Made by a program: the position numbers and the translations under genes. Positions 1-47,201 of a stretch of DNA of 47,201 nt are shown piece by piece. Under the pieces are notes generated by a model. That model made no database searches and was not told where the DNA came from. It saw nothing but the letters and a program-made list of their open reading frames with translations. Source of the DNA: Lichenifustis flavocetrariae (lineage in GTDB: Bacteria; Pseudomonadota; Alphaproteobacteria; Rhizobiales; Beijerinckiaceae); the NCBI RefSeq assembly GCF_026130545.1, contig NZ_JAMOIM010000037.1, positions 1-47,201 on the forward strand, in the 5' to 3' direction. Position 1 is the first letter of the stretch; each line of letters begins with the position of its first letter.

Positions 1-1
1 C

Positions 2-469
2 ATCCATCCGGAAAAATGGATGTGGCACATCGTCGGCGACCATGAAAAGCGCGCCTTCATCGGAACCAAGGCCCAGGCTGTGCTCGACACCATCGCGGCT
101 CATTATAACGAGATCAGCACCTGCCTGTCGGAGGATCGCTACTCATACAAACCCATCTTCATGCGCAGCCAAGACGGTGAAACCTCCGCCGAGGATTGGG
201 CTAACGGCTTCCACGGGGCAATGCGTCTCGGGCTCGACCACTGGAAGCCGGTGTTCGAAACCTTCGACGTCGCCGCGCCCGTCATGACCATCCTTGTCCA
301 CTGCACCGACCCGGACGGGATCTCAATCTACGGCGATGAGATCCAAAACATTCTACCAGACCATCTAAAAGATCGCTGGATGGTCATCCGCGAAGCCGTC
401 CACGCCGTCTTCGATCAGTGCGCGCCCCTTCGGGCGGCCACCGCGGAAAGCGGGGCTCGAACAGCATAG
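2..469 (+). CDS. UPF0149 (YecA/YgfB-like) family protein, 5' partial
   Basis: The frame is open to the left window edge, so only the C-terminal ~155 residues are present; the internal ATG at 20 is probably not the true start. The stretch DWANGFHGAMRLGLDHWKPV is typical of the UPF0149/YecA family, whose members carry an aspartate-tryptophan-glycine-rich helical core and often a C-terminal SEC-C zinc motif. No SEC-C cysteines are seen here; the tail (LRAATAESGARTA) is short and low in complexity. The biochemical role of the family is not established. Family membership rests on this one motif and the helical, acidic composition. Confidence 0.7.
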   Translation: MHPEKWMWHIVGDHEKRAFIGTKAQAVLDTIAAHYNEISTCLSEDRYSYKPIFMRSQDGETSAEDWANGFHGAMRLGLDHWKPVFETFDVAAPVMTILVHCTDPDGISIYGDEIQNILPDHLKDRWMVIREAVHAVFDQCAPLRAATAESGARTA

Positions 470-728
470 TACGCGTTGAGGATGGTGCTGATGACCGTGC
501 TTATCAGTCCGCAGCGGCCGGCCCCCACGCCACACCGCCACCTCACGCCTAGCTCCGCCCGATCGAGGACCAAGTGGGGGGCTCATGACGGATACGAAGG
601 GGAGGCTGACCAGGCAGTTATGCGACTATCAAATAGAGAGCCGCCCGAAGAAGACTATGAGTCAGATTGGCGTCTTGGCCGCGTCGAGCCGGATGCTCCT
701 AGCGAGGAGCAATCAGGCAGATCGGTGT
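470..728. other. Stretch without a recognisable gene
   Basis: No reading frame here has a start, a ribosome binding site and a recognisable product. The short open frames on either strand have biased composition and no familiar motif. The stretch separates the UPF0149 gene from the end of a truncated protease gene on the other strand and may be junk left by the event that cut the protease. Confidence 0.5.
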
Positions 729-1064
729 TCAGCGATGTTGATGATTAGACCAATGCGGTTGTACAGTGAACGCCTTCCCGCCCGCCGCCACGATATGCGG
801 CTTGCCTAACGCCGCGGCCGCCCCGCCCGTCTTCGGCTCGACCCCGTCCACCCGCAGAAAACTCGCCTCGACCTCGCCCTTGATGCCGAAATTGACGCTC
901 TGCGGCACCGTGTTGGTGGCCATCAGCGCCGCGACGTGGTTCATGCACGCCGCCGTCACGCCGAGGAGATTGCCTGTCACGTCGAGCACCGGGCCGCCGG
1001 AATTGCCGGGCTGGACGGTGGCGGTCACCTGAAACTCGGTCGTGTCGATCCGGATGCGTCTCAT
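729..1064 (-). pseudogene. Trypsin-like (HtrA/S1C-type) serine protease, C-terminal fragment
   Basis: The 111-residue frame starts at what would be the last beta-strands of a trypsin fold. It carries the nucleophile motif VQPGNSGGPVLD, with the catalytic serine in GNSGGP, followed by a GxLLGV strand. The catalytic His and Asp belong to the missing N-terminal half, so the product cannot be an active protease by itself. The frame begins with an ATG that overlaps the stop codon of the upstream PIN-domain gene (ATGA), so it may still be translated by coupling. The C-terminal tail (VQPHWSNHQHR) does not look native. The likeliest reading is a protease gene cut when the toxin-antitoxin pair landed in it. 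A real small partner protein is possible but less likely. Confidence 0.6.
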
Positions 1065-1651
1065 AGCGATTGCGCATAGGGTCGGAGCACATCCACCGTC
1101 TCGGTCAGTCCGTTCGCTTCCATATCCATGAGGAGCCTATCGGCCGACCGCTCCGACCTCTTCATGCGCTCCCGCATGCGTCGGACAGCGGCGACGGCCT
1201 TGCCAGTGTCGAGAGCGATGGTGTCGGCGATGAACGCGTCCGTCGATCGCGCTTCGATGTTGAGGTGTCCGAGAATCTCGGTCGGAAAGTGCTTCAGGTT
1301 TTCGGTGACGATGACCGCAGCCTGGGTTTTCAATGCAGCGGCCACGACATGCGCGTCCCCTCGATCCGGCAGACTCTCGCACACGCAGAGGAACGTCTCG
1401 AAGTCGGACACCATGGCGTCCTCGAAGGCGTCTTCCATGACGGCGATCGCCCGTCTGGCTTTCGCTTCGGCGCCGGTGATCTGCCGTCCCGCCATTATCT
1501 GGACGATGGCTCGCTCCGTCTCATCGAGCACCGGCCTCGACCATCGCACGCGAAAGAATTCCGCTTCCGCCAATGAGAGCAGCAGATTGCGCGGCAGGAC
1601 GCTGGCAAGCGAGCAGGCATCCACAAAGGCTGTGAAGCTTTTCGCGAACAC
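1061..1651 (-). CDS. PIN-domain protein, probable VapC-like toxin
   Basis: The 196-residue product has a PIN ribonuclease layout: D11 in FVDACSL, acidic residues around E44 in VLDETERA, D96/D99 in LPDRGDAHVVAAAL, and the closing strand AAVIVTENLKHFP. PIN toxins cleave RNA with these metal-binding acids and are held inactive by a cognate antitoxin. The start is a GTG at 1651. It lies three bases after the antitoxin stop codon and in the same frame, with only one sense codon (GCC) between TGA and GTG, so no upstream start is possible. About 60 C-terminal residues beyond the PIN core are charged and helical. Type II toxin-antitoxin assignment comes from the pairing and order (antitoxin first). 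The target RNA is unknown. Confidence 0.75.
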   Translation of the reverse strand: MFAKSFTAFVDACSLASVLPRNLLLSLAEAEFFRVRWSRPVLDETERAIVQIMAGRQITGAEAKARRAIAVMEDAFEDAMVSDFETFLCVCESLPDRGDAHVVAAALKTQAAVIVTENLKHFPTEILGHLNIEARSTDAFIADTIALDTGKAVAAVRRMRERMKRSERSADRLLMDMEANGLTETVDVLRPYAQSL

Positions 1652-1654
1652 GGC

Positions 1655-2113
1655 TCAGAGCAACGCCGCATCCATTTCTGCGAGTGCCCCGAGCGCTTTG
1701 CTGCGCTTCTCATCCCTCGCATTTTTGTAGGCGAACAGATCCTCCGCCTTGATGCGCCGATGACGGCCCACCTTGCTGTGCTTGATCTTGCCCGTGTCGA
1801 TCAACGTGACGAGGTAAGGCCGGGATACGTTGAGGATGTCGGCCGCCTGCTGTGTGGTGAGCATCTGGCTGACGGGAACAAGCGTCACGGCATCGCCCCG
1901 GCCGATGTGGCGCAGCAGCTCCATGAGCATGGTCGACAGCCCGGGCGTCAACACGATCTCGGCTGTCTTCGTCTCCTCGTCGAAGATGCGCAGCTTCGTG
2001 TCCTGGCCGCTGGCATGGGCCGCGAGGATCTTGCGAAGCTGATTGGCGGCCGCCCTCTCATCCGCCGATGGCAGTCGGCGGCCGAGCGGTTCGGCTTTGG
2101 CTGGCATGGTCAT
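1655..2113 (-). CDS. Excisionase-type HTH protein, probable antitoxin of the PIN toxin
   Basis: The product is 152 residues. The C-terminal half holds a MerR/excisionase-like winged helix at about 86-135 (LTTQQAADILNVSRPYLVTL followed by KVGRHRRIKAEDL), which binds DNA. The N-terminal ~80 residues are charged and helical. Antitoxins with this fold are found upstream of PIN toxins of the size seen next door; in such pairs the antitoxin binds the toxin and represses the operon. The start at 2113 has a GGAG about seven bases upstream; an ATG two codons later (2107) is an alternative. The gene and its partner are almost contiguous, so they form one operon whose promoter should lie in 2114-2200. 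Confidence 0.75.
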   Translation of the reverse strand: MTMPAKAEPLGRRLPSADERAAANQLRKILAAHASGQDTKLRIFDEETKTAEIVLTPGLSTMLMELLRHIGRGDAVTLVPVSQMLTTQQAADILNVSRPYLVTLIDTGKIKHSKVGRHRRIKAEDLFAYKNARDEKRSKALGALAEMDAALL

Positions 2114-2203
2114 GGGCGGTCTCCGTAAGCGCGATCCATAGCAAGTATTCGAAACAAACGCAAGTTACGAATGTTGCGGATAGCGCAGTGTTCCCTGGCG
2201 CTT

Positions 2204-2260
2204 CCCTTCTCCCGCGCGAGCGGGAGAAGGTGGCCTTGCGCAGCAAGGTCGGATGAGGGG
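2204..2260 (+). repeat. Palindromic intergenic repeat, copy 1
   Basis: This copy begins with the hairpin CCTTCTCCCGC / GCGGGAGAAGG, continues with a second, variable hairpin (CCTTGCGCAGCAAGG) and ends in GTCGGATGAGGGG. The same unit lies inverted at 2335-2391 and again as a pair at 45263-45366. Such REP-like units are dispersed between genes in many rhizobia and relatives. It sits downstream of nothing on the plus strand and upstream of the antitoxin operon on the minus strand. Confidence 0.8.
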
Positions 2261-2334
2261 ATGCCCGGCGTCCGAGCCGCCCTCCGCCGGCAACCCCAGC
2301 TCGCTTCGCGCGCCGTGGCCGTTGGTCAGTTCCG

Positions 2335-2391
2335 CCCTCATCCGTCACGGCTTCGCCGTGCCACCTTCTCCCGCTCGCGCGGGCGAAGGGG
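2335..2391 (-). repeat. Palindromic intergenic repeat, copy 2 (inverted)
   Basis: This is the reverse complement of the unit at 2204-2260: CCCTCATCCG, a small hairpin (CACGGCTTCGCCGTG), then CACCTTCTCCCGC facing GCGGGCGAAGGGG. The two copies stand head to head about 75 bases apart and could form one large cruciform or RNA stem. The stems differ in sequence but stay paired, which points to selection on structure. Confidence 0.8.
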
Positions 2392-2670
2392 AGCCGCTCC
2401 CCCGGCTAGCCTTCATCCGGCCCATCGCGCGCGCCGTGGATGACATGGAGACCCGCGATCCGTCCCGCTCCGGGCTCGCCGGTCAGGTCATAAGCGACGA
2501 TGGAAGGCAGGCCGGGACTCACCCTGTCATAAGTCCCTGTCATACGGCCGAGGCGGCTTGCCGCCATGTGGACGGCGCAGGTCGCCCAGGCCGATAGCTG
2601 CGGGAGAGCGACGGGCGGGCACTTGCCGGAAACGAATCGGAAGGAGCGGGCGACGCTCGGACCCTCGGGG
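2392..2670. other. Intergenic stretch, possible gene relic
   Basis: No intact gene is seen. On the minus strand a frame at about 2406-2560 reads GLPSIVAYDLTGEPGAG followed by RIAGLHVI. It faintly recalls the SnoaL-like tail of SigJ-type sigma factors, but it is short, overlaps the end of the LysR gene at its upstream side and has no start of its own. I treat it as unresolved. Confidence 0.3.
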
Positions 2671-3606
2671 TCACAGGGGTGCGGTCCCTGACGGCTCGAC
2701 GGTCCGTGCCACGTCGCGAATGACGCCGCGGACCCACATCGAGAACGGATCCGCCGCACGGAGGCGGGAGAAGACCAGGGTGCTGTGAAGTTCGACATTG
2801 TCGAAGGGTGGCGCGTGCAGCACGAGGTCGAACAGTCCGGCAAAGCGCCGCGCCAGTGCGGCCGAGATGGTGGTGACCATGTCGGTCGCGGCCACGGCCG
2901 CGAGAGCGGCCATGAAATGGGGCGTCACCATGGCGATCCGCCGGGAGAGGCCGGCGGCGGCCAGGCGGGCATCGATCTCCGATTGCCCGTCGCCCAGCAG
3001 GGCGATGCCCACATGCTGATGCGTCCCATAGTCGGCCAGAGTCCACGGCCGGTGCGCCGCGGGGTGGCCCTGGCGCATCACCAGGGTCAGGCGGTCCTCA
3101 CCGACGATCTCGCTATGGACGCCGGGAGGCAGCGGCGTGGACGAGAGCGCGAAGGCGAGATCGAGCGCGCCGCTCTCGAGACGGGCGAGCAGGTCGGCCC
3201 CATAGGCTTCGACCCGGAGATCGACCCCGGGGGCGTCGCGCGCCAGGCGCGCCATGAGGCCGGGAACGAGCAGCACCGTCTGGGCGTCGGAAGCCGCCAG
3301 GCGGAGCAGGCGACGCTCGCTTCCAGGATCGAAGAGATGCGGCCGAAACATTTCGCGCAGCGGTTGCAGGGCGGCGGCCAGTTGCGGCTGGATCGCGAGC
3401 GCCCGCGCGGTCAGGACATAACCATTCGTGGTGCGCACCAGAAGGGCATCCCCGAGCAGGTCGCGAAGCCGCGCCAGGGCGCGGCTCATGGCGGGTTGGC
3501 TCAGCCCGACATCGGCGGCGGCCCGCGTCACGTTGCGCCGACTGAGCAGCGCCTCCAGCGCGGGAAGCAGGTTCAGATCGAGGCCCGCGATATTCACATC
3601 TTGCAT
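2671..3606 (-). CDS. LysR-family transcriptional regulator
   Basis: The product of 311 residues has an N-terminal winged HTH (LDLNLLPALEALLSRRNVTR, then LSQPAMSRALARLRDLLGD) and a LysR effector-binding domain from about residue 90 to the end. I chose ATG 3606 (MQDVNIAGLDLNLLP); an in-frame ATG at 3618 adds four residues. The open frame continues far upstream, but that part is only the antisense of the neighbouring gene. The regulator stands divergently to the NAD-dependent epimerase-like gene at 3682, with a 12-bp palindrome in between. The usual LysR logic would be self-repression and effector-dependent activation of that gene. Confidence 0.9.
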   Translation of the reverse strand: MQDVNIAGLDLNLLPALEALLSRRNVTRAAADVGLSQPAMSRALARLRDLLGDALLVRTTNGYVLTARALAIQPQLAAALQPLREMFRPHLFDPGSERRLLRLAASDAQTVLLVPGLMARLARDAPGVDLRVEAYGADLLARLESGALDLAFALSSTPLPPGVHSEIVGEDRLTLVMRQGHPAAHRPWTLADYGTHQHVGIALLGDGQSEIDARLAAAGLSRRIAMVTPHFMAALAAVAATDMVTTISAALARRFAGLFDLVLHAPPFDNVELHSTLVFSRLRAADPFSMWVRGVIRDVARTVEPSGTAPL

Positions 3607-3608
3607 GA

Positions 3609-3620
3609 TTATGATCATAA
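3609..3620. promoter_or_regulatory. Perfect 12-bp palindrome, possible LysR operator
   Basis: TTATGATCATAA is a perfect inverted repeat in the 75-base gap between the divergent LysR and epimerase-like genes. It overlaps the two possible LysR starts (3606 and 3618). LysR proteins bind dyads in such divergent gaps, classically T-N11-A. The position fits autoregulation, but this is inferred from sequence only. Confidence 0.4.
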
Positions 3621-3681
3621 CAATGCATTTCCGACATGAACAGGCGTGTCCTAAGCTCTTTCCATGATGTTGGAGGACAGC

Positions 3682-4650
3682 ATGAGCGAGAGAATTGTCG
3701 TCGTCGGCTACGGCGCCTGCGGCCGTGCCACCGTCGAGGCCTTGATACGGCGCAACCGCGGAACGGTCGCCGTGGCGCAGCGGACACGACCCACGGATCT
3801 GCCGCAGACGATCGAATTCAGGCCTTGCGACGTGCTCGATCCGGGCGCCGTCCAGCAGGCCCTGTTCGGCGCGACCCAGGTGGTGCTCTCGATCGGCCTT
3901 CCCTACGATAGCCGCGTCTGGAGGACGGCGTGGCCCCGCGCGATGACCAATGTCGTCGAGGCCTGCGCGGCCACGGGCGCCCGTCTGGTCTTCATCGACA
4001 ATCTCTACATGATGGGGCCCCAGCGTGAGCCGCTGCGGGAAGACATGGCCCTCTCGGACTATGGCGCAAAACCGGCCATCCGGTCCGAGGTGACGCGGAT
4101 CTGGATGGCGGCCGCCTCGGCTGGCCGGGCCCGGATCACGGCGCTCCGGCCGCCGGACTTTTACGGTCCTGGCGTGGGCCTCTCCCACCTCGGCACCTCA
4201 ACGTTCGGCGCCCTCGCCAAAGGCAAGCCCGCATTCCTGATCGCGCCACCCGACACGCCTCACGATTTCGCCTATGTGCCCGACATCGGGCGAGCCGTGG
4301 TGACCCTGCTCGAGGCACCCGACGACGCCTTTGGCCGGGCGTGGAACATGCCCTGCGCGCCCACCCGCACGCCGCGCGAAATCCTGAGGCTGGGTGCCGA
4401 GGCGCTCGGCGTGAAGCTGAGGATCCGGACGGTGCCGCTCTCGCTCCTGCCGGTGCTCGGACTGGTCTCGCCCTTCCTGCGCGAAGTCGCGGAGATGCGC
4501 TTCACCTTCGATCGGCCCTATGAGGTCGATGCGTCGCAATTCAAGCGGCGCTTCTGGTCCGACGTCACGCCCTTCGACATCGGCGCTCCCGCAACGGCAC
4601 GCTCCTTCCCGGCCGATGCTCCGTCCGCGCAGAGCGTCGCGCTCGCCTGA
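3682..4650 (+). CDS. NAD(P)-dependent epimerase/dehydratase-family (extended SDR) protein
   Basis: The 322-residue product opens with a Rossmann motif (RIVVVGYGACGRATVEALI, a GxGxxG variant) and resembles atypical extended SDRs of the NmrA/epimerase type. Strands such as VVLSIGLPYDSRVW and LVFIDNLYMMGP, and the ITALRPPDFYGPGVG loop, are typical of the family. The usual YxxxK pair is not clear; in its place there is SDYGAKPAIRSEV. I chose ATG 3682 because GGAGGA lies six bases upstream; ATG 3664 has no such site. The gene stands alone and is divergent from a LysR regulator, which probably controls it. The substrate cannot be told. Confidence 0.8.
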   Translation: MSERIVVVGYGACGRATVEALIRRNRGTVAVAQRTRPTDLPQTIEFRPCDVLDPGAVQQALFGATQVVLSIGLPYDSRVWRTAWPRAMTNVVEACAATGARLVFIDNLYMMGPQREPLREDMALSDYGAKPAIRSEVTRIWMAAASAGRARITALRPPDFYGPGVGLSHLGTSTFGALAKGKPAFLIAPPDTPHDFAYVPDIGRAVVTLLEAPDDAFGRAWNMPCAPTRTPREILRLGAEALGVKLRIRTVPLSLLPVLGLVSPFLREVAEMRFTFDRPYEVDASQFKRRFWSDVTPFDIGAPATARSFPADAPSAQSVALA

Positions 4651-4705
4651 TCAAGTCAGGGGCCGCGCCTGGAGCACACCGGGCAGGCCGCGCGACGCCG
4701 GACGC

Positions 4706-6169
4706 CTATCGCGCCGGGACCGCGGCGCGGGCCAGCGGATAGAGCGCCCGGTAGCGCTCGTAGGCCTCCGCATAGGCCGGCACCAGGGCCGGGTCCGGCT
4801 CGATCGTGGCCTTGATGGCCGGCGGCGGCATGAAGCGCACGGGATCGCCGCCGAGCGCCGCCGCCATGGCGAGCCTCGCCGCACCGAGCGCGGCACCCAC
4901 GTCGGCATCGGCGCCGAGGTCGAGCGGCCGGTTCAGGATGCTGGCCATGATCTTCAGCCACAGCGGCGAATTGGAGCCGCCGCCGACCGCGAAGGCGCGG
5001 GTGACCGCCGTTCCGGCCTCCTCCAGCACGCGGAGACAATCCCGGAACGCGAAGCCCACACCTTCGAGTACGGCCTGGGTCAGAGCCGTCCGCTCCGTGC
5101 TCTGGCTGAGGCCCACGAAGACCCCGCGCGCCGCCGCGTCGTTCCACGGCGTCCGTTCGCCCGACAGATAGGGAAGGAACATCACGTCGGAGGGCGCCGC
5201 GACGCTCGCCCCGAGCGCGCCCGCCAGTGTCGGGGCCGGCGCGTCGAGAATGCGGGCCAGCCAGTTGAGGCTGTCGGTGGCCGAGAGGATGACGCCCATC
5301 TGGTGCCACGTCTGCGGCAATGCGTGGCAGAAGGCATGCACGGCGCCTGCCGTATTGGGCGAAAAGCGCGCGTTCGACACGAACAGCACGCCCGAGGTGC
5401 CGAGCGACAGGAAGGCCGAGCCGGGCGTGACGGCGCCGATGCCGCAGGCCGAAGCCGCATTGTCCCCCGCCCCACCGGCCACCACCGGCGCCGTCGTCAT
5501 GCCCCAGCGGGCCGCGAGGTCCGGCTTGAGCCGGCCCGTCGCTTCCGTGCCCTCGGCCAGCCGCGGCATGTGGGAGCGATCGAGGCCGGTCGCAGCCAGA
5601 AGCGCATCCGACCAGTCGCGGCGGCCGACATCGAGCCAATAGGTGCCGGCCGAATCCGACATGTCCGACACGTAGTCGCCGATCAGGCGGAGACGAACGA
5701 AGTCCTTCGGGAGCAACACTTTGGCCACCTGGGCAAAGATCTCCGGCTCATGCCGGCGCACCCAGGCGAGTTTCGGCGCCGTGAACCCCGGCATCGCGAT
5801 ATTGCCGGTCACGGCGCGCGCCTCGGGGAAACTCGCCTCGATGTCGAGACATTCGTCGGCCGACCGGCCGTCGTTCCACAGGATGGCGGGCCGCAGCACG
5901 CGGTCCTGCGCATCGAGCAGCGTCGCCCCATGCATGTGGCCCGACAGGCCGATGCCGCGCACCGCCGCCATCGCGGCGGGATGCGCCGCCTTCAACCCGT
6001 CGAGCGTCTTGGCCACGGCCGCCCACCAATGTTCCGGATCCTGTTCCGACCAGCCCGGCCGGGGGCGCGAAACGGCCACGGGCTCCGACACCGTCCCCCA
6101 CGTGGTCCCCTCCTCGTCGATCAGGATGGTCTTGACCGACGTGGTCCCCAGATCGATGCCGATGAACAT
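4706..6169 (-). CDS. xylB: Xylulokinase (FGGY-family carbohydrate kinase)
   Basis: The 487-residue length is normal for xylulokinase. The N-terminal phosphate loop is GIDLGTTSVKTILID (residues 4-18). Next come GLSGHMHGATLLD and LRPAILWNDGRS, then the catalytic-base region GGAGDNAASACGIG, and the C-terminal FGGY nucleotide motif AFAVGGGSNSPLWLKIMA. The enzyme phosphorylates D-xylulose with ATP, feeding the pentose phosphate pathway. No xylose isomerase or sugar transporter lies next to it here, so it appears detached from a xylose operon. A related FGGY kinase with another pentulose substrate cannot be excluded, but the GHMHGA and WNDGRS motifs favour XylB. Confidence 0.9.
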   Translation of the reverse strand: MFIGIDLGTTSVKTILIDEEGTTWGTVSEPVAVSRPRPGWSEQDPEHWWAAVAKTLDGLKAAHPAAMAAVRGIGLSGHMHGATLLDAQDRVLRPAILWNDGRSADECLDIEASFPEARAVTGNIAMPGFTAPKLAWVRRHEPEIFAQVAKVLLPKDFVRLRLIGDYVSDMSDSAGTYWLDVGRRDWSDALLAATGLDRSHMPRLAEGTEATGRLKPDLAARWGMTTAPVVAGGAGDNAASACGIGAVTPGSAFLSLGTSGVLFVSNARFSPNTAGAVHAFCHALPQTWHQMGVILSATDSLNWLARILDAPAPTLAGALGASVAAPSDVMFLPYLSGERTPWNDAAARGVFVGLSQSTERTALTQAVLEGVGFAFRDCLRVLEEAGTAVTRAFAVGGGSNSPLWLKIMASILNRPLDLGADADVGAALGAARLAMAAALGGDPVRFMPPPAIKATIEPDPALVPAYAEAYERYRALYPLARAAVPAR

Positions 6170-6272
6170 GGCGTCTCCACTCTATTCTCTTGTCGCACCG
6201 TCTGGCCGGAGCGCGCCGGAACCCCGCGGCGCGGAAGTCGTTCCGGGACATACCATTGTTCGGAGAGGCCCC

Positions 6273-6689
6273 ATGCCGCAAGCCCTCACGCGCCTGACCC
6301 TGGATACGCACGGTCAGGGCTTTTACGAGATGACGCGCCCTATCGCCGACTGGGTGGCGCAGCAGCATCCGCGTGTCGCGCTGCTCACGGTGTTCTGCCG
6401 CCATACATCGGCATCGCTGTTGATCCAGGAAAATGCCGACCCGACCGTTCGGGAGGATCTTTCGCGTTTTCTCGCGGCCCTCGCCCCGGAGGACGGCCGC
6501 TACGAGCACAGCGATGAGGGGCCCGACGACATGCCGGCCCATCTCCGCAGCATGGTGACGCAGACGTCGCTCACCATTCCGGTCGAACACGGGCGCCCGC
6601 TGCTCGGAACCTGGCAGGGTATCTATCTCGCCGAGCATCGGCGTCGCCCTCACCGGCGCGAAGTCGTGCTGCACCTCCTAGCGGAGTGA
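6273..6689 (+). CDS. yjbQ: YjbQ/UPF0047 family protein (secondary thiamine-phosphate synthase type)
   Basis: The 138-residue product carries the whole family signature: VFCRHTSASLLIQENADP, then GPDDMPAHLRSM, then GTWQGIYLAEHR near the C-terminus. Some members show weak thiamine-phosphate synthase activity, but the physiological role of the family is unsettled. ATG 6273 is preceded by GGAGAG at 6262-6267. The start lies about 100 bases from the divergent xylB start, so the two may share a promoter region, without an obvious functional tie. Confidence 0.9.
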   Translation: MPQALTRLTLDTHGQGFYEMTRPIADWVAQQHPRVALLTVFCRHTSASLLIQENADPTVREDLSRFLAALAPEDGRYEHSDEGPDDMPAHLRSMVTQTSLTIPVEHGRPLLGTWQGIYLAEHRRRPHRREVVLHLLAE

Positions 6690-6691
6690 TG

Positions 6692-6731
6692 TTGACAAAC
6701 CTCGCTCACGCCTACATGTTCCTGTTATGTT
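6692..6731 (+). promoter_or_regulatory. Possible sigma-70-type promoter of the small gene at 6750
   Basis: A perfect TTGACA lies at 6692-6697, just behind the yjbQ stop codon. The best -10 candidates, around TACATG (6713-6718), are poor matches at 15-16 bases spacing. The downstream gene has its own strong GGAGG site at 6738-6742, consistent with separate transcription. Confidence 0.3.
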
Positions 6732-6749
6732 CTAGCCGGAGGCGGTGCG

Positions 6750-7007
6750 ATGGCGCAAAAAACCCTCTTCTTCGTCCAGCCCTATGTGGTGCGGAAGCAC
6801 AAATTGATGGCCAGTGGGGCGCAAACCTATCTGAGCAGCGGCGAAGCGCTCGAAGCGGGCGTGGACCTTGCCCGGCGCCGGGCCGGGATCGTGGTGATGT
6901 CCCAGTCCTATGACACGGAACGTCAGGTCATGAGCAGACCGACGGTGCTGCGCATTCATGGTCGCGTTCCCGACGATTGGACCATAGCCTTGCGACAAGC
7001 CGCCTAA
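6750..7007 (+). CDS. Small conserved hypothetical protein
   Basis: The product is 85 residues, with GGAGG seven bases before the ATG. It opens with a strand-like FFVQPYVVR, followed by a helix rich in Ala and Glu (SGEALEAGVDLARRRAGIVV) and a C-terminal VLRIHGRVPDD. The layout resembles small single-domain proteins common in Hyphomicrobiales, where a FVQ(P/A)Y start and an AGVVV centre recur; that likeness is from memory. There is no signal peptide or membrane segment. The function is unknown. Codon use and the ribosome binding site make it a real gene. Confidence 0.65.
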   Translation: MAQKTLFFVQPYVVRKHKLMASGAQTYLSSGEALEAGVDLARRRAGIVVMSQSYDTERQVMSRPTVLRIHGRVPDDWTIALRQAA

Positions 7008-7156
7008 AGCTTGAGACTCTCGATGGAGGCGCCTCCAGAGAGGCCTTAGGGGTGCGCTCGACGTGGCTATCGGGCGAGCCGCGTGCAAACGAGGTAGCGC
7101 TTTTTCCGGCGAGGCCGCATAACGACACAACGGATCGAAACGCGTCCCGGAGTGTC

Positions 7157-8590
7157 ATGCGTATTCCTTTAAAACCGGCCATTCTGGCCATGGTCTTGGC
7201 TCTCTCGGCGACCGCGCAAGCGGCGGAGACGTCGGTCGAACAGGCCGGGACGATCAAGACCGCGCTCGAGCGTTACCTCGGCCCAGGCCCGGTGTCGGTC
7301 AGCCCGGCCGGAGAGGCCTACAAGATCGACATCGACATCAAGGCGATGTTGCACAGGCTCGAAGCGTTGGGCCTTGCGATGGAGCCGGCCAGCTACACGA
7401 TGATGGCGGTCCCGCAACAGGACGGCACGTGGCATGTCACGGGGGGAACGCTGCCGCCGTTGACCGCCAAGCTGAACGGACAAACCACCAGCATCGTGGC
7501 GAACGGTCAGAGTTTCGACGGCATCTTCGATCCCCGCATCCCGGCTTTCACCAAATCAACCGGCAGCTATGACAGCGTCAGCATCGGGACGATCAGCGAC
7601 AAGGTTGCGGCCCAGGCACGTCAGCTGAGCCAGGGCCAGCAAAGCACAAGCGCGATGGCCACAGGCGATGGTGTGGTGGATGCCAAGCTGACGCAAGGCA
7701 ACGCGGCGTTTTCCCAGGACGTTGCGTTCGACGCCCGCAAAGGAGCCCCCTCGCGACTGTCGATCAAGAGCGGACCGACCAGCGACGTGACAGCCGTGGA
7801 GGGGTTGCACATCCGGGCACTTGCTGACCTCTGGGCTTTTTTGGTCGCGCATCCATCGTCCGAAGCCTTGAAGAGCAGCCAGGGCGACCTGAAGTCGCTG
7901 CTCCGGGAAGCTCTCCCGGTGTTTCAGCGCTGGGCCCAGGATGCCTCGCTGGAGCGCATCAGCATGGAGACGCCTGTAGGGCCCTTCGCGATGCGGGCCG
8001 TGAAGGTCCATTTCGATGTCCGGGGTCTGACCTCCGACGGCATGGCCAGTCTGGCTGTGACGACGGATGGCCTGACGGTTCCGGCCGACAAGCTGCCGTC
8101 CTGGGCCAATAGTCTGATCCCGACGAGCTTTGATCTTCATCAGTCGATTTCGGGCTATCACCTCGATCAGGCCGCACGAGCCGGTGTGGACGCGTTGGAT
8201 CTTAACGCGCCGCAGCCGCTGTCGCCAGAAACGCTCGCCAAGATGAAGGAGCTCCTCGGCCCGACCGACAAGATGGTCGTTTCGGTTGGACCGAGCCGGA
8301 TCACCTCGTCCACGCTCGACGCCCGCTTCGAAGGCGAGGTGCACCTGACGCTCCCGTCGCCGGCCTTCACGATGACCGTGCAGGCGACCGGACTCGATAA
8401 GGCGGTCCAGACGATCCAGGCCAAGGCGCAACAGGACCCCAGCGCAAGTCAAGTCATCGCGGCCCTCATGCTGGTCAAGGGCTACGGCAAGACCGCGCCG
8501 GACGGGTCGATGACCTGGGCGCTCGTGGGAGACGGAACCGGAGCCATCACGGTCAATGGCGTCCCGCTTCCGTCCGGACCAACCAAGTAG
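7157..8590 (+). CDS. Exported protein of unknown function (DUF2125-like)
   Basis: The product of 477 residues has a clear Sec signal peptide (MRIPLKPAILAMVLALSATA, cut near AQA-AE). The mature part is rich in beta-strand repeats such as VGPFAMRAVKVHFDVRGL and ends MTWALVGDGTGAITVNGVP. Long periplasmic beta-rich proteins of this kind with a similar ending are annotated DUF2125 in related bacteria; that family name is my recollection and moderate at best. I chose ATG 7157 because it directly precedes the signal peptide; the open frame runs further upstream without purpose. It is a single gene. Confidence 0.6.
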   Translation: MRIPLKPAILAMVLALSATAQAAETSVEQAGTIKTALERYLGPGPVSVSPAGEAYKIDIDIKAMLHRLEALGLAMEPASYTMMAVPQQDGTWHVTGGTLPPLTAKLNGQTTSIVANGQSFDGIFDPRIPAFTKSTGSYDSVSIGTISDKVAAQARQLSQGQQSTSAMATGDGVVDAKLTQGNAAFSQDVAFDARKGAPSRLSIKSGPTSDVTAVEGLHIRALADLWAFLVAHPSSEALKSSQGDLKSLLREALPVFQRWAQDASLERISMETPVGPFAMRAVKVHFDVRGLTSDGMASLAVTTDGLTVPADKLPSWANSLIPTSFDLHQSISGYHLDQAARAGVDALDLNAPQPLSPETLAKMKELLGPTDKMVVSVGPSRITSSTLDARFEGEVHLTLPSPAFTMTVQATGLDKAVQTIQAKAQQDPSASQVIAALMLVKGYGKTAPDGSMTWALVGDGTGAITVNGVPLPSGPTK

Positions 8591-8844
8591 GTATTGACCG
8601 GGGTCGCGGCTCGCCCCGGAGGCTCGCTCGGCGCGTGCTATGAAGGTCGGTCTGACAGATGGCGAAGCCCATCGGGATCGGTCATAAGAGACCGGCCAAT
8701 GATGATTCACCTCCAATGGATCAGGGCTGTGGGCCAGGACGTTGCAAAGTTAGGTTTATCGCGATCCTGGACGTCCTCGAGAGGCCGGGCGTTGCGGCAT
8801 TCATCGACTCCTCACCAAAAATCAGGACATGACCGGAACGGCCC
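8591..8844. other. Intergenic stretch before the hybrid kinase
   Basis: No gene is seen. A CCGGGG / CCCCGG stem at 8598-8619, just after the stop codon of the exported protein, could act as a weak terminator, although no T-run follows. A second small stem (CGGTC / GACCG) lies near 8684-8699. The rest should carry the promoter of the kinase gene, but no convincing -35/-10 pair stands out. Confidence 0.4.
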
Positions 8845-11800
8845 GTGCTGCCTCCCACTCCGCTGAAAACATCCGCAATGGCCCGAAACCTCGACTGGTC
8901 GAAGACCGGTCTGGGAGCGCAGGCCACATGGCCGCAGGCTCTGCGGACGGTCGTCGACCTGCTCCTCGCCTCGCAGATCGGCATGGCGGTGATGTGGGGC
9001 GAGGATCCGATCGTGATCTACAACGACGGCTACGCGCCCATCGCGGCCGGCAACCATCCGGCGGCGTTTGGCGCGCGGCTCGCCAGCTCTTCACCTGACC
9101 TCTGGGGCCGCATACGATCCTGCGTTGAGCGCGGCTTGCGGGGAGAGTCCGTAACGCTGCGCAACCAACATGTCTCAGCGGGCCTTGATGGGACGCTCGA
9201 AGATCTCTGGTTCGACTTCTTCTACACACCGGTCCGCGACGATCATGGCGAGGTCGGCGGTGTTCTCTGTACGGCCATCGAGACCAGCGCTCACGTATTG
9301 GCGTTGCGCCGGCATGATGACAGCGAACGGCGGTTGGCGCAGAGCGAAGCGCGGCTCAGCATGCTGGTGAACCAGGCCAGTGTCGGCATCTCGCAAACAG
9401 ACCTGACCGGCACGTTTGTCACCGTCAACGACCGCTTCTGTGCCATCCTGGGTCGCACCAAAGAGCAGGTGATCGGCTCCAAGATCGAGGAATTCACCCA
9501 TCCGGCCGACCTCGTCTTGAGCCGTGCCGGCTCACGGCGGTTGATCGAAGACGGGCACGCCTTCGTTTCTGAGAAACGCCTGCTTCGTCCGGATGGGACC
9601 ACGGTCTGGGTCAACCATCATGTGTCGCTCGGCCGCGATGCCGCGGGACAGCCCGAATTCATCATCCGGATCACGCAGGACATTTCGGACCGCAAGACGG
9701 CCGAAACGATGGCCCGCGATTCGAGCAGCCGGATGCAGCTTGCACTGAGCACGGGCGCGGTCCTGGGCACATGGGTCTGGAACGACCGTACCGCGCTTCT
9801 CAGCGGCGACGCCCGCTTCGCGGAAACCCTTTGGCTCGACGCCGCCGATACCGCGAAAGGCGTGCCACTTTCTCGCGTCCTTGCCGCGATCCATCCGGAC
9901 GACCGGGCGACCTTCTCCGAACGGCTGCGGACGGCGTATGAAGTTCGAACCGGCTTCCACGCCGAATTCCGGGTCACGCAGCCGGGCGGCGGCTGGGTCT
10001 GGGTCGAAGCCAGCGGCCACCTCGAATTCGGGTCGAATGGCCGCCCGCAACGGCTCCCCGGCATCCTGATCAATATCGATCAACGTCGTCGCGCGGCCGA
10101 GCGACAGGCCTTCCTGATTACGCTCGGTGACCGCCTGCGCACCATCGAGGAGCCGCAGGCGATCCTTGACCGAACCGTGGAGGCCACCGGCCGACACCTG
10201 GAGGTGCTCCACATCGTTTATGGCGAGGTCAGCCCCGACGGCGAAACGGCCGAGGTGCTGGCGCATTGGCCGCCCGTGGCAACGATCTACCGAGGGCGGA
10301 TCAAGACAAAGCTGCTCGGCGCCACGGTGGCGCCGAGCCTCCGGGATGGAAAAGTCAGTATTACCGCTCCGGAAAACGGGGAGCCGGGCCGTATGGCGGT
10401 CCCGCTGTCCCGCGATGGGCGGTGGCATGCCCTGATGGTGGCCGAAGCGCGTGATGGACGTGAGTGGACCGGCGACGAGGCCGATCTGCTGCGCGAAGTC
10501 ATCGGCCGCATCTGGGAAGCCGTCGAGCGGGCAAGGGCTGTCCTGACCCTCCGGAAGGCGCAAGGGAGGCAAGCCTTCCTGCTGCGCCTCAACGACCACC
10601 TGAGTGAGATCAACGATCCCCACGAGGTTTTGGAGACCGTCGCCGAGTCGCTCGGAACCTATCTCGGCGTGAACCGCGCCAGCTATGGCGAAGTCTCGGC
10701 CGATGCGCGGATCATCACGTTCGAGGGCGCCTGGTCGGACGGCACGATGCCGGCCATCAATGGTGCGGTTTCCTATGCCGATCTGGCTGAATCGGAAATC
10801 GGCGAGCTCATGCGCGGCCTGACCGTCAGCGAGGATGATTTCGGCCGGCCGGGCCGCAGCACGGAGCAGCGGCTCGCTGTCTTCGAACGCTATCAGACCC
10901 GCTCGATCCTGGCGGTGCCGCTGATCCGGGACGGCCAGTTCAGGGCCGGGCTGTTCCTGGCCCAGAAGCAACCGAGGCGCTGGTCGCTCGAAGAGATCTC
11001 GCTCACCCAGGAGGTGGCGCGCCGCACCTGGGACGCGCTCGAGCGGACCCGCGCCGAACAGGCCCTGCAACGGAGCGAGGCCCGCTTGCGGGCGATGTTC
11101 GATACGCTTCCGGTGGGCATCGTCTTCGCCGAAATGCCGTCCGGACGCGTCACGGAAGGCAATGCACGCGTCGAACAGATCCTCGGCTATGCGGCTTTCT
11201 CATCGCTGGATGCGGGCGCTTTCGAGGAATGGACGGCCTTCGACGAGAACGGCCGGCGCGTTCCCGTCGAGGACCATCCGCTTTATGTGGCGGTCACGGC
11301 GGGTGAAACGGCATCGCGTATCTTTCATCACCAGCGCGGCGACGGCACCCGGGTCTGGGTGGCCGTGATCGCCGCCCCGGTGCGCGATGCGCAAGGGGTG
11401 ATCACCGGCGGTCTGTTGACCATCATGGACATCGACCGCGAGAAGCAGGCCGAAGCGGCCCTGCGCGACCTTAACACCACGCTTGAACATCAGGTCGAAG
11501 CCCGAACCCTGGAGCGGGATCGCGTCTGGCGCAACTCGCGCGACCTCCTCGCGGTGATGAGCGACGACGGGCGGCTGCTTTCGCTCAATCCGTCCTGGAC
11601 CGCGCTGCTTGGCTGGGGCTCGGAAGAATTGGTGGGGCGTGATTTCACATCCCTGCTTCACCAGGACGATGTCGCGCTCACGACCAGGACGCTCGACCGG
11701 TTGCGCGACGGCCCTCTGCCGGGGCCCTTCGAAAATCGCTTGCGCCGCCGCGATGGGAGCTTCCTCTGGCTGTCCTGGACCGCCTCCCTCGAAAATGATG

Positions 11801-13008
11801 CGATCTATGCCAACGGCCGCGACGTCACGGCGGAGAAACACCAGGCCGAGGCGCTGCGGCAGGCCGAAGAGCAATTGCGGCAAAGTCAAAAGATGGAGGC
11901 GGTCGGCCAGCTTACGGGCGGCATCGCCCATGATTTCAACAATCTTCTGACAGGCATCACCGGGGCGCTCGACCTTCTCGGCAAGCGGATCAGCCAGGGC
12001 CGCACCGACAGTGCGGAACGCTATATCGGGATGGCGATGAACTCGGCCAACCGGGCCGCCGCGCTCACGCATCGCCTGTTGGCCTTCTCGCGCCGCCAGC
12101 CGCTCGAAGCCAAGGCGGTCGACGCCAACCGCCTCGTGACATCGATGGACGACCTCCTGCGGCGCACGATCGGCGAACGGGTGACTCTGGACGTCAAGCT
12201 CGGCAGCGGGTTGTGGCTGACCCTCTGCGATCCGCACCAGCTCGAAAACGCCCTCCTCAACCTGGTGATCAATGCTCGTGACGCCATGCCGGATGGCGGA
12301 GAGTTGACGATCTCGACCGACAACGCGGTGCTGGAGGCTGACGGGCCTGAGCGGGAAGGTGGTACCAAGCCAGGCCGCTACGTCTCGCTCTCCGTCTCCG
12401 ACACCGGCACCGGCATGACGTCCGACGTCATTGCGCGCGCCTTCGACCCGTTCTTCACCACGAAGCCGATCGGCCAGGGGACCGGCCTCGGCCTGTCGAT
12501 GATCTATGGGTTTGCCAAGCAGTCGGAAGGCACCGTCCGCATCACGTCCGAGGTCGGGGTTGGGACGACCGTCACATTGTTCCTGCCGCGATCGAGCGGC
12601 CAGGTCGCCGAAACCGGAGAGCGCCCGAGCGTGGGTCCGCGCGAGGGAGCGGGGGAAACCATCCTGGTGGTGGAAGACGATTCCAACGTGCGCGACCTGA
12701 TCCGCGAGATCCTCCAGGACCTCGGCTATCGCCCGGTCGAAGCCGCCGACGGCCCCGCCGGGCTCGCGATCCTCCGGTCGGGACAGCACATCGACCTTCT
12801 GGTCACGGATGTCGGCTTGCCGGGCATGAATGGGCGGCAGTTGGCGGACCAGGGTCGCGTGTTCCGGCCGGGCCTGAAGGTGTTGTTCATCACCGGCTAT
12901 GCGGAAAATGCGAGCTTCGGCAACGGGCACCTCGACCCGGGCATGCAGATGATCACCAAGCCTTTCGCGGTCGAGACCTTCGCGGCCAAGATCAAGGAGA
13001 TGATCTGA
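8845..13008 (+). CDS. Multi-PAS/GAF hybrid sensor histidine kinase with receiver domain
   Basis: The 1387-residue cytoplasmic protein has no membrane segments. In order it shows a PAS-like domain (about 14-150), PAS (165-290), PAS (296-410), two tandem GAF domains (415-570 and 575-745), PAS (750-870), PAS (890-1000), and a HisKA dimerisation domain. The phosphorylated histidine is H1029 in [11 protein letters not shown]. The ATPase domain follows (N box near N1143 in [11 protein letters not shown] box GTGLGLSM), then a receiver with phospho-acceptor D1322 in [13 protein letters not shown]. It should sense small molecules, light or redox state through its PAS/GAF array and either phosphorelay to a separate partner or act on its own receiver. 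No output regulator lies nearby. The start may be ATG 8878 ([13 protein letters not shown]), which fits relatives better. Confidence 0.9.
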
Positions 13009-13021
13009 GGTGATGATTATG

Positions 13022-13053
13022 AAGGCCAGAGCCGGTCACCGGCTCTGGCCTTT
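13022..13053. terminator. Strong hairpin terminator between convergent genes
   Basis: AAGGCCAGAGCCGGT at 13022-13036 pairs perfectly with ACCGGCTCTGGCCTT at 13038-13052: a 15-base stem with a minimal loop. It lies between the ends of the plus-strand kinase and the minus-strand esterase, so it can serve both directions. Confidence 0.85.
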
Positions 13054-13082
13054 GGGACTCGCTTTCTTTTGAGCGGTGAGGC

Positions 13083-14516
13083 TCAGGCGTTGCGGCTTTT
13101 CTGGCGGCGCCAGCCGAGCAGACCCAACACGCCAAGCGCCCCGGCGAACAGCGGCATGCCAGGCGGCAGCGGCACGCTCGAGAGTTCCTGGGCCATGTAG
13201 CCGGGCAGATCGCCGTCCTGGAACCCGAACACGTAATATTGGCTGGGGCCGGACGTGGCGGGCACGAAATCGTTGTCGTTGGCGATATAGAGCGTGTGGT
13301 TCACGATCCCGTTAATGGTCACGTCCTCGCCAAAGGCCAGTCCCTCGATCTTCGATGGGATATCTTTGCTCGCCACACCATCGGCATTCAGGGCCGCGAC
13401 AAGATCGAGGAACGGCGTGGAGGACTTCTTCACAAGGGTCGCACCCCCCACATCCTTGTCCGCCACTGTGAGCAGATCGGTAGCGCCCGTTGTATCGATC
13501 TCGAAGATCTGCTTGATCTTGGCCTTCGACCCGTCACCCAGGCCCTTGCCGTCGCGCTCGTCCACCAGGAACTGGTGATCGTTCACGGCCACGATGTCGC
13601 TGACCCCCGAACCCGTCGTCAGTGTGTAGCCATATTCATGCGTCTGCCCGCTCGCGACGTCGATGGTGACGATGCGGAGCAAGGTGCCGTTGCCGTTCGC
13701 CGTGTCCTGGATGGTCGAGGCCTGCAGGATGCCGACCAGCGTCTTGCCGTCCGGCGTCAGGGCCAAACCTTCCATGCCCTTGTTGGCGACGCGGCCGGAC
13801 GTGTTGCCGCTGATCTCTTTGGCGCCCTGCGGCGATAAATTCGCGATGTCGAGGTTCGACGGGAGCGTGTAGGTCTTGATCAGAGTGCCGGTCGCGCGGT
13901 CGAACTGGCGCACATAGGGGCCGTATTCATCCGAGATGAAGACGCTCTTGCCGTCGTTCGAGACGCGGATCGATTCTGGATCGAACCGGGCGTCGGCCGG
14001 ATTGCCAGACCCGCCTGCGCCGTAATTGTCGGACCGGCCCGTGAAATAGTTCTTGCCGGCGGTGTTCTGAGACGGGGCGCCGGAGGGGAGACCATAGGCT
14101 GTGCCGCTGCCGTAGATCAGCGGCGATGCGCTCGACAGCAGCGTGGTGCCGGTCAGAGTGGGTGTCAGGGTAAAGGGCAGCTTCGAACCAGCGCTGCTCG
14201 GCGTCAGCGACATGTTCACGGTTTGAAAGCGGCTGATATACGAAACGGTATCGTCGACGGCGGAATTATACGGGGTTGCATTGGGCCCACGATCGGGCAG
14301 CGCCAGGAATGTGTTGCCGCCCGCATAGGCGAGACCGGAGCCGAGGCCACCCAAAATATTGCCCGGAAGGCCGTTCTCCAGGGTTCCGGTCAGGCCCGAG
14401 AGGTCGGTGGTGCCGCTGAGGACACCATTGGCAAGCAACACGACGCTTGCATGGGCGGTCGGCGCGGTGAGGGCTGACGCAGCGAGAAGCAGACTGGAGA
14501 ACAAAGCGCGACGCAT
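13083..14516 (-). CDS. Esterase-like/phytase-family exported protein with VPLPA-type C-terminal sorting signal
   Basis: The 477-residue product has a signal peptide (MRRALFSSLLLAASALTAPT, cut near AHA-SVV). The central region contains FDPESIRVSNDGKSVFISDE, NKGMEGLALTPDGKTLVGIL and KIEGLAFGEDV, the repeating strands of the phytase-like beta-propeller family (PF13449). The C-terminus is VPLPPGMPLFAGALGVLGLL followed by WRRQKSRNA. This is the three-part layout (VPxPx, hydrophobic helix, basic end) of PEP-CTERM/VPLPA sorting tails, which exosortase systems process in exopolysaccharide-making bacteria. The substrate is unknown; a phosphoesterase role is inferred from the family. The gene stands alone, with its promoter in the divergent gap before 14698. 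Confidence 0.8.
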   Translation of the reverse strand: MRRALFSSLLLAASALTAPTAHASVVLLANGVLSGTTDLSGLTGTLENGLPGNILGGLGSGLAYAGGNTFLALPDRGPNATPYNSAVDDTVSYISRFQTVNMSLTPSSAGSKLPFTLTPTLTGTTLLSSASPLIYGSGTAYGLPSGAPSQNTAGKNYFTGRSDNYGAGGSGNPADARFDPESIRVSNDGKSVFISDEYGPYVRQFDRATGTLIKTYTLPSNLDIANLSPQGAKEISGNTSGRVANKGMEGLALTPDGKTLVGILQASTIQDTANGNGTLLRIVTIDVASGQTHEYGYTLTTGSGVSDIVAVNDHQFLVDERDGKGLGDGSKAKIKQIFEIDTTGATDLLTVADKDVGGATLVKKSSTPFLDLVAALNADGVASKDIPSKIEGLAFGEDVTINGIVNHTLYIANDNDFVPATSGPSQYYVFGFQDGDLPGYMAQELSSVPLPPGMPLFAGALGVLGLLGWRRQKSRNA

Positions 14517-14697
14517 AATTTCCTCGAAAATGCAGAAAAACCCGCAAGCACGTTGACGTAATGTTCATCGATGACAGGCGGATGTCATTTGGCCGCGCGC
14601 CTCCCCGGTTCAGGCCGGCTGATCTGCAGCCTTCCTGGTTTCTCCCTGCGCCACAGGCTGATAGTGTGACCTGCCAGAGCTTTGCGGGAGGACGCCG

Positions 14698-15507
14698 ATG
14701 CAGGAAGTAGCCTGGGCTGCGTTCTTTCTGGTCATCCTGATCGGATGCAGTCTCGCCGGCTGGGCGTCGCAGCGATTGCTGAAGGAGCACCACAAGTCGA
14801 GCGCCACCACCGACTCGGCCCGCACCATCGTCGGGATGGTCGTGACCTTCTCGGCTTTGGTGCTCGGGCTACTGGTCACCTCCGTCAAGTCGGATTTCGA
14901 CGATCACACCGGGGTCTATCGCCGCTACGGCATCGCGTTGTTCGAATTCGACCGGCGCCTTCAGGAATACGGGCCCGACACCGACGCCATCCGGAAAACC
15001 CTGCGGGCGTATACGGCGTCGGTCATCGCTGACACCTGGCCGGATGAGCCGGCCCCTGCCGGCGATTACCCCCGTGACGTCCATCCCGTGACGCCCGGTA
15101 GCGACGAGACGGCCGAATTCACCACCATGATGACGCAGATGGATAGAGCCACGCTGAAGCTCGCTGCGACGGACGCGCTGCATCTGCGTCTCGCCGACCT
15201 GTTGCGTGAGGAGGTCCGGGCCATCGAAGGCATTCGCTGGTCGCTGATCGAGCGGTCCGATTCCCGGCTGTCGCCGATCCTGATGGCTGTGCTGATGTTC
15301 TGGCTGGCGATCGTGTTCCTGGTGTTCGGCATGGTCTCGCCACGCAATCGGCTGACCCTGTTCGTCCTGATCCTGTCGGCCTTGTCGGTCGCTTCGTCCC
15401 TCTACCTCATCCTCGATCTCAACACGACGACCGGCGGCTTCATCACAGTACCGAGCCGCCCCTTGCGCGATGCTTTGTGGCACATGGACCAGGGCGGTGG
15501 CGCGTGA
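14698..15507 (+). CDS. DUF4239 (bestrophin-like) membrane protein
   Basis: The 269-residue product has hydrophobic segments at about 5-22, 44-63, 195-220 and 225-245. This two-plus-two arrangement around a soluble middle is that of DUF4239 proteins, sometimes called bestrophin-like. The stretch SARTIVGMVVTFSALVLGLL and the closing helices support this. The function is unknown; an ion-channel role is only suggested by the family name. GGGAGG lies about six bases ahead of ATG 14698. The gene is divergent from the esterase gene. Confidence 0.75.
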   Translation: MQEVAWAAFFLVILIGCSLAGWASQRLLKEHHKSSATTDSARTIVGMVVTFSALVLGLLVTSVKSDFDDHTGVYRRYGIALFEFDRRLQEYGPDTDAIRKTLRAYTASVIADTWPDEPAPAGDYPRDVHPVTPGSDETAEFTTMMTQMDRATLKLAATDALHLRLADLLREEVRAIEGIRWSLIERSDSRLSPILMAVLMFWLAIVFLVFGMVSPRNRLTLFVLILSALSVASSLYLILDLNTTTGGFITVPSRPLRDALWHMDQGGGA

Positions 15508-15516
15508 GAGGCGCGT

Positions 15517-15846
15517 TCAACGCTTGGTGGGGCGGCAACTGAGCGTGGAGCCGTTCCGCGTGAAACGCGCCGTCTCCCCCTTGTCCCAGAATTCGACTGG
15601 GCCGCCCGTGTAGCGGCCTCCGTCGGCTGAAGGCGCCCGATCGAGCTTCAACTCGGTGCCGGTGCCGAGGAGACGCAGCAGCGCCGTGCCGGGCACCACC
15701 TCAGGGGCCGAGAAAGTCAGCCGCAGCCGCGTGCCATCCTCGCAGGTGTAATGGACGGGCGGCAGGGGTTTGACGGGCGCGGTCTTGGCCAGCGCGGCAG
15801 GACCGACTCCCAGGAGAACAACGAATCCTACAGACCAGATGCGCAT
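15517..15846 (-). CDS. MliC-family lysozyme inhibitor-like exported protein
   Basis: The 109-residue product has a signal peptide (MRIWSVGFVVLLGVGPAALA, cut near AKT) and then the MliC core: VHYTCEDGTRLRLTF near the start, FWDKGETARFTRNG and a final C in STLSCRPTKR. The two cysteines (YTCEDG and LSCRP) match the family disulphide. MliC proteins inhibit C-type lysozyme in the periplasm. No lipobox cysteine is seen, so it should be soluble rather than lipid-anchored. I chose ATG 15846 because it opens the signal peptide and has AGGGA upstream. Confidence 0.75.
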   Translation of the reverse strand: MRIWSVGFVVLLGVGPAALAKTAPVKPLPPVHYTCEDGTRLRLTFSAPEVVPGTALLRLLGTGTELKLDRAPSADGGRYTGGPVEFWDKGETARFTRNGSTLSCRPTKR

Positions 15847-15965
15847 GCGAAATCCCTGGCGAAATGATCGCTCACCCAAACTACCCCGGATGGCACCGCA
15901 ATGCTGCCGATAACACCGCCCCGCATCAGGTCCGGAGCCCATTACCGCTCCACCGGAGAAGGGAC

Positions 15966-16487
15966 TCAGCCCTTCGTCCTGACTGCGCCCATGAAGTCGC
16001 GCTTGCCGAGTGGCACACCGGCCTGGCGCAGGATGTCGTAGGCCGTGGTGGCATGGAAGTGGACGTTGGGGAGCGAGAAGGTGAGGACGAAGTCCCCCGT
16101 GGTGAAGATCCGGGTCGAGTCCTTGGTCGTGAAGGTGATCTCGGCGCCGTCCCGAGCGTTGATGGCCTCCGGCGTCTCGGCCCTCAGGGTCGCGCGCGCT
16201 TCCGCGATCAGCGCCTGCAGGCCAGCATAGTCGGGCGAGGGCCGCGCGCCGGGCGGCGACATCGACCCGCTCTTCAAGGCCGCGATCGTGGCCGTCGCAT
16301 GAAAGGCCACCTGCATCACCTGGAACCGGAAGGGCAGCATGTCGGGGAAAAGCCGCGTCTCGACGATCGTCTCCGGGTCGATATCGTGCTCCCGGAAATG
16401 CGCCAGCCCTTTGTCGAGGACGCCGCTGAGGGCATCGAGGGTCTGCAGATAGCTGCCGATGCTGACGTCGTAGAGGGAAATGGCCAT
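15966..16487 (-). CDS. DUF1993 domain protein
   Basis: The 173-residue product begins MAISLYDVSIGSYLQTLDAL and holds LFPDMLPFRFQVMQVAFHAT and VHFHATTAYDILRQAGVPLG. These are the hallmarks of DUF1993, a four-helix family related to the DinB/YfiT fold. Two HAT motifs (AFHAT and HFHAT) are the probable metal-binding histidines. The length is normal for the family. The function is unknown. The gene stands alone, with its own start 170 bases from the divergent small gene at 16660. Confidence 0.85.
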   Translation of the reverse strand: MAISLYDVSIGSYLQTLDALSGVLDKGLAHFREHDIDPETIVETRLFPDMLPFRFQVMQVAFHATATIAALKSGSMSPPGARPSPDYAGLQALIAEARATLRAETPEAINARDGAEITFTTKDSTRIFTTGDFVLTFSLPNVHFHATTAYDILRQAGVPLGKRDFMGAVRTKG

Positions 16488-16659
16488 GGGGAGCGCTCCG
16501 GTTCGGGGCTTCTTCTATCGTATCTTGGACGGAAGCGGGAAACCTTGTCGCCCGCCGCGCCGGAGAAGCGGCGGCCCCCGCGACAATCCGGCCCGCAACA
16601 TTTTTGGCGGTGAAGCGCTGTGTTGCCGGCTGCCGCGTTCGGGCAGCAGGGAGATCCAG

Positions 16660-16986
16660 ATGCCACAGTTCGCTGCCACCATCAAACACCTGCAGGAAGG
16701 CGTGAAAGGCTTCACGGTCGCGGCCGCGGTCAAGAACATCGAAGGCTGGGAAGCAACACTCGAGAAGGTCGAGAGCCCCGCCGCAAAGACGATCGTCAAG
16801 GACCTCGAAAACCTGAAGAAGCACCTTCAGGCCGACGAGATCAAGGGCGAGCAGGTGCAGAAGCTCGTCGCCAAGCTCGCCAAGGAGACCGTGGCAATTG
16901 CCGGCAAGACCGACGCCAAGGACGCTGACAAGATCAAGGCGCTCGGCGAGGCGCTCGGCCATGTCGCCGAAGGCGGCGAGGCCTAA
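16660..16986 (+). CDS. Small helical conserved hypothetical protein
   Basis: The 108-residue product is almost wholly alpha-helical and rich in Ala, Lys and Glu (for example KTIVKDLENLKKHLQADEIK), with heptad-like spacing that suggests a coiled coil or helical bundle. There is no signal peptide. The start at 16660 has AGGGA upstream; the open frame that continues further upstream is the antisense of the DUF1993 promoter side. Composition and length recall small abundant stress-type proteins, but I recognise no family. Confidence 0.6.
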   Translation: MPQFAATIKHLQEGVKGFTVAAAVKNIEGWEATLEKVESPAAKTIVKDLENLKKHLQADEIKGEQVQKLVAKLAKETVAIAGKTDAKDADKIKALGEALGHVAEGGEA

Positions 16987-17126
16987 GACCCCACCCGACT
17001 AAGGACGCATGGTCCTCCTGCCAGTTGCGGCGCAACGGCGGCGCAGGCGGGAGCCGCGGCCGAGCGAAGCCCGCTAAGGTGCCACGGGCCGATACAAGGT
17101 CCGGTTCCTGAACACGAAGGTTCGTG

Positions 17127-18134
17127 ATGAAGATCGTTCACCTGCGCTCGCCCGGTGGCTTGGCTAATCTGCAGATCGTTGAGCGACAGGAGCCGGGTGC
17201 GCCGGGACCCGGCGAGATCCGCGTGCGGATCCATGCCAGTTCGCTCAACTACCACGACCTCGGGGTCGTGACGCAGGAGGGTTGGCAGGCCGATGGCCGG
17301 GTGCCGATGTCGGACGGGGCCGGCGTGGTGGAAAGCGTCGGGCCCGGCGTGACCGAGTTCCGGACGGGCGATGCGGTCGTGTCGTGCTTCTTCCCGACCT
17401 GGCATGACGGACCGCCCACGGTCGGCAGCTTCGCGACGGTGCCGGGCGATGGCGTCGACGGCTTCGCCCGCGAGATCGTCACGCTGCCGGCCACCGTGTT
17501 CACGCGGGCGCCAGCCAACTTCAGCCATGCCGAGGCCGCGACCCTCACCACCGCCGGGTTGACGGCCTGGCGGGCCCTGGTGGTCGAGGGCGGCCTCAAG
17601 GCGGGCGACACGGTGCTGGTGCTCGGCACCGGCGGCGTCTCGATCTTCGCGCTGCAGATCGCCGTCGCCATGGGCGCGCGGGTGATCGCCACCTCGTCGT
17701 CGGACGAGAAGCTCGCTCGCGTCCGGGCGCTCGGGGCCGCGCATACGATCAACTACAAGAGCGAGCCGGAGTGGGGCGCGCGCGTCCGTGACCTGACGCA
17801 GGGGCGCGGCGTCGACCATGTGGTCGAGGTCGGCGGCCCCGGCACGCTGCCGCAGTCGATCGCGGCGGTGCGGGTCGGCGGCATCATCACGCTGATCGGC
17901 GTGCTCACGGGCCGTGGCGGCGCGGTGCCCACCGCGGCCATGATGGTCAAGCAGGCACGCCTGCAGGGCCTCATCGTCGGCAGCCGCCGCGAGCAGCAGG
18001 ATTTCGTCCGCGCCATCGACGCCATCGGCTTCAAGCCCGTGATCGACCGCACCTTCCCGCTCGATGCGATCGCCGAGGCCTTCCGGTACCAGCAGAGCGG
18101 CAGCCATTTCGGCAAGATCTGTCTGGAGTTTTAA
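17127..18134 (+). CDS. Zinc-independent MDR-family NAD(P)-dependent alcohol dehydrogenase / quinone reductase-like
   Basis: The 335-residue product has the medium-chain dehydrogenase layout. An N-terminal GroES-like domain contains LNYHDLGVVTQEGW and PMSDGAGVVESVGPGV. A Rossmann domain contains GDTVLVLGTGGVSIFALQIA, and the C-terminus is the typical GKICLEF. The catalytic-zinc Cys/His set of true alcohol dehydrogenases is not seen, so a zyxin/quinone-reductase-like member is likelier. ATG 17127 is preferred, since GAAGG lies upstream; a GTG one codon earlier is possible. The gene stands alone and marks the end of the ordinary chromosome before the decayed zone. Confidence 0.85.
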   Translation: MKIVHLRSPGGLANLQIVERQEPGAPGPGEIRVRIHASSLNYHDLGVVTQEGWQADGRVPMSDGAGVVESVGPGVTEFRTGDAVVSCFFPTWHDGPPTVGSFATVPGDGVDGFAREIVTLPATVFTRAPANFSHAEAATLTTAGLTAWRALVVEGGLKAGDTVLVLGTGGVSIFALQIAVAMGARVIATSSSDEKLARVRALGAAHTINYKSEPEWGARVRDLTQGRGVDHVVEVGGPGTLPQSIAAVRVGGIITLIGVLTGRGGAVPTAAMMVKQARLQGLIVGSRREQQDFVRAIDAIGFKPVIDRTFPLDAIAEAFRYQQSGSHFGKICLEF

Positions 18135-18187
18135 GGCGCAAGTGTCGAAGCGCAGGGTAACGTTCGGCCCTGGACGGCATGATTCGA

Positions 18188-18400
18188 TCACAGAGCGCCT
18201 TTACCCAACCTTCTCGGTCGCGATTCGCAGGATGGGTTGGCCCTATATCCGTACATATCGTAGAGGATCGTGAGCAACTCCCCGGCAAGACGACCGGCAT
18301 CGGCCTGTGCCAGCGGCGTTACCCGGGAGTAATTAGGGGCGCGGCCCGGATCTGTGAATCCTGCCGTGTGAAGCCGTGCAACCCGGTCGGGCGTCAGCAC
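18188..18400 (-). pseudogene. Fragment of a TY-Chap/YbjN-like protein
   Basis: This short frame reads LTPDRVARLHTAGFTDPGRA, NYSRV and then AGELLTILYDMYGYR. That resembles the end of small rhizobial proteins that begin similarly (LTPEQ..RL..LGF.DPGR.PNY) and end ELLTVLY.VYGY. The frame can be extended upstream without a good start to a TAG near 18466. The sequence after YGYRANPSC is unlike the family. It is probably a remnant. The resemblance is from memory and moderate. Confidence 0.4.
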
Positions 18401-18532
18401 CTTGCCGAGCGCCGGGACGGCATCGGCCGAGGTGGCCTCGTCACCACGATTCGGGCGGAAGCACTAAAGGGGCAAGGCTTCACGATTGGGCTTATGGCGA
18501 CTCGCCGATCTTGATGCCGCCGTTTTCAACGA

Positions 18533-19539
18533 TCAACGCGCCGGCCTCTGCACCCGAGGGCAGGCCGCGAGGATATTGCTGACCATGCGAGCCGTGCGTG
18601 GCGCGAGGGTGAGCCCGATATGACCGTGCCCAAAGGCGAAGATGACGTCGTTGCCGCCTCTTGACGGGCGGATGACCGGAACGGAATCAGGCATCGAGGG
18701 GCGGAAGCCCAGCCAGGATCGGCTCGGCTCGGCGAGATCCGGCGCGCATTCGTCAATAGCACTTGCAAACGCCTTGGATTGGACGGCGCGGCAAGCCCGC
18801 CGAGTTCGACGGTTCCGGCGATCCGCAGCCGGCCGTTCATAGGGCAAAAGTAGAAGCCATGATGTGTGGGACAGACCGGCCTCTCGATCGGCAGCTGCGC
18901 CATGTCGAATTCCAGATGATAGCCTCGCTCGGTGTCCAGCCTGACTGGGTCTTCCACTTGAGTGGCGAACTTGCCGGAATGTGCGCCCGCCGCGATCACG
19001 ACCGACTTCGCGTCGATGTCGAAGGGCGCGGCCGCAATCTGCACGCTTCCGCGACGGCGCGTGATTTCCGTCGCCGCCGCCTGGAGAAAGACGCATCCAT
19101 TCCGTCGTGCCGCGTCTACCAGGGCGGCGCTGAGAAGATCCGAGGCCCCGATCTCGGCCGCGAGGTCAAGCCATTCCGACGATGCATCCGAGACCAGATC
19201 GGCGATGCGGCTGGCATTGTCCCGATATCGATGCGGGAGAGACTCGTAAGCAAAGCGCATCAACCATGGAAACAGCGTCGGCAAGGCCGTCTTGCGGATG
19301 GCCAGCGGGCTGTCAGTGTCCAGGAGCAACGAGGCGAGGTTTTTCAGCACCGAAGGTGTGCCAACGGGAATGATCGCATAATCCGCAACTGTGCCAGCGT
19401 TGCCATACGATGCGCCCGATCCAGGTTCGTTCGGTTCGATCACGGCGACGTCGCGCCCTTCCGCCCGAAGGCGGAGCGCCGTCGCCAAGCCGATAACGCC
19501 GCCACCAATGACGGCGATCTCTGTGGTGACCTTGGTCAT
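18533..19539 (-). pseudogene. D-amino-acid dehydrogenase-like FAD oxidoreductase, internally deleted and frameshifted
   Basis: The start at 19539 is good (MTKVTTEIAVIGGGVIGLAT, an FAD-binding GxGxxG). The first ~125 residues run as in DadA-type enzymes, which oxidise D-amino acids at the membrane. After AAEIGASDLL about 100 expected residues are missing, and the text resumes at ALVDAARRNGCVFLQ. Near 18770 the frame shifts: the family ending (LGFRPSMPDSVPVIRPSRGG, then FGHGHIGLTLAPRTARMV) is found in another frame that ends at 18533. Both lesions make the gene inactive. It lies beside an ABC amino-acid transporter ATPase with a damaged permease, so the whole unit looks like an abandoned D-amino-acid uptake and oxidation operon. 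Confidence 0.8.
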
Positions 19540-19682
19540 AGGGTCCGAATGCATCTTTGGGAGCGGCGGCCACAAAGCCGCCTCATGCGCCCAGCCAATT
19601 CTGGTGGCGCGGTGTCGATGACTCCCCGACCGTGACCTAAGAGGCTTGGGCACTGGCCGAGGGGTCGGTAGAGTGTTGTGGC

Positions 19683-20453
19683 TCAACCCGGTGAGGCATA
19701 GCGGGCCACGTAGGCCGCGGTGCGCGCCTCGCGCGGACGGTCGAGGACATCGGCCGCGGTGCCCTGCTCGATGATGCGACCTCCATCGATGAAGACCACC
19801 CAATCCGACACCTCCCGGGCAAAGGGCAGTTCGTGGGTGACCAGGATCATCGTCATGCCGTCGGCTGCGAGTTCGCGCATGACGCGAAGCACCTCACCGG
19901 TGGACTCGGGATCGAGTGCGGATGTCGGTTCGTCGAAGAGCAGTACGGTCGGGCCGAGTGCCAGGGCACGTGCGATAGCGACGCGCTGTTGTTCGCCCCC
20001 CGACATCTGTTCCGGATAGGCCATGGCCCGTTTGGTGAGACCAACGCGCGTGAGCAGGCGAACGGCGCATGCTACCGCGTCACGCTCGCCGATCCCAGCG
20101 GCATGCATCTGTGCCAGAACGACGTTCTCGACCGCCGTGAGGTGAGGAAAGAGATTGAAACGTTGGAAGACCATGCCGACGCGCTGACGAAGTTTCGCGA
20201 GATCACGGCACGCCACCTTGCCGTCGGCGAAGATGGTTTCGTCGCCGATCGTGATCGTTCCGTGCTCCGGTTGTTCGAGCAGGTTCACGCAACGCATCAG
20301 CGTGGTCTTGCCCCCGCGGCTCTGGCCGATAATGCCGACGATCTGGCCGGAGGGCACATCGAGATTGATGTCATCAAGCACCAGTCTGCCATCGAAGGAC
20401 TTTCGCAAGCCGCCGATCCTGATGGCCGGTCGCCCGGCCGTTTGGGAAATCAA
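19683..20453 (-). CDS. Polar amino-acid ABC transporter ATP-binding protein
   Basis: The 256-residue ATPase has every catalytic motif: Walker A GQSRGGKTT, Q loop VGMVFQRFNLFPHL, signature MSGGEQQRVAIARAL, Walker B VLLFDEPTSALDPE and the switch histidine in ILVTHELPFA. It belongs to the HisP/GlnQ group that drives import of polar amino acids. No ATG or GTG fits the N-terminus; the best start is TTG 20453, with a weak site upstream. The partner permease upstream is truncated and frameshifted and no binding protein is left. The intact ATPase is therefore probably an orphan that has not yet decayed, or it serves another permease. Confidence 0.75.
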   Translation of the reverse strand: MISQTAGRPAIRIGGLRKSFDGRLVLDDINLDVPSGQIVGIIGQSRGGKTTLMRCVNLLEQPEHGTITIGDETIFADGKVACRDLAKLRQRVGMVFQRFNLFPHLTAVENVVLAQMHAAGIGERDAVACAVRLLTRVGLTKRAMAYPEQMSGGEQQRVAIARALALGPTVLLFDEPTSALDPESTGEVLRVMRELAADGMTMILVTHELPFAREVSDWVVFIDGGRIIEQGTAADVLDRPREARTAAYVARYASPG

Positions 20454-20475
20454 ATGCTTTTCCGATGTTGAGGGA

Positions 20476-20905
20476 TCATCGCTCAAGCACTTCCTCGGCA
20501 AGAATGGTTCTTGCCAACGTGAGCCGACGGCGTCTCGCGAGGGACAAGGGCACGCCCGCGTGGATGCTGCGTTCCAAGAGGAGCAAGCACTGCGAAACCG
20601 GTAGCAGATCGCGAAATAGATCGCGGAGATCACCAGATAGACCTCCGGCGCGAAATGTTTCTGAGGCAATCAGCTGCGCCTGAGTCATCAACTCGGCCGC
20701 CGAGATCGTGACCAGTAGAGAGGTCGATTTGATAAGGTCGACGAACATCGTGTTCGTTCCAGGCAGCGCAAGGCGAACCGCCTGAGGCAGAACGACATGG
20801 GCGAAGGTCTTGACCCGTCCAAGACCAAGCGCTTGCGATGCTTCCTGTTGTCCGCGATGCACACCGGCGATCGCGGCGACCCGAAAGGAGGGCCTACCGC
20901 CGAGC
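20476..20905 (-). pseudogene. Amino-acid ABC transporter permease, truncated and doubly frameshifted
   Basis: The C-terminal half of a HisM/GlnP-type permease is present. It includes the EAA loop GVHRGQQEASQALGL and the following helix region RLALPGTNTMFVDLIKSTSL. After ASETF the family continuation (APEVYLVISAIYFAICY) lies in a second frame, and the end (VSQCLLLLERSIHAG) returns to the first. Two compensating indels thus replace about 17 residues without creating a stop. The N-terminal transmembrane half is gone: at about 20905 the sequence passes into an IS6-type transposase end on the other strand. The product cannot work as a permease. Confidence 0.75.
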
Positions 20906-20911
20906 TTCTCA

Positions 20912-21151
20912 AAACATTATGTGACAAAGCACCTGCAGCAAGGCATCGAGAGCGACCACTCCCGGGTCAAGAAGATCATGCCGCGCGTCTGTGGATTTCC
21001 ATCCTTCAACACGTCACGGCGCACGATCCAGGGGGGCGAGCCGAGGCTGTGGTTGCGCAAAGGCTCTGGATTTGCAGGAGCCTGGACGGTTCGCGAGCAG
21101 AACCGGCGCCTCGCGTTCTGCTTCGGACTTCCAGAAGTTAACAAAATGTGA
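20912..21151 (+). mobile_element. IS6-family transposase, 3' remnant
   Basis: The frame reads HYVTKHLQQGIESDHSRVKK, MPRVCGF, RRTIQG, LWLRKGSGF and ends FGLPEVNKM. This is the C-terminal third of rhizobial IS6-type transposases, including the last catalytic Glu of the DDE triad in GIESDH. The first two acidic residues are missing. It starts at the exact place where the ABC permease homology stops, so the element, or a recombination between copies, removed the permease N-terminus. Terminal inverted repeats cannot be defined with confidence. Confidence 0.75.
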
Positions 21152-21243
21152 AAACGAGCGCAGGGTAGCTGGATCTGTTGCCTGCATCCGAGTTGCGACA
21201 ACCGCTTTGCGAGCCGCCTGATAAAGAGACAGCAATTATGGAG

Positions 21244-21292
21244 TTGACATCTCTATCTGTGATATCATCCATCGTACATCATATATCAAGAT
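21244..21292 (+). promoter_or_regulatory. Promoter and possible GntR operator region of the kinase/PLP enzyme pair
   Basis: TTGACA stands at 21244-21249. It is followed by a perfect 8-bp palindrome (TGATATCA, 21260-21267) and then CATCATATATCA. The outer arms TGATAT and ATATCA form a larger inverted repeat. The stretch is far more AT-rich than its surroundings. A GntR/FCD regulator encoded downstream (24237) is a natural candidate to bind it. This is inferred; no site has been tested. Confidence 0.4.
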
Positions 21293-21309
21293 AACCGGGT
21301 GCTGTTCGA

Positions 21310-22392
21310 ATGTCTGCAGAGACAAGACATGAGCGGGTGGCGTCGGGACCCGCAGCCATTCTTGCGGTTCATAGCCGTGACATCACCAATGCTGAGGCCG
21401 AGTACATCGTTCGTCAGCGCTACGGGTTCAATTCAACGGCAACACCGCTTCGCAGTGAGCGTGATCAGAACTTTCTGGTCACGAGCACCGATGGGCAACA
21501 ATCGGTACTGAAACTCAGCAATGCGTCTCAGGACGAGCGGCTTTGTTGGTTTCAGACTAGGGCGCTCCTCCACATTGCCTCGGTCGCCCCGAGTCTGCCT
21601 GTTCCACGCGTCTTGCCGACCCTTGATGGCGAGTCGCGGTTCTGGTGGAACGACGGCGAAACTGATCGCCGCACAGGCTTCATGCTTGAGTTTCTCAGGG
21701 GCGTCCCTGTTGCAGAACTGCCGCAAACGCCCGCGCTCGCGGCGCGAACGGGTAAGTTGACGGCCAACCTCGGCCGGGCTCTCCGCGGCTTTTTCGATCC
21801 CGCCGCAGATCATGAACTGCTCTGGGACCTGAAGCAGGCCTCTCACCTGACGGAATACCTGCCATTCATCCAGGACGACCGGAATCGCGATCTCTCACGG
21901 GCGGCGATCGATCGGTTTCGGAGCCATGTGGAGCATCGCCTGCCGGCTTTGCGCGGGCAGGTCATTCACAACGACCTCAACCCCCACAACATCCTCGCCG
22001 ACCCATCGCATCCGGAGACGCCCAGCGGCATCATCGACTTCGGCGACATGGTCTTCGGCGCCCTGATCAACGATGTCGCCGTTGCGGCGGCTTACTTGAT
22101 CACACCGGAGAACGATCCGTTCGCACTTGTCGCTACATTCGTCGCCGCCTATCACGCAATAACCCCGTTCGAGCCGGATGAGCTGGATCTTCTCCCGGAT
22201 CTAATCGCCACGCGCTATGCGATGAGCTGCGCGATCACCGATTGGCGAGCTGCACGCTATCCCGAAAACGCGCCCTACATCCGACGCAACTCGAAGGGCG
22301 CCGTGCTGGGTCTCCGCACCTTGGCGGACCATGGCCGCGAAACGCTCGCGCGCCGTCTGGCAGAAGCGTGTGAACTGCGGGCGGGCAAATGA
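21310..22392 (+). CDS. APH-family small-molecule kinase, hydroxylysine-kinase-like
   Basis: The 360-residue product has a choline/aminoglycoside-kinase fold. The Brenner motif is VIHNDLNPHNIL (catalytic Asp and metal-binding Asn), followed by GIIDFGDMVFG with the DFG-type metal ligand. The N lobe has QQSVLKLSNASQDE with the ATP-binding lysine. Its stop codon overlaps the start of a class III PLP enzyme (ATGA). The same two domains occur, often fused, in the hydroxylysine kinase and phospho-lyase pair (AGPHD1/AGXT2L families) that phosphorylates an amino alcohol and eliminates phosphate. That makes a 5-hydroxylysine- or ethanolamine-type substrate plausible, but it is inferred from family and coupling. 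Confidence 0.7.
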   Translation: MSAETRHERVASGPAAILAVHSRDITNAEAEYIVRQRYGFNSTATPLRSERDQNFLVTSTDGQQSVLKLSNASQDERLCWFQTRALLHIASVAPSLPVPRVLPTLDGESRFWWNDGETDRRTGFMLEFLRGVPVAELPQTPALAARTGKLTANLGRALRGFFDPAADHELLWDLKQASHLTEYLPFIQDDRNRDLSRAAIDRFRSHVEHRLPALRGQVIHNDLNPHNILADPSHPETPSGIIDFGDMVFGALINDVAVAAAYLITPENDPFALVATFVAAYHAITPFEPDELDLLPDLIATRYAMSCAITDWRAARYPENAPYIRRNSKGAVLGLRTLADHGRETLARRLAEACELRAGK

Positions 22393-23711
22393 CGACGAGG
22401 ATGGTCAACGGCTTCGATCCGTCCCAGGCTGGCAAGCTGCCGAACGCTGAAGCGGCTCTCATAGCCCGGCGGCAGCGCCTGCTTGGTCCGGCCTATCGCC
22501 TGTTCTATGAGCACCCGGTCCATCCCGTGCGCGGCGAGGGTGTCTGGCTCTACGACCGCGACGGGACCCGCTACCTCGATGTCTACAACAATGTGCCGGT
22601 CGTCGGGCATTGCCATCCCCGCGTCGTCGAGGCGATCGCACGACAGGCGGCACGGCTCAACACGCACACCCGATATCTGCACGAGTCCATCCTGGACTAT
22701 GCCGAAGCGCTGCTCGCTACTGTCCCCCGCGAGCTTGGCCACGTCATGTTCACCTGCACCGGTAGCGAGGCCAACGATCTCGCTGTGCGTGTGGCCAAAG
22801 CCAGCACCAACGGAACAGCATTCATCGTCACCGCAAATGCCTACCACGGCGTGACCGACGCGGTAGCGGCTTTGTCTCCGCTTCTCGGCCCTTCGAACAC
22901 CTCGACGCTCAACGTATTCACCGTCCCGGCGCCCGACCAGCGGCTGGCCTGCAACTTGGGGGTCGAGACTGCCTTCGCGGCTGGGGTTCAAGCCGCCCTC
23001 GACTCGATAGCTGCACAAGGGCTTAAGCCCGCCGCACTGATGGTCGACACCATTTTTTCCAGCGATGGGGTATTCGCTGATCCGCCTGGATTTCTGCGGA
23101 CAGCGGTCAATCAGGTGCGACAGGCTGGTGGTCTTTTCATCGCCGACGAGGTCCAAGCGGGATTTGGCCGTCTCGGCGATGGCCTTTGGGGATTCAGCCG
23201 CCACGGCCTGGTGCCCGATCTGGTCACGATGGGAAAGCCGATGGGCAATGGCCACCCTGTCGCAGCGATGCTGGCCCGGCCGGTGTTGCTCGAACGGTTC
23301 GGAATGGCCACACGCTATTTCAATACTTTCGGCGGGAACCCCGTGTCCATCGCCGCAGCGCAGGCGGTGCTCGACGTCATCGCCGAAGAAGGTCTCGTCG
23401 AGAACGCCCGGGCTGTCGGGCTGTATCTGCGCGAAGCGCTGATCGCGCGCGCCGAAGCCGACGAACGCCTCGGTAGCGTGCGTGGGAGCGGATTGTTCAT
23501 CGGCGTCGACGTCAATCCCGCGTCAGGGAGCAGCGGGGCGGCCCAGGCTGCACGCATCGTCAACGGACTTCGGGAGAGGCACGTTCTTATCAGCGCTTCC
23601 GGTCCGGCGGGCGATGTGCTGAAGATCCGACCTCCGCTGCCCTTCGGGAGGGACGAGGCTGACTATTTCCTGGCTACCCTCGACGACGTGATGCGCACGC
23701 TTGAGCAATGA
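22389..23711 (+). CDS. Class III PLP enzyme, aminotransferase or phospho-lyase
   Basis: The 440-residue product is a complete class III fold-type I PLP enzyme. It has the N-terminal LYDRDGTRYLDVYNNVPVVG, FTCTGSEANDLAVRVAK for phosphate binding, LFIADEVQAGFGRLG with the cofactor-ring Asp, and the Schiff-base lysine K283 in VTMGKPMGNGHP. The C-terminal LKIRPPLPFGRDEADYF closes it. Relatives include 5-phosphohydroxylysine and phosphoethanolamine phospho-lyases as well as true transaminases. Coupling to the kinase at 21310 favours the lyase reading: phosphorylate, then eliminate phosphate to give an aldehyde and ammonia. A decayed copy of the end of a similar gene lies at 24083-24232. Confidence 0.8.
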   Translation: MTTRMVNGFDPSQAGKLPNAEAALIARRQRLLGPAYRLFYEHPVHPVRGEGVWLYDRDGTRYLDVYNNVPVVGHCHPRVVEAIARQAARLNTHTRYLHESILDYAEALLATVPRELGHVMFTCTGSEANDLAVRVAKASTNGTAFIVTANAYHGVTDAVAALSPLLGPSNTSTLNVFTVPAPDQRLACNLGVETAFAAGVQAALDSIAAQGLKPAALMVDTIFSSDGVFADPPGFLRTAVNQVRQAGGLFIADEVQAGFGRLGDGLWGFSRHGLVPDLVTMGKPMGNGHPVAAMLARPVLLERFGMATRYFNTFGGNPVSIAAAQAVLDVIAEEGLVENARAVGLYLREALIARAEADERLGSVRGSGLFIGVDVNPASGSSGAAQAARIVNGLRERHVLISASGPAGDVLKIRPPLPFGRDEADYFLATLDDVMRTLEQ

Positions 23712-24082
23712 GATACATCACGCCAGCGGTTCGGATCCTGAGGCGGATCGGCGGCATCTCGGCCAGGGCGAGGCGGCTGTGGGGCATTGATCACCCGGTT
23801 GTTGGCCTCACGATCAGCTCCGCAATCGGGGCAGGATTGGGTGCGAACAAGATGGACCTCAGCATTTCCGATGGACGCCCTGCGAAGGCTCCACTGCCAT
23901 CGTCTTGATGAAACCTGACGGTGAGGATCGGAACGGGCATGATGGAAGCCTGTGCCCACCTGCTGCAAGAACCACGATACCTTCAACGTCCGACTGATCT
24001 TGGCTCACGCGGAGGCGTCAGGCCTTTATCACCGGATAGGAAAGTCTGACGGCCATGCCCTGCCATCTCTCATCGTCCAACA
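23712..24082. other. Stretch without a recognisable gene
   Basis: Between the PLP enzyme and the aminotransferase relic I see only short frames without a ribosome binding site or known motif. The composition is less GC-biased in third positions than in the neighbouring genes. It is probably decayed coding sequence, since a relic of an aminotransferase end follows directly. Confidence 0.4.
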
Positions 24083-24232
24083 CCGGATATCGTCTACGAA
24101 TTGCGTCGGTGCGGCGTGTTGCTCGGCGCCGACGGTCCCCGCAGCGATGTTCCGATGATCCGCCCACCTCTGCCCGTTCCTGGTTGAACCCTTGACGCCG
24201 TCCCGCGCAGTTCCGAGGCTCCGCCAGCACTG
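24083..24232 (+). pseudogene. Relic of the C-terminus of a second class III aminotransferase-type gene
   Basis: The frame reads DIVYELRRCGVLLGADGPRS, then MIRPPLPVPG, an in-frame TGA, then TLDAVPRSSEAPPALT. This matches the ending of the intact gene at 22389 (RIVNGLRERHVLISASGP, LKIRPPLPFG, ATLDDVMRTLEQ). A few residues between PLPVPG and TLDAV are missing. It is a separate homologue rather than a fresh copy, because the residues differ widely. It shows that another enzyme of this type once stood directly before the GntR gene. Confidence 0.65.
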
Positions 24233-24236
24233 ACCA

Positions 24237-24908
24237 ATGGATCCAAGCATGCTCCAACTTGAGCGTGAGACCCTCAACGATCGCGCTTACGATGCCCTTA
24301 AGCACGGCCTGATCTCGGGTCAGTTCGTTCCGGGACAGGCTCTCGTAATCCGCAAACTCGCGGAAACCCTCGGGATCTCAACCACACCCATCCGCGAGGC
24401 GCTGCAACGTCTCGTTGCCGAACGCATCCTCGAGCTGCAGCAGAACCGATCGGTCGCTGTGCCTCGCCTGACGAGCAGCACGTTCTGCGAGTTGACCCGC
24501 ATCCGCTCGGCGCTCGAAGGCATGGCAGTGGAGCTGGCCACCGCTGATGTGCGGCCGACAGACCTCGAACGACTCCACGAAGGGCTGGACGGAATGGATC
24601 GGGCCATCGCGGCGACCAACGGCGCTGAATATCTGAAGCTGAACGAGGCTTTCCACTTCGCGGTCTACCGAATGGCCAGAGCGCCGATCCTGCTGAACCT
24701 GATAGAGGATCTCTGGGGCCGGGTTGGCCCTTATATGAACCTTCTTATGGATTCGGCCAGCTATGTACCGCAATCGAATGATCACCATCGTGCGCTCGTC
24801 GCGGCGCTGGCGGCTCGAGATCCTGGCGACGCCCGCCGCGCCCTCACCAACGACATCGCCGTGGCAGCCGCTGCCCTGATACCACGGCTGACGCTCGTCA
24901 CAGGCTGA
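24237..24908 (+). CDS. GntR-family regulator, FCD subgroup
   Basis: The 223-residue product has an N-terminal winged HTH (LNDRAYDALKHGLISGQFVP, then ISTTPIREALQRLVAERIL) and an all-helical FCD effector domain. Metal-binding His and Asp candidates are in LNEAFHFAVYRMA and SNDHHRALVAALAARD. Such regulators usually repress catabolic operons until a carboxylic or amino-acid ligand binds. The nearest likely targets are the kinase/PLP pair upstream, with its AT-rich palindromic promoter, and the former aminotransferase relic. ATG 24249 is an alternative start four codons in. Confidence 0.85.
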   Translation: MDPSMLQLERETLNDRAYDALKHGLISGQFVPGQALVIRKLAETLGISTTPIREALQRLVAERILELQQNRSVAVPRLTSSTFCELTRIRSALEGMAVELATADVRPTDLERLHEGLDGMDRAIAATNGAEYLKLNEAFHFAVYRMARAPILLNLIEDLWGRVGPYMNLLMDSASYVPQSNDHHRALVAALAARDPGDARRALTNDIAVAAAALIPRLTLVTG

Positions 24909-25105
24909 CCCAACTTTCCGCAGCTTAAGGGATGGCGTCCTGCGCGCGATGATCACATCGGCTCTGATGAGATGATTGCTGCTCCTGTTAGCCGCAGCTC
25001 GTCCGCCATGAACACAATGCTGTTCGTACGCACGGCATCTGCAATCGCTCCCCATAGGCGCGGGACGTTCGACGCAGTCCCGATCCCGCTGCCGTTGGCA
25101 TATGT
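24909..25105 (-). other. Unidentified relic frame
   Basis: On the minus strand a stretch from about 25105 to a TGA at 24953 reads YANGSGIGTASNVPRLWGAI, then VRTNSIVFMADELRLTGAAI. It looks like real protein, but I do not recognise the family. It has no start and follows an in-frame stop after the symporter stub. It is likely part of another truncated gene in this scarred zone. Confidence 0.3.
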
Positions 25106-25201
25106 TCAAGATCGCTGATGGCGGGCCGGACACAGCGCGGCAAGCGCCACGGTCGCCGCGAGCAGGAGCAGATAGGGGTCGATCCGTAGCCGCATCAGCA
25201 T
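25106..25201 (-). pseudogene. N-terminal stub of a bile acid:sodium symporter-type protein
   Basis: The 31-codon frame reads MLMRLRIDPYLLLLAATVAL, then AALCPARHQRS and stop. The pattern (R..R.DPYLLLL.ATVALA..LPAR) is the typical first membrane helix of bacterial bile-acid:sodium symporter family proteins. The remaining ~300 residues are gone. It begins 47 bases after the stop of the aldehyde dehydrogenase relic on the same strand, so the two once formed an operon. Confidence 0.5.
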
Positions 25202-25247
25202 CCGCCCGGTCCAAGAAGCGCTTTGGCCTCACACCATATCGTCACGT

Positions 25248-25530
25248 TCAGACAGCCTGTGTCACGAGCTTGGTGTTGACGTAGTTGTCCATGGCCTCTA
25301 CGCCGCCCTCCGAGCCGTAACCCGAATCCTTGACACCGCCGAAGGGAAGTTCCGGCAGAGCGAGGCCGTGGTGGTTGATGGACAGCATCCCGGTCTCGAC
25401 GTCGCGGCCGAGATCCGCCATCGTCCGGGCCGAACGGGTATAGGCATAGGCGGCGAGGCCGTAGGGCAGCCGGTTCGCTTCCGCATAAGTGCTGAAGCGG
25501 CTGATCAGGGCAAAGGGGCCGAACGGTTGT
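25248..25530 (-). pseudogene. Aldehyde dehydrogenase, C-terminal fragment
   Basis: The frame reads PFGPFALISRFSTYAEANRL, PYGLAAYAYTRSARTMADL, GMLSINHHGLALPELPFGGV, KDSGYGSEGGVEAMDNYVNT and ends KLVTQAV. That is the last ~93 residues of a succinate-semialdehyde-type NAD-dependent aldehyde dehydrogenase. The catalytic Cys and Glu lie in the missing part. Homology ends sharply at about 25530, close to the left end of a truncated IS66 element. Confidence 0.85.
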
Positions 25531-25576
25531 ATCCATTCGCCGTGGGCCGCCTTGTGAGCTGATGGTTTCGGCAGGA

Positions 25577-25607
25577 CACTGTGAGTAGGCTATCCCTACT
25601 CACAGTG
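25577..25607. repeat. Perfect 13-bp inverted repeat at the left end of the IS66 remnant
   Basis: CACTGTGAGTAGG (25577-25589) faces CCTACTCACAGTG (25595-25607) across a five-base loop (CTATC). It lies just before tnpA of the IS66 remnant. It could be a structured end of the element or a small terminator shielding it from outside transcription. The element's right end is lost, so it cannot be matched to a partner repeat. Confidence 0.7.
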
Positions 25608-25621
25608 ACGATGTTTTCCAC

Positions 25622-25990
25622 TTGGCTGTTGTGGAGAGCGGCCGGCGACGGCGGTGGAGCGAAGCGGAGAAGCTGCGGATCGTTGTGGAAAGCGCGAGCG
25701 GTCCGCAGCTGGTGTCGGCCACGGCGCGGCGACACGGCTTGTCGCCGTCGCAGTTGTTCGGCTGGCGGCGGGCGCTGCTGGTGAAGGACCAAACACCAGC
25801 GCCGACAGCGAACTTCGTTCCGGCCATCGTGGTGCCGGATCACAGCGGTGCCGCGATGGCCACCCCCTCACCGGCACGCTCTCCGCGGATCGAAATCGTG
25901 CTGCGCGGCGGCAGGCGGCTTATCGTCGAGGGGGCGGTCGACACGACCGTGACGCTGAAGCTCGCACGCGGGCTCGAGGCGCTCCGGTGA
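25622..25990 (+). CDS. tnpA: IS66 TnpA-type HTH protein
   Basis: The 122-residue product has the N-terminal HTH of IS66 OrfA proteins (RRRRWSEAEKLRIVVESASG, then ATARRHGLSPSQLFGWRRAL). The C-terminal strand-rich half is IEIVLRGGRRLIVEGAVDTT. It is needed together with TnpB and TnpC for IS66 transposition; its exact role is unclear in the family. Its stop codon overlaps the GTG start of tnpB. Confidence 0.85.
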   Translation: MAVVESGRRRRWSEAEKLRIVVESASGPQLVSATARRHGLSPSQLFGWRRALLVKDQTPAPTANFVPAIVVPDHSGAAMATPSPARSPRIEIVLRGGRRLIVEGAVDTTVTLKLARGLEALR

Positions 25991-26334
25991 TCCCGGTCCC
26001 GGTGGGCGTCAAGGTGTGGCTCGCGACCGGTCACACCGATATGAGGAAGGGGTTCGCCTCGCTCTCGCTGCTGGTGCAGGAGGTCCTCAAACGGGATCCG
26101 AACGGCGGTCATTTGTTCTGCTTTCGCGGTCGCCGCGGTGATCTTTTGAAGATCGTCTGGCATGACGGACAGGCGGCGAACCTGTACGTGCGGCGTCTCG
26201 AGCGGGGCCGCTTTCTCTGGCCGTCGCCGGCCGACGGTGTCGTGGCGATCACGCCGGCGCAGATGGGTTACCTCCTGTCAGGAATCGATTGGTGTAACCC
26301 GGTCGAGGTCTGGCGTCCGACATCGGTCGGATGA
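25987..26334 (+). CDS. tnpB: IS66 TnpB accessory protein
   Basis: The 115-residue product holds the full TnpB signature: GVKVWLATGHTDMRKGFASL, HLFCFRGRRGDLLKIVWHDG and GRFLWPSPADGVVAITPAQM. The start is GTG 25987, overlapping the tnpA stop (GTGA), which gives MIPVPVGVKVWLATG and the usual family length. It appears intact. Confidence 0.9.
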   Translation: MIPVPVGVKVWLATGHTDMRKGFASLSLLVQEVLKRDPNGGHLFCFRGRRGDLLKIVWHDGQAANLYVRRLERGRFLWPSPADGVVAITPAQMGYLLSGIDWCNPVEVWRPTSVG

Positions 26335-26379
26335 CGCCTTTTCGCTTGTCTTCGCTGGAGGATGTGATTCCATCCCTTT

Positions 26380-26602
26380 ATGAGCGCGCCTGCCGCATCG
26401 CAGTCCTTGCCGCCGCTGCCGGCCGATCTGGCGGCGGCGCATGCGATGATCCTGAGCGAACGCGCGGCCAGGATCGAAGCAGAAGCCTCGGCCTCCCATG
26501 CAGCGGTCGAAGCGCTGCAGGCGAAGGCGGCGGCCTCGGCCACCGAGGCGATGATCGCCCACCTGACGCTGCAGATCGCCAAGCTGCGGCGTGAGCTTTA
26601 CG
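26380..26602 (+). pseudogene. tnpC: IS66 TnpC transposase, N-terminal stub
   Basis: Only the first ~74 residues are left: LPPLPADLAAAHAMILSERA, a coiled coil, and MIAHLTLQIAKLRRELY, where the native protein would continue with the FGRSSE-like zinc-finger region. Homology ends at about 26602. The rest of the open frame to 26838 is antisense to a LysR fragment and is not TnpC. Confidence 0.8.
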
Positions 26603-26819
26603 TATGCTGGGCGGCTTCGAGGAATTCCTGCCCCTCAATTGTGGGGCGAGTACCGCCGTTGGTACGTTCGAAGAGGACTGCGCCCAATCGAAATTCGAGA
26701 GCGCGCAAACCCCGGCTGAGAGTTGATTGGCGCACATTCAACGCTTCTGCAGCCTGTCGAAGACTTCGATGTCGGGCGGCAACGATCGCCCATCGCAAGT
26801 CACGAAGCTCGACGCTCAC
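26598..26819 (-). pseudogene. LysR-family regulator, N-terminal stub
   Basis: The 73-codon frame (GTG 26819) is the LysR winged HTH: LRDLRWAIVAARHRSLRQAA, EALNVRQSTLSRGLRALEFR, LGAVLFERTNGG and GQEFLEAAQ. The reading ends with HT and a TAA formed by the IS66 sequence. The effector-binding domain is missing. It was probably once the regulator of the neighbouring cupin/SDR/amine oxidase genes, cut by the IS66 event. Confidence 0.85.
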
Positions 26820-26842
26820 AGCTCAGGTTCCCATCTGAGCAT

Positions 26843-27529
26843 CTAATCGACCTTCGAGCGCTCGCAGACAGTTCCGTGAAGGAGAGGGCCAAACTTCATC
26901 CAGACAGTAGCGCCTTGCTCCCCAACCCGGACTTCGAAATCGATGCCGCCAGGAAGCCGGCCCCAATCCAGCGGCGCGATCGCGTCACCGTTTGCCGTGA
27001 GGCTGCCAGCCACGAGCAAATATTCCAGCCCATTCCCGTTCTCTACGGTTAGACAGGAACCCGCTGGCCACTCCTCCAGCCGGACCTCCTCGTGCTCATC
27101 CTGAAATAGGATAATCGCACTTCCGCCGCCTGAGCGCGGCGTGACGCAGGCGCCCTCGCCGGGGCGTCGCACGATCTGCGTCCGGTCTTCTGCGCGGAAC
27201 TGCCAGAGCCGCACAAAGATTGTGGTGCCACGCTCCGCTGCTGGAGCGTGTGCGGTTCCCGGAGGATTTCGGACGTAAGTACCTGCCGGATAATCACCGT
27301 CGCCGTCCTGGAAGACACCCTCAAGGACCAAGAACTCCTCGCCGCCCGTATGAACATGTTCGGCGAAACTGCTTCCGGGCGCGTAGCGGACGATTGAGGT
27401 GGCGCGGGCCTTCTCCTCGCCTATCCGAAAAAGCATCCGCCGATCTACGCCAGGCGCCGGACTCGGAATCCAATCATTGCGCGAGGCATGGACAAGGACA
27501 GGTTTGGTCAGGTCGTCATTGATTGACAT
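26843..27529 (-). CDS. Double-cupin (ChrR-like) protein
   Basis: The 228-residue product has a first cupin barrel with the metal-binding set in FAEHVHTGGEEFLVLEGVFQ and PPGTAHAP. This resembles the ChrR cupin of anti-sigma factors, but the zinc-binding anti-sigma N-terminal domain is absent. A second, weaker barrel follows (EVRLEEWPAGSCLTVENGNG, LEYLLVAGSL) without the full His set. I chose ATG 27529, two bases after the SDR stop codon; a TTG two codons upstream is also open. It is the last gene of a six-member minus-strand set with two SDRs, OsmC and an amine oxidase. A dioxygenase, isomerase or peroxide-sensing role is possible. Confidence 0.75.
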   Translation of the reverse strand: MSINDDLTKPVLVHASRNDWIPSPAPGVDRRMLFRIGEEKARATSIVRYAPGSSFAEHVHTGGEEFLVLEGVFQDGDGDYPAGTYVRNPPGTAHAPAAERGTTIFVRLWQFRAEDRTQIVRRPGEGACVTPRSGGGSAIILFQDEHEEVRLEEWPAGSCLTVENGNGLEYLLVAGSLTANGDAIAPLDWGRLPGGIDFEVRVGEQGATVWMKFGPLLHGTVCERSKVD

Positions 27530-27531
27530 CG

Positions 27532-28275
27532 TCAAATCTCAGCCAATCCGCCATCGACATTGATCTCAGCGCCGAGCAGGTAGGTCGCGTCGTCGCCAGC
27601 GAGGAAGGCGACGGCAGCCGCAACGTCCTCGGGTCTTCCCATACGGCCTGCCGGCACCTTCAAGCCGACGCTATCGGCATAGGCGCGGAACTCTGCTTCC
27701 GTCTGGCCGGGCGTTCGATGCATCGGCGTCTCGATTGGGCCGGGGCTAACGGCGTTCACGCGGATACGCCGGTTGGTAAGCTCCGCCGCGAGCACGCGGG
27801 TGAAGGAACGCACCGCGGCCTTCGAAGCGGAGAGCGCCGCGCGGCCGGGTGTGCCGATCTGGCCCAACCACGAGGTGTTGAGAATGATCGCGCCGCCGTC
27901 GTTGAAGATCGGCAGCACGGACTGCACGGTGAAGAACACCCCCTTCACGTTCACGTCCATCAGTCTGTCGAAGGCTTCATCGCGCGTCGTCGCGATTGGC
28001 GTGCCGTAGGCGACACCCGCGTTGGCGAACAGAATGTCGAGCCTGCCGAACGCTTCCGCGACGCGAGCTGCCATCGCTTCGATTTCGTGCAGGCGGCGAA
28101 CGTCGGCCTGGATCGCTATCGTGTTGCCGCCCACTTTGGCCCGCGCCGATTCCAGCTTGGCGCCGTCCGTGCCAGTTATGGCGACGCGCGCACCCTCTGC
28201 GTGCAGCCTTATTGCAGTCGCCAGCCCAATACCGCTGCTTCCGCCCGTGATGAGAGCCGTCTTTCCCGTCAGCAT
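27532..28275 (-). CDS. SDR-family oxidoreductase lacking the catalytic tyrosine
   Basis: The 247-residue product is a classical short-chain dehydrogenase: TGGSSGIG cofactor motif near residue 10, NAG in ILFANAGVAYG, catalytic Ser S135 in ILNTSWLGQIG, and K152 in SASKAAVRSF. At the position of the catalytic Tyr (four before K152) there is Leu (L148; codon CTC at 27832-27834), so YxxxK reads LSASK. Standard reduction or oxidation chemistry needs that Tyr. Some SDRs related to this one may share the LSASK form, so it may be a subfamily trait with another role. Its start overlaps the end of the amine oxidase gene by 7 bases, so the two are coupled. Confidence 0.85.
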   Translation of the reverse strand: MLTGKTALITGGSSGIGLATAIRLHAEGARVAITGTDGAKLESARAKVGGNTIAIQADVRRLHEIEAMAARVAEAFGRLDILFANAGVAYGTPIATTRDEAFDRLMDVNVKGVFFTVQSVLPIFNDGGAIILNTSWLGQIGTPGRAALSASKAAVRSFTRVLAAELTNRRIRVNAVSPGPIETPMHRTPGQTEAEFRAYADSVGLKVPAGRMGRPEDVAAAVAFLAGDDATYLLGAEINVDGGLAEI

Positions 28276-29390
28276 GCGATGGTCTCCGCGCTTGTCGCCT
28301 GCAGGCGCTGAATCACCTCTCTAGCGGCGCGGCTTCCCGCCTCAACGGCACCAGCGAGATAGCCCGGCGCCGCCAAACTTGTCTCACTGCTGGCGACTGT
28401 GAGGAGATCGGCCCAAGGAGCGCGGAGCCAGGGATCTCGCGAGGGGGCGAGATGGCCACTCGAAACACGATCTGCGGCCGTGGCTGTCAGCGCGTCAGCG
28501 CTCCAATCCTTGAATAAAGTTGCGGTCGGATGGGCCGCCCTTGGGCCGAAGAGCCGAACAAGCTGAGTTAGTGCAGATGCGATCAGAACCTTCTCACCCA
28601 TCGCCTCGCGCCGTGCGGCATCCGGCCCAACGAAGCCGAACAACGCGGCGCGGCCTGACGCCGTCGTCGCATCATGGATTTCGACGAGCGGCCCGACGAA
28701 ACTCTGGGCGTCGCCAGACAAGCCCTCGTCCCGCCAAAAAGGACGCTCGTAGAGCGCGAAGAACTTGGCATGCGGTGCCATCCAAGTTGCGGTGTCCCGC
28801 CACTTGGAGAGAATCTTAGGATCAAGGAGAGGTTCGAACGAGATTGTATCGGCGGATAGCCGCAGCGGCACGGCAAGGATGAGTTGCGCCGCCTCAACCG
28901 TTTGCACGGCACAGTCTTGTCCCGCGGCGATCATGACCACGCGCTTGCCGGCAATCGACATGTGCGTGACGTTAGTGGCGAGAGAGAGCCTGTCGATTGG
29001 AAGGCCCGCGGCCAACGCCGTCACCAGCGTGCCCATGCCACCCGCAAGCCGCATTGACGAAGACTCTTGCCGCATCGCGCGGAAGCGCCGAGGGTCTTCG
29101 AGCGCATATCGATCGACGATCACATCCCCTTCTTCGTGCTGAGGAAAAACTGCGAGGCCCAGCGAATGCACGAGTTTCTCCATTTCTGGCTGCATATCTG
29201 GCCAGAACCAAGAGGGCCCCAAATCGAATCCGTCGGCGGAGGGATAGCCGCGCGCGTCCACGCTCAAGATGCGACCGCCGAACCGATCGCGCGCTTCAAA
29301 GAGCTGGAAATCGACACCCGCCTCGTGCAGCAGGCGTGCCGCGACGAGGCCGGCAAGACCGCCTCCCACAACGACAACTTCGGTGTGCAT
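28269..29390 (-). CDS. Flavin monoamine oxidase-family protein
   Basis: The 373-residue product opens with an FAD motif (MHTEVVVVGGGLAGLVAARL, then VDFQLFEARDRFGGRILSV, the GG-doublet that follows it). It has the C-terminal amine-oxidase ending (APGYLAGAVEAGSRAAREVI). Relatives oxidise amines or amino acids to imines with H2O2 release. I chose ATG 29390. The frame goes on upstream to 29474, where a second FAD-like start (MQTSVAIIGG) with a good GAGGGG ribosome site stands. That could be the relic of another flavoprotein or the true translation start. The gene is 7 bases overlapped with the downstream SDR. Confidence 0.8.
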   Translation of the reverse strand: MHTEVVVVGGGLAGLVAARLLHEAGVDFQLFEARDRFGGRILSVDARGYPSADGFDLGPSWFWPDMQPEMEKLVHSLGLAVFPQHEEGDVIVDRYALEDPRRFRAMRQESSSMRLAGGMGTLVTALAAGLPIDRLSLATNVTHMSIAGKRVVMIAAGQDCAVQTVEAAQLILAVPLRLSADTISFEPLLDPKILSKWRDTATWMAPHAKFFALYERPFWRDEGLSGDAQSFVGPLVEIHDATTASGRAALFGFVGPDAARREAMGEKVLIASALTQLVRLFGPRAAHPTATLFKDWSADALTATAADRVSSGHLAPSRDPWLRAPWADLLTVASSETSLAAPGYLAGAVEAGSRAAREVIQRLQATSAETIAC

Positions 29391-29525
29391 TGAGGTGTAC
29401 CTCGAAATGAAATCAGTGGGACGGGATGAAGGGGCCGCGCACTCACCCCCGATGATGGCGACGGAGGTTTGCATGGTCCCCTCTCTGCAAGTTGGAACGG
29501 GGCCGGCGTGCCGGCCCCGAAAAAG

Positions 29526-29660
29526 TTACGCCTTCGGCAGGGCTGCGATCGCGTCAAGCACCCGGGCAGAATAGGTCACCGCCGCGCCGGCATTCAGCGC
29601 CACGGCTGCGCCCAGCGCTTCGGCGATCTCTTCTTTGGGCGTGCCATGGCCGTTAGCCAT
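29526..29660 (-). pseudogene. Carboxymuconolactone decarboxylase (AhpD-like) family, C-terminal stub
   Basis: The frame reads MANGHGTPKEEIAEALGAAV, then ALNAGAAVTYSARVLDAIAA and stop. This is the last helix pair of CMD/AhpD-type proteins, in which TxEEIxEALxxAV and a final AxxxLDAxxxL are typical. The CxxC redox motif belongs to the missing N-terminal half. Upstream reading is cut near the stop codon of the OsmC gene. The stub sits between OsmC and the amine oxidase, where an AhpD/OsmC pairing would make sense for peroxide defence. Confidence 0.7.
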
Positions 29661-29668
29661 ACGCCTCG

Positions 29669-30217
29669 CTACGATTCTACGACCAGTTTCGCCTCGAGCC
29701 GTATGGGCATGGCGATGTTGAAGCGATTTGGTGAATGCCGAATAACCGATTGATGTATGGCATCAAATTGCTCGAGGGTTCCATCCCCGCTGATGCGCAC
29801 TATGTAGTAGAGCGCATCGTATCCAGGCTTTACCCGGGGATCGATATTTAGGAAGCCACGCAGATCCAATTCGCCGGTCGTTTCGATCTCGAGTTTCGTT
29901 AGAGTCACGTTGGCGGCAGCAGCGGCGGTCACGTACCCGACCAGCATGCAAGCATTCAGAGCTGCCATCAACAATTCCTGAGGATTCGGCGCGGAGTTCT
30001 TTCCCAACAGTTGCTCAGGTTCATCGGCCGCGATGACAAAGTCACGCTCGTAGGCTGTTCCCCCAAGATGCAGGGACTTTACACGGGACTCCGATCGCGT
30101 TTGGCCAGCCCAAGACGTCAGAACGTTGAAACTCACCAGACCTTTCGCCGGATCGGCTGCAATGGCGGAAATGGTCTCCCGCAATGCCGGCACGTCGATT
30201 CCATTCACGCTTGACAT
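29669..30217 (-). CDS. OsmC-family protein
   Basis: The 182-residue product has the OsmC/Ohr core APNPQELLMAALNACMLVGY with the reactive cysteine C90. In peroxidase members a second cysteine comes about 60 residues later. Here the place reads RHSPNRFN, with Ser, so the disulphide cycle of Ohr/OsmC peroxidases is not possible. The product is closer to OsmC-like proteins of unknown activity. GAGGAAGAG precedes ATG 30217, and the gene follows the SDR at 30234 by 16 bases, so they form one operon facing the TetR gene. Confidence 0.8.
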   Translation of the reverse strand: MSSVNGIDVPALRETISAIAADPAKGLVSFNVLTSWAGQTRSESRVKSLHLGGTAYERDFVIAADEPEQLLGKNSAPNPQELLMAALNACMLVGYVTAAAAANVTLTKLEIETTGELDLRGFLNIDPRVKPGYDALYYIVRISGDGTLEQFDAIHQSVIRHSPNRFNIAMPIRLEAKLVVES

Positions 30218-30233
30218 AATTTCTCTTCCTCTC

Positions 30234-31004
30234 TTATTGGCGGCCGGCGGTCACGCCGCCATCGACGGAAAGCACTGTGCCCGTGATCCAGGACGCCTGA
30301 TCGGAAGCGAGAAAAAGCATCGCCTCCGCGACGTCACGCGGCTGGCCGTTGCGACCGATCGGATGGAAGGCGTTGAAGGTGGGCAGCGTCTCCTTGACCT
30401 GCTCCTCAGTCATGAAGGTGTTGTAGACCGGCGTCTCGACCACGGCGGGGGCCACGGCGTTGATGCGAATTTTGTATTGAGCTAGCTCAATCGCGAGATT
30501 GCGCACCATCGCGTGGACGCCCGCATTGGCGGCTGAATAGGCGGCGGAAGGGGTCGCGCCGATCGCTTGGATCGCCCACATCGAGCCGGTCTGGACGATC
30601 GCACCACCCTTGGCCTTCATCGCCTTGGCGGCTGCTTGGGCGGTAAAGAATTTGCCCTTCAGGATCGTATCCAAATACCAATCGTAGTCAGCCTCGGTCA
30701 GTTCGAGGAACGACTTCGGATTGAACACGCCGGCATTGTTGATCAGCACATCCAGGCCGCCGAACTTCGAGACCGCCGCATCGACAAGTGCGGCGCCTGT
30801 AGCAGGGACGGCGATGTCGCCAGCCGAAATGATGACCTTCTCACCGGTCGGATCAATTTCGCGGGCGACCGCCTCCAGCTTGGCCGCGTCACGCCCGTTA
30901 ATCGCCACTCTTGCGCCCTCGGCAATGAACCGAGCGGCGACTTCCTTGCCGATCCCTGATCCACCACCCGTTATTGCAACTACCTTACCTTCGAACCGCG
31001 CCAT
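30234..31004 (-). CDS. SDR-family oxidoreductase lacking the catalytic lysine
   Basis: The 256-residue product has the SDR cofactor motif TGGGSGIG near residue 11, DVLINNAGVFNPKSF, Ser S141 in VQTGSMWAIQAIG and the Tyr Y156. The position of the catalytic Lys (four after Y156) holds Asn (N160; codon AAT at 30525-30527), so YxxxK reads YSAAN. The C-terminal DQASWITGTVLSVDGG is the normal family ending. The loss should weaken NAD(P)-ribose binding and proton relay. ATG 31004 opens the Rossmann motif; the upstream open frame runs through the operator and is not coding. It is the first gene of the TetR-facing operon. Confidence 0.9.
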   Translation of the reverse strand: MARFEGKVVAITGGGSGIGKEVAARFIAEGARVAINGRDAAKLEAVAREIDPTGEKVIISAGDIAVPATGAALVDAAVSKFGGLDVLINNAGVFNPKSFLELTEADYDWYLDTILKGKFFTAQAAAKAMKAKGGAIVQTGSMWAIQAIGATPSAAYSAANAGVHAMVRNLAIELAQYKIRINAVAPAVVETPVYNTFMTEEQVKETLPTFNAFHPIGRNGQPRDVAEAMLFLASDQASWITGTVLSVDGGVTAGRQ

Positions 31005-31013
31005 CGGTATCTC

Positions 31014-31033
31014 CTTATCTAACGTTAGATAAG
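31014..31033. promoter_or_regulatory. Perfect 20-bp palindrome, TetR-type operator
   Basis: CTTATCTAACGTTAGATAAG is a perfect inverted repeat placed 10 bases upstream of the SDR start at 31004 and 77 bases before the TetR gene. Length, symmetry and position are those of TetR-family operators. Binding by the product of 31110 is inferred. Confidence 0.85.
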
Positions 31034-31066
31034 TCCATTTAGCACTTGCTCGGCGCGCCCGCAAGG

Positions 31067-31086
31067 CTTATCTAACGACAGGTAAG
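31067..31086. promoter_or_regulatory. Second, imperfect copy of the TetR-type operator
   Basis: CTTATCTAACGACAGGTAAG keeps the left arm of the first site exactly and has a looser right arm. It lies 53 bases centre to centre from the first site, about five helical turns, and 24 bases before the TetR start codon. The pair fits control of both divergent promoters. Confidence 0.75.
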
Positions 31087-31109
31087 TTATTTAATCGTGG
31101 AGAGTCGAG

Positions 31110-31613
31110 ATGTCAGCCACCGTGGAGGCGATCCTAGATGTGACCGAACGGCGAATTCGCGAGGCGGGCTATCACGGCTTCAGCTTCCGGACAGTCGCCG
31201 CCGAGGTAGGAGTGAAGGGCGCCAGCGTGCACTATCACTTCTCATCCAAAGACGCCCTCGCTGCGGCGGTCACCCGCCGATACAATGAGCGGATCGCGAA
31301 AGCGGTCGACGAGAAGGTCAAAGCTGGCACCGATGTGGTGGCAGCTTGGATCGATGTATTCCGAGGAGCGCTGAGTGATGGCACGCGCATGTGTTTGTGC
31401 GGTGCGCTTGGCATAACCTTGAGCGATCTCTCGCCGGAGGTCGTCGCCGAGGTAAAACGCTTCTTCGATCAAGCGATCAGCAGTTTGATTGCTGGAGGCG
31501 TGAAGCGCCATCGCGCGATTGAAGTGTTGGCAACTCTAGAAGGCGCGATCCTGATGGCTAGCGTCTGCGGTGATCTTTCTACCTTTGATGAAGCAACAGC
31601 CGCGCTTCGTTGA
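31110..31613 (+). CDS. TetR-family transcriptional regulator
   Basis: The 167-residue product has the TetR HTH (RRIREAGYHGFSFRTVAAEV, then GVKGASVHYHFSSKDALAAA) and a ligand domain (MCLCGALGITLSDL, LATLEGAILMASV, FDEATAAL). GGAGAG stands 6 bases before ATG 31110. It is divergent from the SDR/OsmC/amine oxidase operon across two operator-like palindromes and is the obvious repressor of both sides. A fragment of a paralogue is found at 32793-33014. The ligand is unknown. Confidence 0.9.
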   Translation: MSATVEAILDVTERRIREAGYHGFSFRTVAAEVGVKGASVHYHFSSKDALAAAVTRRYNERIAKAVDEKVKAGTDVVAAWIDVFRGALSDGTRMCLCGALGITLSDLSPEVVAEVKRFFDQAISSLIAGGVKRHRAIEVLATLEGAILMASVCGDLSTFDEATAALR

Positions 31614-31770
31614 TCTAGAACACTATCAATCGTGGCGGCGGTCAGCCAGTTCGCGATCAGCCGGTTGGCGTTCTGGATTTCTGGCCGCCGAATGCCATCG
31701 CGAGGAGCCTTTTTATCTGAAGTATTAGGGAAGCCGAGACCATCGGCCGTGCGCGGTTGGGAGTGCTGCC

Positions 31771-32721
31771 ATGCGTGATGTCGCGTTTGTTGTTCATCCG
31801 GATTATTCGGCGATGTCTTGGGCCGTCGTTATGGCCTTCCAGGTCGCCAATTCGGTGGCCGCAACGGAAGCGCCTCCCTACGAGCTTCATTTTGTCTCGG
31901 AGACTGGGGGGAAAATCAAAACCGCATGCGGCATGATGCTAGAGAGTGAACCGTTCACGGAGATGCCGTTCCACACGCTTGTCGTCGGCGGCGCGACAAA
32001 CCCGAAGGCGTCGACGCCTAGCTTGATCGCATATGTGAGAGATGCGCCCAAACGGCATCGCCGGATTGCTGCGATCAGCACGGGTGCCTTCGTACTAGCT
32101 GAGGCCGGCCTCTTGGATGGACGCGACGCCACCACCCATTGGACGCACGCGCCGCTGCTCCAGGCACAGTATCCGGCGGTGAAGTTGGATAAGGACCGCA
32201 TTTTCATGAATGACGGACCGATCTGGACGACCGCAGGCGGAGCCGCAGGTCTCGATCTCAGCCTTGCGTTGATCGAAAATGATCTCGGCGCCGATTTTGC
32301 GAAGGTGGTCGCGCGCGAGCTCGTTATCTATCACCGGCGCGCGGGCGGCCAATCGCAAATCTCCAAGCTCCTCGATCTCACGCCGAACTCCGATCGGATT
32401 CAGGCGGCGCTCACCTACGCTCGCGACAACATGTACAAGCCGTTGACCGTCGCCGATTTGGCCAACGCCGCGCGTCTCAGCCCGCGGCAGTTCAGCCGCG
32501 CGTTTCGTGCCGAGACCGGTCAGTCACCGGCAAAGTCGATCGAAATTCTTCGGGTCGAGACCGCTCGCAATCTTATGGAGCAAAGCCGTCATTCGATTGA
32601 TGAGGTGGCTCGTCAGACAGGCTTTAGCGACCGCGACCATATGCGCCGGGCATTCGTGCGTGCCTTCGGTCAGTCGCCGCAGGCTCTCCGGCGCGAGGCC
32701 CGGCTTTCGGCCAATGCCTAG
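31771..32721 (+). CDS. GlxA-type regulator (DJ-1/PfpI plus AraC domains), elbow cysteine replaced
   Basis: The 316-residue product has an N-terminal DJ-1/PfpI domain (1-185) and a C-terminal pair of AraC HTH units (LTVADLANAARLSPRQFSRA, then HSIDEVARQTGFSDRDHMRR). In the sensor domain the nucleophile elbow reads ISTGAFVLAEAGLL, with Ser where relatives and the paralogue at 33200 have Cys. The sensor part therefore probably binds a ligand without chemistry. No target gene is adjacent in the same direction; the gene lies between the TetR gene and the broken tRNA. Confidence 0.9.
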   Translation: MRDVAFVVHPDYSAMSWAVVMAFQVANSVAATEAPPYELHFVSETGGKIKTACGMMLESEPFTEMPFHTLVVGGATNPKASTPSLIAYVRDAPKRHRRIAAISTGAFVLAEAGLLDGRDATTHWTHAPLLQAQYPAVKLDKDRIFMNDGPIWTTAGGAAGLDLSLALIENDLGADFAKVVARELVIYHRRAGGQSQISKLLDLTPNSDRIQAALTYARDNMYKPLTVADLANAARLSPRQFSRAFRAETGQSPAKSIEILRVETARNLMEQSRHSIDEVARQTGFSDRDHMRRAFVRAFGQSPQALRREARLSANA

Positions 32722-32734
32722 GCGAATGAGAGAC

Positions 32735-32801
32735 GCGTCCGTAGCTCGGCTGGATAGAGCGCCACCCTCCGAAGGTCGAGGCATTGGTCGAAAACGGACG
32801 G
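32735..32801 (+). pseudogene. Broken tRNA-Arg (anticodon CCG)
   Basis: The stretch starts with GCGTCCG (acceptor 5' strand), then TA, a normal D arm (GCTC...GAGC) and an anticodon arm whose loop CTCCGAA shows anticodon CCG at 32769-32771. The anticodon stem has one mismatch. A degenerate T arm follows (TGGTCGAAAA, several bases short), then CGGACGG, which pairs with six of seven acceptor bases. The T stem cannot form, so the gene is dead. It passes directly into a headless TetR gene, which suggests a recombination or integration event at this tRNA. Confidence 0.6.
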
Positions 32802-33014
32802 ATGTGTCTATGTGGCGCCCTTGGGGCCAGCGCGCGAAATCTACCCGAAGAAGTGCTCTCGGAGGTGCGGCGCTTCTTCAACCTCGACCTAAGGAGAATG
32901 ACAGGGGCTGGGATAGCCCGCTCCGACGCGTTTAAGCTGTTCGCTACGCTCGAAGGCGCGATCATGATGGCCAACGTTCCCGGCAGCCACGAGGTGTTCG
33001 ATGAAGCAACAGCC
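32793..33014 (+). pseudogene. TetR-family regulator, C-terminal fragment
   Basis: The frame reads NGRMCLCGALGASARNLPEE, VLSEVRRFFNLDLRRMTGAG, FKLFATLEGAIMMANVPGSH and FDEATA. It is a clear relative of residues ~93-165 of the TetR protein at 31110 (RMCLCGALG, LATLEGAILMASV, FDEATAALR). The DNA-binding half is gone; homology begins at the 3' end of the broken tRNA. Beyond FDEATA the frame continues to 33173 with unrelated sequence. Confidence 0.8.
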
Positions 33015-33199
33015 TGCCAAACAATCGTCGGCTGTTATCGGCTGCCAAAGGCCAAGAAAACGATTGGCACGGCATATCCCGGGTTTGAGAAGACGTCGAT
33101 GCCCTCACAAATGGATATCGCAAAGATGTTGAACGCGTGCACTTCGAAGAATCGTTTTGTCAAATACCCTTAGCCGGAAACCAGCAGATTTCGAGCGAC

Positions 33200-34180
33200 C
33201 TAATCTGCGCTCTCGTGTTCGTCAGCCTCGTTATGGATGTCGATCGATTCCAGGCGCGCATTCCGTCGAAGCACCTGCGGCGGCTGTCCGAAGGCGCGCA
33301 GGAACGCGCGACGCATGTGATCGCGATCGCTGAAGCCGGTCTGACGAGCCACCTCATCGATCGAATGACGGCTCTGCTCCATGAGGTTGCGCGCGCCCTC
33401 GACCCGAAGGTTCTCGATTGCCTTAGCCGGTGACTGGCCCGTCTCGGCGTGGAAGGCCCGACTGAATTGCCGGGGGCTGAGGTTCGCGGCGTCGGCTAGG
33501 TCTGGCACGCTGAGGGGCTTGTGCAGATTGTCCCGCGCATAAGCGAGCGCCGCTTGGATGCGATCCGACTTAGGCGTGAGCTCGAGCAGGGTCGAGAACT
33601 GCGTCTGCCCGCCGCCGCGGCGATGGTACACCACCAGCTTGCGTGCCACGGCCTTGGCGATATCGGGACCAAGGTCGTTCTCGATCAACGCCAGACCTAG
33701 GTCTACGCCGGCGGTCATGCCGGCCGAGGTCCAGATCGGTCCGTCGTTGATGAAGATGCGGTCCTCTTCCATCTGCGCCTTCGGATAGGTCCGCTGAAGG
33801 TCGCGCGCGTGCATCCAGTGCGTCGTGGCGCGCCGGCCGTCTAGTAGGCCCGCCTCGGCCAAGACGAAGGCGCCGGTGCAGACCGCTGCGATGCGTCGGT
33901 GGCGCTTGGGGGCGTCTCGCATGAATTCGATCAGCCCAGGCGTGGAGGGCGCGATCACGGTCGCCCCGCCCACCACCAGGGTATCGAAGGGCTTCTCAGT
34001 GAACTTCTCGGTCTCCAGCATCAGGCCGGCCGAAGTTTTGATCGGGCCGCCTTTTTCCGACACGTAGTGCAAGTCGTAGGGCATCGGGTCGACCATCGAA
34101 TTGGCGACTTCGAAGCCTGCGACGATAGCCAGAGCCATCAGCGAGTAGCCGGGATATATCAGAAATGCGATGTCGCGCAT
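33200..34180 (-). CDS. GlxA-type regulator (DJ-1/PfpI plus AraC domains)
   Basis: The 326-residue product is a paralogue of the one at 31771, with near-identical HTH units (NLSPRQFSRAFHAETGQSPA, HSIDEVARQTGFSDRDHMRR). Here the sensor domain keeps the cysteine elbow (AVCTGAFVLAEAGLLDG). It is divergent from the SDR at 34295, and the 114-base gap holds paired TGTC/GACA half-sites. The likely role is activation of the SDR/DJ-1 genes and perhaps the oxidoreductase cluster behind them. Confidence 0.9.
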   Translation of the reverse strand: MRDIAFLIYPGYSLMALAIVAGFEVANSMVDPMPYDLHYVSEKGGPIKTSAGLMLETEKFTEKPFDTLVVGGATVIAPSTPGLIEFMRDAPKRHRRIAAVCTGAFVLAEAGLLDGRRATTHWMHARDLQRTYPKAQMEEDRIFINDGPIWTSAGMTAGVDLGLALIENDLGPDIAKAVARKLVVYHRRGGGQTQFSTLLELTPKSDRIQAALAYARDNLHKPLSVPDLADAANLSPRQFSRAFHAETGQSPAKAIENLRVEGARNLMEQSRHSIDEVARQTGFSDRDHMRRAFLRAFGQPPQVLRRNARLESIDIHNEADEHESAD

Positions 34181-34186
34181 GACGTC

Positions 34187-34229
34187 TGTCCTGATGTCCT
34201 AAATCTCCGTGAATATGACATTTGAGACA
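34187..34229. promoter_or_regulatory. Paired TGTC/GACA half-sites between GlxA and SDR genes
   Basis: TGTC occurs at 34187-34190 and 34195-34198, and its complement GACA at 34217-34220 and 34226-34229. The result is two direct pairs facing each other. AraC-family dimers bind pairs of direct half-sites, so this layout suits two dimers controlling the divergent promoters. The half-sites are short, so chance cannot be excluded. Confidence 0.35.
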
Positions 34230-34294
34230 TAGGGGTGCAAGCCTATCTTCTGTCCATCGGCTCAATCCCGAGCCAATAAGGACGGAGAAATACG

Positions 34295-35092
34295 ATGAGC
34301 AGTCCCTCCCCCAAGGGCGTCGCCCTTATCACCGGGGCCTCTTCCGGCATCGGCGCCATCTACGCTGATCGCCTCGCCAAGCGCGGCTACGACCTGATCC
34401 TGGTCGCCCGCAACGAAGAGAAGTTGAAGGCCGCCGCTGAGCACCTCAGCGCCTCGACCGGCGTGAACGTCACCCCGCTCGCGGCCGATCTCGGCGATCG
34501 CGCCGGCATGGCCACGGTCGAAAAGGTCCTGCGCGACGACCCGAGCATCACCATGCTCGTCAATAACGCCGGGGTGGGTTCGGTCGCCTCGATCCTGCAG
34601 GCTGACGTCGACAAGATGGAGGCGATGATCGATGTGAACATCACAGCCCTAACCCGCCTGACCTACGCCGCCGCCCCGGCCTTCGTGGCCCGCGGCAAGG
34701 GCGCCATCATCAACATCTCCTCGGCCGTGGCCATCGCGGTGGAGAACCTGAACGGCGTCTACAGCGCCTCGAAGTCCTACGTGCTGAGCTTCGGCCATTC
34801 GCTGCAGAAGGACCTGGCCGAGAAGGGTGTGCGCATCCAGACGGTACTGCCCGCCGCCACCGCTACGGAGTTCTGGGACATCGCCGGCTATGCGCCGCAG
34901 AAGACGTCCGACTCGACCATGCGGGCGGACGACCTGGTCGACGCGGCCCTGGCCGGCTTCGACGCGGGTGAGATCGTCACCATCCCGGCCCTGCATGAGG
35001 CCGAGGCCTGGACCCAGTGGGAGCAAGAGCGCCGCGCTTTCGGCGCCAAGTTCCGCAACCCCAAACCCGCACCGCGATACCACGTCGCGTGA
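34295..35092 (+). CDS. SDR-family oxidoreductase, classical and complete
   Basis: The 265-residue product has TGASSGIG near residue 14, NNAG in MLVNNAGVGSVAS, Ser in INISSAVAIAVEN and an intact YSASK motif (GVYSASKSYVLSFGHSLQKD). GGACGGAG stands before ATG 34295. Proteins of this type act on small carbonyls or alcohols with NADP(H). It is the first gene after the GlxA regulator and is followed by a DJ-1/PfpI gene about 110 bases on. It may reduce reactive aldehydes. Confidence 0.9.
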   Translation: MSSPSPKGVALITGASSGIGAIYADRLAKRGYDLILVARNEEKLKAAAEHLSASTGVNVTPLAADLGDRAGMATVEKVLRDDPSITMLVNNAGVGSVASILQADVDKMEAMIDVNITALTRLTYAAAPAFVARGKGAIINISSAVAIAVENLNGVYSASKSYVLSFGHSLQKDLAEKGVRIQTVLPAATATEFWDIAGYAPQKTSDSTMRADDLVDAALAGFDAGEIVTIPALHEAEAWTQWEQERRAFGAKFRNPKPAPRYHVA

Positions 35093-35202
35093 CGGGTGAC
35101 TGACGGCGCCGCTGACCGGCGGCGCACCCCCGAAAGTGAAACCCGATGTTTTTCAGCAAAATCGGCGGCGCGATCGCGCACGCCTTAGGAAAGGTGATTC
35201 CC

Positions 35203-35997
35203 ATGTCCAAAGGTAAAGTTCTCGTCGTGATGTCCAGCGCCAATGCGCTCGACCTGAAGGACGGCAAGACCTACTCGACCGGCTACTACCTGAACGAGTT
35301 CGTCGTGCCTTACCGCAAGCTCATCGAGGTTGGCTATGAGCCGGTGATCGCCAACCCGAAGGGCGACCGTTCGGTGATGGACGTCAACTCCAACAACGCC
35401 ATGTTCTTCGGCGGCGACGACGCAGCCCGAGCCGATGCGCTCAAGTTCGCGGAAGGCCTAGCGGCGCTGGACCATCCCAAGACCCTGGCCTCCGTGGTTG
35501 ACGAAGGCACTCAGGGCTACGTCGGCCTGTTCATCCCAGGCGGCCACGCTCCAATGGCCGACCTGCTGAAGGACAAGAACCTCGGCAAGATCCTGACAAG
35601 TTTCCACGACACCGGCCGCCCGACCGGCATCGTCTGCCACGGCCCGATCGTGCTGTTGGCCGCTCTGCCCGACCCCGACGCCTTTATCGCCTCGATGATC
35701 GCCGGCGACGGCAAGGCGAGCTCGCTCAACGCCGGCTGGCCCTACGCCGGCTACCGCCTTACCGTATTCGCGACAGGCGAGGAGCAGGCGCTGGAAGGCC
35801 CGAGCGGGCTGGGCGGCAATGTCCAATACTACCCCGTCAACGCCCTGGCCGAAGCCGGCGCCCGCGTCGAGACTATCGCCAACTGGCACCCCAACGTGGT
35901 GGTCGACCGCGAGCTGATCACCGGCCAACAGCCGATGTCGGCCCCGGCCTTCGGCGACGCCCTGGTCGCCAAGCTGAACGAAAGCGCCAAGCATTAG
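35203..35997 (+). CDS. DJ-1/PfpI-family protein (Hsp31/glyoxalase III-like)
   Basis: The 264-residue product shows YVGLFIPGGHAPMADL with the acid/oxyanion region, and the nucleophile elbow in GIVCHGPIVLLAALP, with the catalytic Cys followed by His. Relatives act as cofactor-free glyoxalases, aldehyde-detoxifying enzymes or chaperones. ATG 35203 has AGGAAAGG about eight bases upstream; ATG 35146 would add 19 residues without a good site. Pairing with an SDR and an aldehyde-oxidoreductase set fits a role against reactive carbonyls. Confidence 0.85.
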   Translation: MSKGKVLVVMSSANALDLKDGKTYSTGYYLNEFVVPYRKLIEVGYEPVIANPKGDRSVMDVNSNNAMFFGGDDAARADALKFAEGLAALDHPKTLASVVDEGTQGYVGLFIPGGHAPMADLLKDKNLGKILTSFHDTGRPTGIVCHGPIVLLAALPDPDAFIASMIAGDGKASSLNAGWPYAGYRLTVFATGEEQALEGPSGLGGNVQYYPVNALAEAGARVETIANWHPNVVVDRELITGQQPMSAPAFGDALVAKLNESAKH

Positions 35998-36220
35998 CTC
36001 CGAGCAAGTCCCCTGGCTCCGGCCGGGGGAACAACGGCGCGTCTGCCCCGCCGCCTCGGCAGGCTGGCGAGGTTGTGTCCGAAATCGTCGTCTATTCGAC
36101 ATTTCTGACCCCGTGCCTCGCCCGTAAACTCACCCTGGTTGCGGCGGGAACAGCTCACGCCGTCGCTCGAGCAACTCGCCCGCCCAAGGTGCGACGCGCT
36201 CGTATTGAGGATCGTTTGGC
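35998..36220. other. Intergenic stretch before the oxidoreductase operon
   Basis: A GC-rich imperfect stem (CCCCTGGC / GGCCGGGG, 36011-36030) just after the DJ-1 stop codon may terminate transcription. The remainder should carry the promoter of the cytochrome gene, but no clear -35/-10 pair is visible. No gene is seen. Confidence 0.4.
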
Positions 36221-37576
36221 TTGGCGCGTGCAATCACATCATCCTTCGACGAGAAGCGGATAGCCGGGCGCCGTCTATGCAGGCGCCTGGTCGTCGGGGC
36301 GGTCGCCCTGGGACTTCTCGGTCTTGCGGGTTTTGCCGCCTTTGCGTGGCAGCCCGCGCTTCCTGAGATCGCGACTCCGGCGCCCTCGAGTTTCGCCCTG
36401 AATGTCGTTGCGCGGGGCGCGGTTTTGGCGGCGGCCGGATACTGCTCTAGCTGCCACACCGTGCCAGGTGGCCAACCCTTCGGCGGCGGCTACGCCATGA
36501 AGTCGGCTTTCGGGACGATCTACTCCACCAATATCTCGCCGGACCGGGAGACGGGTATCGGCGCCTGGTCGAAGGACGCATTCCGGCGGGCGATGCACGA
36601 GGGCGTGGCTCGCGACGGCTCACACCTCTTTCCGGCCTTCCCCTATGAACATTTCACCAAGATAAGCGACGATGACGTCGACGCGATCTACGCCTTCATC
36701 ATGTCGCAGAAGCCGGTCCACGCGTCGGCGCAGCCCAACGCGCTGATCCCGCCGCTCGGCATCCGCGCGCTGCAGGCCGGCTGGAAGCTGCTGTTCTTCC
36801 GGCCCGGGCGCTTCAAGCCCTCGGCCGACCACGACGCCCAGTGGAACAGAGGAGCATATCTGGCTGAGGCGCTCGACCACTGCTCGGCCTGCCACTCGCC
36901 GCGCAATCTGTTGGGCGCCGAGCGTGGAGGCGCCGCACGCTACAGCGGCGCGTACGTCGACGGCTGGTTTGCGCCGCCACTCACCGCCGCCAACCCCTCG
37001 CCCTCGCCTTGGACGTCGGACGAGTTGCACGCCTACCTGTTCCAGGGGATCGGCCAATTTCATGGCACGCCGGCCGGCCCTATGTCACCGGCGGCCCACA
37101 GCCTCTTCGTCCTGCCGCAGGCAGACCAGAATGCACTGGTGCGCTACATTGCCTCTATAGGGGGCGGCGACGCGCGCGCCGGGAGCGCCGCCGCGGCCAA
37201 GGGCTTGGCGCTGCAAATCAACGCCACCAGCGCGGGTCGCCAGACCGATCCTGACGCCCGGTTCTACGTCGCGGCTTGTGCGTCCTGCCACTACAACGGC
37301 ACGGGCGTGATCAACCCGGCTCGGCCGGACCTAGCCCTCAACAGCGCGGCCCATCTCTCCAGCCCAGATAATCTGATCCGCGTGATCCTCTTTGGGATCG
37401 ACACGCCGGAGGGCGCGCCGGGGCTGGTCATGCCGGCCTTCGGCAAGGGGTTCAGCGACGCCGACGTGGCCCGGCTCGCCGCCTACCTGCGGCGCACCCG
37501 CACCGATCAGCCGCCCTGGCCCAACCTTCAGAAGACCGTCGCCGACATCCGCGCGCAGGGGAAAGGGGTGGAATGA
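36221..37576 (+). CDS. Triheme cytochrome c subunit of a periplasmic dehydrogenase
   Basis: The 451-residue product has one N-terminal membrane anchor or signal ([20 protein letters not shown]) and three heme sites: C75-x-x-C78-H (YCSSCHT), C221-x-x-C-H (HCSACHS) and C353-x-x-C-H (ACASCHY). Methionine ligands are likely in [16 protein letters not shown] and [11 protein letters not shown]. This is the cytochrome subunit type of membrane-bound alcohol and aldehyde dehydrogenases, which passes electrons to ubiquinone or terminal oxidases. The start is TTG 36221, the only reasonable one ahead of the anchor. The stop is one base from the next ATG. Confidence 0.9.
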
Positions 37577-37577
37577 C

Positions 37578-38054
37578 ATGTCCACAAGCTTCTTAGTCAA
37601 CGGCCGTCCGGTCAGGACCGATGAGGAGGCCGACACGCCCCTGCTCTGGGTCCTACGTGATGAGATTGGCCTCAAGGGGACAAAATTCGGCTGCGGCATT
37701 GGCATGTGCGGCGCCTGCACGGTCCATGTCGGCGGCCGGCCAACACGGTCCTGCATTACCCCGATCAGTGCGATGGAGGGTGCCGAGGTCACCACGATCG
37801 AGGGGCTGGATCCTGCGGGCCAGCACCCGGTGCAGCAAGCATGGCGCGAGCTCCAGGTGCCGCAGTGCGGCTACTGCCAATCCGGACAAATCATGCAGGC
37901 GGCTGTCCTGCTGGAGGACTTCCCCAACCCGACCGACGCGGACATCGACGCGGTGATGACGGGCAACCTCTGCCGTTGCATGACCTATTCGCGCATCCGC
38001 GACGCAATCAAGGCCGCGGCCCGACTCACTGTCCAGGCGACGACCCATGACTAG
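37578..38054 (+). CDS. [2Fe-2S] subunit of a molybdenum aldehyde oxidoreductase (IorA/AldG-like)
   Basis: The 158-residue product is the standard small subunit of xanthine-oxidase-family enzymes. A plant-type cluster is ligated by C39, C44, C47 and C59 ([15 protein letters not shown]). A second helical-domain cluster is ligated by C97, C100, C132 and C134 ([13 protein letters not shown] and GNLCRCMTY). It carries electrons from the molybdenum centre to the cytochrome. It has no signal peptide and must be exported together with its Tat-bearing partner. It overlaps the next gene by 8 bases. Confidence 0.95.
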
Positions 38055-40374
38055 GCTCTTGCGTCACGACGCCGGCATCGCGCTCTCCCGCCGGTCGTTC
38101 TTCGTCTCTACCTTAGCCGCGAGCGTGGTGTTCGGCTTCGGCCGCGCGGTGGCGGGCGAGGGCGGCTCCCAACCGGCCGCCCCCGCCCAGCTCGCGCCCC
38201 GACTGACCGGGTTCGAGCCGACGATCTGGTTCCGTATCGATCAGGGCGGCCTCATCTGGATCAACATCGCCAAGGCCGAGATGGGCCAACATATCGGCAC
38301 GGCGCTGGCCCGCATCCTGGCCGACGAGCTGGAGGCTGATTGGGACGCGGTGCGCCTCGTCAGCGTTGATACCGATCCCAAGTGGGGACCGATGGTTACG
38401 GGCGCCAGCACCTCAGTTTGGCAGACATATCCCGTCTTCAGCCGGGCCGGGGCTGCTGGGCGGATCGCGCTAATCGAGGCGGGGGCGGCGCTTCTTGGCG
38501 TATCGTCCAGCGCCTGCGTCGCCCGAAAGGGCCGCGTCGAGGCGGGCAGCCGTTCGATCGGCTATGGCGAAATCGTACAGCGAGGCGACTTGGCGCGACG
38601 GTTCAGCGCCGACGAACTGACGGCGCTGGCCATCAAGACGCCCGACAAGTGGACCTTGATCGGGCGTTCGGTGGACGCCTTGGACATCCCAGGCAAGACC
38701 CGGGGCGAGGCGATCTACGGGATCGACGCCGAAGTGGACGGCATGGTCTACGCCCGGCCGAAGCTGCCGCCGACCCGCTACGGTTCGACAGTTCTTTCGA
38801 TCGACGACACTGCCGCCCGCTCGGTGAAGGGATACCTCCGCAGCATCGCGCTCGAGGATCCGTCCGGTACGGTCCCCGGCTGGGTCATGGTGATCGCCAA
38901 GACCTATCCGGCCGCCATCCGCGCCACCGAGCTTGTGCAGGTGACGTGGCGGAGTGGCGAAACCGCCGCGGTGTCCGACCAGGATCTGCGCGACCATGCC
39001 CACGCACTAATCGCCGACAGGTCGGCCGGCGCGACCCTGGACACGGGCGGCGGCGACGTCGAGGCGGCCTATGCCAAGGCCACGACCCGGGTTGAAGCGA
39101 CCTACACGACCGCCGGCGTGCTCCATTTCCAACTCGAGCCCGTCAACGCGCTTGCCTTCCAGAAGGACGGGGTGTTCGAGATCCACACGGGCAATCAGGC
39201 GCAGAGCTTCATCCTGGCAGTCCTCGCCAAGGCCCTGCAGGTTCCGCCCGAGAAGATCGTCATGCGAACCTACCTCATCGGCGGGGGCTTCGGGCGCCGA
39301 TTGAACGGCGACTATTGCGTGCCGGCGGCCCTGACCGCCAAGGCATTGCAGGGCCCGGTCAAGATGGTGCTGACCCGCGAGGACGACTCCCTCCTCGATT
39401 CCATCCGATCGCCCACGGTGCAGACGCTGCGGCTGGGTTTCGACGCCGGGCGCACACCGGTTGCCATGGATCACGCCGCTGTCGCAGGGTGGCCGGTGTT
39501 GGCCATGGTGCCGCAGGGCCTGCTCAAGGGGACGAACGGCGTCCTCTACGATCCGTACTCGATTTCAGGCGCCGACCATTGGTACGACGTGGGCGTCCAG
39601 CGGGTTCGGGCGATCAACAACGACCTGGCTCAGAAGAGCTTTCGGCCGGGTTGGCTGAGGGCCGTCGCCCCTGGGTGGACCAACTGGGCCCTCGAATGCT
39701 TCATGGACGAGGCCGCCCACAGGATCGGGCAGGATCCGCTGGCCTTCCGCTTGGCCCGGCTAACGGGCCGAGGCATCAACGCGGGGTCGGCACCGAACGC
39801 GGTCGGCGGCGCGCATCGGCAGGCCAATGTGCTTCGTCGCGTCGCCGAGCGCGCCGGTTGGGGGCGGGCTTTGCCGACGGGCAGCGGACTCGGCCTGGCC
39901 AGCTCCTTCGGCCAGGAGCGCGACATGCCGACCTGGTGCGCCTGTGCCGCCGAGGTCGCGGTCGACCAGGCGACAGGGGTGGTCACCGTTCGCAAGCTTT
40001 GGGTCGAGATCGACGCCGGCGCGATCATCAACCCAGACGGCGCGCGCGCCCAGGCGGAAGGCGCCGTCCTCTGGGGCCTCAGCATGGCGCTCTATGAAGG
40101 GACGGACTTCGCCAACGGCCGCGTTCGCGACACCAACCTAGACAGCTATACGCCCCTTCGCATCAGCGACGTGCCTACGCTCGAAATCGCCTTCGTCGAG
40201 AGCACTGAGGCGCCCATGGGTCTGGGCGAGCCGCCGACCACGGTCATCGCGCCGGCGATCGGCAACGCGATCTTCGCGGCGACTGGCCTTCGCCTCCGCC
40301 ACCTCCCGATCCGCCCCGTCGACGTGCTCGACGCCAGGGCGAAGGCGTCGGCGGCTGCTGCCACCACGCCATAG
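38047..40374 (+). CDS. Molybdopterin-binding large subunit, xanthine dehydrogenase family (IorB/AldH-like), Tat-exported
   Basis: The 775-residue product starts with a twin-arginine signal ([21 protein letters not shown]15-R16). It has molybdopterin-cytosine-dinucleotide contacts in the [12 protein letters not shown] stretch and ends with [20 protein letters not shown], whose Glu is the catalytic base of the family. Such proteins oxidise aldehydes or N-heterocycles with water. With the triheme cytochrome before it, the set matches the three-subunit membrane-bound aldehyde dehydrogenases of acetic acid bacteria. Isoquinoline- or nicotinate-type hydroxylases are the main alternative. Confidence 0.9.
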
Positions 40375-40392
40375 CATCCAGGGAGACTGATG

Positions 40393-40851
40393 ATGCCCAC
40401 TTATGTCTGCTCCGTGCCGCCCAAGAGCCTGAGTGACGACCAGAAAGACCAGATCGCGGCGGCTATCGGCCGTCGCCACAGCGAAGCGACGGGCGCGCCC
40501 AGGTTCTTCGTTCAGGTCGTCATCCAGGAAAGCGATACGACGCGACGCTATCTCGGCGGCGAGCTGAGCGGCGCGCACATCTGGGTTCGGGGGGACATCC
40601 GCGCCGGCCGCTCCGAGTCGGTGCGAAGCGCACTCATGCTCGCCATCATGAAGGACGTCAGCGCCATCGCCGCCTTTCCTGAAGCGGCCATCTGGGTCTA
40701 TCTCTGCAACCTGGAGCCCACGGACATGGTCGAGTTCGGCCATGTGCTTCCGGTGCCTGGCGACGAGCAGGCGTGGTTTGAAGGCCTTCCGCCAGATTTG
40801 CAAACCTACCTCGCAGGTCTCAGCGCCAAGCGGGAGACCTTCCAGTTGTGA
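40393..40851 (+). CDS. Tautomerase-superfamily protein (Pro1 type)
   Basis: The 152-residue product starts MPTYVCSVPPKSLSDDQKDQ, so removal of Met leaves the N-terminal Pro1 general base of the 4-oxalocrotonate tautomerase superfamily. ATG 40393 is chosen for that reason; an ATG one codon upstream would bury the proline. The length of ~150 and the FVQVVIQES strand point to the cis-CaaD/MSAD-like groups rather than to short 4-OT. Members isomerise enols or hydrate and decarboxylate small unsaturated acids. It follows the molybdenum subunit by 18 bases, so it belongs to the operon. Confidence 0.85.
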   Translation: MPTYVCSVPPKSLSDDQKDQIAAAIGRRHSEATGAPRFFVQVVIQESDTTRRYLGGELSGAHIWVRGDIRAGRSESVRSALMLAIMKDVSAIAAFPEAAIWVYLCNLEPTDMVEFGHVLPVPGDEQAWFEGLPPDLQTYLAGLSAKRETFQL

Positions 40852-41073
40852 GGACCCTCGCGAGCGACCTTGCCCGTCTAGGCCGCGTCCCGCGGCGCGA
40901 TCAGCACCTCGGTCGGGGCCAGCTCGCGGCCTCGTCGGCCACGAGCTTCAGTTTCGCCAGCGGAGCCTCGCGCATGCTGTCGACCGGCACGTTGCACGCC
41001 TCGTCCATGTCGCAGAGCCCGTCCTTCCTCCCACGGCGGCCGCGCCGCCCTCAACCACGAACAGGAGCGCCCA
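40852..41073 (-). other. Intergenic stretch with a possible antisense relic
   Basis: No intact gene is seen. On the minus strand the reading DGLCDMDEACNVPVDSMREA, then PLAKLKLVADEAAS and, after a frame change, LAPTEVLIAPRDAA looks protein-like but matches no family I know. It may be the end of a gene lost from the opposite strand when the second tautomerase was joined on. Confidence 0.3.
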
Positions 41074-41457
41074 ATGCCCTTAGCTCGGATCGACCTCATC
41101 AGAGGAAAGTCAGAAAGCTATCGCCAGGCGATCGGCGAAGCGGTCTACCAGGCCCTGCTCTCGATCGGCGTCCCCGAGGATGATCGATTTCAGGTCATCC
41201 ACGAGCACGAGCCGGCCAATTTCATCTTCGCCAACTCCTACCTCGGCGTGCAGCACACGGACGATCTCGTCATCATCCAGATCACCTTCAACGAAGGTCG
41301 AACTACCGTGCAGAAGCAGGCCCTCTACAAGGCGATCGCCGAGGGGATCCACACTGCAACCGGCCTCGGAATCGGCGATGTCTTCATCAACCTGGTCGAA
41401 GTGAAGCGCGAGAACTGGTCGTTCGGAAACGGCGTGGCCCAATACGCTTCGACGTGA
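41074..41457 (+). CDS. Second tautomerase-superfamily protein (MSAD-like)
   Basis: The 127-residue product begins MPLARIDLIRGKSESYRQAI, again with proline right after Met. It resembles malonate semialdehyde decarboxylase-like tautomerases (LLSIGVPEDDRFQVIHEHEP, VFINLVEVKRENWSFGNG). It is quite different in sequence from the first tautomerase, so this is not a recent duplication. The arginines needed for carboxylate binding are plausible (R5, R73-like GRTTV), but I cannot assign a substrate. Confidence 0.85.
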   Translation: MPLARIDLIRGKSESYRQAIGEAVYQALLSIGVPEDDRFQVIHEHEPANFIFANSYLGVQHTDDLVIIQITFNEGRTTVQKQALYKAIAEGIHTATGLGIGDVFINLVEVKRENWSFGNGVAQYAST

Positions 41458-41558
41458 CCAGGCACCAGAACTTTCGTTCCGGAGACAGGCCCTTGACTGT
41501 GGGGTTTCCCCACAGATTACGAAGCAGACTTTGCGATCCACAGCGTCGGGGACATCCC

Positions 41559-42380
41559 ATGCCAAATCAACAACAGCCCGTCGCCCTCGTCACCGGCGCC
41601 TCCTCAGGGATGGGCCAGGATTTCGCCTTGTCCCTCCTGGCGGAAGGGTACGCCGTTTACGGCGCCGCCCGCCGGATCGAGCGCATGGCCGATCTGTCAT
41701 CAGCGGGATGCAACGTGATCGCGCTCGACGTCACCAACGACGCGTCGATTGTCGCCGCGGTGGATCAGATTGTGCGCGAGCGAGGTCGGATCGACGTCTT
41801 GATCAACAACGCCGGCTACGGCCAGTTCGGCGCTCTCGAGGACGTGCCGATGGATGAGGGGCGCCGCCAGTTGGAGACCAACCTGATCGGCCCGGCGCGC
41901 CTCATCCAACTTTGCTTGCCACACATGCGGGCGCAGCGGTACGGCCGGATCTTCAACATCTCCTCGATCGGCGGGAAGCTCGCGACCCCGCTCGGCGGCT
42001 GGTATCATGCCTCCAAGTACGCGCTGGAGGGCTACTCGGACTCCTTGCGCAATGAGGTCGCCCGATTTGGCATCGATGTGGTCGTGATCGAGCCCGGCGG
42101 GATCGAGACCGAGTGGAGCGGCATTGCCATCGATGAGGCGGAGCGCTACTCCGGTCAAAGCCCCTACGCCGACTACGTGGCGAAGTTTCGCCAGCGCCAG
42201 GCGCAGCTCGGAAAGAACCCGCCGCCCAAGATCATCACCGATCTGATCGTCAAGGCGCTCAAGGCTAAGCGCCCCGCCACGCGCTATCACGGCGGGCGCC
42301 TCGCCGGGCCTCTACTGTTCCTGCGGCGCGTGCTTTCAGACCGTATGCTGGATATCTTGATCCTGTCGGCGTTCCGTTGA
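41559..42380 (+). CDS. SDR-family oxidoreductase
   Basis: The 273-residue product has TGASSGMG near residue 13, VLINNAGYGQFGAL, Ser in FNISSIGGKLATP and an intact catalytic YHASK (GGWYHASKYALEGYSD). The C-terminal part is long (KIITDLIVKALKAKRPATRY), as in the retinol dehydrogenase-like subgroup. I chose ATG 41559 because the Rossmann motif begins directly after it; upstream in-frame codons lack a start. It is the last intact gene of the tautomerase cluster. A short piece of a close relative follows at 42563. Confidence 0.85.
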   Translation: MPNQQQPVALVTGASSGMGQDFALSLLAEGYAVYGAARRIERMADLSSAGCNVIALDVTNDASIVAAVDQIVRERGRIDVLINNAGYGQFGALEDVPMDEGRRQLETNLIGPARLIQLCLPHMRAQRYGRIFNISSIGGKLATPLGGWYHASKYALEGYSDSLRNEVARFGIDVVVIEPGGIETEWSGIAIDEAERYSGQSPYADYVAKFRQRQAQLGKNPPPKIITDLIVKALKAKRPATRYHGGRLAGPLLFLRRVLSDRMLDILILSAFR

Positions 42381-42562
42381 CCAGAGCCTCCGCCCTGACA
42401 AAGGATAGCGCTGTGATTGCAGACATCACCACCGGCTGCCCAACGTCATTTCCGATTATCTCGCCGCATGCAACGGGCACGATATCGCGGCCTGGACGCC
42501 TCAGGCATGCCGGTTGGCGCCCTGACTTGATCGCGTTCAGGCCAAACAGCCGACGGAAATGT

Positions 42563-42660
42563 GGCTTGATCGCGCTCGACGCGACCGACGTCGCCTCAAT
42601 GGGCGCCGCTGTGGACCAAATCATCCGCGAGGAGGGCCGGATCGAGGTCTTGATCAAGAA
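42563..42660 (+). pseudogene. Short internal fragment of an SDR gene
   Basis: The frame reads LIALDATDVASMGAAVDQII, then REEGRIEVLIKK. It mirrors residues ~48-80 of the SDR just upstream (VIALDVTNDASIVAAVDQIV, RERGRIDVLINNAG). The nucleotide match is clear but not recent. Both flanks of the 439-base gap (42381-42819) show nothing else recognisable. It is the debris of a tandem SDR gene. Confidence 0.7.
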
Positions 42661-42819
42661 AGAAACGGCGCGCCCGACAGGGTATAGCTGGGCACTGTGA
42701 ACGCTGGCAAATCTCCGTCCGACATCGATCGTCAGTAAGTTGCGCGGCATCGTAGGGATGAGGAGGCGTTGATTCGGAGCGCGGTCGGGCCTCTATGACC
42801 GGGACTGGCCCGAAGGAGA

Positions 42820-43860
42820 ATGACCGCTTTCTGCTTTGATCAGCATAAAGCCGACGTTCGGTTGCTCGAGGTGGAAGCAAGTCGAGCGCATTTGCGCTAC
42901 GGTCTCCTGCGCGTTCCTGCATATTCGACACGGCCTTCGTTGGACCCCGGGCTCATTCGGGAGCTGCGGATGCTGTCAAAACGCTTCTTCGCGCTGCCCG
43001 AGGCGGACAAGCTGGCTATCCAAATGGTCAATTCCCCGCACTTCCGGGGCTACAACCGAGCGGGCCTCGAACACACGCGCGGCAAGCCTGATTGGCGGGA
43101 GCAGATCGACATTGGGCCGGAGCGCCAGACGGCGCGGCGCGACCCTCACGCCCCCGCCCGGTCCCGACTGCAGGGACCAAACCAGTGGCCGGAGCGCCTG
43201 CCCGAGCTGAGGCCGGTGGTTCTGGCCTATCAGGAGGCGGTCACGCAACTCGCGATCAAGGTGCTGCGCGCCTTCGCGGCCGCGCTCGACCAGCCCGAGG
43301 ACGTGTTCGAGCCGATCTATACGCCCGAGGCGCATCAGCTTCTCAAGATCATCCGATATCCTGGGCGGTCGAGCGTGGATCGCCAGGGCGTCGGGGCTCA
43401 CAAGGATTCAGGGTTCGTCACCATTCTGCTGCAGGACGATCAGGCGGGCCTGCAGGTCGAGGTCGGGGACAGCTGGATCGATGCGCCGCCGATCGAGGGC
43501 ACCTTCGTGGTCAATGTCGGTGAAATCCTGGAACTCGCCTCGAACGGCTACCTGAAAGCCACCCCGCATCGCGTCCTGTCGCCGCCTGAAGGGGGCGAGC
43601 GGACCTCGATCGCCTTCTTCCTCGGCGCGCGGCTCGACGCCACCGTGCCGGTGCTCGATCTCCCGCCAGACTTGGCCGCCCAGGCCGGTGGGCTGACGCA
43701 GGAACCGCTGAACCCGCTCTTCCACGAGGTGGGACGCAATTACCTGAAGGGCCGGCTGCGGTCGCACCCGGATGTGGCCCAGCGTCATCACGCCGATCTG
43801 CTCGATCCAGCGCCGCCGTCGTGTACCAGCGGCGCGGCGCCGACCGAAGCCGCCGCCTAG
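42820..43860 (+). CDS. 2-oxoglutarate/Fe(II)-dependent dioxygenase (isopenicillin N synthase-like)
   Basis: The 346-residue product has the DIOX N-terminal region (FFALPEADKLAIQMVNSPHF, RGYNRAG) and the double-stranded beta-helix core. Its iron triad is H194 and D196 in GAHKDSG plus H250 in ATPHRVLSP. R261-T-S263 provides the 2-oxoglutarate carboxylate site. The length and RxS motif fit soluble oxygenases that hydroxylate or desaturate small molecules. A sulphur-metabolism gene (MetY) follows 66 bases on, so a role in organosulphur or sulphonate use is possible, but this is inference. Confidence 0.9.
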   Translation: MTAFCFDQHKADVRLLEVEASRAHLRYGLLRVPAYSTRPSLDPGLIRELRMLSKRFFALPEADKLAIQMVNSPHFRGYNRAGLEHTRGKPDWREQIDIGPERQTARRDPHAPARSRLQGPNQWPERLPELRPVVLAYQEAVTQLAIKVLRAFAAALDQPEDVFEPIYTPEAHQLLKIIRYPGRSSVDRQGVGAHKDSGFVTILLQDDQAGLQVEVGDSWIDAPPIEGTFVVNVGEILELASNGYLKATPHRVLSPPEGGERTSIAFFLGARLDATVPVLDLPPDLAAQAGGLTQEPLNPLFHEVGRNYLKGRLRSHPDVAQRHHADLLDPAPPSCTSGAAPTEAAA

Positions 43861-43926
43861 CCGCTCCCCCGTTTCAAGAAGCACCTGAGTATCATTGCGG
43901 TTCAAGCGCCACGGAGACACTTTGCC

Positions 43927-45258
43927 ATGAGCACCGACAGCCTGCATTTCGAGACCCTCGCCCTGCACGGCGGCACCTATCGCTCCGACCCCGCCACCGG
44001 CGCGGTCGCGGTGCCGATCTACCAGACGACGTCCTACCAGTTCCACGACACCGACCACGCGGCGCGCCTGTTTGCCCTCGAAGAACTCGGCCACATCTAC
44101 ACCCGCGTCACCAATCCGACGCAGGACGCCTTCGAGCAGCGCATCGCGGCGATCGAGGGCGGCGCCGCGGCCCTTGCGGTCTCCTCAGGCCAGACGGCTT
44201 CGGCCTTCGCGCTGCTGACAGTGGCGCAAGCCGGCGACAATGTCGTGAGTTCGACCGATCTCTACGGAGGGACTTGGGCGCTGTTCGCTCATACGCTGAA
44301 GCAATTCGGCATCGAGGTGCGCTTCGTCGATCCGGCCGATCCTGAGAATTTCCGCCGCGCGACTGACGACAGGACCAAGGCCTATTATGCCGAGACGTTG
44401 CCGAACCCGAAACTGCAGGTGTTCCCGATCCGCGAGGTCGCGGACATCGGCCGTTCGTTGGGTGTGCCGCTGATCGTCGACAACACGGCCTCGCCGCTGA
44501 TCGCGCGGCCGCTGGAGCATGGCGCCGCGGTGGTGGTCTATTCGGCGACCAAATATATCGGCGGCCACGGCACCTCGATCGGCGGGGTGATCGTCGACGG
44601 CGGCAATTTTCCCTGGGACGCGCACGCCGACCGCTTTCCGCTGCTGACGCAGCCCGACCCCGCCTACAATGGCCTGATCTGGACCGAAGCTGCCAGACCG
44701 CTCGGGCCCGTCGCGTTCATCCTGCGGGCGCGGGTCAAACTGCTGCGCGACATCGGCGCAGGCATCTCCCCATTCAATGCCTTCCAGCTGCTGCAGGGCC
44801 TCGAAACCTTGCCGCTGCGCTTGCGTCAACACAATAAAAACACGCTCGAGGTTGTCGATTTCCTATCGAACCATCCCGACGTCAGCCGTGTCATCTTCCC
44901 CGGTCTGCAGCAAGGCGAGAACCGCCGACGCGCCGATGCGGTGTTGAAAGGCGGCTACGGAGCGCTGGTGGGCTTCGAACTCAAGGGCGGCGTCGAAGCC
45001 GGCCGTGCCTTGATCGATGGCCTCGAGCTCCTCTATCACGTCGCCAACATCGGCGACGCCCGCTCGCTCGCCATCCATCCGGCCTCGACCACGCATAGCC
45101 AGTTGACGCCCGAGGACCAGCTGCTGACCGGCGTCACGCCCGGCTACATCAGGCTTTCGGTGGGTCTCGAACACCCCGACGACATCATCGCCGACATCCG
45201 CCAGGCGCTGGACAAGGCGGGAGCGGCGACACGGCTACCCGCACTCAAAGCGGCGTGA
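43927..45258 (+). CDS. metY: O-acetylhomoserine sulfhydrylase (aminocarboxypropyltransferase)
   Basis: The 443-residue product has the Cys/Met-metabolism PLP fold: LHFETLALHGGTYRSDPATG, VPIYQTTSYQFHDTDHAARL, YTRVTNPTQDAFEQRIAAIE, and the Schiff-base lysine K209 in VYSATKYIGGHG. The ending GYIRLSVGLEHPDDIIADIR is typical. The enzyme makes homocysteine from O-acetylhomoserine and sulphide; a methionine gamma-lyase-like use is possible. Behind it lie a repeat pair and the scar of a methionine-type ABC importer, so it was once part of a sulphur/methionine uptake unit. Confidence 0.9.
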   Translation: MSTDSLHFETLALHGGTYRSDPATGAVAVPIYQTTSYQFHDTDHAARLFALEELGHIYTRVTNPTQDAFEQRIAAIEGGAAALAVSSGQTASAFALLTVAQAGDNVVSSTDLYGGTWALFAHTLKQFGIEVRFVDPADPENFRRATDDRTKAYYAETLPNPKLQVFPIREVADIGRSLGVPLIVDNTASPLIARPLEHGAAVVVYSATKYIGGHGTSIGGVIVDGGNFPWDAHADRFPLLTQPDPAYNGLIWTEAARPLGPVAFILRARVKLLRDIGAGISPFNAFQLLQGLETLPLRLRQHNKNTLEVVDFLSNHPDVSRVIFPGLQQGENRRRADAVLKGGYGALVGFELKGGVEAGRALIDGLELLYHVANIGDARSLAIHPASTTHSQLTPEDQLLTGVTPGYIRLSVGLEHPDDIIADIRQALDKAGAATRLPALKAA

Positions 45259-45262
45259 GCAT

Positions 45263-45313
45263 CCCTTCTCCCGTTTACGGGAGAAGGTGGCCCGCGTAGC
45301 GGGTCGGATGAGG
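45263..45313 (+). repeat. Palindromic intergenic repeat, copy 3
   Basis: It begins five bases after the metY stop codon with CTTCTCCCGT / ACGGGAGAAG around a two-base loop, then CCCGCGTAGCGGG and TCGGATGAGG. It is the same unit as at 2204-2260 with compensating changes in both stems. The first hairpin may also help end metY transcription. Confidence 0.85.
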
Positions 45314-45333
45314 AGAAACTCAGAGGCGGGAGT

Positions 45334-45366
45334 CCCCTCATCTGTCACGGCTTCGCCGCGACACCT
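45334..45366 (-). repeat. Palindromic intergenic repeat, copy 4 (inverted, truncated)
   Basis: CCCCTCATCTGTCACGGCTT CGCC continues to GACACC and then departs from the unit before the CTTCTCCC hairpin. It faces copy 3 head to head, in the same arrangement as copies 1 and 2. Confidence 0.7.
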
Positions 45367-45383
45367 CATTCCTGGAGATTTGA

Positions 45384-45843
45384 ATGACCGAATACTTTTT
45401 ACCACCCCTGTCGCGGCGCGGCCTCATCAGGCTCGCCGGGGGAGGAACCGCGGCAGCGGCGGTTGCCACGGCGGCTCCCAAACCCTTCGCGCCGGCCATT
45501 GCGGGCCCGTCGCCGAAGTCTCGTCACGCGAGGTCGACCGTGGCCTGGTGGAGGCCGTTCGGGCCATGGGCGGAGCCAGTTCACGGTGATGCGCGAGGTG
45601 CTGGTGCCCGAGGCGCTGCCGAGCCTGATCTCCGGCTTCACGGTAACGCTGGTACTGTTGATCGGCGCTTCGGCGATGGCAGGCGCAGTCGGTGCGGGCG
45701 GGCTCGGCGAGCTCGCCATCCGGTACGGCTATCAACGCTTCAACACACCCGTGATGGTGGCGGTCATCGTGGTGCTCATCGTTCTGGTGGCGTGCATTCA
45801 GGCCGTCGGCGACCGGCTGGCCCGGCACGTTGACCATCGCTGA
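45384..45843 (+). pseudogene. Fused remnant of an ABC importer: Tat-type binding-protein leader joined to a MetI-like permease end
   Basis: The first frame gives a Tat-like leader (LSRRGLIRLAGGGTAAAAVA) of a substrate-binding protein, open up to about 45505. The next stretch, in another frame, reads VDRGLVEAVRAMGG, the EAA loop of MetI permeases. After a further shift near 45580 it continues QFTVMREVLVPEALPSLISG, VGAGGLGELAIRYGYQRF and ends RLARHVDHR. A deletion joined the binding-protein start to the permease end, and one frameshift followed. The ATPase (MetN) is not present. The gene is dead, though the MetI part is otherwise well preserved. Confidence 0.8.
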
Positions 45844-46222
45844 GGTCGGCACACCTTTAGACGTCGGCCCCCATTTCGATCAGTCATGCGGTGTCGCCCA
45901 TTCGAAAGCGATTGTACATGACGCGCAGAGGCTTCAAGCGGCTACCGCCGGAGCGGTGGACACCCAGGAACCGAGCTGGACCAGCCATACTTTTCACTTG
46001 CCTGAATGGCTGTTTTCCCGAGCAGCGTTTGTCCCGAAATCAGATCGCTTTCGACAAAAACCCATAGTGGCTTGCTCGGGTCCCGAACGATTTTTGGAGG
46101 CCGGAGATAGGGCGAGCGGGTGGTTTTCTCCGCGCTGTCTCGGACTAAACCTTCGCTCCGATTTTGACGACCGGCCTCCTCGATCGAGGTTGCAACAACT
46201 CAGGACGGTCGAGGGTGCCGCG
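45844..46222. other. Stretch without a recognisable gene
   Basis: No frame on either strand has a start with ribosome site or a known motif. The base composition is lower in GC than the neighbouring genes, and stops occur in most frames. It could be debris of an insertion element, given the truncated importer on one side and an IS end at the window edge. I see no clear inverted repeats. Confidence 0.4.
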
Positions 46223-46726
46223 TCAGGGATGCTTATGGATCGGATCGATCCAGTAGACTTCCTCAGGTTTCTCGACCGGCTCGACGTCGGTGATGTTCAC
46301 CACGACGGCCTCGTTGTCGGAGCGGACGAGGACGCATTCGAGCGGCTGACCAGGATCGGCATTGATCTCCTGGTGCGGCACGTAGGGCGGCACGAAGATG
46401 AAGTCACCGGGCTCGGCCTCAGCCACGAATTCCAGGTGCTCGCCCCACCGCATCCGGGCGCGGCCCCGGATCACGAAGATGACGCTCTCCAAGGCGCCGT
46501 GATGGTGCACCCCGGTTTTGGCGTTGGGTTCGATGCGAACCGTTCCGGCCCAGATCTTTTGCGCCCCGACGCGGGCATGGTTGATGGCGGCCTGCCGAAA
46601 CATCCCCGGCGTCTGTGGAGTGTTGGAATCCAGCCGATCACCCTTGATGACCTGGACACCATCGTGTTTCCAACGCGGCGCGTCGGTGTGGTCGTGCGGG
46701 GCGCGGGGATCATTCTCGTGATTCAT
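46223..46726 (-). CDS. Single-domain cupin protein
   Basis: The 167-residue product has a complete cupin motif 1 (GVHHHGALESVIFVIRGRAR, with the His-His/Glu metal site) and motif 2 (PGDFIFVPPYVPHQEINADP). It should bind Fe, Mn or Zn, and could be a dioxygenase or isomerase, or a ligand sensor. Its ATG overlaps the stop codon of the small upstream gene (ATGA), so both are translated together. The substrate is unknown. Confidence 0.85.
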   Translation of the reverse strand: MNHENDPRAPHDHTDAPRWKHDGVQVIKGDRLDSNTPQTPGMFRQAAINHARVGAQKIWAGTVRIEPNAKTGVHHHGALESVIFVIRGRARMRWGEHLEFVAEAEPGDFIFVPPYVPHQEINADPGQPLECVLVRSDNEAVVVNITDVEPVEKPEEVYWIDPIHKHP

Positions 46727-47010
46727 TAGGCGGCTTTCTTGAGCGGCTGTGTTGTGGCTGGCCCTCGATCGAGGGCGCTCCTGTCGTCATCGACCGTGAT
46801 GCCGAGCCCATGTGGGCAGGCGCAACCCAAAGCCGCTCCGTCTCGGTCAGGCTTGCCGATGTGGATGTTCGACTGCGGTTTGGCCTGAACCACGCCAATG
46901 AATTTGATGATCAACCTGCCTCTCCGTCCGGCGCCCCGGGACATGGGGAGAACCATTGTATCGGTGTGAAGGACCCCGTCGATCAGGTCCACTGGTGCTG
47001 CTTCAGTCAT
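46726..47010 (-). CDS. Small hypothetical protein coupled to the cupin gene
   Basis: The 94-residue frame begins MTEAAPVDLIDGVLHTDTMV and contains GRRGRLIIKFIGVVQAKPQS and ALGCACPHGLGITVDDDRSA. It ends at the first base of the cupin start codon region (ATGA overlap). I do not recognise a family. A CxCPHG segment might bind metal. The last ~20 residues look less conserved in character. It could be a genuine small partner of the cupin or a truncated gene. Confidence 0.4.
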   Translation of the reverse strand: MTEAAPVDLIDGVLHTDTMVLPMSRGAGRRGRLIIKFIGVVQAKPQSNIHIGKPDRDGAALGCACPHGLGITVDDDRSALDRGPATTQPLKKAA

Positions 47011-47107
47011 GGACGTTTTCCCGCTGCTGAGTCGGATCGTGCTGCGCGAGCGTCGTCCGACCGGTTAGCCCGAGAGCTAAGGCAGCGTCGACAAATTATC
47101 GCGCTGA

Positions 47108-47200
47108 TTATGATGGCCTTGGAACGATTGTATAGTTCCATTCGCCATGGAAGTCGTTGCGCTGGATATTCAGCTTGGCCATGTCCTGGTCGGACACTTT
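47108..47200 (-). mobile_element. ISAzo13-type transposase, C-terminal end running off the window
   Basis: From the right edge the minus strand reads KVSDQDMAKLNIQRNDFHGE, then WNYTIVPRPS and TAA. The pattern (D.DM..LNI....FHGEWNYTI.PR) is the usual ending of ISAzo13-family transposases as I recall it. The rest of the gene lies outside the window, so whether it is intact cannot be told. Confidence 0.6.
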
Positions 47201-47201
47201 G

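What the first reader, a model, noticed from the sequence alone, without database searches (positions are those of the whole stretch)
26843..31033. TetR-facing operon whose two SDR enzymes have lost complementary catalytic residues
The SDR at 27532-28275 keeps Ser135 and Lys152 but has Leu148 in place of the catalytic Tyr. The SDR at 30234-31004 keeps Ser141 and Tyr156 but has Asn160 in place of the catalytic Lys. Both codons are unambiguous in the DNA. Both lie in one minus-strand set with an OsmC-type protein lacking its second Cys, a flavin amine oxidase and a double cupin. Several members with altered active sites in one regulated set suggest non-classical chemistry, binding roles, or a mixed SDR oligomer. 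The set as a whole matches no pathway I know.
Basis: partly seen in the sequence, partly recalled or inferred. Interest (0 to 1): 0.7.

Follow-up and report, generated by a model that had tools for sequence, protein, structure and literature searches.

The report
Two conserved odd-active-site reductase relatives
A switchable bacterial gene cluster carries two relatives of common NAD(P)-dependent enzymes that each lack key catalytic residues, and the same losses recur in the same kind of cluster in distant bacteria, so they look kept by selection rather than accidental.

Summary
Both losses are old and kept. Leu holds in 40 of 40 rows of the SDR1 clade through five Leu codons; a sister clade has Val or Thr. 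Asn holds in 31 of 35 SDR2 relatives (3 Lys, 1 Met). The set recurs in Alpha-, Beta- and Gammaproteobacteria, often on plasmids. TetR and SDR2 share twin palindromic operators in 20 of 21 loci; the operator occurs once in this genome. An obligate mixed oligomer is unlikely: 24 of 35 SDR1-Leu genomes gave no SDR2, and 12 of 13 genomes found by SDR2 gave no SDR1-Leu. Each SDR instead tends to travel with the same flavin amine oxidase and cupin; this window merges two modules. Best reading (function inferred): a local TetR-controlled reactive-electrophile detoxification operon with two non-classical NAD(P)H-binding SDRs, probably altered chemistry rather than dead scaffolds. OsmC's missing second Cys is ordinary. 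I found no assay of these proteins, so function stays open.

The parts
26843..27535 (-). Cupin_7 (ChrR-cupin-like) protein, last gene of the set; overlaps the SDR1 stop. Cupin metal-ligand pattern (recalled) His60, His62, Glu66, His96
   Evidence: these residues are invariant in the 36 rows aligned (some rows may be the same gene from overlapping loci)
27532..28275 (-). SDR1: classical SDR with Leu148 in place of the catalytic Tyr; keeps Asn109, Ser135, Lys152 and the TGxxxGxG cofactor motif
   Evidence: AlphaFold model mean pLDDT 92.3, nearest solved fold RasADH, TMq 0.94-0.97 in the three top matches
27832..27834 (-). codon of Leu148 (CTC)
   Evidence: relatives use CTG, CTC, CTT, TTG and CTA
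28269..29474 (-). Flavin amine oxidase family protein (likely true start 29390); overlaps SDR1
   Evidence: a match in 32 of 44 Leu-SDR1 loci and 16 of 20 SDR2 loci, four of the former only partial
29669..30217 (-). OsmC-family protein lacking the C-terminal Cys; rare in the set
   Evidence: in 1 of 44 Leu-SDR1 loci (the window) and 2 of 20 SDR2 loci, plus a partial relative beside the TetR of Acetobacter orleanensis at a contig end (L115)
30234..31004 (-). SDR2: classical SDR fold with Asn160 in place of the catalytic Lys and Ile114 in place of the tetrad Asn; keeps Ser141 and Tyr156
   Evidence: AlphaFold model mean pLDDT 87.0, nearest solved fold RasADH with NADPH
30525..30527 (-). codon of Asn160 (AAT)
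30663..30665 (-). codon of Ile114 (ATC), the place of the tetrad Asn
31015..31032 (.). perfect palindromic operator-like site TTATCTAACGTTAGATAA just upstream of SDR2
   Evidence: 0 mismatches; the core occurs at one place in the 7.5 Mb genome at up to 1 mismatch
31068..31085 (.). second, weaker operator-like copy upstream of TetR
   Evidence: 2 mismatches; paired sites in 20 of 21 related intergenic regions
31110..31613 (+). TetR-family regulator, divergent; conserved CxC motif (Cys95, Cys97)
   Evidence: Cys97 in 28 of 28 and Cys95 in 26 of 28 rows (one gene, L055/L115, is in twice)

Best explanation
The segment is a small, mobile, TetR-controlled operon formed by merging two related modules: LysR-SDR1-cupin-amine oxidase, and TetR/LysR-SDR2-CMD-amine oxidase-aldehyde reductase-cupin. 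It most likely removes a reactive electrophile (a quinone, quinone methide, enone or aldehyde type). The TetR is proposed to sense it through its CxC thiols and release twin operators that occur only here. SDR1 is proposed to be a cofactor-binding reductase that works without the catalytic Tyr: hydride goes to an activated C=C or quinoid carbon, with Lys152 (directly or through water) or the substrate's own hydroxyl taking over the proton role. SDR2 keeps Ser-Tyr but has lost the Asn-Lys relay, so it is proposed to be a slow, re-tuned reductase or binding subunit that serves the same amine oxidase/cupin core. Shown: residue losses, their conservation, gene association, conserved operator-like sites, predicted classical fold, purifying selection. 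Inferred: operon transcription, substrate class, thiol sensing, all chemistry.
For: Leu clade: 40 of 40 rows lack Tyr (38 NSLK, 2 NALK; SH-aLRT 98), inside a 49-row Tyr-less clade with Val/Thr relatives (SH-aLRT 95). Five Leu codons over 45 motif matches (44 without L101, which lies outside the clade) and dN/dS of 0.04-0.20 in 8 of 9 SDR1 pairs show selection for the protein and for Leu. Residues of the cofactor site and core (G11/G15/G17, N85-A86-G87, N109, S135, K152, P178-G179) are shared by 44 Leu rows and 52 Tyr rows, while T134, W136, L137, R187, F196 and Y199 are at 93% or more in the Leu rows and rare in the Tyr rows: the pattern expected of a re-specialised enzyme. SDR2: Asn in 31 of 35, Ile114 in all 35, dN/dS 0.04-0.12 in 6 of 6 pairs. 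Amine oxidase match in 32 of 44 and 16 of 20 loci. Operators. TetR CxC. Detoxification context: Lys-bearing SDR relatives sit beside OsmC, OYE, CMD, Trx and DsbA genes (L149) or OYE and OsmC (L137), the content of published allicin-resistance clones (PMC7119367, passages); OsmC-like and CMD genes were among those strongly induced by HOCl in Burkholderia cenocepacia biofilms (PMC7464077, passage); the alcohol dehydrogenase partner is nearest aldehyde reductase Ahr but below its cut-off. Precedents for SDR reduction without Tyr: Glu in place of Tyr goes with ene reduction in isopiperitenone reductase (PMC4988501, passages); Lys-driven reduction in Tyr-less eugenol synthase (PMC1991597, passages).
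Against: I found no activity, substrate or expression datum for any member. In the precedents the Tyr is replaced by Glu, or the protein is of a different SDR subgroup; neither has Leu in a classical SDR. 12 of 44 Leu-SDR1 loci lack the amine oxidase and 15 lack the cupin, and in loci found by SDR2 itself only 5 of 8 and 4 of 8 have them, so the core is not universal. Position 160 of SDR2 is Lys in 3 members and Met in 1, so Asn is preferred rather than required. OsmC, the main link to oxidative defence inside the window, is rare in the set. In the allicin study no transposon insertion was found in osmC, sdr or tetR, so their role there is untested. One SDR1 pair (L059/L060) gave dN/dS 0.54, on very few changes, and several pairs are near saturation in dS. 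SDR1's Ser is Ala in two clade members (L026, L027).
Confidence: 0.4

Rival explanations
1. Mixed SDR oligomer: SDR1 (Asn, Ser, Lys kept) and SDR2 (Ser, Tyr kept) assemble so that one supports the other, as an inactive subunit accompanies BbsD in BbsCD.
For: Same operon in the window and fused order in L030 and L031. SDR2 is enriched in Leu-SDR1 genomes: 11 of 35 against 5 of 397 in the phylum sample, Fisher p 6e-10 (related species and shared plasmids not corrected for). Some plasmids carry both, near each other (L025, Sinorhizobium; L022, Sphingobium) or far apart (Microvirga VF16, L027 and L146). SDR2's best sequence match in the PDB is BbsD.
Against: 24 of 35 Leu-SDR1 genomes gave no SDR2-clade gene, and 12 of 13 SDR2 genomes found by SDR2 itself gave no Leu-SDR1; 0 of 8 plasmid loci fetched by SDR2 have one within 5 kb. 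Classical SDR active sites lie within one subunit (recalled), so completing a tetrad in trans is unlikely. RasADH scores about as well as BbsD.
Confidence: 0.15
2. Both are pseudoenzymes: cofactor- or ligand-binding sensors or scaffolds for the amine oxidase and cupin, with no redox turnover.
For: Each lacks a residue normally needed for catalysis. Fold and cofactor motif are kept. Position 160 of SDR2 toggles between Asn, Lys and Met. An inactive SDR subunit is published (BbsCD: title seen in a reference list).
Against: Residues around the Ser and in the C-terminal loop are nearly fixed specifically in the Leu rows, and Lys is kept in all and Ser in all but two clade members, which a pure scaffold would not need. 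Replacement of the Tyr by Leu, Val or Thr in one clade fits a changed pocket at least as well.
Confidence: 0.3
3. Private or decaying mutations in this genome only.
For: The window has IS66-type genes next to the cupin and a TetR remnant at about 32.78 kb.
Against: The same substitutions in dozens of loci, several Leu and Asn codons, intact frames and low dN/dS.
Confidence: 0.02
4. An amine or polyamine catabolic operon in which the amine oxidase makes an aldehyde and the SDRs act as ordinary aldehyde or alcohol handling enzymes with tolerated active-site changes.
For: The amine oxidase is the commonest partner; its nearest solved relatives are monoamine and putrescine oxidases. An MFS transporter gene recurs (20 of 44 Leu-SDR1 loci).
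Against: Other recurring partners are cupin, CMD and LysR genes, not a recognised amine pathway; aldehyde dehydrogenases were not searched for. The protein is about 370 aa, shorter than the solved oxidases listed (447-734 aa), and similarity is weak.
Confidence: 0.13

Closest known systems
RasADH, classical SDR alcohol dehydrogenase of Ralstonia (PDB 4bms, 4i5d, 6ihi)
   Same: Nearest solved fold of SDR1 (TMq 0.94-0.97 in the three top matches, 47-48% identity) and of the SDR2 model; same cofactor motif, Ser and Lys as SDR1.
   Different: Has a normal YSAAK; SDR1 has Leu for Tyr, SDR2 has Asn for Lys and Ile for the tetrad Asn.
BbsCD, (alpha-hydroxybenzyl)succinyl-CoA dehydrogenase (PDB 7pcs)
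   Same: Two SDRs in one gene set with 'inactive pseudoenzyme subunits' (title seen in a reference list). BbsD is SDR2's best sequence hit in the PDB.
   Different: Here both SDRs are altered, and they mostly occur apart in other genomes.
Isopiperitenone reductase of Mentha
   Same: An SDR with the catalytic Tyr replaced that reduces C=C instead of C=O (PMC4988501, passages).
   Different: Replacement is Glu, not Leu; plant enzyme.
Eugenol synthase
   Same: SDR-superfamily reductase lacking the catalytic Tyr, driven by the Lys; the substrate hydroxyl sits roughly where the Tyr hydroxyl would be (PMC1991597, passages).
   Different: Member of the PIP group, not a classical 250-residue SDR.
Allicin-resistance gene sets of Pseudomonas PfAR-1
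   Same: osmC, sdr, tetR in one conserved group with dsbA and trx, beside ahpD and oye (PMC7119367, passages); a relative of this window's OsmC (56%), a Lys-bearing SDR2 relative, CMD, Trx, OYE, DsbA and a TetR lie together in L149.
   Different: The L149 SDR carries YSMAK. The window operon lacks Trx, OYE, DsbA and CMD homologues and has amine oxidase, cupin and SDR1. PfAR-1's own SDR was not compared.
ChrR-type cupin (PDB 3o14, Anti-ECFsigma factor ChrR)
   Same: The cupin aligns over residues 3-218.
   Different: No ECF sigma gene is annotated in the plasmid stretches with annotation that I saw; it was not searched for. Below the NCBIfam ChrR cut-off (36 vs 124.5 bits).

Membership tests
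Classical SDR (SDR1) | TGxxxGxG cofactor motif and NAG motif | tested here: met
   T10 G11 G12 G15 I16 G17 and N85 A86 G87 conserved
Classical SDR (SDR1) | Asn-Ser-Tyr-Lys tetrad | tested here: not met
   N109 S135 L148 K152; Tyr absent
Classical SDR (SDR2) | TGxxxGxG cofactor motif | tested here: met
   T12 G13 G14 G17 I18 G19 invariant in alignment A3 of 14 rows
Classical SDR (SDR2) | Asn-Ser-Tyr-Lys tetrad | tested here: not met
   I114 S141 Y156 N160; Asn and Lys absent
Glucose 1-dehydrogenase (name given in public records) | NCBIfam PRK07231 subfamily score over cut-off | tested here: inconclusive
   SDR2 229 vs cut-off 215 (met); SDR1 214.5 vs 215 (just missed). The name implies an activity that the residues do not support
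BbsCD-type heterotetramer | obligate pairing of two SDR subunits | tested here: not met
   both in 11 of 35 and 1 of 13 genomes; complex formation itself not testable
Allicin/thiosulfinate resistance set | ahpD, dsbA, trx, oye present with osmC, sdr, tetR | tested here: not met
   Window operon has TetR, SDR and OsmC; no homologue of the L149 Trx, OYE or DsbA, nor of the CMD queries, in window 20-38 kb
MAO-type flavin amine oxidase | Amino_oxidase domain over cut-off | tested here: met
   154.3 bits vs 19.8
MAO-type flavin amine oxidase | oxidation of an amine | not testable with these tools
   no assay
Thiol-sensing TetR repressor | conserved Cys | tested here: met
   Cys97 28 of 28, Cys95 26 of 28 rows, one gene in twice
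Thiol-sensing TetR repressor | Cys reactivity that releases DNA | not testable with these tools
   no assay

The most novel reading that the evidence does not exclude
SDR1-Leu and SDR2-Asn are two independently evolved bacterial SDR classes with new active-site chemistry (Tyr-less, Lys-driven reduction of a quinoid or enone carbon; and Ser-Tyr chemistry without the Asn-Lys relay), recruited as alternative and here joint partners of one amine oxidase-cupin detoxification core and spread on plasmids.
Probability: 0.3. Interest if true: 0.68.

Novelty: new variant of a known kind. Interest (0 to 1): 0.5.

Why it matters
Tyr and Lys are the textbook signature by which SDRs are recognised. Two subfamilies that dropped complementary parts of the tetrad, kept that state across bacterial classes, and sit in one switchable, often plasmid-borne gene set give a tractable test of what an SDR can do without its Tyr or its Asn-Lys relay. 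Public records name members 'glucose 1-dehydrogenase', which the residues do not support.

Tried and rejected
Private mutation or decay: rejected by conservation. Obligate mixed oligomer: weakened by co-occurrence. OsmC as a core member or as a further 'altered' enzyme: not supported; the C-terminal Cys is missing in all 5 rows aligned and OsmC is rare in other loci, though on recount a partial relative (53%) was found beside the TetR of Acetobacter orleanensis, beyond the end of locus L055, in L115.

A first gene-neighbourhood clustering by longest ORFs was confounded by long antisense ORFs in GC-rich DNA and was dropped in favour of tblastn with named queries. A paper search on the whole gene set gave 0 papers with at least 5 of 6 terms. 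The listings (20 of 44 papers shown; 7 of 7; 7 of 7; 8 of 631; 12 of 17; 10 of 77; 20 of 73; 1 of 1) showed no title on these two SDR motifs. That is no proof of absence: only titles and abstract starts were seen, and the library holds only open-licence papers.

Rows dropped before counts: three tblastn hits with stops inside (L103, L012, one of L015), hits under 600 bases (so the split L067), and listed duplicate loci of the same DNA; SDR1 rows of 225 residues or fewer (so the shortened L063) were left out of the tree. Only the best 80 of 513 relatives were kept by the scan, so the Leu counts describe the closest relatives. The 44 Leu-SDR1 loci are loci, not genomes (L036 and L040, and L023 and L024, share an organism), and four amine oxidase matches among them are partial (L029, L033, L057, L063). 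The SDR1 tree is a 'quick' tree with warnings about long branches; in the first SDR2 tree the SDR2 clade had SH-aLRT 80, in the careful one without SDR1 rows 100/100 against the Lys-bearing outgroup. The catalytic columns were not removed from these trees. In one 45-row alignment the tetrad Asn of the Lys-bearing relatives falls one column off; the wider alignment puts it at the tetrad column. One search computed Fisher with 12 of 35; one of these (G371, L121) is of the Lys-bearing outgroup type, and repeats it with 11. In one search the automatic pick for the window's first operator was a wrong tie (spacing 72); one search gives the site (spacing 53). The shuffle control kept base content only. 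In one search one TetR gene is in twice (L055, L115).

Full report
WHAT IS THERE. The window is contig C111 of a 7.5 Mb genome in 180 contigs. On the minus strand, in the order of transcription: SDR2 (31004-30234), an OsmC-family protein (30217-29669), a flavin amine oxidase (29474-28269, probably starting at 29390), SDR1 (28275-27532) and a Cupin_7 protein (27535-26843); a TetR-family gene (31110-31613) faces away. The amine oxidase, SDR1 and cupin frames overlap by a few bases. All frames are intact. The tetrad of classical SDRs is Asn-Ser-Tyr-Lys, in which Tyr is the key catalytic residue, Lys lowers its pKa, Ser stabilises the substrate and Asn maintains the frame of the proton relay (PMC5797133, passages read). 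SDR1 therefore lacks Tyr only; SDR2 lacks both Asn and Lys.

ARE THE LOSSES CONSERVED? A scan of the genome collection (84,980 species genomes) with SDR1, using patterns outside the active site, returned 80 loci, the best of 513 relatives. In tblastn alignments every close SDR1 relative (about 54% identity or more) has Leu at the Tyr position with Lys kept, while most below about 53% have Tyr. In a tree of 112 rows, 40 of 40 rows of the clade that holds the window lack Tyr (38 N-S-L-K, 2 N-A-L-K; SH-aLRT 98), and this clade lies in a 49-row clade without any Tyr, whose other members have Leu (2), Val (6) or Thr (1) (SH-aLRT 95). Two further Leu rows lie elsewhere (L099, L101), so Tyr was probably replaced more than once. 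Leu is written with five codons over 45 motif matches (CTG 15, CTC 13, CTT 9, TTG 6, CTA 2; L101, outside the clade, is one of the TTG): the amino acid is kept while the codon drifts. For SDR2, 35 clade members have Asn in 31, Lys in 3 (L113, L154, L157) and Met in 1 (a Priestia plasmid, L145). In the motif scan (34 genes: 31 Asn, 2 Lys, 1 Met; L154 was not matched) the Asn codons are AAT 21 and AAC 10. All 35 have Ile at the tetrad Asn (32 rows by script; L155-L157 read). The three Lys members are separate on the tree and nested among Asn members, which fits reversion by one base. The nearest outside group in hand is Lys-bearing (13 rows, mostly YSMAK). Pairwise dN/dS is 0.04-0.20 in 8 of 9 SDR1 pairs (the ninth, 0.54, rests on very few changes) and 0.04-0.12 in 6 of 6 SDR2 pairs; dS is near saturation in several. 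These look like working proteins under constraint.

IS IT A REAL SET? With named queries two recurring modules appear. Module A is LysR < SDR1 > cupin > (CMD, DUF2938) > amine oxidase > MFS, seen in Rhizobium, Sphingobium, Novosphingobium, Acetobacter and others. Module B is TetR or LysR < SDR2 > small protein > CMD > amine oxidase > zinc alcohol dehydrogenase > cupin, with variations in order and content, seen on Sinorhizobium, Paraburkholderia, Acinetobacter and Microvirga plasmids. The window, Altericroceibacterium (L030) and Aureimonas (L031) carry a merged form, TetR < SDR2 ... amine oxidase > SDR1 > cupin; a Bradyrhizobium (L029) has TetR, SDR1 and cupin with only an amine oxidase fragment and no SDR2. 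Over loci with Leu-SDR1, an amine oxidase match is found in 32 of 44 (four only partial) and a cupin in 29 of 44; over loci with SDR2, 16 of 20 and 14 of 20 (5 of 8 and 4 of 8 in the loci found by SDR2 itself). The amine oxidase is otherwise rare: 3 of 289 genomes of the class at E 1e-30, the window's own included. OsmC is rare in the set: 1 of 44 and 2 of 20 loci, plus a partial relative beside the TetR of Acetobacter orleanensis at a contig end (L115).

DO THE TWO SDRs NEED EACH OTHER? Of 35 genomes with Leu-SDR1 given to, 11 gave an SDR2-clade gene (10 with Asn, 1 with Lys). In a sample of the phylum it is 5 of 397 without the window's genome (Fisher p 6e-10, not corrected for relatedness). 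So they associate more than chance. But 24 of 35 gave none at E 1e-60, and of 13 genomes found by SDR2 alone only 1 (G1031) gave a Leu-SDR1; four other matches in two genomes have Tyr. Draft genomes and MAGs may hide some. An obligate mixed oligomer is therefore not the general rule; what each SDR tends to share is the amine oxidase and cupin.

REGULATION. In 20 of 21 TetR-SDR2 intergenic regions two sites within 4 mismatches of CTATCTA-N4-TAGATAG occur, mostly 53-66 bases apart; base-shuffled controls average 0.03 of 21 regions. The window has TTATCTAACGTTAGATAA at 31015-31032 and a weaker copy at 31068-31085. With up to one mismatch the core TATCTA-N4-TAGATA occurs at one place in the whole genome, this one. 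The TetR is thus probably a local regulator. Its relatives keep a CxC motif (Cys97 28 of 28, Cys95 26 of 28 rows, one gene in twice), which suggests, but does not show, thiol sensing.

STRUCTURE. Models of SDR1 (mean pLDDT 92.3) and SDR2 (87.0, with low confidence at 145-151 and 249-256) are classical SDR folds; the nearest solved fold for both is Ralstonia RasADH. In SDR1 the cofactor motif, NAG motif, N109, S135, K152 and P178-G179 are shared by 44 Leu rows and 52 Tyr rows, while T134, W136, L137, R187, F196 and Y199 are at 93% or more in the Leu rows and rare in the Tyr rows. That pattern fits a changed pocket better than a dead scaffold; this last step is inference.

MECHANISM. Two published cases show that an SDR can reduce without the Tyr: isopiperitenone reductase, where Glu stands for Tyr and C=C is reduced, with both acidity and space suggested as causes (PMC4988501, passages), and eugenol synthase, which lacks the Tyr, depends on the Lys and places the substrate hydroxyl roughly where the Tyr hydroxyl would be (PMC1991597, passages). 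SDR1 keeps the Lys and replaces Tyr by a smaller hydrophobic residue. I propose reduction of an activated C=C or quinoid carbon. The context suggests electrophile defence: Lys-bearing relatives of SDR2 sit with OsmC, CMD, OYE, Trx and DsbA (L149) or with OYE and OsmC (L137), the content of allicin-resistance clones (PMC7119367, passages). In that study insertions in ahpD, dsbA, trx, oye and kefC had effects, but none were recovered in osmC, sdr or tetR, so the SDR itself is untested. The substrate is unknown.

VERDICT. It is a new variant of a known kind (pseudo- or non-classical SDRs exist), of moderate interest because both losses are stable, complementary and in one testable operon.

Noticed in passing
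window 32781-33173: Remnant of a second TetR gene (51% identical to a plasmid relative of the set), between two DJ-1/PfpI-AraC (GlxA-like) regulators (31771-32721 and 33200-34180): looks like a local duplication.
   Followed up: partly
window 25622-26838: IS66-type transposase genes (HTH_Tnp_1, TnpB_IS66 and an unassigned frame) directly beside the cupin stop; several relatives of the set are on plasmids, some beside IS6 elements (L140, L144).
   Followed up: partly
L064, L065, L066, L069, L078, L100 and L084: Sister clade of SDR1 with Val (6) or Thr (1) for the catalytic Tyr in Acetobacteraceae and Hyphomicrobium; six of the seven have an AraC relative of the window's 33200-34180 regulator nearby (46-50% identity), L078 only a weaker one. 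A further Tyr-less SDR type with its own context.
   Followed up: partly
window 36221-40374: Cytochrome c, [2Fe-2S] and molybdopterin subunits downstream of SDR3 and a DJ-1 protein; an OsmC relative in a Rhizobium plasmid (L147) also neighbours such genes and an alkene reductase.
   Followed up: no
L113, L154, L157: SDR2 relatives with Lys back at position 160 but Ile still at the tetrad Asn: natural comparisons for the Asn form.
   Followed up: partly
NC_021910.1, NC_021909.1, NZ_CP031992.1 (L023, L024, L144): Public annotation names Leu-type SDR1 or Asn-type SDR2 'glucose 1-dehydrogenase', although catalytic residues are missing.
   Followed up: partly
L115 (Acetobacter orleanensis, same contig as L055): Partial OsmC relative (53% to the window's OsmC) just past the TetR at a contig end: the one other case of OsmC beside a TetR-SDR2 pair.
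   Followed up: partly
window 21310-22392: APH-family phosphotransferase next to a class III aminotransferase (22389-23711); likely amine metabolism rather than drug resistance (guess).
   Followed up: no
L145 (Priestia aryabhattai plasmid p-LAD5): SDR2 relative with Met at the Lys position, in a Bacillota plasmid stretch rich in thiol-redox genes (OsmC, DsbA, thioredoxin, YtxJ, sulfurtransferase).
   Followed up: no
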